Notes under the pieces: generated by a model
What the model was told of the DNA's origin: nothing
The model's input: the letters and a program-made list of their open reading frames with translations, nothing else
Database searches by the model: none
Origin: Gracilariopsis chorda
Lineage: Eukaryota; Rhodophyta; Florideophyceae; Gracilariales; Gracilariaceae
DNA: 41,176 nt
Reading direction: 5' to 3'
Assembly: GCA_003194525.1 (NCBI GenBank)
Contig: NBIV01000485.1
Coordinates: forward strand, 1-41,176
Position numbers and translations under genes: made by a program
Part shown: in pieces, positions 1 through 41,176 of the stretch
Layout of the letters: the number at the start of each line of letters is the position of its first letter
Position numbering within the stretch: the first letter of the stretch is position 1

Positions 1-1300
1 ATGCAGTGCGCTCTGGGGTCCCGTATTCCCAACAGCACAGAATGGTGAACTATGAGAACTTTAATTTTATCCCTTCACGCTACCCGGCATATCACGCAAT
101 CATAGACCAGGTGCCGCCTATGTCTTATGGCGAAACTCTGCTATGGAATGTGACAAACTCGGAGAGAATCACTACGAGGAAAAAGGTGCGACCGGAACAG
201 AAGTGTAGGCATTGCTGAAGGAACTCATTTGCAGGTTTAGTCAGCCAGGAGACCTAGTGGTTGACCTCTTTGGGGACGTTCTCTACAGCGATGGCATGCA
301 TGGAACTGCCGAAGCACCGGATATTTGTAGGATGTGAAGACGATAAAGCTTGCTTTGAACACGCAAAGCATGCTGCTATTGTTCGTTTTGCTTCTATAAT
401 CCGGGAGGGAAACACCAATCTTGAGAAGAACCAAGAGCTCAGGAAGATGGCCCATACTGTTGTCATCGCATTTCCAATGGGCAGATTGAGGCATAACTTG
501 TCATGGAAGGCAGTCAATGGCTTTTCTCCGTACCAGATGCTTCCCCCACACGTCGTCCAGTTCCTGTCGACGCTGTGGAGAAGTGAAGAGGTAGCCAAAT
601 TGGGTAAGAGCAGGACCTTCGATCAATGGCCTAGCGTGCTGCAGGGTAGGATGAAATCTGGAGAACATGAACTCGCTGCTGGCAATGGAAGCTGTGCATT
701 ATGGACTACGAATCAGCAAGTCTACTATTCGCCACGATAACGCTGGTGTTGGAGTGTTTGCAACTCGTCGAATTGCTGTAGGGGAGGTAGTGTGCTACTT
801 CTATGGGACACTCGTGTATCATTGATCTGACGAACCGTAAAGAAGTGCACAAGACCTACGGGGACGGAGTTATGGTGTGACGAAGGATCGCTTTCGAAAA
901 TATGCGGTGGAGGTGGATGTTCATGGGCATCAGTTCTCTGCACTACCTCATCGGAGAACACTGAACCATGGAAAACAAACCAACCGATTCTTTGGGTTGT
1001 TCCAGCTCTGTTTTGTGTTGCAGGGTATATTAACGACCCTAAGTATGTCGAAGGCGATAAGGACTTAGATGCTTACGGTAGATGGCCTTGTGAAAAAGCG
1101 TGAGGCTAACGTGCGGATGAAACGTTCACCTGGCCTAGGGCTGAACCGTAGGAAACTAACAGACTACAGACTTATCAAGCTGGAAGCCCTTGTTGAAATA
1201 GAGGAAGGGGACGAAAATCTTTAGTGAATACGGAAATGTCTATGATTGGCATACTCAGACGCATCTGCGTATAGATGATGGAGCTATTGTAATTGACTAG
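1..1300 (+). pseudogene. Decayed DNA N6/N4-methyltransferase C-terminal half joined to a SET domain (5' end outside window)
   Basis: Several short frames read as one broken protein. From 6 comes a segment ending LLWNVTNSERITTRKK..RPEQK. A frame change near 212 gives LLKELICRFSQPGDLVVDLFG. The frame at 261-740 gives TFSTAMACMELPKHRIFVGCEDD. Together these match the FSxPGDLVxDxFxGxxTxxxA..R.FxGxExD pattern (motif I and following) of the amino-methyltransferases whose DPPY motif lies upstream; that part is off the window. A new frame at 700-825 gives GVGVFATRRIAVGEVVCYFYG, the start of a SET domain. Further fragments give WVVPALFCVAGYINDPKYVEGD (about 990-1105), REANV and LEALVEIEEGDENL (1096-1224), then SEYGNVYDW, matching the AGYIND...AN...I..GDE.L..YG order of SET C-termini. 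At least five frame changes make it a pseudogene. It is unclear whether the two domains were one protein or neighbours. DNA and protein methylation are inferred roles only. Confidence 0.6.
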
Positions 1301-1562
1301 CTTATATACTAAAGAAACCGAGTTTGTAAACCACATAGCTACTTTAGTGAAAAAAGTCCTTGATGGGGGGGCGATTATGTCAGGGGACCCATTCGGTTAA
1401 CGAGTGGTAGGAACATCAGGGTAATTTTTTTCATGTTTTCAGAGAGGTGGAACTAATGCCAAAAACCCTTCGTGGCTTTTCGTGAGTTCTTCCTGCTCGG
1501 CACACGTCGTTTTAGGGCCGCGGTGTTTCCCCGCCACAAGCACGCGACATTATCTAACAGCT
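1301..1562. other. Intergenic stretch without recognisable features
   Basis: No protein-like reading frame is visible. It contains a run of seven G near 1365 and short T-rich stretches. It separates the SET remnant from the next decayed gene and could hold the end of a transposable element, but no terminal repeat was found. Confidence 0.4.
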
Positions 1563-3893
1563 ATGCCCGTGAAGGGGAAGAAGAGAGGCGCCGGGAGGGA
1601 AGGCGCGACGAATGCACCGAAAACGCGACGGAGGGGTGTGGAGGAACGAAGTCCGAGTGGCACGAAAGGACCTCAGGTAGGAGCTACCCGCGTTCCGAGG
1701 AGCGGTTTGTCCGGGAGAAAAGGAGGGACAGGGGTTCAAACCCAAGTGGCGCATCGGATCGCACGATAAACGATAATTTGAGGCCGGAGCTCTCCCGAGA
1801 GGCGCGGTCTGGCAAGGAACCAAGGCGCGTGCAACGGATGAAGCGGAGATCCAACGAGGAAGCTGCGAAACACGACAGGAGCGGAGTGGAGGGAGATGGT
1901 GTTTCCGAGCAGGCACGCGCTGAAGGCTCAGGAGTGAGGAAGGTCTTGTCGTGTGGAAAGGAGGTGCAGGGAGTGTCGTAACTCCAAGCGACGTGGAGCT
2001 CCCAGTGGTAATCAAGAGCGCGCGCAAGAAGAGGTGAATGTTTATTTGCCTGATAGCGAAGGAGAGCGCGAAGATGAGATTACGAAGGGGAGGTGTACCG
2101 AAGGAAGTGCACGTGAGAAGCACGGGCGGTGTTCTAATTTATTTCATGAGAATGAGGCCACGAGAGATCAAGATGGAAATGGTGGCACTCCCATCCGATC
2201 GAGGAATATGGACATCGTGCCTGACGTAGAGAAAGAAAGCGGACGCAATGCGCTGCGTACACCGGAAGGAATGCGGGAGAGAAGGCGAAGAATTTCGGTA
2301 TCATTTGACCGATCTTTCGAAATGGGATTGGAGGCGGAAGAGAATGTGAATAAGTCACCCCGTGATGAGCAAGTGGTGAGTACCGATGTTGTGAAGGACC
2401 TTGATGATGATGAGATCGGTGTGTTGTCTAGACCTACATTGGTTCAGAAGGTGAATTCGCTAAAGGGAGAACTTGGAAGCCTTAAGGAGGACCATACTAC
2501 TTTAAAGATATCTTTGAAGCTGACACAGGAGGAACTGAAGAGGGTGAGGGAAGAAGTGATCGAGAAGAACATGCTGATTGACAGTTTGAGGGAAGGGATA
2601 AAGGTAAGGAGTGCGGAGAGAAGAAGAGCTGAAGGGGGAGACACTGATTTGACGAGGCGTAAAAAGTATGTGGTTGATGTGGACGAGAGCTTTTATGGAT
2701 TTGCTAGGGTAGTGTATGATAGGATATTGTATTACGCAAAGTTGGAAGTGTCGGAGCTTTGTTTTACTACGGATCGAATGGAGAGGAACTGGACGAACCG
2801 GTGTGAGATCTTAGGGAAAGGGACGGAGTCGAGTGTATTCGTAGTGGGAGGGAACGAAATTGTTCCTCGGTGTCCCTTTGAGATCATATCGGAGAATGAG
2901 GGCGTATACACCGAGTTAGCGAGGAGGAAGCAATGAACTTTTGAAGTATTTGATTGGTGTTGAGATTGAAGGGCATAGATGGGAGTCGATTCGACAAGCG
3001 GGTAAGAAGATTCAGTGTATGCAGGACGTAGCTTGGGACAGGTGTTTGAGGCAGCGTATGAAGCAAACGTTGAGCGATGTGATTGGGGTTCGGAAGCGGG
3101 TGGCACGGGAAAGTTGTTTTCGCTACTTGGGTATGACTTGATAGCAAGACGTGGTGAGACCTCAGGAGGGACAGAGCTTGATGTGGAATTGAAGAAGCAG
3201 TTAGAGGAAGCGAGAAGCAAGTTAATGGGAAAGGAGGTAGAGAAGAGCCGAATCTTATGTGCATGGAGAATGAGTGCGATTGACGATCTTACATATTCTG
3301 GATTTCAAGTTGCTCGAAGGTTAAGGGACTTTGGTGGGGAGGACATGTACTTTAAGAACGGAGCTGCGGTAGAAGTGCTGGCAGAGTTTATGGGATATGA
3401 GGTGGTACCGGGAGGCGAAGGGATGACAGATTATGTGGATGGAACTGTTGATGCATTTGGCACGCTTGGATGCTTGGATCGGATGTGTTTTGACTGCGTT
3501 GGACACGAATGTGGGCCGTGGAGGAAAACGGCAGTTATTGTTTTTCAAAGTTGTTTGGTGAGTATCTCCCGCTTGCTCTGGAGAACATAATTGGGGGTGG
3601 CATGGGAGAGAGTGAGGGAACGGCACCATGAGGAATTGGAGAATGAAGGGTTCGACGAGGGGATCCGCGTCGCATAGCAGGGAATGAGAATAGGAAAGCG
3701 ACGGTTGCGCTTTGGATACCTTCGAAGCGGGAGATCTACTTGGCAATGAGGGATGAGTACTTCGTGGAGCACCTGACGAAAACGACTTGGAGGGGTGCTT
3801 GACTGTTATGTTGCTGCTTGTCGGCCGGAGGATGTGTGGATGAAGAGGTTGCAGAATGTGAACGGAGGGAATGGGAGGAATGGTTCAAGGTAA
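1563..3893 (+). pseudogene. Unrecognised decayed protein gene with basic N-terminus and coiled coil
   Basis: I do not recognise this family. An ATG at 1563 opens a Lys/Arg-rich segment (MPVKGKKRGAGREG...). The frame then changes to an acidic/basic stretch up to 1981. The frame 1953-2936 (327 codons) is the longest open part. In it, residues about 160-215 (LVQKVNSLKGELGSLKEDH..., ELKRVREEVIEKNMLIDSL) form a heptad-like coiled coil, followed by a more conserved-looking part (YVVDVDESFYGFARVVYDRILYYAKLEV). After 2936 protein-like sequence continues in shifting frames: ELLKYLIGVEIEGHRWESIR near 2940, 3015-3590, WERVRERHHEELENEGFDEG near 3600-3680, NRKATVALWIPSKREIYLAMRDEYFVEHL near 3690-3790, and CYVAACRPEDVWMKRLQNVNGG up to the TAA at 3891. 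An AAG|GTAAGA at 3888-3896 resembles a 5' splice donor, so some breaks might be introns. It converges tail-to-tail with the minus-strand transposase and could belong to the same element. Confidence 0.4.
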
Positions 3894-6800
3894 GAGCTCT
3901 ACGGTGAAATGGAGGGTGTTGAGGGAGGCGAGTAGTTGTTTCAAGTGGAACGGATAGTTTATGGAGGGGTAGTGGAATGGGGTTGTAGGGCTTTGAAGCG
4001 GTGTCGCGATAGAAGCGGTTAATGTAGAAACGATGGAAACGCCAGTGAAGTCGAGACGTGAAGGGTGGGGCGGGGTAGTTTTGACGCACGACGTGCACTG
4101 CACCGAGAATGGAAGTTGAAGGAACGAGTCCGAACCAAGGGGAAACGTTATCGTCTGTGGATGGTTTGGAGATGGGAACGGGATTTGTGGTGTGGTTGTG
4201 TTCGTCATCGGTTGACCATCGAAGGGATACACAGTTGAGGGTTATATCTACTTGGTCGCGAGGTGGTACGACTTCGAGAAATTGTACAAATGAAAATTCC
4301 TCTGTGGTCGAGGTGGGGAAAGTTGAGGAAGCAGAAGGTACTGTGAAGCGAACGAGGGCGATGAGCTTGGAGACCCATACGATGGGTTTGGATGAAGAGG
4401 AGGAGTTTGTGCCCGCCACGAGGATGTGGGAGAAGTTTGCAGACTTCGAGGGTCCGAAGGATTGAACGGCGAAGATGCGCTGAAGGAGAGAGACAGGAAG
4501 TTCTTGAAGCATGAGTTCGTTTTGTTCGGGGTTGTAATTGTCGAGGGTGGGAGTGTAGCCGCCGACGACGTATCCTGAGTTGAGGATGGTGAGACGAGTT
4601 TGACGTAGTTGTTTCGTGGAGAGGTCGAGGTTGAGGTATTCGATTGAGAGAGAGATAAACGAATGGAGAGCCGTGTGACCGAGTTGTGAGATGATGGAGA
4701 GAGTTTCTGCGGAGAAGAGTTCTTGAAGAAGTTTTGGAGAAGCGTTTGGATTGGATCCGAGGTACTTTGCAGCAGTGAAGATGTCGTAGAATGAGATTTG
4801 TTTTCCGTCGCGTACAAAGCATGGTTTTCGGGGTTCGGTTGGAGTTTTTGATGGAGGATGAGAAGCAATAGAGGGTTCTGCTGAGAGTGGATTCCAATCC
4901 TTGATGGCGGTGGAGCGGTCTATAGCGCGGATGGTTTCGTTGTGGGCAGTGGCTCTTCGTTTGGATGTCTTGGAGTAGTGAGATTTGAAGAGGACGTGGG
5001 CATGTTCGAATATGCCTGCGTCGTTGAAGTGCAGACCTCCGTATCTACGTATGTCGTCGACGATGTGATCGAGGAAATGGAACTTGAGGGTACCGAGGTG
5101 CGAAGAGTGGTAGGGTCCGAGGACGGTGGTGGCTGTGAGTTTGAAGGATCTGATCTGTCGTTCGAGTGATTTGAGAGAGTCTTCGGTCCATTCGGAAGTG
5201 GAGTTGTATCGCATGGCGTAGAGAACGAGATCTGTGTACTTGGTGAAGACGGAAGTGATTGGGGAGGAGTCGATTTCGTTGCAGCATCTGTCGAAGAATG
5301 CTCCGATGAAGGGGAACACCATGTCGAGTGCGCGGTAATCTTTTGCTTCGAGCATTCCACGGAGTCCTTCTGTGGTGAAGAAGCCGTTAAGAGCTTGAGC
5401 GTTGTCGGAGGTGGAGAAGTCTATGTGGAGTCCAGTTGCAGGGGAATCTTTTTCGATGGCCGCAAGAATGGAGTTGGAGTGTTTGAGGATGGAGGTGCGG
5501 ATGGATTGGAAGGATCTCTTGGATTTGCTGGGACCGACAATGGAGAAGAGGGAATCGGATCGGAGACGTTCGATTGCGGTGGCTTTGATGAGTTTAGAGA
5601 CGCCGAGGTGGAAGTTATGCAGTGGCTCGAAGGCGAAGATGTTGTAAGAAGAGAGAAGCGGAGTGATGTTGAAGATGGGGTATGATTCGAAGAGAGAAGT
5701 GTACTTTGCGAGGGAGAGAGAATGAAGTGCTGTTGCTGCCTCTTCTTTTTTGGTGCGTGCCACTTTTGGTTTCCGGGCGAGTTGCGCTTCCTCGGATTCG
5801 CGGAGAAGGCAGGTGTGCTGTCTGCGATTGGTTCGAGTTTGGAGTTGTGTGCGGAAGGGGATGGGATCTGTATTGAGGAAGAGGTGTTCCCGAGGGACGG
5901 TGCATCTCGGGCAAGGGTGCTGCGGCCGTGTTCCGTGGGAGATGGCGAGGATGTCCTTTGCTTCGGGGATGTCTGCGCAATAGCTGGCGAGGATGGGGTG
6001 GCAGTGGCGGAAGACACCGTGAGCGTCACGGAAGGAGAATCCTGGGAGCGCAGAGGTGAGGAGTGGGTTGAGGATGGTAGAGATGGCGCGCTGAATGAGG
6101 TTCATTTTGGTCTCGCGTGGGATGTTGGAGGATGATTTCGGGACGTAGTCGCCGCCGTCGTCGAAGGCGGTAAACGGGGAGAAGGACGTTGGAAGGTATC
6201 CGAGGAGTGTGAGATTTTCGGATATACACTTTCGGCGGAGGGCATCGGAGAAGTTGAGAAACGTGACGTGGAAGGGGTAGGAATTGACGGAAGAGCTTTT
6301 CAGGGAGGTTGCGGACTTGTCCGAGTAGAGCTGGACGAGGCCGATGAATGATTCGATACCGGTTTCCTGGGGGGTGTGCCAGACGATGTCATCGACGGGG
6401 GACTGCATAATTTCCTGTTTGATGGCTGGGACGACTTTCTTTCCGAGGGCTGCAGCCATGGGATGTGCGAAAGCCGGGTGACCAGAAGACGAAGAAGATG
6501 AGGAAGATTGAGATACCGGCTGTAAGAAGGTGTTGTTGAGGTGTGCGAGTGCGAGTTGTTGCTTGAGGACGTCGATGGCACGTTTCTGGAAGAGGGTTGC
6601 GGAGAAGGTGTTGCGCTTGTCTGTGATGGTGGAAGGGATGAAGCCGTTGGAGCTGATGCGTTGCTTGAAGAGGTCCTCTTGCAGTGCGAGGCACTGCCTG
6701 GCGGAGGAGATGGAGGTCTGGAAGGAGGACTTGGAGAAGTCTGGATGGTTGAGGATGGAGATGAGCTCGTCTGCTTTGCGGGTGCTGACGGAGGATGCGA

Positions 6801-7220
6801 TGGAGGAGATGTAGAGGACGAGTTGTTCGAGATGAGGGTTGTCGGCGAGAGGGGAAGGGGAACGAGAAGGGGCGGGAGAAGGGGGTTTGAGGAGGAGACG
6901 GAGCCGATGGCGTGACTTGCGATATGGTAAGCGTCTTGGGTTTGAAGAGAGAGGGAAGCCTGTTGAAGTTCATATGGATCATCATCGGCGAGGGGGACGT
7001 TGTCGGAAGGACGGTGAGAGGGAAGGGGAGGAGAATTGATGGAGACGTTGGGAACGGATTTTTGCTTCTTGGTCCTGGGAGGGAACTGAACTGGAGCGGT
7101 GGCTGTGGAGGAGGAACGCTTGTTGGCGGTGAGGCGATGGGGGCACCTGCGTTGGTGACTCTGAAGAGAGTATGTGGTGCGGCCGTGGAAGGAGCAGCGA
7201 GGGTAGCAACAGGGGAACAT
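3736..7220 (-). pseudogene. Plavaka/CMC-type (Tnp2-like) DNA transposase with N-terminal zinc finger, one frameshift
   Basis: The ATG at 7220 (minus) begins MFPCCYPRCSFHGRTTYSLQSHQRRC, a C-x3-4-C-x12-H-x3-C finger typical of Plavaka-like transposases. A Ser/Pro-rich linker follows. Protein-like sequence then moves to another frame near a G5 run at 6881-6885 (PHLEQLVLYISS, ADELISILNHPDF). This continues into the 907-codon open frame from 6459 to 3736. Within that frame, LVQLYSDKSATS (Asp about residue 47) with YPFHVTFLNFSDALRRK fits the first catalytic Asp region of the RNase H fold. CADIPEAKDILAISHG...HPCPRC (Asp 163, Cys 183 and 186) fits the second Asp and the inserted zinc motif. ADIPE and FAFEPLHNFHLGVSK are further family-like landmarks. 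The last ~50 codons lie antisense to the end of the converging gene and look like spurious extension, so the true end is probably near 3894-4060. Terminal inverted repeats were not found. Cut-and-paste activity is inferred from family. Confidence 0.75.
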
Positions 7221-7440
7221 GGTGCGGGAAGGAGAGTTGAAGGATTGGAAGGAGAAAGGGGAGCAAAGGGGTTGTTGGAGAGCGAAATGCGGGAGCGTAA
7301 TTATTATGGCGCACGGGGATGAAGTGGAGCAGGTGATGCCGAGCGTTTTGCGCTGGCTCGTGGACTGGTGCATGCTATGAAAGGCCGCAGACACTGACAA
7401 CGAGTGAAGGATAGCGAGGGCTATCATGTTTTGTAAACTC

Positions 7441-7792
7441 TAATGTATTTCCTATATATGTATTTATCTGAGCATCCTATCCTTCTATTTGAAGGGGCAG
7501 TTCCGGTGGTCCGGTCAGATTTTCAATCTCACGTTCACATGTGAAGGTATGTAGTAGTGGAGTCTGGACTCCACTTCGCGGAGTCTGGACTCGGTTTTTG
7601 GTCCGAAATAACTTGGAAATGTGAAGTGCTTTACTAGTTTATACTTTCAAAAAACTAGCAGTGTTGAATGTGTGAAAATATTTTGATGGAAATTGATTCA
7701 TTCAAAAGTGGGTTTTAAGAGTCGATATCCGTCCATTTCAATTCTTTCCCTTTTGATTGTCAAACTAGCATTCCGAAAACACCGACGTAAAC
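7441..7792. other. Intergenic A/T-rich stretch with duplicated GAGTCTGGACTC
   Basis: No protein-like frame is present. GAGTCTGGACTC occurs twice, about 20 bp apart (near 7560 and 7580). Each copy is palindromic except for its two central bases, so it could fold or bind a dimer. A GAAG|GTATGT near 7541-7550 resembles a 5' splice donor. The stretch lies between the transposase start and Helitron 1 and may contain the outer end of the Plavaka element. Confidence 0.35.
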
Positions 7793-7978
7793 ATGGCCGC
7801 ACGCCCTCTTCAGCGCATGCATAAACCTCTTTTGGTGCAACGCCTCCCTGCCATTCAAAACATTCACCAGCAGCAGCAGCAGCAGCAAAGCTCAGAGCTC
7901 ATTGGCTGCTGCTGCATCTTGACTGCCGCTGCTGCTCAGTGGCTGGCACTACAGTATCAGTGGCTGGCAATACAGTAA
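7793..7978 (+). repeat. CAG-rich leader repeat, copy 1
   Basis: This segment resembles 14567-14725. Both contain a CCCTTCAGCGCA-like block, a second block (CGCCTCCCTGCCAT here, CGCCTCTCTTCCAT there), a CAG triplet run (about 7870-7887 here), a GGCTGCTGCTGC block, a TTGACTGC block and a TGG-CAGCACTACA-like block. The two copies flank the Helitron-1 coding region as direct repeats. It is open for 61 codons but reads as low-complexity Gln, so no protein is called. Confidence 0.55.
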
Positions 7979-8104
7979 ATGACTGCAGTGCCAGCCACTC
8001 AGCAGTACCTGGCTTGCACGACACGTGGCTGCCTTTATTCACTGCCCCAGTGCAGCACAATGCATATAGCATATATACTGCACTGGCAGAGTGCAAAAAG
8101 CATT

Positions 8105-8146
8105 TTGCTTGCTGATCCTAACCACTTTTTTCATCTCCCATTGCAG
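8105..8146 (+). promoter_or_regulatory. Possible 3' splice acceptor in the Helitron-1 leader
   Basis: CTAAC at 8118-8122, a pyrimidine run, and TTGCAG at 8141-8146 form a textbook branch point, polypyrimidine tract and acceptor. It would end a 5' UTR intron upstream of the ATG at 8753. A possible donor (AAG|GTATGT) lies near 7547. Only transcript data could confirm it. Confidence 0.3.
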
Positions 8147-8255
8147 GCTGGCCAATAGCGCAGTGTCGTAACCTTTTGCTACTTTGGGCACTGTTTGCTG
8201 GCCTGGGACCTAGGCAAGGCCAAGCTCGTGTGCAGGTTGCCACAAGAGTAACCCA

Positions 8256-8585
8256 CTAAGTAACACGGATCTGGGAAAGGTCAGGTGCTCCTCTGTGGTA
8301 TACTGGTCGTTTGACGGCGATCAGGAAGTCTGAGGGTTTACCGGACCTAATACCAGCTTGCTGTGTAGGGCCCGGGGCGGCCGCCGTGTCGTACCTCTTG
8401 GGGCCGGAAAGCACACTTCGGTGTTTGAGTAAAGGCAGACCAATCCTTACAACCGGACGCGGGTTAAACATCAAACGGCTTGAAAACCGGCTGGGCACAC
8501 TCCGCCCGTCATAATCCAACAGGAGTGTGTCGAGAGTCCTTGTGCTGCGCACGACTGCATCGTGTAAATATAAGCCTTGCAGCAA
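8256..8585. other. GC-rich structured segment of unknown nature in the Helitron-1 leader
   Basis: This ~330-bp stretch is richer in G+C than its surroundings and open in long frames on both strands (109 codons minus, 67 plus), but neither protein looks real. It holds a UUCG tetraloop hairpin (ACAC-TTCG-GTGT, 8413-8424) and a GGCGGCCGCC palindrome near 8375. It may be a non-coding RNA, an inserted short element, or a structured 5' UTR. I do not recognise it as a known snRNA, SRP RNA, RNase P RNA or rRNA fragment. Confidence 0.3.
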
Positions 8586-8602
8586 TTTCTTTTAATTGCT
8601 GC
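8579..8602. repeat. Perfect 9-bp inverted repeat upstream of the Helitron-1 ORF
   Basis: GCAGCAATT and AATTGCTGC are separated by TCTTTT, giving a perfect 9-bp stem with a 6-nt loop about 150 bp before the ATG at 8753. It could be a structural or regulatory hairpin in the leader; the role is unknown. Confidence 0.55.
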
Positions 8603-8752
8603 ATGCGACAAGGCCCAGTGGGTGGAAAGCAACAAACTGCAACCATTTTTTCACACTCAAAGTTTTGTTATATTAGAAATTATTCTGGAACTCTGCCAAA
8701 TTTTTAGCGATTTAAACAAATAGAATTGTTTTCCTTTTTTTGGTAAATTGAA

Positions 8753-9709
8753 ATGACGAGAGGAGGTCCACGTCCAAACTCTGGTGGGGCCAGACCAAAC
8801 TCTGGAGGTGCTCGAAGAAATTCTGGAGGAGCCAGAGCCAATTCTGGAGGTGCACGAGCCGATTCTGGAGGTGCTCGAGCCAATTCTGGAGGTGCACGAA
8901 CCAATTCTGGCGGTGCACGAGCCAATTATGGAGGTGCAAGAGCCAATACTGGGGGTGCTCGAGCCAATGCCGGAGGTGCCAGAGATAATTCTGGAGGTGC
9001 CAGAGCCAATTCCGGAGGCGCCAGACAGAATGCTGGAGGTGCTCGAGCAAACGCTGGAGGCGCCAGAGCCAATTCTGGAGGGGCCAGAGCCAATTCCGGT
9101 GGTGCCAGAGCCAATTCGGGAGGGGCCAGAGTGAACTCGGGAGTCTCAAGGCCAGGAGCTGGACGACCTCGACGATTACCAGTTCCTCCCGCTCCAGATG
9201 ACATACCGGTAAATGAGAGCGGAGCGCACGTGCAAGGACTCATTGTTCCAGCCGTGGAAGAGGACGAAATCACTCCTGCACCTACTTCGGTTGCAGCTGC
9301 AGATAGCACAAGCGGCGCTGGAGCCAGTGGGTCCGTTGCCATAGGTCTACCAACTTCGTGCCCAAATCCTGGGTTTCTGGAGTTTGTGAGAGGATTTCCA
9401 AGTCACATTACACCGCCTCCGATGCCTCTTCCTCTCCCACCGATGCCTGCAGAACAGATGCCGGTTGCAATGGAAGTGGAAGAGGATGAGATCATCCCTG
9501 CTCCTTCACAGCCACCGCTGTCACCACCGCCGCCACAGCAGCCTCCTCTGCCACAATCTGAACAAAAAGAGGAACAGATGCCAGTCCCGATGGAAGTGGA
9601 AGAGGATGAGATCACCCCGGCTCCCTCACACCAGCCGCAACATCAGCCACAGCAACAGCTTGATACGACGATCATGCAGTGTGCTGGACGTCCCGATCGA
9701 GGACTGTAA
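8753..9709 (+). pseudogene. Helitron-1 N-terminal region: GGARANS heptad array, GAGRP motif and acidic repeats
   Basis: ATG at 8753 opens 318 codons to a TAA at 9707. Residues 4-129 are 18 tandem GGxRxxx heptads (mostly GGARANS), ending in SRPGAGRPRR, an AT-hook-like basic motif. A Pro-rich part follows with three copies of VEEDEI(T/I)PAP, two of them within MEVEEDEI. The same frame continues after the TAA into zinc motifs and Rep sequence, so this was probably the N-terminus of the Rep-helicase protein rather than a separate gene. The basic array may bind DNA and the acidic repeats may bind a protein; both are inference. Confidence 0.6.
8762..9139 (+). repeat. 21-bp coding minisatellite (18 heptad units)
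   Basis: Eighteen 21-bp units each encode GGxRxxx, with Ala at position 3 in all but the first, and Ala-Asn-Ser favoured at positions 5-7. The 21-bp period keeps frame, so copy number could change without breaking the protein. Silent differences between units (GGT/GGA/GGC, GCC/GCA/GCT) show that the array is not newly expanded. Confidence 0.85.
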
Positions 9710-9949
9710 CGCGTGTACTATGCGTGGGATACCGCGGCTGATGAACCTTGGAATGATCCATCCATACGGGCAAGCGTTCCAGAGTTTGAGACGCTTTCCA
9801 CTGCGGGTCAAAGGCGATGCGGAAGATGCGGCGAGCACTCACACACGCTCTCCTCCTGCCCGTAAGCGGATTGGACATTGAGAATTCATAGCTGCAAGTA
9901 CTGCGGATGCGTTTTGCTTGGCAAAGAGACCAATGAGCTGTGCTGTTGA
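9710..9949 (+). pseudogene. Helitron-1 zinc-motif region (CCHC knuckle and CxxC/CC motif)
   Basis: This is in the same frame as 8753-9709 and 9950-10615. It gives VYYAWDTAADEPWNDPS, then CGRCGEHSHTLSSC at 9818-9859, an exact C-x2-C-x4-H-x4-C zinc knuckle. After a TAA at 9863 it gives HSCKYCGCVLLGKETNELCC, which matches the CxxC...E...CC motif found just before the Helitron Rep domain. A TGA at 9947 closes the stretch. Zinc binding by the Rep N-terminus is known in Helitrons; a CCHC knuckle there is less usual and suggests single-stranded nucleic-acid binding. Confidence 0.6.
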
Positions 9950-10615
9950 ATGAAGAGAATGTCAAGGTTGGGCGTCACGTTCCGCAGAAGGCATAGCAGC
10001 AAGTTGGTTCGCAGTCTTTATAGCCTGAGAGCATTTCACAGCCATTTCCCCAATTGGCATACGCTGTTCGCGACGACACAAGCGTTCATTTACATTTCGT
10101 CTGTGACGGGAGGCGTTCCCTACTTTCTCAGACTTGAGGGCAACGCAGCTCTTTTTCTGCCCACGCAGAACCAAAACAACACCTGCTACAGCTTTTTGTG
10201 GGGTACTGGTCCGCCTTCCTTAGATCCATATCACTATGCTCGTGCCAATATGCGTGCGTTCATTCAGCACATCAATGTAAGAGACATCGTACCCAAGTTG
10301 TATGATGTGATCCAGCCGAAGCCAGACGTGGTGCGCGAACGTTACCGATCCTTGCTCAGCACACAACAGCAACAACAACAACAAAACGCGGAGACTGCCG
10401 TGGATATCAGCCTGCAAGCAGCAGAACAAGGAGTAGTTGTATGTGGATACGAAGGAACCGTAAGTGCTACAGTCAGTACTCCTCATGCAGGTGCGGGCCG
10501 TCTCCCTGAAGATGTTCCAGGTGGGGGGCCAACCATGATGAGAAAGCTCGTGGTTGATCCAAATGGCCTGTACCGAGTTCAGTCTCAGGTACCACGCTTA
10601 GTAAAAGGAACGTAA
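9950..10615 (+). pseudogene. Helitron-1 Rep N-terminal (Helitron_like_N) region
   Basis: This open run of 221 codons is in frame with the sequence before it. It contains LRAFHSHFPNWHTLFATTQAFIYISSVTGG and later RANMRAFIQHINVRDIVPKLYDVI, matching the general form of the Helitron_like_N region (an early aromatic-rich block, then a conserved block before the HUH core). A CAA/CAG run near 10366-10386 encodes poly-Gln. MMRKLVVDPNGLYRVQ near the end is the last clear Rep-like piece before the TAA at 10613. The apparent Met at 9950 is only the first codon after a stop, not a likely real start. Confidence 0.6.
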
Positions 10616-12412
10616 CTGAAGAGCACGCTGCAGTGACGAGTGCTGCTGCTGCTGGAGCAGGGGCGACTGCAAATACCGCAAACAATGCCCAATTGCGGTA
10701 CCGACTTCTAAAACCGGCATCCGAACTTGCAGAGGAGGGCAAGTTCCCTCTTCTCTACCCGTACGGGGATCAGCACGAACCGTTTGACATCGGCCTGTTC
10801 CTGGATGCAAAAAAACTCCACACAGCAAAGCTCAGGTCTCAGCGTCAACGAGTGGAAGCTCCAAAAGCTCACCTGGGCTCAGAACGCGAAGCGACGTCTG
10901 TTCTCAGACAACATCCTCCTCAACAGTGGACCGTTGATGCAGATGTGGATGCTCTGCACGCACACGAACATTGAGTACATGCGACTACGCTTCCTGATGA
11001 GAGAAAACCATGCACCTATTGTACAAGGGCAAAAGATCCAGCAAGCACAACAGCAAACAGCTCATGTGTCACCATCACAGTTCGCACAAATGGGACGCAT
11101 ATTTCTGCCTGATGACTCGGTCAACTCAGCAGCGTACTGGAAGAACAAGCGCATGGATGTACAGGCGATCGTGGCGCGGAGAGGACCACCTTCTCTTTTC
11201 ATTACAATCACCATGAACATCTGGAGAGCGGACATCCAGCGCCTTGGTATGGATACCAGCAATCGGAGCCCATTAACGGCACAGAGTAACCGCCCTCGAC
11301 CGTTTGACCGACCGGATCTGATTGCAAGGGTGTACAACCAGTACGCAAACGACTTTATGAAAGACTCGGAGAAAAACTCGGAGCACATCGTTGGATTGAA
11401 GTGCGTGGGGCTTGCATCAAAGCTCGAGTTTCAAGAGCGCAATGTGCCTCATCACCACATGCTCGTGTGGCTCGAAGGAGGCGTGATTGAAGACGTTGAT
11501 GTGATCGACGAGCTCATTCGTGCAGAACTTCCTCTTCCAGGTGAAGACGACGCGTTGCGTGGCTTCATTCGTTCTATGCACAGGCACCGCCACTCCCCCT
11601 ATTGCCGTAATCGCGCTGGGCGTTGCAAGTTTGGATACGACCGCAACATGATTGTGCCGGAGACGTACATTGTAGAAGGCACGATTCGCGTGGTCTACCG
11701 CAGAAAAAGGCAACATGACCTCAAGATAGTGCCGTACAACCCAACTCTGGCCAAGAAGTACGGCTCTCAAATCAACGTAGAGCACACGCAAGGAGGGGGC
11801 GCAGTGGCTTATCTGATGAAGTACGCGTTTAAGCAGCCCAAAGCTCAGGAGGTGGTGCTCAATTTGAGTGATGCTAATGAGACAAGCACACACAACGACC
11901 AGCAACAACAGCCGCAGGCGCAGAATGAGAGTCGTGCACACATGCGAGCGCGTGTGGTGGGCACCGTCAACGCAGCTCGGAGAATTTTCGAGTTTCGACA
12001 TGTTCACATCGTACCACAAGTAGAGCAACTGGCCATTAATTTGGAAGGTGAGCGAACGTTTCTGCTCAGAGGTCCAAATCAAATGGATTCCGCATCGCCG
12101 CCGTCTACATTGGAGAGATACTTTGCAAGGCCCGAAGCATATGCGAACCTCGACTACCTTTCGTACTTTGAAAACGTTCGATTGTATCGCACGCGTCCAG
12201 CCTGCGTGCTTAACCAATACGATGGAGACAGCACTCAGGTGCCCACAGACGACTGCGATCCGCCCATGTACGTGGTACAGCGCACGGAAGACGAGCAGTG
12301 TGTCGCAAGGTTCAGAGGTGTTCCACAGTCGGACATTGAGCTCTTTGCTCTGCGCTTGCTGCTCATGAATCACGGCTCGAGCTCTTATGAAGACGCAAGG
12401 AATTTCAACTGA
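10616..12412 (+). pseudogene. Helitron-1 Rep domain with HUH and two-tyrosine motifs
   Basis: Protein-like sequence runs first in a shifted frame (10633 to about 10830: YRLLKPASELAEEGKFPLLYPYGD), then returns to the main frame (SVNEWKLQKLTWAQNAKRRLFSDNILLNSG...) up to a TGA at 12410. Key motifs are GPPSLFITITMN near 11190-11218; the HUH motif in NVPHHHMLVWL, with His codons at 11450-11458; and AYLMKYAFK, with Tyr codons at 11810 and 11822 spaced YxxxYxxK as in Helitron Rep. The HUH histidines bind the metal, and the two tyrosines cleave and hold DNA ends during rolling-circle transfer. All catalytic residues I can check are present, so loss of function comes from the stops and the short frame excursion. 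Confidence 0.85.
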
Positions 12413-12694
12413 CAGCAGTATGGAACGTATCGTGAAACTGCGATTGTACGCGCACTGCTCGCAGACGGATCCAAGTTTGATATGGCATTTCAAAAAGCAG
12501 TGCAGATCTACAGCACGCTCTCCGAGCTACGACATCTGGTTGTGACACTCTACCAACAAGGCGCAGGCCCAGAAAAAATGGCCTTCGAAAACTGGGAGGC
12601 GCTATGTAGTGACATACATACAGGAGATGAGCAGCAACGAAAGCGAGAAATGTATCCACGGGTGGTGAAGGTCTCAGACCAGCACGGAGGATGA
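12413..12694 (+). pseudogene. Helitron-1 Rep-helicase linker region
   Basis: The same frame resumes directly after the TGA at 12410: QQYGTYRETAIVRALLADGSKFDMAFQKAV, then LSELRHLVVTLYQQ and ENWEALCSDI. This matches the Helitron linker (T.NG..Y.TF.EA...GLL.DD..W...L.EA....LR.LF...L). Another TGA follows at 12692. The alignment across both stops shows that each is a point mutation in one former coding frame. Confidence 0.65.
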
Positions 12695-14338
12695 CTGCTT
12701 CGCGATCACAGCTTCTTCTCCCAAAACCTAACGCAGCATCATACAGCATTGACTGAGACGAATCGAGCTACAACAACTCGAGACGCACGAGTGGTGCGAA
12801 ATTCGTCAACTTTGCAGTCAAGGTACGCCACCTTAAAACCCCGCCAAAGACAAGTCATTGACACCGTCATTGCTGCATTGCAACAACTACATGCACTGCA
12901 GGAGCGAACAAGCAATCCTAGAAACGTGTTCTTTGTGCAAGGATCCGCAGGAACTGGAAAGACATACGTGCTCAACCTCCTTCGTGATATCGCTGAGTCG
13001 GAAGGAATGCTCGCCGAAATGACTGCTACAACAAGCATTGCAGCTTCGCTATACGAAGGTGGCCACACTTTATATAGCCTGCTCGGACTGGGTGTAGCTG
13101 ATAGGGACAAAACAAGCAGCACTACAGCTACTTTGTCAAAGTACGGTCCCCGATCTCAACGTGCAGAACTGCTAGGTGAGATAAAACTGCTCGTCTTGGA
13201 TGAGACGTCCATGCTCTTACGAAAGCTTTTCGAACTCATAGATGCGATGCTCAAAGATCTTCGCTGCACTGGAATGGAAAACCCGCCTCCGTTTGGGAGC
13301 TTGATCATCGTTCTATCCGGCGACTACTCCAAGCTGCTTCCAGTGCTACCGCTGATGCACATGGAGGCCGAGCCAAGTGAAAATGTGAGACGAGTGTACA
13401 CAAACATTGTCAATGAATTGCCTTGGAAGAGTGATATGTGGACATTATGCTCGGTTCAAGTGCTGTACCTCACGGAACAAGTACGCCAAGCCAATGATCT
13501 GGCACTTGCGTCGCTGTTACGTTCCATTGCACACAACACAATATCCAACAACGCTCCAATACCACTCAGGTCTACTGATGGCATGCAAACGGCCTACCAA
13601 TTCCTGTGGAAGTGGATCAAAATACGACGAAAGGAGGATATGGATATCAGCAAAATGCTCATTGCCTCCACAAACCAGTTGGTCGACGAACATAATGCGG
13701 CAGCGCTAGATCTGTTTCCTAGTGAGCACTTCACTCTGCCGTCAGTGACAACAGTGCAACATGATCCTGGACAGAACCCAGAGTCTGACCTCGCCAGTAC
13801 TATCGTCCCCAAATTTGCATATCACTATGCGCCTTCTGTAATACCGCCTCATAACTTGGACTTGAAGATCGGTGTCCCAGCTATTCTAATTCGGAACGTG
13901 CTGCATCCCACTGTGGTCAACGTGAAGCTGTTCGTAGTCGTGCATGTCGATCAATTTACGATATAGGTGGCTGGACTCGACGAGAATCGACAGGTGCTCG
14001 AACGACAGCTCCTGCATCGTATCGACTTCGAGTTTTCTTTCGCAGATATTCGCATGATTCGAAGGCAGTTTCCCATTCGTCTCGCATTTGCAGCTACCAT
14101 TAAAAAAGGACGAGGAACGACCTTGGATGGCCTGCTGATGGGTGTGCGATCCAACTTCTTCTGCGCAAGTCAGTTGTATGTCGCATTGTCGCGCGTTCGA
14201 AGGAACGACCATGTGCCGCTACTGCGTGATCCACAGCTTACGTCTGCGAGTGCGCACACAATTCATCCCATGCCTGTCGGCATTGCCAACCCAGTGCTGC
14301 CTGAAGCCATTCAGTTTTGCATCCCTCTACAACCGTAA
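12695..14338 (+). pseudogene. Helitron-1 Pif1-like helicase domain
   Basis: This continues the Rep frame. Walker A is VQGSAGTGKT (near 12944-12964), Walker B is LLVLDETSML (near 13190), and motif III is VLSGDYSKLLPV (near 13312), where the usual Gln of GDxxQ is Lys. After a TAG at 13964 the frame gives IRRQFPIRLAFAATIKKGRGTTLDG and SQLYVALSRVRR. These are the RRQFP, TINKAQGQT and HGQLYVALSR motifs, with Asn, Gln and His-Gly changed, so the ATPase would probably be weakened even without stops. The gene ends at TAA 14336. This is a different family from the helicase at 19.5 kb; the two differ clearly in sequence throughout. Confidence 0.85.
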
Positions 14339-14446
14339 TTATATTTTTTGCGTTCTTTATTCATTGAATTAAAGTACTTGCTCTTCAGCTTTTGCTTTCT
14401 CCACCCTTTTTTTTCTTCTCACCGCTGTTTATAACTTCTCCACCGC

Positions 14447-14530
14447 GGCGCGAAGCGCCTCCCGCGGCCGGAGGCCAATTCCTGTTGTCTCTCCAATACA
14501 ATGGTTTACACGACAACACGAGCGTGTTGT
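14447..14530. repeat. Hairpin cluster at the Helitron-1 3' flank
   Basis: GGCGC-GAA-GCGCC occupies 14447-14459. A second fold follows, with GCCTCC and GGAGGC arms flanking CGCGGCC. An 8-bp stem ACAACACG-AG-CGTGTTGT lies at 14513-14530. The first resembles the GAA-capped hairpins that close Helitrons, including those of the array downstream. No clear CTRR end was located after it. Confidence 0.45.
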
Positions 14531-14566
14531 TAATTGAAGGGAGGCGTTTCCAAAAAACATTGGCTT

Positions 14567-14725
14567 GCACGCTCCCTTCAGCGCAGCTAAAAAAGGCATT
14601 TCGCAGAACGCCTCTCTTCCATACAACAAATTCAGCAGCACCAGCAGCACCAGCAGCAAAGATAACTGGCTGCTACTGTATGTTGACTGCTGCTGCTGCT
14701 TAGTGGCCAGCACTACAACGCTGCT
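14567..14725 (+). repeat. CAG-rich leader repeat, copy 2
   Basis: This matches 7793-7978 block by block (CTCCCTTCAGCGCA, CGCCTCTCTTCCAT, a CAGCAC triplet run, GGCTGCTACTG, TTGACTGCTGCTGCTGC, CAGCACTACA). It suggests the 5' part of a second Helitron-1 copy placed head-to-tail after the first, or a flanking duplication. The protein-coding part of such a second copy is absent here. Confidence 0.5.
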
Positions 14726-14982
14726 ACCCATCCCCCTGCACAGTGGTCTGCACTGCAGTTATTTTGGCAGTGCCCGCCAAATACACTCCACTGTACTTTA
14801 CATACATAATGGCAATCCCAGCCATCTATAGACGTGCGGGCACTCAATTTCAACTCTATTCTATACTCATTCTCGGCGCCACGACCATAATTGGTTTTCA
14901 GGTCGTTTGCAAGCGATAGCGAGCAGAAACGGCCTGCAGATCCCCCGGCGTCACCCATATTCAGCGGCATAAAACGCCACCC

Positions 14983-15020
14983 GCGGCCAAAGGCCGCCTC
15001 TACTTGTTTTAGGTGACTAA
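14983..15020 (+). repeat. Hairpin followed by CTAA: possible Helitron 3' end
   Basis: GCGGCC-AAA-GGCCGC (14983-14997) is a perfect 6-bp stem. CTAA at 15017-15020, 19 nt later and followed by T, fits the hairpin-CTRR-T arrangement of Helitron 3' ends. Together with the leader copy at 14567 it could close a short non-autonomous element. The GC-rich palindrome alone could also arise by chance. Confidence 0.35.
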
Positions 15021-15118
15021 TTACTGACTTACTACCGACCAGGTTTCGAAGTCACTTTATAGTCACAATACGTGTGCCCGTGTGCACGTGTGCACTTACC
15101 GCATCCCGAGCAAACGTC

Positions 15119-15302
15119 CAAGCTGGTGGGCCCGGTCGCCACTGCCACTTCTATGTCCATCAGCTACGGCAACACGCAAAACCATTGGCTGCATACTGCC
15201 GTCATCCGTGCAAGCTGGTGGGCACCGTCGCTGCTGCCACTTCCATGCCCCTCAGCTACGGCAACCTGCAAAACCGTTGGCTATATACTGCCGTCATCCG
15301 TC
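15119..15302 (+). repeat. Two-copy 92-bp tandem duplication
   Basis: CAAGCTGGTGGGC...GCCGTCATCCGT occurs at 15119-15210 and again at 15211-15302 with about ten differences. 92 is not a multiple of 3, so the two copies cannot be read in the same frame, which argues against coding use of this part. Confidence 0.8.
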
Positions 15303-15345
15303 CATTGTCCTTGCGAAACCCACCTTCACCCCCCTCTCCTTTCCT

Positions 15346-15552
15346 ATGAAGAGCAACAGCTTCCGATTTCTTACGATGTTCATGTCCAACAAGCGTCAGC
15401 ACGAACGTGGAGGATCCACAGATGCGCAGCTCGACGAAGTAATGGAAATAGAAGTCACTGCAATGGAACTTTTGCAGCAGCAGTATGAACCACAGAAGAA
15501 ACGTCGCACTGTAGGCCGTGGTCTTGGGTCATATACTAAGACCTCTCTGTAG
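15346..15552 (+). CDS. Hypothetical 68-residue protein
   Basis: ATG at 15346 opens 68 codons with a basic cluster QKKRRTVGRG near the end and an acidic/amphipathic middle (TDAQLDEVMEIEVTAMELLQQQ). The frame stays open upstream to 15082, but that part lies over the 92-bp duplication and looks non-coding. I do not recognise the protein. It could be the first exon or remnant of an element gene with a nuclear localisation signal, or a chance frame. Confidence 0.25.
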   Translation: MKSNSFRFLTMFMSNKRQHERGGSTDAQLDEVMEIEVTAMELLQQQYEPQKKRRTVGRGLGSYTKTSL

Positions 15553-15739
15553 AGCACGACCGCTGCTTCGATTGAATAAGGCTATTTAAAAGACGACGCG
15601 ATCATCACGAGGGTGGAGGCAGAAGTTCAGGAGAATGCTTAGTGAAATGAATTTCATTCAATCCTAATCTGATCCAAGTTTGTTCTACCCAAGGGGGGAG
15701 GAGAAACGTATCCTGGTGCCTGTCTAGATCGATGATTGG

Positions 15740-16545
15740 TTAGATACAGGGCGACAATATGAAGCTGTAGGGGAAGATATATTCAGTCTAAAAGAACAGG
15801 TTGACATCAGGTCAACTAACAATCCTAAGAAATTTTTAGGAATTGTCATTGAAAGAAATTCACAAGGTTTCTGCATCAAAAATCATACCATGATCCAAGA
15901 ATTGGCGAGAAAGTCCGAGTTCAGAAGGCCAAGCCAATTTTCACTCCAGTTGGATGCGGGAAGGTCATTGGAGTTACGAATGATGAACAGGAAGGAAATC
16001 AGAAACTTCCATACCGAGGACTGGTTTGGTCAGTGTTACATCTAGCAAACACAGTTCGCCCGGACATTGTATTCGCTGTTTCAAAGTTGGCTTGACGATT
16101 GCAGAGGTATATACTGAACAAGACCGGCAACAGGCAAGAAGGGTTCTAAAGTATTTACAGTACGCGGTGGAATTTGCTTCACCTACTGTGGACATGACAG
16201 GGAGATCAAAGGGTACACATGCAGATTTTCCATATGATATCGAACACAGGAGGGCTCCTAGTGGTTTCGTATTATTAAGTGGATGCAGAACGGTTTCATG
16301 GCAAAGAGAGAGACATGCTCTGATTGCACAGTTGAATCTGGAGGCAGAATATTTCTCAATGTCCTTTGCGGTAAGGGAAAGTCTGTAGTTTCAAAGGATA
16401 GTTTCAGAAATGGTCGACAAGAATCAAGAGCAGGAGGGCATAATCGGCAACAATCAGGCGATGATTATTTTGAGCAAAGACCATGTGCTTACTGAAAGGA
16501 TAGAGCACATTGATGCCAAATATCATTAAGTGCGGGTAGCGGTGA
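15740..16545 (+). pseudogene. Copia-type retrotransposon remnant: end of reverse transcriptase plus RNase H
   Basis: The sequence reads in shifting frames as a Ty1/copia pol C-terminus. NNPKKFLGIVIERNSQGFCIKNHTMIQEL (near 15810-15905) fits the LGI...I.Q..YI..L stretch. PYRGLVWSVLHLANTVRPDIVFAVSKLA (near 16010-16095) fits PYR.LVGSL.YLA..TRPDI. The frame 16026-16388, from about 16120 on, gives ARRVLKYLQYAVEF, HADFPYDIEHRRAPSGFVLLSGCRTVSWQRERHALIAQLNLEAEYFSM, which is RNase H. After a TAG the same frame gives IIGNNQAMII..ERIEHIDAKYH. It is an old copy with many frame changes and no identifiable LTR or upstream gag-integrase part. Confidence 0.7.
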
Positions 16546-17486
16546 TGTAAAAAAGGTGAGAATGTCATTCTTTCTGACCAAACAGAATCCTGCGGACATC
16601 TTCAAAAAATTACTAGGACGACTAATTTATTATCAGCATTGCAAAAAGATTGTGGTACTTGGACTACAGTCGGAATATCGGGGAGTGCTGTGATGATGGA
16701 CATTCCAGTAATGTGGCCATCCCCTCTGAAGGACGCATAGACGCCCAAGGGTCGCCATCCGTGACTCCTAAAGTCAGATAAGAAATAGTTGGTCAGCAGT
16801 TTGTAGGTAGCTTAAATATAGGTAACCCATTTAGCATCACAGAGGTTGGATTGACATTATCATGAACAGTTGCAGACTGGACTACCGGGTGTGTGACTAG
16901 AAGAAACTTGCCACCACAGACCAAGAGCAGACGGGATAAGCCCATCTTTTTTGCGATAGTTAGACTCCCAAATCCTCAATATAAAAAAGGAACGATAGCG
17001 CCGTGAGGAAAAACAAATGGGAGAAGCCTCAACCACGATCTACCATACAATTCTCTTTGCCACTCCTGCAAGCCCCTTAGAACCGCTACAACAGTAGGAA
17101 AGGTTCGGGGGCTCGGCGGTACCACTCGTTGGTGTTTATATACAGGGACTTTTGAAAGCTGGTATTATATTGGCGAGCTCGTCAGTAGCTCTGTTAACCA
17201 CCATGTTTCGAATGACATCAGAATATAACTTGAGCAATAATACCTTAAGTTGGTCTGCGCTCCCGCTCTCTTCCAACTGGATAGATGTGGTACCGGTTCT
17301 CAGCTTTGCCGGAGATATGGTTTCCGCCGCATTGGTTACTGGGGGAGCGTAATCCCCTGCCACCTGCTCCCCTTCATTTGCGTAGACCTGGACGGTAGTT
17401 CAAACGGTGAAGACCATCATTGAGAAAATCAATAAGTAAAGATGACAAGACGAACACCACATGTTCCTCACTAGAGCATTATTTGT
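16546..17486. other. Retroelement-derived stretch, possibly an LTR and a gag-like fragment
   Basis: No clear gene is present. An AATATAAAAAAGG near 16978 could be an LTR promoter. On the minus strand, 17363-17136 is open and reads AKLRTGTTSIQLEESGSADQLKVLLLKLYSDV, which faintly resembles the start of Copia gag proteins (KL..G.NY..W......L). That resemblance is weak, and the strand is opposite to both neighbouring Copia remnants. Paired LTRs were not found. Confidence 0.25.
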
Positions 17487-18104
17487 ATGCAATATCTTCT
17501 AGAGCTCAGCGATTCTGAGCTCATTCGAGCTAGTAAAAGGATACACTCTCTCTTTGCTAAGGATACATACTACGGTCGTATCAAAAGATATCTTAGACGC
17601 ACAAAAGCAACAAGTAGTGACAAAAGCGCTACAAAGGCTTCCGAAGACACAATGACCCATCAATACTAGCTCTCATGTACTACCTCAATGGAGATGACAG
17701 TACATCTCTATTAGAAAATCAAGAGAAGTAGGTTATTGGACAGACAAAGAAGTAATTGGCCTCATATAACAATACGTTATGATAAGAGGGACAAGACAAA
17801 TCAGACCGACGAAACCTGAATTTGAAGACGTACGTTTTCTATCAGAAAACCTGGTATCTGCCCAGCTCATGCAACAAACCCTCGAGACTGCCCTCGAATC
17901 TCGAATATGAGACTGATTAAGTGGAAGGCGGGGAAGGAAAGAGAAATGCTCAACCAATATGCTTCCGACGAATAATCTCATGATTTGCCCGCAAAGAGCC
18001 AAAAAAGAAGCCGAATGGAATGATATTGGGATACAGGCAACGAACAGAAAGAAAAAGGAAGACTCCCCAGCTAAGAAGGAATTGAAGTAAGATAAGCAGA
18101 AGTC
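17487..18104. other. A/T-rich decayed sequence between Copia remnants
   Basis: There is a 60-codon frame at 17487-17669 (LLELSDSELIRASKRIHSLF...) and a short stretch near 17800-17890 (TKPEFEDVRFLSENLVSAQLMQQTLETAL) that could be the region before the reverse transcriptase of the next element. Stops and frame changes prevent any firm call. Confidence 0.25.
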
Positions 18105-19440
18105 TTGAAGGACATATTTAAACACATACGAAGTACACAATTCAACATGGAGGAGCTTGCGTTCTCACAAACATGGGTCCTAGACGACACCTTCAAGAAG
18201 AAGCACGATACCATCTGTTCAGATGTATACACATCGATCCCAGAGCATGAATTTGGACGACACGCAAACGTCATAACATCCCACGTTGTTTAAAAGGTCA
18301 AAGCAGATGACAATAGCGAACAAGCAATCTATGCAAGAATCGTTCTACATGGAAACAGAGACAAATAAAAAAATGCATTAGGAAAGGCTCTGCCATAGTG
18401 CAATTGGATAGCACCAGGCTTTTAATCTCGATCACAACTTTCCTAGATTTCAGAATCGCAGCAATCGACATTAAAGGTGCATACCTTCAGAGCGAACCAA
18501 TGGAAAGGTCCATATTTGTTTGCTCACCACGAAAATGGAAAGGGTACGCGGTGTGCTACTAAATGTAACCAAACGTCTTTACGATATAGTGGAGGCAGTT
18601 CGATAGTACTTGAGGACAGTGGAAGAGTACCTTCTGGTGTATGAAGGCCTAGAACGCATATTAGGCATTGGCTGAGTCTATGTGAAGCCCAAGTGAAAAA
18701 AGTCGTACTAATGGTCGCAAAGCTCACTGACCACGTTCTCATGCCCGGCAGCGTGGATCAAATCAAGCATTTCATCGCAACGATACGTAAGCGCCTTGTA
18801 ATCGGGAAGGCTAGGGTCAATTAAAGATCTTATTTAGCAGATGAGAGATTGCACAGGACAGGAATGCGTAGATAAATATGTCAATGCATAGATACATGAA
18901 ACAGCTTAAAATGATCCACTACCATCGAGCAAAAAGGAAAAGAAACTCCTCAAGGTAACCGAAATCGAAAAAGAGATGTTCAAATCTCTAGCGGGGACTT
19001 TATGTTACCTGCGGAATGCGGTAAGGCCACAAGCATTTCTCATCGCCTTGCTTATGCAATACAGAATATGGAAACTCGCAGTACAGGAAATAGTCGACGC
19101 AATATATCAGTACCGAGCTGCTCAATATTAGCTCTCTGTTGCAATTTATATAGCCCTCACAAGAACAATATGCGGCTATCGTGACATATCTAGATGCTCC
19201 AGATGCAGGAAAAGAAAGAGCCTATGGACAATAGGAATGCTGCAAGGATTGAAAGCTATTAACCCAGACAAAATCATATTTCAAAACATCGATTGGTTCA
19301 ACCATGTACAGAAGAGTATTTCATGTACGTTGCATGATGCAGAGGTTTTAGCATGTTCATTTTCCGAGTGCAGGAGATGTTATTTGTAATATGTTATGCG
19401 ACCAATATCCCATAACTGTTCAATAATACATGAGCTGGTA
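18105..19440 (+). pseudogene. Second Copia remnant, GalEa/PyRE1G-like: reverse transcriptase and RNase H
   Basis: Fragments in changing frames give ITSHVV.KVKADDNSEQAIYARIVLHGNRDK (near 18270-18365), then RIAAIDIKGAYLQSEPMERSIFVCSPRKW (near 18450-18540). This is the RT block with the catalytic-region Asp in DIKGAYLQ. KLTDHVLMPGSVDQIKHFIATIRKR follows near 18720-18790, and GTLCYLRNAVRPQAFLIALLMQY near 18995-19065. YLDAPDAGKERAYGQ and GMLQGLKAINPDKIIFQNIDWFNHVQK..DAEVLACSF (near 19185-19360) are RNase H-like. ARIVxxGNRD and DIKGAYLQS are typical of the GalEa-like Copia clade, unlike the first remnant. It stops where the helicase begins near 19460, so the later Helitron fragment joined or inserted there. 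Confidence 0.6.
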
Positions 19441-19462
19441 GTAGATATTAAAGCATCATAAG

Positions 19463-20809
19463 AGCTTGCAGGGTCTTGGTGGTCCTTCTACGCCAACGCA
19501 GCCAACCACTCGCGTTTTCTTTTTGGACGCTCCGGGTGGAACCGGCAAGACCTTCCTCTCCAAGGCAATTCAGGCCACGTTACGCCTTCGTGGCAAGTCC
19601 GTCCTTACAGTAGCCACGTCTGCTGTAGCAGCCATACTGCTTAAGGGCGGTCGGACGGCCCACTCCGTGTTCAGGATTCCCATCCCAGCCACCGCTGAGA
19701 GCACGTGCAACATCCCGGTCAACTCGCACTTGGCCACTCGGATGAAGAACGTCGACCTTATTATCAGGGACGAGATCGTAATGTGTCACCGCTTCTGCGT
19801 CGAAGCCGTAGACCGCACTCTCCGTGACATAACGCGCTCGCAGCTCCCCTTTGGAGGCAAGTTCGTATTGCTTTCTGGCGACTTTCGGCAGATCCTTCCC
19901 GCTGTTCGTGGCGGCTCTCGATCAGTGATCGTCAACGCATGCATCAAACGCTCAAGTCTCTTTTCTCACTTTCGCACCTTGAGATTGACTGAGAACATGC
20001 GCCTTTCTGCGCTCCGTCAAGACCCCACAGCCACACAGGAGGCACTGCAGTTTCCAAACACGCTCTTGCAGATTGGAGAGGGCAGACTGCCAGGCACTGT
20101 CCCGCCAAAGCACCCCTTCACCCTCCCAGAGTCCGTACAATGTGTGGAGTCGTTCCGCAGCATGGTCCGTACGGTGTTTCGTGGTATCGCTGAAAGGTAC
20201 ATAGATGCGGATTGGCTAACGTCAACGGTGATTATAACCGCACGAAACTATTGCCTACCAGAGCTCAACGACTATATAGGCCACATGATTCCTGGAGCGT
20301 ATCGCACGTACCTCAGTACAGACAAGGTGAGCGACGACAACGGTGCCGCGCTGCAGTACCCTGTCGAGATGCTCAACACTCTGACTGCCGGGTCGGCGCT
20401 GCCGGACCACTGCCTCAAACTCAAAAAGGGCTTTGTGGTTATGCTCCTTCGCAACTGGGATCCCGCAAACGGCCACGTCAATGGTGCCATCTATACCGTA
20501 GAAGACATGCAAAGCAACGTACTGTTCCTTCGACTCGCTTCTGGAGTGAATCGTGGCAACGCACTATGCCTGCCACGCATGCCCTGTGGACCTGGAGACG
20601 ACAACTTTCCGGTTCCCAACTTCACTCGCACCCAGTTCCCGGTACGTGTCTGTTTTGCCATCACTACCAATAAGGCACAGGGTCAGTCGTATAGTGGTCG
20701 CATCGGACTGGATTTGCATGATGGCTGTTTCACGCATGGCCAGCTGTACGTCGCCTTTTCTCGGACCACCAACCCGTCCAAACATCGTGGCCTGTCTCCC
20801 TGCCGGTAG
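19463..20809 (+). pseudogene. Pif1-like helicase domain of Helitron 2 (5'-truncated, C-terminal frameshift)
   Basis: A single open frame of about 448 codons has no ATG at its start. Counting from 19466: Walker A APGGTGKT (residues 24-29), Walker B VDLIIRDEIVM (Asp102, Glu103; the common WDE is RDE), motif III LSGDFRQILPAV (138-146), LTENMR (174-179), and FPVRVCFAITTNKAQGQSYSG (near 391-411) followed by FTHGQLYVAFSR. It would couple ATP hydrolysis to 5'-3' unwinding during rolling-circle transposition, normally as the C-terminal part of a Rep-helicase. Compared with the array copies, one extra A in GTCCAAACATC (near 20780) shifts the frame and replaces the last ~21 residues (NIVACLPAGSTSTNNVVYPE...) by a short tail. 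Apart from this and the lost 5' end the domain is intact, so it is much younger than Helitron 1. Confidence 0.85.
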
Positions 20810-20875
20810 CACCTCTACCAATAATGTAGTGTACCCCGAAGTTCTTTCGTAGACCAACTGGATAGCTTTAAGTAA

Positions 20876-20931
20876 ACGTCTTCTTTTTTCTTTCATTTTT
20901 TTCTTTTCTTCTCCCTTCTCACTCTCCAAAC
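20876..20931 (+). repeat. Conserved pyrimidine tract in the Helitron-2 3' UTR
   Basis: A ~50-nt C/T stretch (CTTCTTTTTTCTTTCATTT...CTCACTCTCC) follows the helicase stop. It recurs at the same place in every array unit and, with changes, in the diverged unit at about 32378. It lies between the gene end and the terminal hairpin. Confidence 0.7.
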
Positions 20932-21013
20932 ATACTTGCATTCTACAAACAAACTACCCAAAACACGGTACGCAAATACTCCTTTCACTCTAATGCTTCT
21001 TTCACTCCTTAAC

Positions 21014-21044
21014 GGGTGCGAAGCACGCAATGGAGCCACTTGTC
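21014..21044 (+). repeat. Helitron-2 3' terminal hairpin and junction with array unit 1
   Basis: GGGTGC-GAA-GCACGC is followed by AATGGAGCCACTTG and then directly TC at 21043-21044. In the later units the hairpin is the perfect GCGTGC-GAA-GCACGC. A GAA-capped GC hairpin about 14 nt before a CTRR-like end (here CTTG) is the Helitron 3' signature; here one arm carries a mismatch. Confidence 0.7.
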
Positions 21045-21283
21045 CCCCCCTACTAAAGACAATGTTTGTCCGTCTGTCTGTCTGTGTGTCAGCTAACGCC
21101 CACTCATTGGCTGAGAAATCGCCAAAGAGGCTGCCAAGTGGAAACCTGGCATTTTATGCGCTCCAAGAGGCATCTTGCACCGCATAATGCGACACGTTTC
21201 CACCTGGCGCCTTTTGCACGCCACAGTAGCCTAGCCGTTTCACCATAGTAGCCAACCCACTACCCTACAGTAACTAAGCCGTT

Positions 21284-21348
21284 GCAATGCAGTGCACATG
21301 ACCGTTTTAATTACTATTTTTCAACGGTCATGTGCACCAATGGCATTC
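21284..21348. repeat. Long inverted repeat (15-bp perfect stem), unit 1
   Basis: GTGCACATGACCGTT (21292-21306) pairs perfectly with 21323-21337 across a 16-nt A/T loop. Outer arms GCAATGC and GGCATT(G/C) extend the stem in most units to about 22 bp with a small bulge. A second, imperfect copy follows about 120 bp later (near 21404-21475). The pair recurs in each unit (for example from 24187, 27097, 29797, 35688 and 38596). Confidence 0.85.
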
Positions 21349-21515
21349 CACGCTACATTACATGGTTAGGCACAGAAATAAAATGGCACTACACTAAACT
21401 AAGCCGTTGCAATGCAGTGCACATGACCGTTTTAATTACTATATTTCAACAGTCATGTGCACGAATGCCATTGCACGCTAGACTATACCATGGTTAAGCA
21501 CACCAATAAAGTTGC

Positions 21516-22204
21516 ACTAAAAAAACCCGTGCCATGTCAATCACCATTGGTAAATGGCACTACAATAAAGCGTGCCATTTTAACTTCCATGGTTATGCAC
21601 ACCAATAAATTGGCACTACACTAAAGCGTGCCATGTCATTCACCATGGTTAAAACGCACTACAATAAAGTGTGCCATTTTAATTACCATGGTCATGCTCA
21701 CCAATAAACTGGCACTATACTAAAGCATGCGATTTCATTCACAATTTTTATGCACAACAATAAAGTGGCACTAAAATAAAGCGTTCCATGTCCCTCATCA
21801 TAGTTATGCACACCAGTAAAATGGCTCTACAATAAAGCACGCCATATCATACACCATGATTAAATGGCACTACAATAAAGTGTGCCATTTTAATTACCAT
21901 GGTCATGCTCACCAATAAACTGGCACTATACTAAAGCATGCGATTTCATTCACAATTTTTATGCACAACAATAAAGTGGCACTAAAATAAAGCGTTCCAT
22001 GTCCCTCACCATGGTTATGCACACCAGTAAAATGGCACTACAATAAAGCAAGCCATATCATTCATCATGATTAAATGGCACTACAATAAAGCGTGCGATT
22101 TTAATTACCATGGTCATGCTCACCAATAAACTGGCACTACATTAAAATTTGCCATGTCATTCACCATGGTTATGCACACCAATAAAATGGCACTACAATA
22201 GAGC
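21516..22204 (+). repeat. ~57-bp satellite block with ~210-bp higher-order repeat, unit 1
   Basis: Monomers follow TGGCACTACAATAAAGCGTG, CCATGTCATTCACCATGG, TTATGCACACCAATAAAA, alternating with shorter forms lacking the last part. Each holds a TGGCAC...GTGCCA inverted repeat, usually an ACCATGGT palindrome, and AATAAA once or twice. A ~211-bp group of about four monomers is present twice (GGCACTATACTAAAGCATGCG at about 21711 and 21922). Confidence 0.85.
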
Positions 22205-22731
22205 GTGCCATGTCATTCGCGCACTGAGCGCTCCCCTTTCTTTTGCTTTAGTTACTGTACAAATGAAAAATTGCTTGACATAAGTATACACGCATTTACT
22301 TCCCGGCACGTTTATAATCCTCTACAACATAGAGCATTACGCAGTGATCTCTTAACCAACGATCCACATAACTATGCTCTACACGACGATGCCAGGCGCG
22401 ACAATGGTAAGAAGGACAAGGCTATGTGTAGTGATTCGACGCGCGACGATTCTAGGGACGACGATGCTCTACAATGGTGCAGTATACGCCAAGGTTGTAC
22501 TTCCGCACGGTAGCATAGTTTAATGCATACTTCTCACATGCATTGCTGTCGTCTACGATGCTCCAAGCAACAAAGCTATGCTTGACCATGTTGTACATGA
22601 GGACTTTATGCGACATAGTGGAATGCGCGACGATTCTACTTCCGTTTACCAAGCAATGCTCTTCAGCTTCATCTTCAAACCTCAATACCATAGAAGCCAC
22701 AATACCTGAGCAGCACGCCATGTTACCCTAA
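22205..22731. other. Unique inner part of unit 1 before the minisatellite
   Basis: This stretch, repeated in every unit, is open for 102 codons (22205-22513) on the plus strand and 89 codons on the minus strand (22721-22452). Both proteins are low in complexity and look accidental. It contains scattered GACGATG/CTA motifs of the minisatellite, suggesting an older, degenerate extension of that repeat. Confidence 0.4.
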
Positions 22732-22780
22732 ATGAGGTTCTGCACAAAAATCATCGACGATGCTAGATGTCAAAATGCTG

Positions 22781-22895
22781 GACGCGACGATCCTAAGCGC
22801 GACGATGCTAGGCGTGACGATGCTAAGCGCGACGATGCTAGGCGCCATGATACCAGGCGCGATGATTCGAAGAGCAATGATGCTATATGTCAGTG
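22781..22895 (+). repeat. 15-bp minisatellite GACGATGCTARGCGC, unit 1
   Basis: About seven 15-bp units (GACGATGCTAGGCGT, GACGATGCTAAGCGC and similar) decay towards the 3' side. The period is a multiple of 3, so a 153-codon frame (22732-23193) reads through as repeated RDDARRDDAK. This is a by-product of the repeat rather than evidence of a gene. Confidence 0.8.
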
Positions 22896-23185
22896 TACAG
22901 ATTTATGCTCAAATGTCGATGCAATAGAAGCCACTATACCTTCTCACACGCGCCAGCAGTGGCTATCTGATGCTCTGATGACTTCAAGGTATATTACAGG
23001 CGGCATGGCTACTCTGTTCAATAATGCTATGGACGAAAACGCTACGAAGGACTATGCTCTGCACGATGGTGGCACTTTCCTTCCAAATGTTGAGATATAC
23101 AGATTTCATCTACGTGCCAGAAGCGTAGCGTGGCATAGCAGTCTCTGCAGAATGCGCGCAAAGCCGGTGGGACAGTCTGCACGCG

Positions 23186-23389
23186 GGGCGTGAAACGCCC
23201 GATCTCATCTACACGCCAGACGCGTAGTGTGACATAGCAGCCTCTGCAGACTGCGTGCCGAGGCGGTGGGGCAGTCTGCACGCGGGGCATGAAATGCCCT
23301 CGTGCAAAGCATGCCATTGCCATACCAGCATCTAAGAACTGCATGCGGCGGCGGTGTGGTGTTCCACGCGGGCGTGAAACGCCCGCGTG
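23186..23389. repeat. Three GAA-capped GC hairpins, unit 1
   Basis: GGGCGT-GAA-ACGCCC lies at 23186-23200. GGGCAT-GAA-ATGCCC with outer GCACG/CGTGC arms lies at 23278-23305. A perfect 11-bp stem CACGCGGGCGT-GAA-ACGCCCGCGTG lies at 23365-23389. They are spaced about 99 and 86 bp apart and use the same GAA cap as the element's 3' end hairpin. Confidence 0.85.
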
Positions 23390-23709
23390 CAGAGCACGTA
23401 ATACCATTGCCTTCGATCATGCGTTGCATGACGGAGCTGAGAGCGCACTTTCTATGCACACACAATTTCATTTACTTGGTAAATCAGACCCAGTTCCCAG
23501 TACGTGTCTGTTTTGCCATCACTACCAAGAAGGCACAGGGTCAGTCGTATAGTGGTCGCATCGGACTGGATTTGCGTGATGGCTGTTTCACGCATGGCCA
23601 GCTGTACGTCACCTGTTCTCGGACCACCAACCCGTCCAACATCGTGGCCTGTCTCCCTGCCGGTAGCACCTCTACCAATAATGTAGTGTACCCCGAAGTT
23701 CTTTCGTAG
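23302..23709 (+). pseudogene. Helicase tail with chimeric upstream frame, unit 1
   Basis: The last ~75 codons of the Helitron-2 helicase (from TQFPVRVCFAI, nucleotide 23488) are joined to unrelated upstream sequence that happens to stay open, giving a 135-codon frame. It keeps FTHGQLYV and the C-terminus NIVACLPAG...YPEVLS. The motif TTNKAQGQ has become TTKKAQGQ, and FSR is CSR. No ATPase core is present, so no helicase activity is possible. Confidence 0.7.
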
Positions 23710-24409
23710 ACCAACTTGATAGCTTTAAGTAAACGTCTTCTTTTTTCTTTCATTTTTTTCTTTTCTTCTCCCTTCTCACTCTCCAAACATACTTGCATTC
23801 TACAAACAAACTACCCAAAACACGGTACGCAAATACTCCTTTCACTCTAATGCTTCTTTCACTCCTTAACGCGTGCGAAGCACGCAATGGAGCCACTTGT
23901 CCCCCCTTACTAAAGACAATGTTTGTCCGTCTGTCTGACTGTGCGTCAGCTAACGCCCACTCATTGGCTGAGAAATCGCCAAAGAGGCTGCCAAGTGGAA
24001 ACCTGGCATTTTATGCGCTCCAAGAGGCATCTTGCACCGCATAATGCGACACGTTTCCACCTGGCGCCTTTTGCACGCCAGCTTGCACCGCATAATGCGA
24101 CACATTTCCACCTGGCGCCTTTTGCACGCCACAGTAGCCTAGCCGTTTCACCATAGTAGCCAACCCACTACCCTACAGTAACTAAGCCGTTGCAATGCAG
24201 TGCACATGACCGTTTTAACTACTATTTTTCAACGTTCATGTGCACCAATGGCATTGCACGCTACACTACATGGTTAGGCACACCAAGAAAATGGCACTAC
24301 ACTAAACTAAGCCGTTGCAATGCAGTGCACATGACCGTTTTAATTACTATATTTCAACAGTCATGTGCACGAATGCCATTGCACGCTAGACTACACCATG
24401 GTTATGCAC

Positions 24410-25110
24410 ACCAATAAAGTTGCACTAAAAAAAACCCGTTCCATGTCAATCACCATGGGTAAATCGCACTACAATAAAGCGTGCCATTTTAACTTCCATG
24501 GTTATGCACACCAATAAATTGGCACTACACTAAAGCGTGCCATGTCATTCACCATGGTTTAAACGCACTACAATAAAGTGTGCCATTTTAATTACCATGG
24601 TCATGCTCACCAATAAACTGGCACTATACTAAACCATGCGATTTCATTCACAAGTTTTATGCACAAAAATAAAGTGGCACTAAAATAAAGCGTTCCATGT
24701 CCCTCACCATGGTTATGCACACCAGTAAAATGGCACTACAATAAAGCAAGCCATATCATTCACCATGCTTAAATAGCACTACAGTAAAGCGTGCGATTTT
24801 AATTACCATGGTCATGCTCACCAATAAACTGGCACTATACTAAAGCATGCGATTTCATTCACAATTTTTATGCACAACAATAAAGTGGCACTAAAATAAA
24901 GCGTTCCATGTCCCTCACCATGGTTATGCACACCAGTAAAATGGCACTACAATAAAGCAAGCCATATCATTCACCATGATTAAATGGCACTACAATAAAG
25001 CGTGCGATTTTAATTACCATGGTCATGCTCACCAATAAACTGGCACTACACTAAAATTTGCCATGTCATTCACCATGGTTATGCACACCAATAAAATGGC
25101 ACTACACTAG
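24410..25110 (+). repeat. ~57-bp satellite block, unit 2
   Basis: Same monomers as in unit 1, with two copies of the ~210-bp higher-order repeat (starting near 24619 and 24830). The first copy carries CTAAACCATGCG where the others have CTAAAGCATGCG. Confidence 0.85.
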
Positions 25111-26209
25111 AGCGTGCCATGTCATTCGCGCACTGAGCGCTCCCCTTTCTTTTGCTTTAGTTACTGTACAAATGAAACATTGCTTGACATAAGTACACAC
25201 GCATTTACTTGACGGCACGTCTATAATCCTCTACAACATAGAGCATTACGCAGTGATCTCTTAACCAACGATCCACATAACTATGCTCTACACGACGATG
25301 CCAGGCGCGACAATGGTAAGAAGGACAAGGCTATGTGTAGTGATTCGACGCGCGACGATTCTAGGGACGACGATGCTCTACAATGGTGCAGTATACGCCA
25401 AGGTTGTACTTCCGCACGGTAGCATAGTTTAATGCATACTTCTCACATGCATTGCTGTCGTCTACGATGCTCCAAGAAACAAAGCTATGCTTGACCATGT
25501 TGTACATGAGGACTGTATGCGACATAGTGGAATGTGCGACGACTCTACTTCCTTTTACCAAGCAATGCTCTTCAGCTTCATCTTCAAAGCTCAATACCAT
25601 AGAAGCCACAATACCTGAGCAGCACGCCATGTTACCCTAAATGAGGTTCTGCACAAAAATCATCGACGATGCTAGATGTCAAAATGCTGGACGCGACGAT
25701 CCTAAGCGCGACGATGCTAGGAGTGACGATGCTAAGCGCGACGATGCTAGGCGCCATGATACCAGGCGCGATGATTCGAAGAGCAATGATGCTATATGTC
25801 AGTGTACAGACTTATGCTCAAATGTCGATGCAATAGAAGCCACTATACCTTCTCACACGCGCCAGCAGTGGCTATCTGATGATCTGATGACTTCAAGGTA
25901 TATTACAGGAGGCATGGCTACTCTGTTCAATAATGCTATGGACGAAAACGCTACGAAGGACTATGCTCTGCACGATGGTGGCACTTTCCTTCCAAATGTT
26001 GAGATATACAGATTTCATCTACGTGCCAGAAGCGTAGCGTTGCATAGCAGTCTCTGCAGAATGCGGCCCAGGCGGTGGGACAGTCTGCACGCGGGGCGTG
26101 AAACGCCCGATCTCATCTACACGCCAGACGCGTAGTGTGACATAGCAGCCTCTGCAGACTGCGTGCGGAAGCGGTGGGGCAGTCTGCACGCGGGGCATGA
26201 AATGCCCTC

Positions 26210-26617
26210 GTGCAAAGCATGCCATTGCCATACCAGCATCTAAGAACTGCATGCGGCGGCGGTGTGGTGTTCCACGTGGGCGTGAAACGCCCGCGTGCAA
26301 AGCACGTAATACCATTGCCTTCGATCATGCGTTGCATGACGGAGCTGAGAGCGCACTTTCTATGCACACACAATTTCATTTACTTGGTAAATCAGACCCA
26401 GTTCCCAGTACGTGTCTGTTTTGCCATCACTACCAAGAAAACACAGGGTCAGTCGTATAGTGGTCGCATCGGACTGGATTTGCGTGATGGCTGTTTCACG
26501 CATGGCCAGCTGTACGTCACCTTTTCTCGGACCACCAACCCGTCCAACATCGTGGCCTGTCTCCCTGCCGGTAGCACCTCTACCAATAATGTAGTGTACC
26601 CCGAAGTTCGTTCGTAG
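26210..26617 (+). pseudogene. Helicase tail with chimeric upstream frame, unit 2
   Basis: 135-codon frame with helicase homology from 26396. TTNKAQGQ has become TTKKTQGQ, and the end reads YPEVRS. HGQLYVTFSR is retained. It is a non-functional fragment. Confidence 0.7.
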
Positions 26618-27319
26618 ACCAACTTGATAGCTTTAAGTAAACGTCTTCTTTTTTCTTTCATTTTTTTCTTTTCTTCTCCCTTCTCACTCTCCAAACATAC
26701 TTGCATTCTACAAACAAACTACCCAAAACACGGTACCCAAATACTCCTTTCACTCTAATGCTTCTTTCACTCCTTAACGCGTGCGAAGCACGCAATGGAG
26801 CCACTTGTCCCCCCTTACTAAAGACAATGTTTGTCCGTCTGTCTGACTGTGCGTCAGCTAACGCCCACTCATTGGCTGAGAAATCGCCAAAGAGGCTGCC
26901 AAGTGGAAACCTGGCATTTTATGCGCTCCAAGAGGCATCTTGCAACGCATAATGCGACACGTTTCCACCTGGCGCCTTTTGCACGCCAGCTTGCACCGCA
27001 TAATGCGACACGTTTCCACCTGGCGCCTTTTGCACGCCACAGTAGCCTAGCCGTTTCACCATAGTAGCCAACCCACTACCCTACAGTAACTAAGCCGTTG
27101 CAATGCAGTGCACATGACCGTTTTAATTACTATTTTTCAACGGTCATGTGCACCAATGGCATTGCACGCTACACTACATGGTTAGGCACACCAATAAAAT
27201 GGCACTACACTAAACTAAGCCGTTGCAATGCAGTGCACATGACCGTTTTAATTACTATATTTCAACAGTCATGTGCACGAATGCCATTGCACGCTAGACT
27301 ACACCATGGTTATGCACAC

Positions 27320-27810
27320 CAATAAAGTTGCACTAAAAAAACTCGTGCCATGTCAATCACCATGGGTAAATGGCACTACAATAAAGCGTGCCATTTTAAC
27401 TTCCATGGTTATGCACACCAATAAATTGGCACTACACTAAAGCGTGCCATGTCATTCACCATGGTTTAAAACGCACTACAATAAAGTGTGCCATTTTAAT
27501 TACCATGGTCATGCTCACCAATAAACTGGCACTATACTAAAGCATGCGATTTCATTCACAATTTTTATGCACAACAATAAAGTGGCACTAAAATAAAGCG
27601 TTCCATGTCCCTCACCATGGTTATGCACACCAGTAAAATGGCACTACAATAAAGCAAGCCATATCATTCACCATGATTAAATGGCACTACAATAAAGCGT
27701 GCGATTTTAATTACCATGGTCATGCTCACCAATAAACTGGCACTACACTAAAATGTGCCATGTCATTCACCATGGTTATGCACACCAATAAAATGGCACT
27801 ACAATAGAGC
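27320..27810 (+). repeat. ~57-bp satellite block, unit 3
   Basis: Shortest satellite of the array, with one ~210-bp higher-order repeat (GGCACTATACTAAAGCATGCG only once, near 27528). Confidence 0.85.
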
Positions 27811-28907
27811 GTGCCATGTCATTCGCGCACTGAGCGCTCCCCTTTCTTTTGCTTTGGTTACTGTACAAATGAAACATTGCTTGACATAAGTATACACGCA
27901 TTTACTTCCCGGCACGTTTATAATCCTCTACAACATAGAGCATTACGCAGTGATCTCTTAACCAACGATCCACATAACTATGCTCTACACGACGATGCCA
28001 GGCGCGACAATGGTAAGAAGGACAAGGCTATGTGTAGTGATTCGACGCGCGACGATTCTAGGGACGACGATGCTCTACAATGGTGCAGTATACGCCAAGG
28101 TTGTACTTCCGCACGGTAGCATAGTTTAATGCATACTTCTCACATGCATTGCTGTCGTCTACGATGCTCCAAGCAACAAAGCTATGCTTGACCATGTTGT
28201 ACATGAGGACTTTATGCGACATAGTGGAATGCGCGACGATTCTACTTCCGTTTACCAAGCAATGCTCTTCAGCTTCATCTTCAAACCTCAATACCATAGA
28301 AGCCACAATACCTGAGCAGCACGCCATGTTACCCTAAATGAGGTTCTGCACAAAAATCATCGACGATGCTAGATGTCAAAATGCTGGACGCGACGATCCT
28401 AAGCGCGACGATGCTAGGCGTGACGATGCTAAGCGCGACGATGCTAGGCGCCATGATACCAGGCGCGATGATTCGAAGAGCAATGATGCTATATGTCAGT
28501 GTACAGATTTATGCTCAAATGTCGATGCAATAGAAGCCACTATACCTTCTCACACGCGCCAGCAGTGGCTATCTGATGCTCTGATGACTTCAAGGTATAT
28601 TACAGGCGGCATGGCTACTCTGTTCAATAATGCTATGGACGAAAACGCTACGAAGGACTATGCTCTGCACGATGGTGGCACTTTCCTTCCAAATGTTGAG
28701 ATATACAGATTTCATCTACGTGCCAGAAGCGTAGCGTGGCATAGCAGTCTCTGCAGAATGCGCGCAAAGCCGGTGGGACAGTCTGCACGCGGGGCGTGAA
28801 ACGCCCGATCTCATCTACACGCCAGACGCGTAGTGTGACATAGCAGCCTCTGCAGACTGCGTGCCGAGGCGGTGGGGCAGTCTGCACGCGGGGCATGAAA
28901 TGCCCTC

Positions 28908-29315
28908 GTGCAAAGCATGCCATTGCCATACCAGCATCTAAGAACTGCATGCGGCGGCGGTGTGGTGTTCCACGTGGGCGTGAAACGCCCGCGTGCAAAG
29001 CACGTAATACCATTGCCTTCGATCATGCGTTGCATGACGGAGCTGAGAGCGCACTTTCTATGCACACACAATTTCATTTACTTGGTAAATCAGACCCAGT
29101 TCCCAGTACGTGTCTGTTTTGCCATCACTACCAAGAAGGCACAGGGTCAGTCGTATAGTGGTCGCATCGGACTGGATTTGCGTGATGGCTGTTTCACGCA
29201 TGGCCAGCTGTACGTCACCTTTTCTCGGACCACCAACCCGTCCAACATCGTGGCCTGTCTCCCTGCCGGTAGCACCTCTACCAATAATGTAGTGTACCCC
29301 GAAGTTCTTTCGTAG
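28908..29315 (+). pseudogene. Helicase tail with chimeric upstream frame, unit 3
   Basis: 135-codon frame with helicase homology from 29094, TTKKAQGQ, HGQLYVTFSR and intact YPEVLS end. The Asn-to-Lys change in TTNKAQGQ is shared with units 1, 2 and 5-7, so it predates amplification of these copies. Confidence 0.7.
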
Positions 29316-30009
29316 ACCAACTTGATAGCTTTAAGTAAACGTCTTCTTTTTTCTTTCATTTTTTTCTTTTCTTCTCCCTTCTCACTCTCCAAACATACTT
29401 GCATTCTACAAACAAACTACCCAAAACACGGTACCCAAATACTCCTTTCACTCTAATGCTTCTTTCACTCCTTAACGCGTGCGAAGCACGCAATGGAGCC
29501 ACTTGTCCCCCCTTACTAAAGACAATGTTTGTCCGTCTGTCTGACTGTGCGTCAGCTAACGCCCACTCATTGGCTGAGAAATCGCCAAAGAGGCTGCCAA
29601 GTGGAAACCTGGCATTTTATGCGCTCCAAGAGGCATCTTGCACCGCATAATGCGACACGTTTCCACCTGGCGCCTTTTGCACGCCAGCTTGCACCGCATA
29701 ATGCGACACATTTCCACCTGGCGCCTTTTGCACGCCACAGTAGCCTAGCCGTTTCACCATAGTAGCCAACCCACTACCCTACAGTAACTAAGCCGTTGCA
29801 ATGCAGTGCACATGACCGTTTTAATTACTATTTTTCAACGTTCATGTGCACCAATGGCATTGCACGCTACACTACATGGTTAGGCACACCAATAAAATGG
29901 CACTACACTAAACTAAGCCGTTGCAATGCAGTGCACATGACCGTTTTAATTACTATATTTCAACAGTCATGTGCACGAATGCCATTGCACGCTAGACTAC
30001 ACCATGGTT

Positions 30010-30318
30010 ATGCACACCAATAAAGTTGCACTAAAAAAACCCGTGCCATGTCAATCACCATGGGTAAATCGCACTACAATAAAGCGTGCCATTTTAACTT
30101 CCATGGTTATGCACACCAATAAATTGGCACTACACTAAAGCGTGCCATGTCATTCACCATGGTTTAAACGCACTACAATAAAGTGTGCCATTTTAATTAC
30201 CATGGTCATGCTCACCAATAAACTGGCACTATACTAAAGCATGCGATTTCATTCACAATTTTTATGCACAACAATAAAGTGGCACTAAAATAAAGCGTTC
30301 ATGTTCATCATTTATGCA

Positions 30319-30374
<56 letters not shown>

Positions 30375-30855
30375 CATGCGATTTCATTCACAATTTTTAT
30401 GCACAACAATAAAGTGGCACTAAAATAAAGCGTTCCATGTCCCTCATCATAGTTATGCACACCAGTAAAATGGCTCTACAATAAAGCAAGCCATATCATA
30501 CACCATGATTAAATGGCACTACAATAAAGTGTGCCATTTTAATTACCATGGTCATGCTCACCAATAAACTGGCACTATACTAAAGCATGCGATTTCATTC
30601 ACAATTTTTATGCACAACAATAAAGTGGCACTAAAATAAAGCGTTCCATGTCCCTCATCATGGTTATGCACACCAGTAAAATGGCACTACAATAAAGCAA
30701 GCCATATCATTCACCATGATTAAATGGCACTACAATAAAGCGTGCGATTTTAATTACCATGGTCATGCTCACCAATAAACTGGCACTACACTAAAATGTG
30801 CCATGTCATTCACCATGGTTATGCACACCAATAAAATGGCACTACAATAGAGCGT
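30010..30855 (+). repeat. ~57-bp satellite block with internal poly-A, unit 4
   Basis: This carries two ~210-bp higher-order repeats plus an interrupted partial copy. The partial copy runs into GCGTTCATGTTCATCATTT, then the poly-A run 30320-30373, then resumes at GCATGCGATTTC. Confidence 0.8.
30320..30373 (+). repeat. 54-nt poly-A tract inside the satellite
   Basis: 54 uninterrupted A, found in no other unit. The bases just before it have lost several positions relative to the other copies. It may be a replication slippage product, a retrotransposed tail, or an assembly/sequencing artefact. Confidence 0.9.
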
Positions 30856-31838
30856 GCCATGTCATTCGCGCACTGAGCGCTCCCCTTTCTTTTGCTTTAG
30901 TTACTGTACAAATGAAACATTGCTTGACATAAGTATACACGCATTTACTTCCCGGCACGTTTATAATCCTCTACAACATAGAGCATTACGCAGTGATCTC
31001 TTAACCAACGATCCACATAACTATGCTCTACACGACGATGCCAGGCGCGACAATGGTAAGAAGGACAAGGCTATGTGTAGTGATTCGACGCGCGACGATT
31101 CTAGGGACGACGATGCTCTACAATGGTGCAGTATACGCCAAGGTTGTACTTCCGCACGGTAGCATAGTTTAATGCATACTTCTCACATGCATTGCTGTCG
31201 TCTACGATGCTCCAAGCAACAAAGCTATGCTTGACCATGTTGTACATGAGGACTTTATGCGACATAGTGGAATGCGCGACGATTCTACTTCCGTTTACCA
31301 AGCAATGCTCTTCAGCTTCATCTTCAAACCTCAATACCATAGAAGCCACAATACCTGAGCAGCACGCCATGTTACCCTAAATGAGGTTCTGCACAAAAAT
31401 CATCGACGATGCTAGATGTCAAAATGCTGGACGCGACGATCCTAAGCGCGACGATGCTAGGCGTGACGATGCTAAGCGCGACGATGCTAGGCGCCATGAT
31501 ACCAGGCGCGATGATTCGAAGAGCAATGATGCTATATGTCAGTGTACAGATTTATGCTCAAATGTCGATGCAATAGAAGCCACTATACCTTCTCACACGC
31601 GCCAGCAGTGGCTATCTGATGCTCTGATGACTTCAAGGTATATTACAGGCGGCATGGCTACTCTGCTCAATAATGCTATGTACGAAAACGCTACGAAGGA
31701 CTATGCTCTGCACGATGGTGGCACTTTCCTTTCAAATGTTAAGATATACAGATCTCATCTACACGCCAGAAGCGTAGCGTGGCATAGCAGCCTCTGCAGA
31801 ATGCGTGCCAAGGCGGTGGGGCAGTCTGCACGCGGGGC

Positions 31839-32351
31839 GTGAAAAGCCCGCCTCGTGCAAGTCATGCCATTGCCATATCAGCATCTACGAACTGCATGCA
31901 GCGGTGGTGTGGTGCTCTGCACACGGGTGTGAAACGCCCGCGTGCAGAGCATTCCATTGATATAACAGCGTCTACGAACTGCATGCGGCGGCGGTGGGGT
32001 GCTCTGCACGCGGGCGTGAAACGCCCGCGTGCAGAGCACCTATTACCATTGCCTTCGATCATGCGTTGCATGACGGAGCTGAAAGTGCACTTTCAATGCA
32101 CACACAATTTTATTTATTTGGTAAATCCGACCCAGTTCCCAGTACGTGTCTGTTTTCCCCTCACTACCAATAAGGCAGAGTTCCAGTCGTCAAATGGTCG
32201 CATCGGACTCGATTTGCGTGATCGCTGTTTCACGCATGGCCATCTGTACATCGCTTTTTCTCAGACCACCAACCCGTCCAACATCGTGGCCTGTCTCCCT
32301 GCCGGTAGCACCTCTACCAATAATGTAGTGTACCCCGAAGTTCTTTCGTAG
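31839..32351 (+). pseudogene. Diverged helicase tail, unit 4
   Basis: 170-codon frame with helicase homology from 32130. It keeps TTNKA with the ancestral Asn but has AEFQSSN for AQGQSYS, DRCFTHGHLYIAFSQ for DGCFTHGQLYVAFSR, and CFPLTT for CFAITT. Most substitutions relative to the other copies alter the residue, which argues against purifying selection. The final NIVACLPAG...YPEVLS is identical. Confidence 0.7.
31911..32040. repeat. Very long GAA-capped hairpins in the diverged block
   Basis: 31998-32017 pairs perfectly over 20 bp with 32021-32040 across a GAA loop (arm starts GGTGCTCTGCACG). A slightly imperfect version lies about 87 bp upstream (31911-31950). It is the longest stem seen in the window and looks like an extended form of the hairpins at 23365-23389. 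Confidence 0.9.
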
Positions 32352-32671
32352 ACTAGCTTGATAGCTTTACATAAACCTCTTCTTTTTTCTTTCATTTTTT
32401 TTCTTCTCCTCTTCCTTTTTAATCCCCAATTATACTTGCATTCTACAAATAAACTGCCCAAAACACGCTTCCAAAATACTTCTTTCACTCTAATGCTTCT
32501 TTCACTCCTTAACGCGTGCGAAGCACGCAATGGAGCCACTTGTCTTTTTATACTAAAGACAATGTTTGCCCGTCTGTCTGTCTGTCGGTCAGCTAACGCT
32601 CACTTATTGGTCGCAATATCGGCAAGGAGGCTGCCAAGTGGAAACGTGGCATTTTATGCGCTCCAAGAGGC

Positions 32672-32935
32672 ATCTTGCACCGCATAATGGGGTTTTATGC
32701 GCTCCAAGAGGCATCTTGCACCGCAAAATGCGACACGTTTCCACCTGGCGCCTTTTGCAAACCACAGTTAATGCGACACGTTTTTACCTGCCGCCTTTTG
32801 CACACCACAGTAGCGAAGAGGTATTTGCACCGCATAATGTGACACGTTTCCACCTGGCGCCTTTTGCACACCACAGTGGCCAAGAGGCATCTTGCACCGC
32901 ATAATTCGACACGTTTCCACCTGGTGCCTCTTGCA
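32672..32935 (+). repeat. Expanded CACGTTTCCACCTGGCGCC repeats, unit 5
   Basis: At least four copies of the segment GCATCTTGCACCGCATAATG, CGACACGTTTCCACCTGGCG, CCTTTTGCA are present with irregular spacing and substitutions. Other units have one (unit 1) or two copies. Confidence 0.75.
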
Positions 32936-33069
32936 GGTCATACTAGCCTATCCGTTTGACCAACGTAGCCCACCTGTTACACTGCAGTAACCGACCCGTT
33001 GGAGGGCAGTGCACATGACCGTTTTAATTACTATTTTTCAACGGTCATGTGCACCAATGCTATTGCACG

Positions 33070-33696
33070 CTACACTACACCATGCTTATGCAAACCAATA
33101 TAGTGGCACTACAAAAAACCCTGCTATGTCATTCACAATGGTTAAATAGCACTACAATAAAGTCTGCCATTTTAATTACCATGGTTATGCGCACCAAAAA
33201 ATTGCACTACACTAAAGCGTGCCATGTCAATCACCATTGTTATGCACACCAATAAAATGGCACTACACTAAAGCGTTCCATGTCATTCACCATGGTTTAA
33301 TGGCACTACAATAAACCGTGCCATTTTAATTACCATGGTTATGCACACCAATAAAATGGCACTACACTAAAGCGTTCCATGTCATTCACCATAGTTATGC
33401 TCACCAATAAAGTGGCACTAAAATAAAGCGTGCCATGTCTTATACCATGGTTATGCACAACAATAAAGTGGCACTACACTAGAGCGTGCCATGTCACTCA
33501 CCATGGTTATGCACACCAATAAAATGGCACTACAATAAAGCATGCCATGTCATTCACCATGATTAAATGGCACTACAATAAAGCGTGCGATTTTAATTAC
33601 CATGGTTATGCTCACCAATAAAATGACACTACACTAAAATGTGCCATGTCATTCACCATGGTTATGCACACCAATAAAATGGCACTACAATAGAGC
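33070..33696 (+). repeat. ~57-bp satellite block, diverged form, unit 5
   Basis: The monomers are more regular and closer to a simple consensus (GCACTACACTAAAGCGTGCC, ATGTCATTCACCATGGTTAT) than in the other units. The ~210-bp higher-order pattern is not apparent. Confidence 0.75.
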
Positions 33697-34793
33697 GTGC
33701 CATGTCATTCGCGCACAGAGTGCTCCCCTTTCTTTTGCTTTAGTTACTGTACAAATGAAACATTGCTTGACATAAGTATACACGCATTTACTTCCCGGCA
33801 CGTCTATAATCCTCTACAACATAGAGCATTACGCAGTGATCTCTTAACCAACGATCCACATAACTATGCTCTACACGACGATGCCAGGCGCGACAATGGT
33901 AAGAAGGACAAGGCTATGTGTAGTGATTCGACGCGCGACGATTCTAGGGACGACGATGCTCTACAATGGTGCAGTATACGCCAAGGTTGTACTTCCGCAC
34001 GGTAGCATAGTTTAATGCATACTTCTCACATGCATTGCTGTCGTCTACGATGCTCCAAGCAACAAAGCTATGCTTGACCATGTTGTACATGAAGACTTTA
34101 TGCGACATAGTGGAATGCGCGACGATTCTACTTCCGTTTACCAAGCAATGCTCTTCAGCTTCATCTTCAAACCTCAATACCATAGAAGCCACAATACCTG
34201 AGCAGCACGCCATGTTACCCTAAATGAGGTTCTGCACAAAAATCATCGACGATGCTAGATGTCAAAATGCTGGACGCGACGATCCTAAGCGCGACGATGC
34301 TAGGCGTGACGATGCTAAGCGCGACGATGCTAGGCGCCATGATACCAGGCGCGATGATTCGAAGAGCAATGATGCTATATGTCAGTGTACAGATTTATGC
34401 TCAAATGTCGATGCAATAGAAGCCACTATACCTTCTCACACGCGCCAGCAGTGGCTATCTGATGATCTGGTGACTTCAAGGTATATTACAGGCGGCATGG
34501 CTACTCTGTTCAATAATGCTATGGACGAAAACGCTACGAAGGACTATGCTCTGCACGATGGTGGCACTTTCCTTCCAAATGTTGAGATATACAGATTTCA
34601 TCTACGTGCCAGAAGCGTAGCGTGGCATAGCAGTCTCTGCAGAATGCGCGCAAAGCCGGTGGGACAGTCTGCACGCGGGGCGTGAAACGCCCGATCTCAT
34701 CTACACGCCAGACGCGTAGTGTGACATAGCAGCCTCTGCAGACTGCGTGCCGAGGCGGTGGGGCAGTCTGCACGCGGGGCATGAAATGCCCTC

Positions 34794-35201
34794 GTGCAAA
34801 GCATGCCATTGCCATACCAGCATCTAAGAACTGCATGCGGCGGCGGTGTGGTGTGCCACGTGGGCGTGAAACGCCCCCGTGCAGAGCACGTAATACCATT
34901 GCCTTCGATCATGCGTTGCATGACGGAGCTGAGAGCGCACTTTCTATGCACACACAATTTCATTTACTTGGTAAATCAGACCCAGTTCCCAGTACGTGTC
35001 TGTTTTGCCATCACTACCAAGAAGGCACAGGGTCAGTCGTATAGTGGTCGCATGGGACTGGATTTGCGTGATGGCTGTTTCACGCATGGCCAGCTGTACG
35101 TCACCTTTTCTCGGACCACCAACCCGTCCAACATCGTGGCCTGTCTCCCTGCCGGTAGCACCTCTACCAATAATGTAGTGTACCCCGAAGTTCTTTCGTA
35201 G
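34794..35201 (+). pseudogene. Helicase tail with chimeric upstream frame, unit 5
   Basis: 135-codon frame with helicase homology from 34980, TTKKAQGQ and HGQLYVTFSR. GRIGLDL has become GRMGLDL. It returns to the common sequence type despite the diverged 5' half of this unit. Confidence 0.7.
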
Positions 35202-35894
35202 ACCAACTTGATAGCTTTAAGTAAACGTCTTCTTTTTTCTTTCATTTTTTTCTTTTCTTCTCCCTTCTCACTCTCCAAACATACTTGCATTCTACAAACA
35301 AACTACCCAAAACACGGTACCCAAATACTCCTTTCAATCTAATGCTTCTTCCACTCCCTAACGCGTGCGAAGCACGCAATGGAGCCACTTGTCCCCCCTT
35401 ACTAAAGACAATGTTTGTCCGTCTGTCTGACTGTGCGTCAGCTAACGCCCACTCATTGGCTGAGAAATCGCCAAAGAGGCTGCCAAGTGGAAACCTGGCA
35501 TTTTATGCGCTCCAAGAGGCATCTTGCACCGCATAATGCGACACGTTTCCACCTGGCGCCTTTTGCACGCCAGCTTGCACCGCATAATGCGACACGTTTC
35601 CACCTGGCGCCTTTTGCACGCCACAGTAGCCTAGCCGTTTCACCATAGTAGCCAACCCACTACCCTACAGTAACTAAGCCGTTGCAATGCAGTGCACATG
35701 ACCGTTTTAATTACTATTTTTCAACGGTCATGTGCACCAATGGCATTGCACGCTACACTACATGGTTAGGCACACCAATAAAATGGCACTACACTAAACT
35801 AAGCCGTTGCAATGCAGTGCACATGACCGTTTTAATTACTATATTTCAACAGTCATGTGCACGAATGCCATTGCACGCTAGACTACACCATGGT

Positions 35895-36605
35895 TATGCA
35901 CACCAATAAAGTTGCACTAAAAAAACCCGTGCCATGTCAATCACCATGGGTAAATCGCACTACAATAAAGCGTGCCATTTTAACTTCCATGGTTATGCAC
36001 ACCAATAAATTGGCACTACACTAAAGCGTGCCATGTCATTCACCATGGTTTAAACGCACTACAATAAAGTGTGCCATTTTAATTACCATGGTCATGCTCA
36101 CCAATAAACTGGCACTATACTAAAGCATGCGATTTCATTCACAATTTTTATGCACAACAATAAAGTGGCACTAAAATAAAGCGTTCCATGTCCCTCATCA
36201 TAGTTATGCACACCAGTAAAATGGCTCTACAATAAAGCAAGCCATATCATACACCATGATTAAATGGCACTACAATAAAGTGTGCCATTTTAATTACCAT
36301 GGTCATGCTCACCAATAAACTGGCACTATACTAAAGCATGCGACTTCATTCACAATTTTTATGCACAACAATAAAGTGGCACTAAAATAAAGCGTTCCAT
36401 GTCCCTCACCATGGTTATGCACACCAGTAAAATGGCACTACAATAAAGCAAGCCATATCATTCACCATGATTAAATGGCACTACAATAAAGCGTGCGATT
36501 TAAATTACCATGGTCATGCTCACCAATAAACTGGCACTACACTAAAATGTGCCATGTCATTCACCATGGTTATGCACACCAATAAAATGGCACTACAATA
36601 GAGCG
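35895..36605 (+). repeat. ~57-bp satellite block, unit 6
   Basis: Two ~210-bp higher-order repeats; the second carries GCGACTTCATTC. Apparently identical to the block of unit 7. Confidence 0.85.
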
Positions 36606-37701
36606 TGCCATGTCATTCGCGCACTGAGCGCTCCCCTTTCTTTTGCTTTAGTTACTGTACAAAAGAAACATTGCTTGACATAAGTATACACGCATTTACT
36701 TCCCGGCACGTTTATAATCCTCTACAACATAGAGCATTACGCAGTGATCTCTTAACCAACGATCCACATAACTATGCTCTACACGACGATGCCAGGCGCG
36801 ACAATGGTAAGAAGGACAAGGCTATGTGTAGTGATTCGACGCGCGACGATTCTAGGGACGACGATGCTCTACAATGGTGCAGTATACGCCAAGGTTGTAC
36901 TTCCGCACGGTAGCATAGTTTAATGCATACTTCTCACATGCATTGCTGTCGTCTACGATGCTCCAAGCAACAAAGCTATGCTTGACCATGTTGTACATGA
37001 GGACTTTATGCGACATAGTGGAATGCGCGACGATTCTACTTCCGTTTACCAAGCAATGCTCTTCAGCTTTATCTTCAAACCTCAATACCATAGAAGCCAC
37101 AATACCTGAGCAGCACGCCATGTTACCCTAAATGAGGTTCTGCACAAAAATCATCGACGATGCTAGATGTCAAAATGCTGGACGCGACGATCCTAAGCGC
37201 GACGATGCTAGGCGTGACGATGCTAAGCGCGACGATGCTAGGCGCGATGATACCAGGCGCGATGATTCGAAGAGCAATGATGCTATATGTCAGTGTACAG
37301 ATTTATGCTCAAATGTCGATGCAATAGAAGCCACTATACCTTCTCACACGCGCCAGCAGTGGCTATCTGATGATCTGGTGACTTCAAGGTATATCACAGG
37401 CGGCATGGCTACTCTGTTCAATAATGCTATGGACGAAAACGCTACGAAGGACTATGCTCTGCACGATGGTGGCACTTTCCTTCCAAATGTTGAGATATAC
37501 AGATTTCATCTACGTGCCAGAAGCGTAGCGTGGCATAGCAGTCTCTGCAGAATGCGCGCAAAGCCGGTGGGACAGTCTGCACGCGGGGCGTGAAACGCCC
37601 GATCTCATCTACACGCCAGACGCGTAGTGTGACATAGCAGCCTCTGCAGACTGCGTGCCGAGGCGGTGGGGCAGTCTGCACGCGGGGCATGAAATGCCCT
37701 C

Positions 37702-38109
37702 GTGCAAAGCATGCCATTGCCATACCAGCATCTAAGAACTGCATGCGGCGGCGGTGTGGTGTGCCACGTGGGCGTGAAACGTCCCCGTGCAGAGCACGTA
37801 ATACCATTGCCTTCGATCATGCGTTGCATGACGGAGCTGAGAGCGCACTTTCTATCCACACACAATTTCATTTACTTGGTAAATCAGATCCAGTTCCCAG
37901 TACGTGTCTGTTTTGCCATCACTACCAAGAAGGCAGAGGGTCAGTCGTATAGTGGTCGCATCGGACTGGATTTGCGTGATGGCTGTTTCACGCATGGCCA
38001 GCTGTACGTCACCTTTTCTCGGACCACCAACCCGTCCAACATCGTGGCCTGTCTCCCTGCCGGTAGCACCTCTACCAATAATGTAGTGTACCCCGAAGTT
38101 CTTTCGTAG
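37702..38109 (+). pseudogene. Helicase tail with chimeric upstream frame, unit 6
   Basis: 135-codon frame with helicase homology from 37888. QTQFPVR is QIQFPVR, and TTNKAQGQ is TTKKAEGQ, so both the Asn and the Gln of the motif are lost. Confidence 0.7.
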
Positions 38110-38802
38110 ACCAACTTGATAGCTTTAAGTAAACGTCTTCTTTTTTCTTTCATTTTTTTCTTTTCTTCTCCCTTCTCACTCTCCAAACATACTTGCATTC
38201 TACAAACAAACTACCCAAAACACGGTACCCAAATACTCCTTTCAATCTAATGCTTCTTCCACTCCCTAACGCGTGCGAAGCACGCAATGGAGCCACTTGT
38301 CCCCCCTTACTAAAGACAATGTTTGTCCGTCTGTCTGACTGTGCGTCAGCTAACGCCCACTCATTGGCTGAGAAATCGCCAAAGAGGCTGCCAAGTGGAA
38401 ACCTGGCATTTTATGCGCTCCAAGAGGCATCTTGCACCGCATAATGCGACACGTTTCCACCTGGCGCCTTTTGCACGCCAGCTTGCACCGCATAATGCGA
38501 CACGTTTCCACCTGGCGCCTTTTGCACGCCACAGTAGCCTAGCCGTTTCACCATAGTAGCCAACCCACTACCCTACAGTAACTAAGCCGTTGCAATGCAG
38601 TGCACATGACCGTTTTAATTACTATTTTTCAACGGTCATGTGCACCAATGGCATTGCACGCTACACTACATGGTTAGGCACACCAATAAAATGGCACTAC
38701 ACTAAACTAAGCCGTTGCAATGCAGTGCACATGACCGTTTTAATTACTATATTTCAACAGTCATGTGCACGAATGCCATTGCACGCTAGACTACACCATG
38801 GT

Positions 38803-39513
38803 TATGCACACCAATAAAGTTGCACTAAAAAAACCCGTGCCATGTCAATCACCATGGGTAAATCGCACTACAATAAAGCGTGCCATTTTAACTTCCATGG
38901 TTATGCACACCAATAAATTGGCACTACACTAAAGCGTGCCATGTCATTCACCATGGTTTAAACGCACTACAATAAAGTGTGCCATTTTAATTACCATGGT
39001 CATGCTCACCAATAAACTGGCACTATACTAAAGCATGCGATTTCATTCACAATTTTTATGCACAACAATAAAGTGGCACTAAAATAAAGCGTTCCATGTC
39101 CCTCATCATAGTTATGCACACCAGTAAAATGGCTCTACAATAAAGCAAGCCATATCATACACCATGATTAAATGGCACTACAATAAAGTGTGCCATTTTA
39201 ATTACCATGGTCATGCTCACCAATAAACTGGCACTATACTAAAGCATGCGACTTCATTCACAATTTTTATGCACAACAATAAAGTGGCACTAAAATAAAG
39301 CGTTCCATGTCCCTCACCATGGTTATGCACACCAGTAAAATGGCACTACAATAAAGCAAGCCATATCATTCACCATGATTAAATGGCACTACAATAAAGC
39401 GTGCGATTTAAATTACCATGGTCATGCTCACCAATAAACTGGCACTACACTAAAATGTGCCATGTCATTCACCATGGTTATGCACACCAATAAAATGGCA
39501 CTACAATAGAGCG
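38803..39513 (+). repeat. ~57-bp satellite block, unit 7
   Basis: Two ~210-bp higher-order repeats matching unit 6, including the shared GCGACTTCATTC and GCGATTTAAATTACC variants. Confidence 0.85.
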
Positions 39514-40609
39514 TGCCATGTCATTCGCGCACTGAGCGCTCCCCTTTCTTTTGCTTTAGTTACTGTACAAAAGAAACATTGCTTGACATAAGTATACACG
39601 CATTTACTTCCCGGCACGTTTATAATCCTCTACAACATAGAGCATTACGCAGTGATCTCTTAACCAACGATCCACATAACTATGCTCTACACGACGATGC
39701 CAGGCGCGACAATGGTAAGAAGGACAAGGCTATGTGTAGTGATTCGACGCGCGACGATTCTAGGGACGACGATGCTCTACAATGGTGCAGTATACGCCAA
39801 GGTTGTACTTCCGCACGGTAGCATAGTTTAATGCATACTTCTCACATGCATTGCTGTCGTCTACGATGCTCCAAGCAACAAAGCTATGCTTGACCATGTT
39901 GTACATGAGGACTTTATGCGACATAGTGGAATGCGCGACGATTCTACTTCCGTTTACCAAGCAATGCTCTTCAGCTTTATCTTCAAACCTCAATACCATA
40001 GAAGCCACAATACCTGAGCAGCACGCCATGTTACCCTAAATGAGGTTCTGCACAAAAATCATCGACGATGCTAGATGTCAAAATGCTGGACGCGACGATC
40101 CTAAGCGCGACGATGCTAGGCGTGACGATGCTAAGCGCGACGATGCTAGGCGCGATGATACCAGGCGCGATGATTCGAAGAGCAATGATGCTATATGTCA
40201 GTGTACAGATTTATGCTCAAATGTCGATGCAATAGAAGCCACTATACCTTCTCACACGCGCCAGCAGTGGCTATCTGATGATCTGGTGACTTCAAGGTAT
40301 ATCACAGGCGGCATGGCTACTCTGTTCAATAATGCTATGGACGAAAACGCTACGAAGGACTATGCTCTGCACGATGGTGGCACTTTCCTTCCAAATGTTG
40401 AGATATACAGATTTCATCTACGTGCCAGAAGCGTAGCGTGGCATAGCAGTCTCTGCAGAATGCGCGCAAAGCCGGTGGGACAGTCTGCACGCGGGGCGTG
40501 AAACGCCCGATCTCATCTACACGCCAGACGCGTAGTGTGACATAGCAGCCTCTGCAGACTGCGTGCCGAGGCGGTGGGGCAGTCTGCACGCGGGGCATGA
40601 AATGCCCTC

Positions 40610-41018
40610 GTGCAAAGCATGCCATTGCCATACCAGCATCTAAGAACTGCATGCGGCGGCGGTGTGGTGTGCCACGTGGGCGTGAAACGTCCCCGTGCAG
40701 AGCACGTAATACCATTGCCTTCGATCATGCGTTGCATGACGGAGCTGAGAGCGCACTTTCTATCCACACACAATTTCATTTACTTGGTAAATCAGATCCA
40801 GTTCCCAGTACGTGTCTGTTTTGCCATCACTACCAAGAAGGCAGAGGGTCAGTCGTATAGTGGTCGCATCGGACTGGATTTGCGTGATGGCTGTTTCACG
40901 CATGGCCAGCTTGTACGTCACCTTTTCTCGGACCACCAACCCGTCCAAACATCGTGGCCTGTCTCCTGCCGGTAGCACCTCTACCAATAATGTAGTGTAC
41001 CCCGAAGTTCTTTCGTAG
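40610..41018 (+). pseudogene. Helicase tail with frameshifts, unit 7
   Basis: Same frame as unit 6 up to GQL, then an extra T (CAGCTTGTACG) shifts it and the reading ends at 40975. A second indel (GTCCAAACATC) and a missing C (GTCTCCTGCC) follow. The original end (YPEVLS) is seen in another frame up to 41018. Confidence 0.7.
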
Positions 41019-41176
41019 ACCAACTTGATAGCTTTAAGTAAACGTCTTCTTTTTTCTTTCATTTTTTTCTTTTCTTCTCCCTTCTCACTCTCCAAAAACA
41101 TACTTGCATTCTACAAACAAACTACCCAAAACACGGTACCCAAATACTCCTTTCACTCTAATGCTTCTTCCACTCC

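Follow-up and report, generated by a model that had tools for sequence, protein, structure and literature searches.

The question raised by this locus is how whole transposons come to stand head to tail with no host DNA between them. The window, that is, the whole stretch of 41,176 nucleotides analysed here (contig NBIV01000485.1 of the red alga Gracilariopsis chorda, forward strand), contains seven base-exact CTTG|TC joins of Helitron ends, at 21042/43, 23899/900, 26807/08, 29505/06, 32542/43, 35391/92 and 38299/300. A first-pass annotation had described a Helitron 3' end running straight into a 5' end at each of these positions, and its anatomy proved correct. All seven junctions read ...GCACGC-AATGGAGCCACTTG|TC...ACTAAAGACAATGTTTG with zero bases between, the TC start is present at 7/7, and the hairpin GCGTGC-GAA-GCACGC is perfect at six. 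At the first junction the 3' terminus (21014..21042, plus strand) has an imperfect hairpin, GGGTGC-GAA-GCACGC, before AATGGAGCCACTTG, and here too the mismatched arm had been recognised. The 5' terminus that follows it (21043..21064, plus strand) reads TC-CCCCCCT-ACTAAAGACAATG and holds a CTAA word that is also found in host targets.

Exact junctions and a unit alignment delimit the units, all on the plus strand. Five are of one sequence type, P: U1 (21043..23899, 2857 bp, a non-autonomous Helitron), U2 (23900..26807, 2908 bp), U3 (26808..29505, 2698 bp, about 210 bp shorter than U6), U6 (35392..38299, 2908 bp) and U7 (38300..41176). U1 is 97.9-99.2% identical to U2, U3, U6 and U7, and U7 matches U6 at 99.97% over the aligned bases. 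The other two are recombinants with a second type, Q: U4 (29506..32542, 3037 bp) joins a P-type head to a Q-type tail and includes 54 consecutive A at 30320-30373, while U5 (32543..35391, 2849 bp) joins a Q-type head (TCTTTTTATACTAAAG) to a P-type tail. The seven units first counted comprise six complete ones and a seventh, U7, which is truncated before its 3' hairpin because the contig, with a length of exactly 41176 bases, stops there. Several array contigs, this one included, end inside arrays, so that array lengths are uncertain. The description of the units as internally deleted holds for their ends: about 313 bp of 5' and 412 bp of 3' sequence (in U1, the first 313 bp and the last 412 bp) are common to 6.1-kb copies elsewhere in the genome, which were compared without their inner 3 kb or so. 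It does not seem to extend to the roughly 2.1 kb between, much of which is minisatellite, and two ORFs taken from 2.9-kb units had no Pfam match.

The array was said to lie directly behind a helicase-bearing Helitron, of which the helicase and the 3' end were recovered. A PIF1-like helicase ORF lies ahead of the array at 19445..20809 (plus strand; PF05970, 220 bits), its best relative being in Chondrus crispus at 61% identity, and the element shares a 413-bp 3' region (20630..21042, plus strand) with the 2.9-kb units. A search of the window for its 5' end found none, and the genome-wide Rep matches listed (150 of 710 candidates scored) include none on this contig. Upstream lies a second, distinct Helitron, H2 (7788..15006, plus strand), its 5' limit placed where at least about 30 aligned copies begin. 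It carries a Rep ORF (10712-12412, plus strand; PF14214) and a helicase ORF (12695-13966, plus strand; PF05970), and ends in GCGGCC-AAA-GGCCGC-CTCTACTTG, then TTTTAGGTGACTAATT.

At least 121 exact CTTG|TC joins were found on 39 contigs of the 91.3-Mb genome, in which a search tolerating as many as two mismatches detected 227 3' ends. The pattern built on the first 5' subtype matched 81 places and that on the second a further 40, and a chance origin is excluded because the reversed controls gave 0 for both patterns. One run, on contig C389, has 11 consecutive units of about 6.1 kb (6108-6168 bp), and among the matches listed 10 of the 11 carry a Rep-domain (PF14214) match. The open frame at most of these is 327 aa; among the high-scoring matches listed, the one with the longest open frame lies on C91 (1618 aa), and PF14214 matches elsewhere in the genome reach 197 bits. 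Candidates for autonomous partners are the C389 units, with PF14214, and the window element, with PF05970, the two domains having been recorded at different places and not in one intact frame. Seven successive units stand on C942 (2073-2285 bp) and again on C1081 (2243-2278 bp). Neighbours are not always of one kind: of 58 adjacent pairs, 40 consist of similar units, whereas 18 differ by more than 150 bp in length or in 5' subtype, and in eight pairs a unit of about 6 kb stands beside a shorter one. The hairpin stem of 6 bp is perfect at 37 of the 44 junctions read, a count from which one host flank (L013), miscounted as a junction by a loose rule, was removed. A subtelomeric role of the arrays was considered and set aside: an exact match to (TTAGGG)4, the only telomeric repeat searched, is absent from the assembly, and the arrays on C19 and C53 are interior.

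Copies outside tandem arrays show where the element truly ends. Half of the 44 listed 3' ends were fetched, giving 15 host flanks and seven further junctions; the 3' flanks numbered 25, or 23 distinct ones after removal of two duplicates (L106, L118). Five of 16 fetched short 5' flanks (L122, L124, L130, L132, L136) were dropped for lack of a clear TC or for damaged junctions, as was a second start inside the L001 copy. Host T follows CTTG in 21/23 non-tandem 3' ends, and host A precedes TC in 12 of 19 non-tandem 5' ends (T in four, C in two, G in one). These are the ends that the annotation had predicted for solo copies, and the empty sites agree with them. The joined host flanks of a solo copy on C2 match five places across the junction, gap-free, at 85-92%, and continue without a gap through coatomer subunit alpha. 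The C53 array gives the same picture, with five gap-free matches to its joined flanks (90-93%), and for the C19 array the corresponding matches, on C261, C380, C228, C353 and C258, stand at 82-86%, each with 2-3 extra bases. At C75, the fourth locus tried, a paralogous empty site was sought and none was found. There is accordingly no target site duplication at the three of four loci with empty sites, two of them (C2 and C53) gap-free. Since uninterrupted paralogs match the joined flanks of one solo copy and of two arrays, each of these arrays represents a single insertion, placed between a host A and a host T. The C19 insertion opens with a unit of about 2.8 kb, behind which stand units of 6129 and 2017 bp.

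Canonical Helitrons transpose by a rolling-circle mechanism, and it is to this type (Helitron1) that the TC start with a preceding host A points. The T-T insertion of Helentrons (Helitron2) does not describe this family, in whose 5' flanks A is the commonest last base and T the second. The 3' hairpin and the following T also fit the canonical type, yet the end is CTTG and not its CTRR. The exact head-to-tail joins without host DNA make these tandem Helitron arrays.

The host DNA at insertion sites carries a strong word. CTAA occurs 6-9 bases from the nick after non-tandem 3' ends at 14/23 distinct sites, against a background of 1.4% (window scored: offset 5-9), and CT[AG][AT] at offset 5-9 in 21/23 host flanks, against 7% of host background; the former is thus absent from nine flanks and the latter from two. 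Among all 4-mers and 5-offset windows CTAA scored best, its 14/23 comparing with eight for the best of 2000 shuffles. The element's own 5' end, TC N7-12 CTAAAG, holds the same word, at a spacing of 9, 10 or 14 bases in, which overlaps the host range only at 9. It was judged unlikely that the host words are 5' ends of other Helitrons: at C19 and C53 they fall within stretches matched by uninterrupted paralogs (taken from the matches, not from the paralogs' letters), and ten long flanks are mutually dissimilar. In the window, the H2 3' end is followed by T N9 CTAA, at offset 10 and so outside the 5-9 range tested; five other H2 3' flanks, whose ends are ill-defined, gave no consistent word. A search pattern used for maize 5' ends, TC[CT][CA]TA[CT]TA[CA], contains YTAM, and at the same offset of 6 (PMC2267711).

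These observations suggest an origin for the arrays that we favour over the others and to which we would give an even chance: copies insert repeatedly at a site recreated by each 5' end, and exchange and amplification then lengthen the array. The transposase would nick before a T, preferably one preceded by A, with a CTAA-like word several bases downstream. With host targets and the element's 5' end sharing this layout, a resident copy would offer a fresh target exactly at its own 5' boundary, and a new copy arriving there would create CTTG|TC without host DNA between. Once two copies stood in tandem, homologous exchange between their bodies could lengthen and homogenise the array, possibly aided by rolling-circle copying of end-joined circles. 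We infer that one signal may serve both end and target recognition, that stacking would seed the arrays, and in which direction they would grow. A wider proposal, which we hold tentatively and at somewhat short of an even chance, is that a single nick signal, (A)|T N5-13 CTAA, is used in three places, the donor 5' end, the target and the DNA immediately past the donor 3' end, that every insertion rebuilds a target at its 5' edge, and that the family thereby makes its own sites, with stacks of whole Rep-bearing elements growing into macrosatellites.

The annotation had instead favoured bypass of the terminator, with unequal exchange extending the array later. In this account a bypassed terminator, or an end-joined circle copied again, yields a concatemer of identical units that is inserted once; read-through with later unequal exchange has also been offered for bat and silkworm arrays, and Helraiser forms exact head-to-tail circles (PMC4778049). 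Such an origin is possible for the homogeneous arrays on C389, C942 and C1081, which fit rolling-circle or unequal-exchange growth and to that extent speak against stacking, and the 40 alike pairs are also expected from concatemers or unequal exchange. As a general cause acting alone it seems rather unlikely. It cannot yield unlike elements in one insertion site, such as the 6.13-kb and 2.0-kb units on C19, and it is because of such unlike elements within single insertions that stacking is favoured over terminator bypass alone; the many perfect hairpin stems also weigh against it, and the word common to non-tandem sites and the element's 5' end is left unexplained.

The P and Q types bear on both readings. 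As read from distances, tail and head types agree at every one of the 15 junctions available from P/Q arrays (10 P|P, 5 Q|Q), a pattern that suits read-through and counts against stacking, while P/Q hybrids make up 5 of the 11 units for which both ends were available. Because junctions are like-with-like 15/15 while 5/11 units are hybrid, the data suggest that these junctions arose within a single element, as a circle or concatemer, and that recombination shuffled them afterwards. At the edge of the C66 array, a sixteenth junction links a P-like tail with a 6-kb head of another kind. In a genome-wide Mantel test, head and tail distances were correlated neither across junctions nor within units; the outlier distances reached 0.48. 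U4 and U5 are reciprocal recombinants whose switch points lie in a block in which P and Q hardly differ, and so the earlier suggestion of unequal exchange is borne out in part.

In the window a P-head/Q-tail unit (U4) is followed by a Q-head/P-tail one (U5), units 3 and 4 of C66 show the mirror image of this pattern, and three of the four switches lie within alignment columns 1500-2300, where only 11 of 335 P/Q differences fall. Both features would fit end-joined circles integrating homologously into a resident copy, each adding one unit with its own CTTG|TC join, followed by unequal crossing over. We nevertheless consider this origin improbable: U4 and U5 have different best switch points (columns 1798-1867 and 2043-2170, respectively), a single switch is a poor fit to C66 unit 4 (15 misfits of 322 sites), unlike neighbours, for instance a 6.1-kb next to a 2-kb unit, would have little besides their ends to pair, and the target word is left unaccounted for. 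An assembly artefact that repeatedly collapsed or falsely joined dispersed copies, to which contigs ending inside arrays might seem to point, is extremely improbable given units that vary in length and sequence within one array, the same join on 39 contigs, and paralogous empty sites for two whole arrays.

Among prokaryotic elements, the IS91 and IS200/IS605 types move by HUH single-strand transposition without target duplication, and in some of them target and end recognition share sequence; their likeness to the present family is drawn here at the level of description. Like Helraiser/HeliBat1 (PMC4778049, PMC5876387), the elements that make up the arrays in G. chorda have a TC start, a 3' hairpin, an A|T target without duplication, and matches to Rep and helicase, and they differ in ending in CTTG rather than CTRR, although some Helraiser deletion constructs also gave insertions ending in CTTG, and such ends are said to be found in maize (PMC4778049). 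For Helraiser the described target is AT in AT-rich surroundings, the richness being strongest on the 3' side, with a CTAA-like word unmentioned in the relevant parts of those accounts (PMC4778049, PMC5876387). Tandem arrays and head-to-tail pairs with exact 3'-end|TC joins, lacking a host base as here, are on record from bats, silkworm and maize, and both read-through and insertion beside an existing copy have been proposed for them (PMC4067079, PMC5876387, PMC2267711). Compared with these tandems as reported there, the present family differs in that joins make up about half of the detected 3' ends, in its 11-unit run of about 6.1 kb, and in a host word also found in the 5' end. In FoHeli of Fusarium and relatives, elements insert into themselves, some copies have several 5' ends, and a tandem triple in Metarhizium acridum has been explained by two insertions at the 5' end or by rolling-circle copying (PMC5148889). 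Tandem copies and the same two candidate explanations are shared, as self-insertion would be, while FoHeli has Helitron2-type ends, another insertion preference and, as far as that account goes, single cases where G. chorda has genome-wide arrays (PMC5148889).

Tandem Helitrons are therefore already known, and the scale and the motif are the new parts. Helitron target choice beyond 'AT', and the origin of tandems by read-through or by stacking, appear to have been left open in the literature, as far as the sources cited here go. With more than 100 exact joins, unlike neighbours, empty sites and a strong host word common to the 5' end, this family makes both questions testable, and it may illustrate a route by which a whole transposon becomes a macrosatellite.

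The array of non-autonomous Helitron units U1 to U7 occupies 21043..41176 (+), and the seven junctions claimed for it in the first-pass annotation were confirmed, exactly as described, by reading the sequence. The units measure 2857, 2908, 2698, 3037, 2849, 2908 and 2877+ bp, the last being truncated by the end of the contig. Each begins with TC, a 7-base spacer and ACTAAAGACAATG, and all six complete units end in a GAA-capped hairpin followed by AATGGAGCCACTTG. The first 313 bp or so and the last 412 bp of the units recur in copies of ~6.1 kb elsewhere in the genome, and much of the interior is minisatellite. U4 contains a run of 54 A (30320-30373), with no equivalent among those listed for the other units. 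The element directly preceding the array carries a PIF1-like helicase ORF, the best relative of which comes from Chondrus crispus (61% identity), making a red alga the probable host; no 5' end of this element was recognisable within the window, and its upstream part has its best match outside the window on contig C204 (89-93%).

Genome-wide, the 3' end of the family occurs 227 times (allowing up to 2 mismatches), and exact head-to-tail joins, CTTG running into TC without host DNA, number 121 across 39 contigs (81 with one 5' subtype, 40 with the other), a lower bound because sequence reading revealed more joins with changed spacers or subtypes. Among 92 units measured, 55 are 2-3 kb long, 32 about 6 kb, and five of other sizes. 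On C389, 11 units of 6108-6168 bp follow in succession, and among the matches listed 10 of the 11 have a Rep-domain (PF14214) match, with open frames mostly of 327 aa; these copies are described as Rep-domain-bearing, not as intact. Units of ~6.1 kb and shorter ones are intermixed on C66 and C303, and 18 of 58 neighbouring pairs are unlike, differing by >150 bp in length or in 5' subtype. Among the matches listed, Rep domains at C86:34114-77230 (-) lie mostly about 6.08 kb apart, and four have one internal TAG each and near-identical scores; this array was perhaps amplified after inactivation. The listed matches also include paired 5' ends 52-498 bp apart with no 3' end seen between them (locus L001, 1501 and 1553; locus L053, 1501 and 1999, reverse strand; C155:133296 and 133564), which resemble the elements with several 5' termini described from Fusarium.

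The predicted ends, with host A before and T after, held in non-tandem copies: A precedes the 5' end in 12 of 19 flanks (T 4, C 2, G 1), and T is the first base after the 3' end in 21 of 23 distinct flanks. They were further supported by paralogous empty sites, for which the joined flanks of four loci (C2, C19, C53 and C75) were run against the genome. The solo ~6.1-kb Helitron at C2:750584-756679 lies within a coatomer alpha gene copy; its joined flanks match five sites across the junction without a gap (best 92% identity over 181 bases), the coatomer alpha reading continues ungapped through it, and uninterrupted relatives lie on C4, C15, C669, C360 and C151. The C53 array gave five ungapped matches through the junction (90-93%). 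The C19 array, in which 6.1-kb and 2.0-kb units come after an initial one of about 2.8 kb, gave five matches across the junction (82-86%), each exceeding the query stretch by 2-3 bases, and therefore shows a single insertion but not its ends to the base, so that the end test is carried by C2 and C53. At least the C19 and C53 arrays are thus single insertions. No match spanned the joined C75 flanks in the genome search, and the loci with empty-site matches (C2, C53, C19) gave no sign of target duplication.

At 14 of the 23 distinct sites, the 3' host DNA has CTAA 6-9 bases past the nick, the insertion point between host A and T; the background frequency is 1.4% of positions (24.7 kb of host flank, both strands). 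CT[AG][AT] follows the 3' end at 21 of the 23, versus a 7% background. As CTAA had first been spotted by eye, every 4-mer was then scored in every 5-offset window; CTAA again came out on top (14), and the maximum in 2000 shuffles was never above 8. In the last 17 bases of the 5' flanks the best word reached only 4 of 19. The C19 and C53 target words fall inside stretches that uninterrupted paralogs match. The element's own 5' end has CTAAAG (ATAAAG in the C26 copy) at 9, 10 or 14 bases past the first T, spacings that barely overlap those of the host. In the published maize 5'-end pattern, YTAM stands at offset 6 (PMC2267711). Tandem Helitrons are already known from bats, silkworm, maize and some fungi; in the incompletely covered literature searched, no report was recognised of a CTAA-like Helitron target word that recurs in the element's own 5' end, or of whole Rep-bearing Helitron arrays at this scale.

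A second, distinct family, H2 (7788-15006, +), encodes Rep and helicase in two ORFs that share a reading frame; its 3' end likewise reads CTTG, then T N9 CTAA. On C510 and C830 the listed Rep matches include pairs, spaced about 7 kb, that may belong to H2, and on C99 matches to the H2 3' region recur at intervals of ~1.9 kb. Short H2 5'-end pieces, mostly in ~500-bp steps, adjoin longer H2 matches on C117, C377, C478 and C3, among the matches listed; this sequence pattern suggests that arrays of miniature H2 elements are also present there. A 1077-aa open frame at 3739-6969 (-) matches the Plavaka transposase family (PF18759, 76 bits).

The 5' border of a resident copy shows A|T...CTAA, matching the host-target layout, and a new copy entering there would produce the observed CTTG|TC join. 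Such stacking would account for unlike neighbours at a single site, and insertion next to an existing copy has been proposed for a maize pair (PMC2267711). The explanation in print for tandem Helitrons, as given in PMC4067079 and PMC5876387, is read-through or the copying of end-joined circles; it explains homogeneous arrays. As the general source of the arrays in this genome we regard it as rather unlikely. Units of the window array, and some on C66, have heads and tails of two sequence types, P and Q, most window units being P. By our reading of distances, all 15 P/Q-array junctions in hand are like-with-like (10 P|P, 5 Q|Q; the first window junction is scored P|P, its P-like tail being part of the helicase element), and hybrids make up 5 of 11 units. 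Such like-with-like joins favour formation within one element for the P/Q sub-array and argue against P having been stacked on Q. U4 combines a P head with a Q tail and U5 the reverse; on C66, units that are Q throughout occur together with the mirror-image recombinants. Three of four switches are located in alignment columns 1500-2300, nearly free of P/Q differences, and C66 unit 4 fits the switch model more poorly than the other recombinants. The window recombinants and their C66 mirrors speak for later exchange, as the first-pass annotation had suggested. This evidence and the like-with-like joins lead us to a composite view, to which we give an even chance: arrays would be seeded by stacking at resident 5' borders and then enlarged by exchange, with or without rolling-circle copying.
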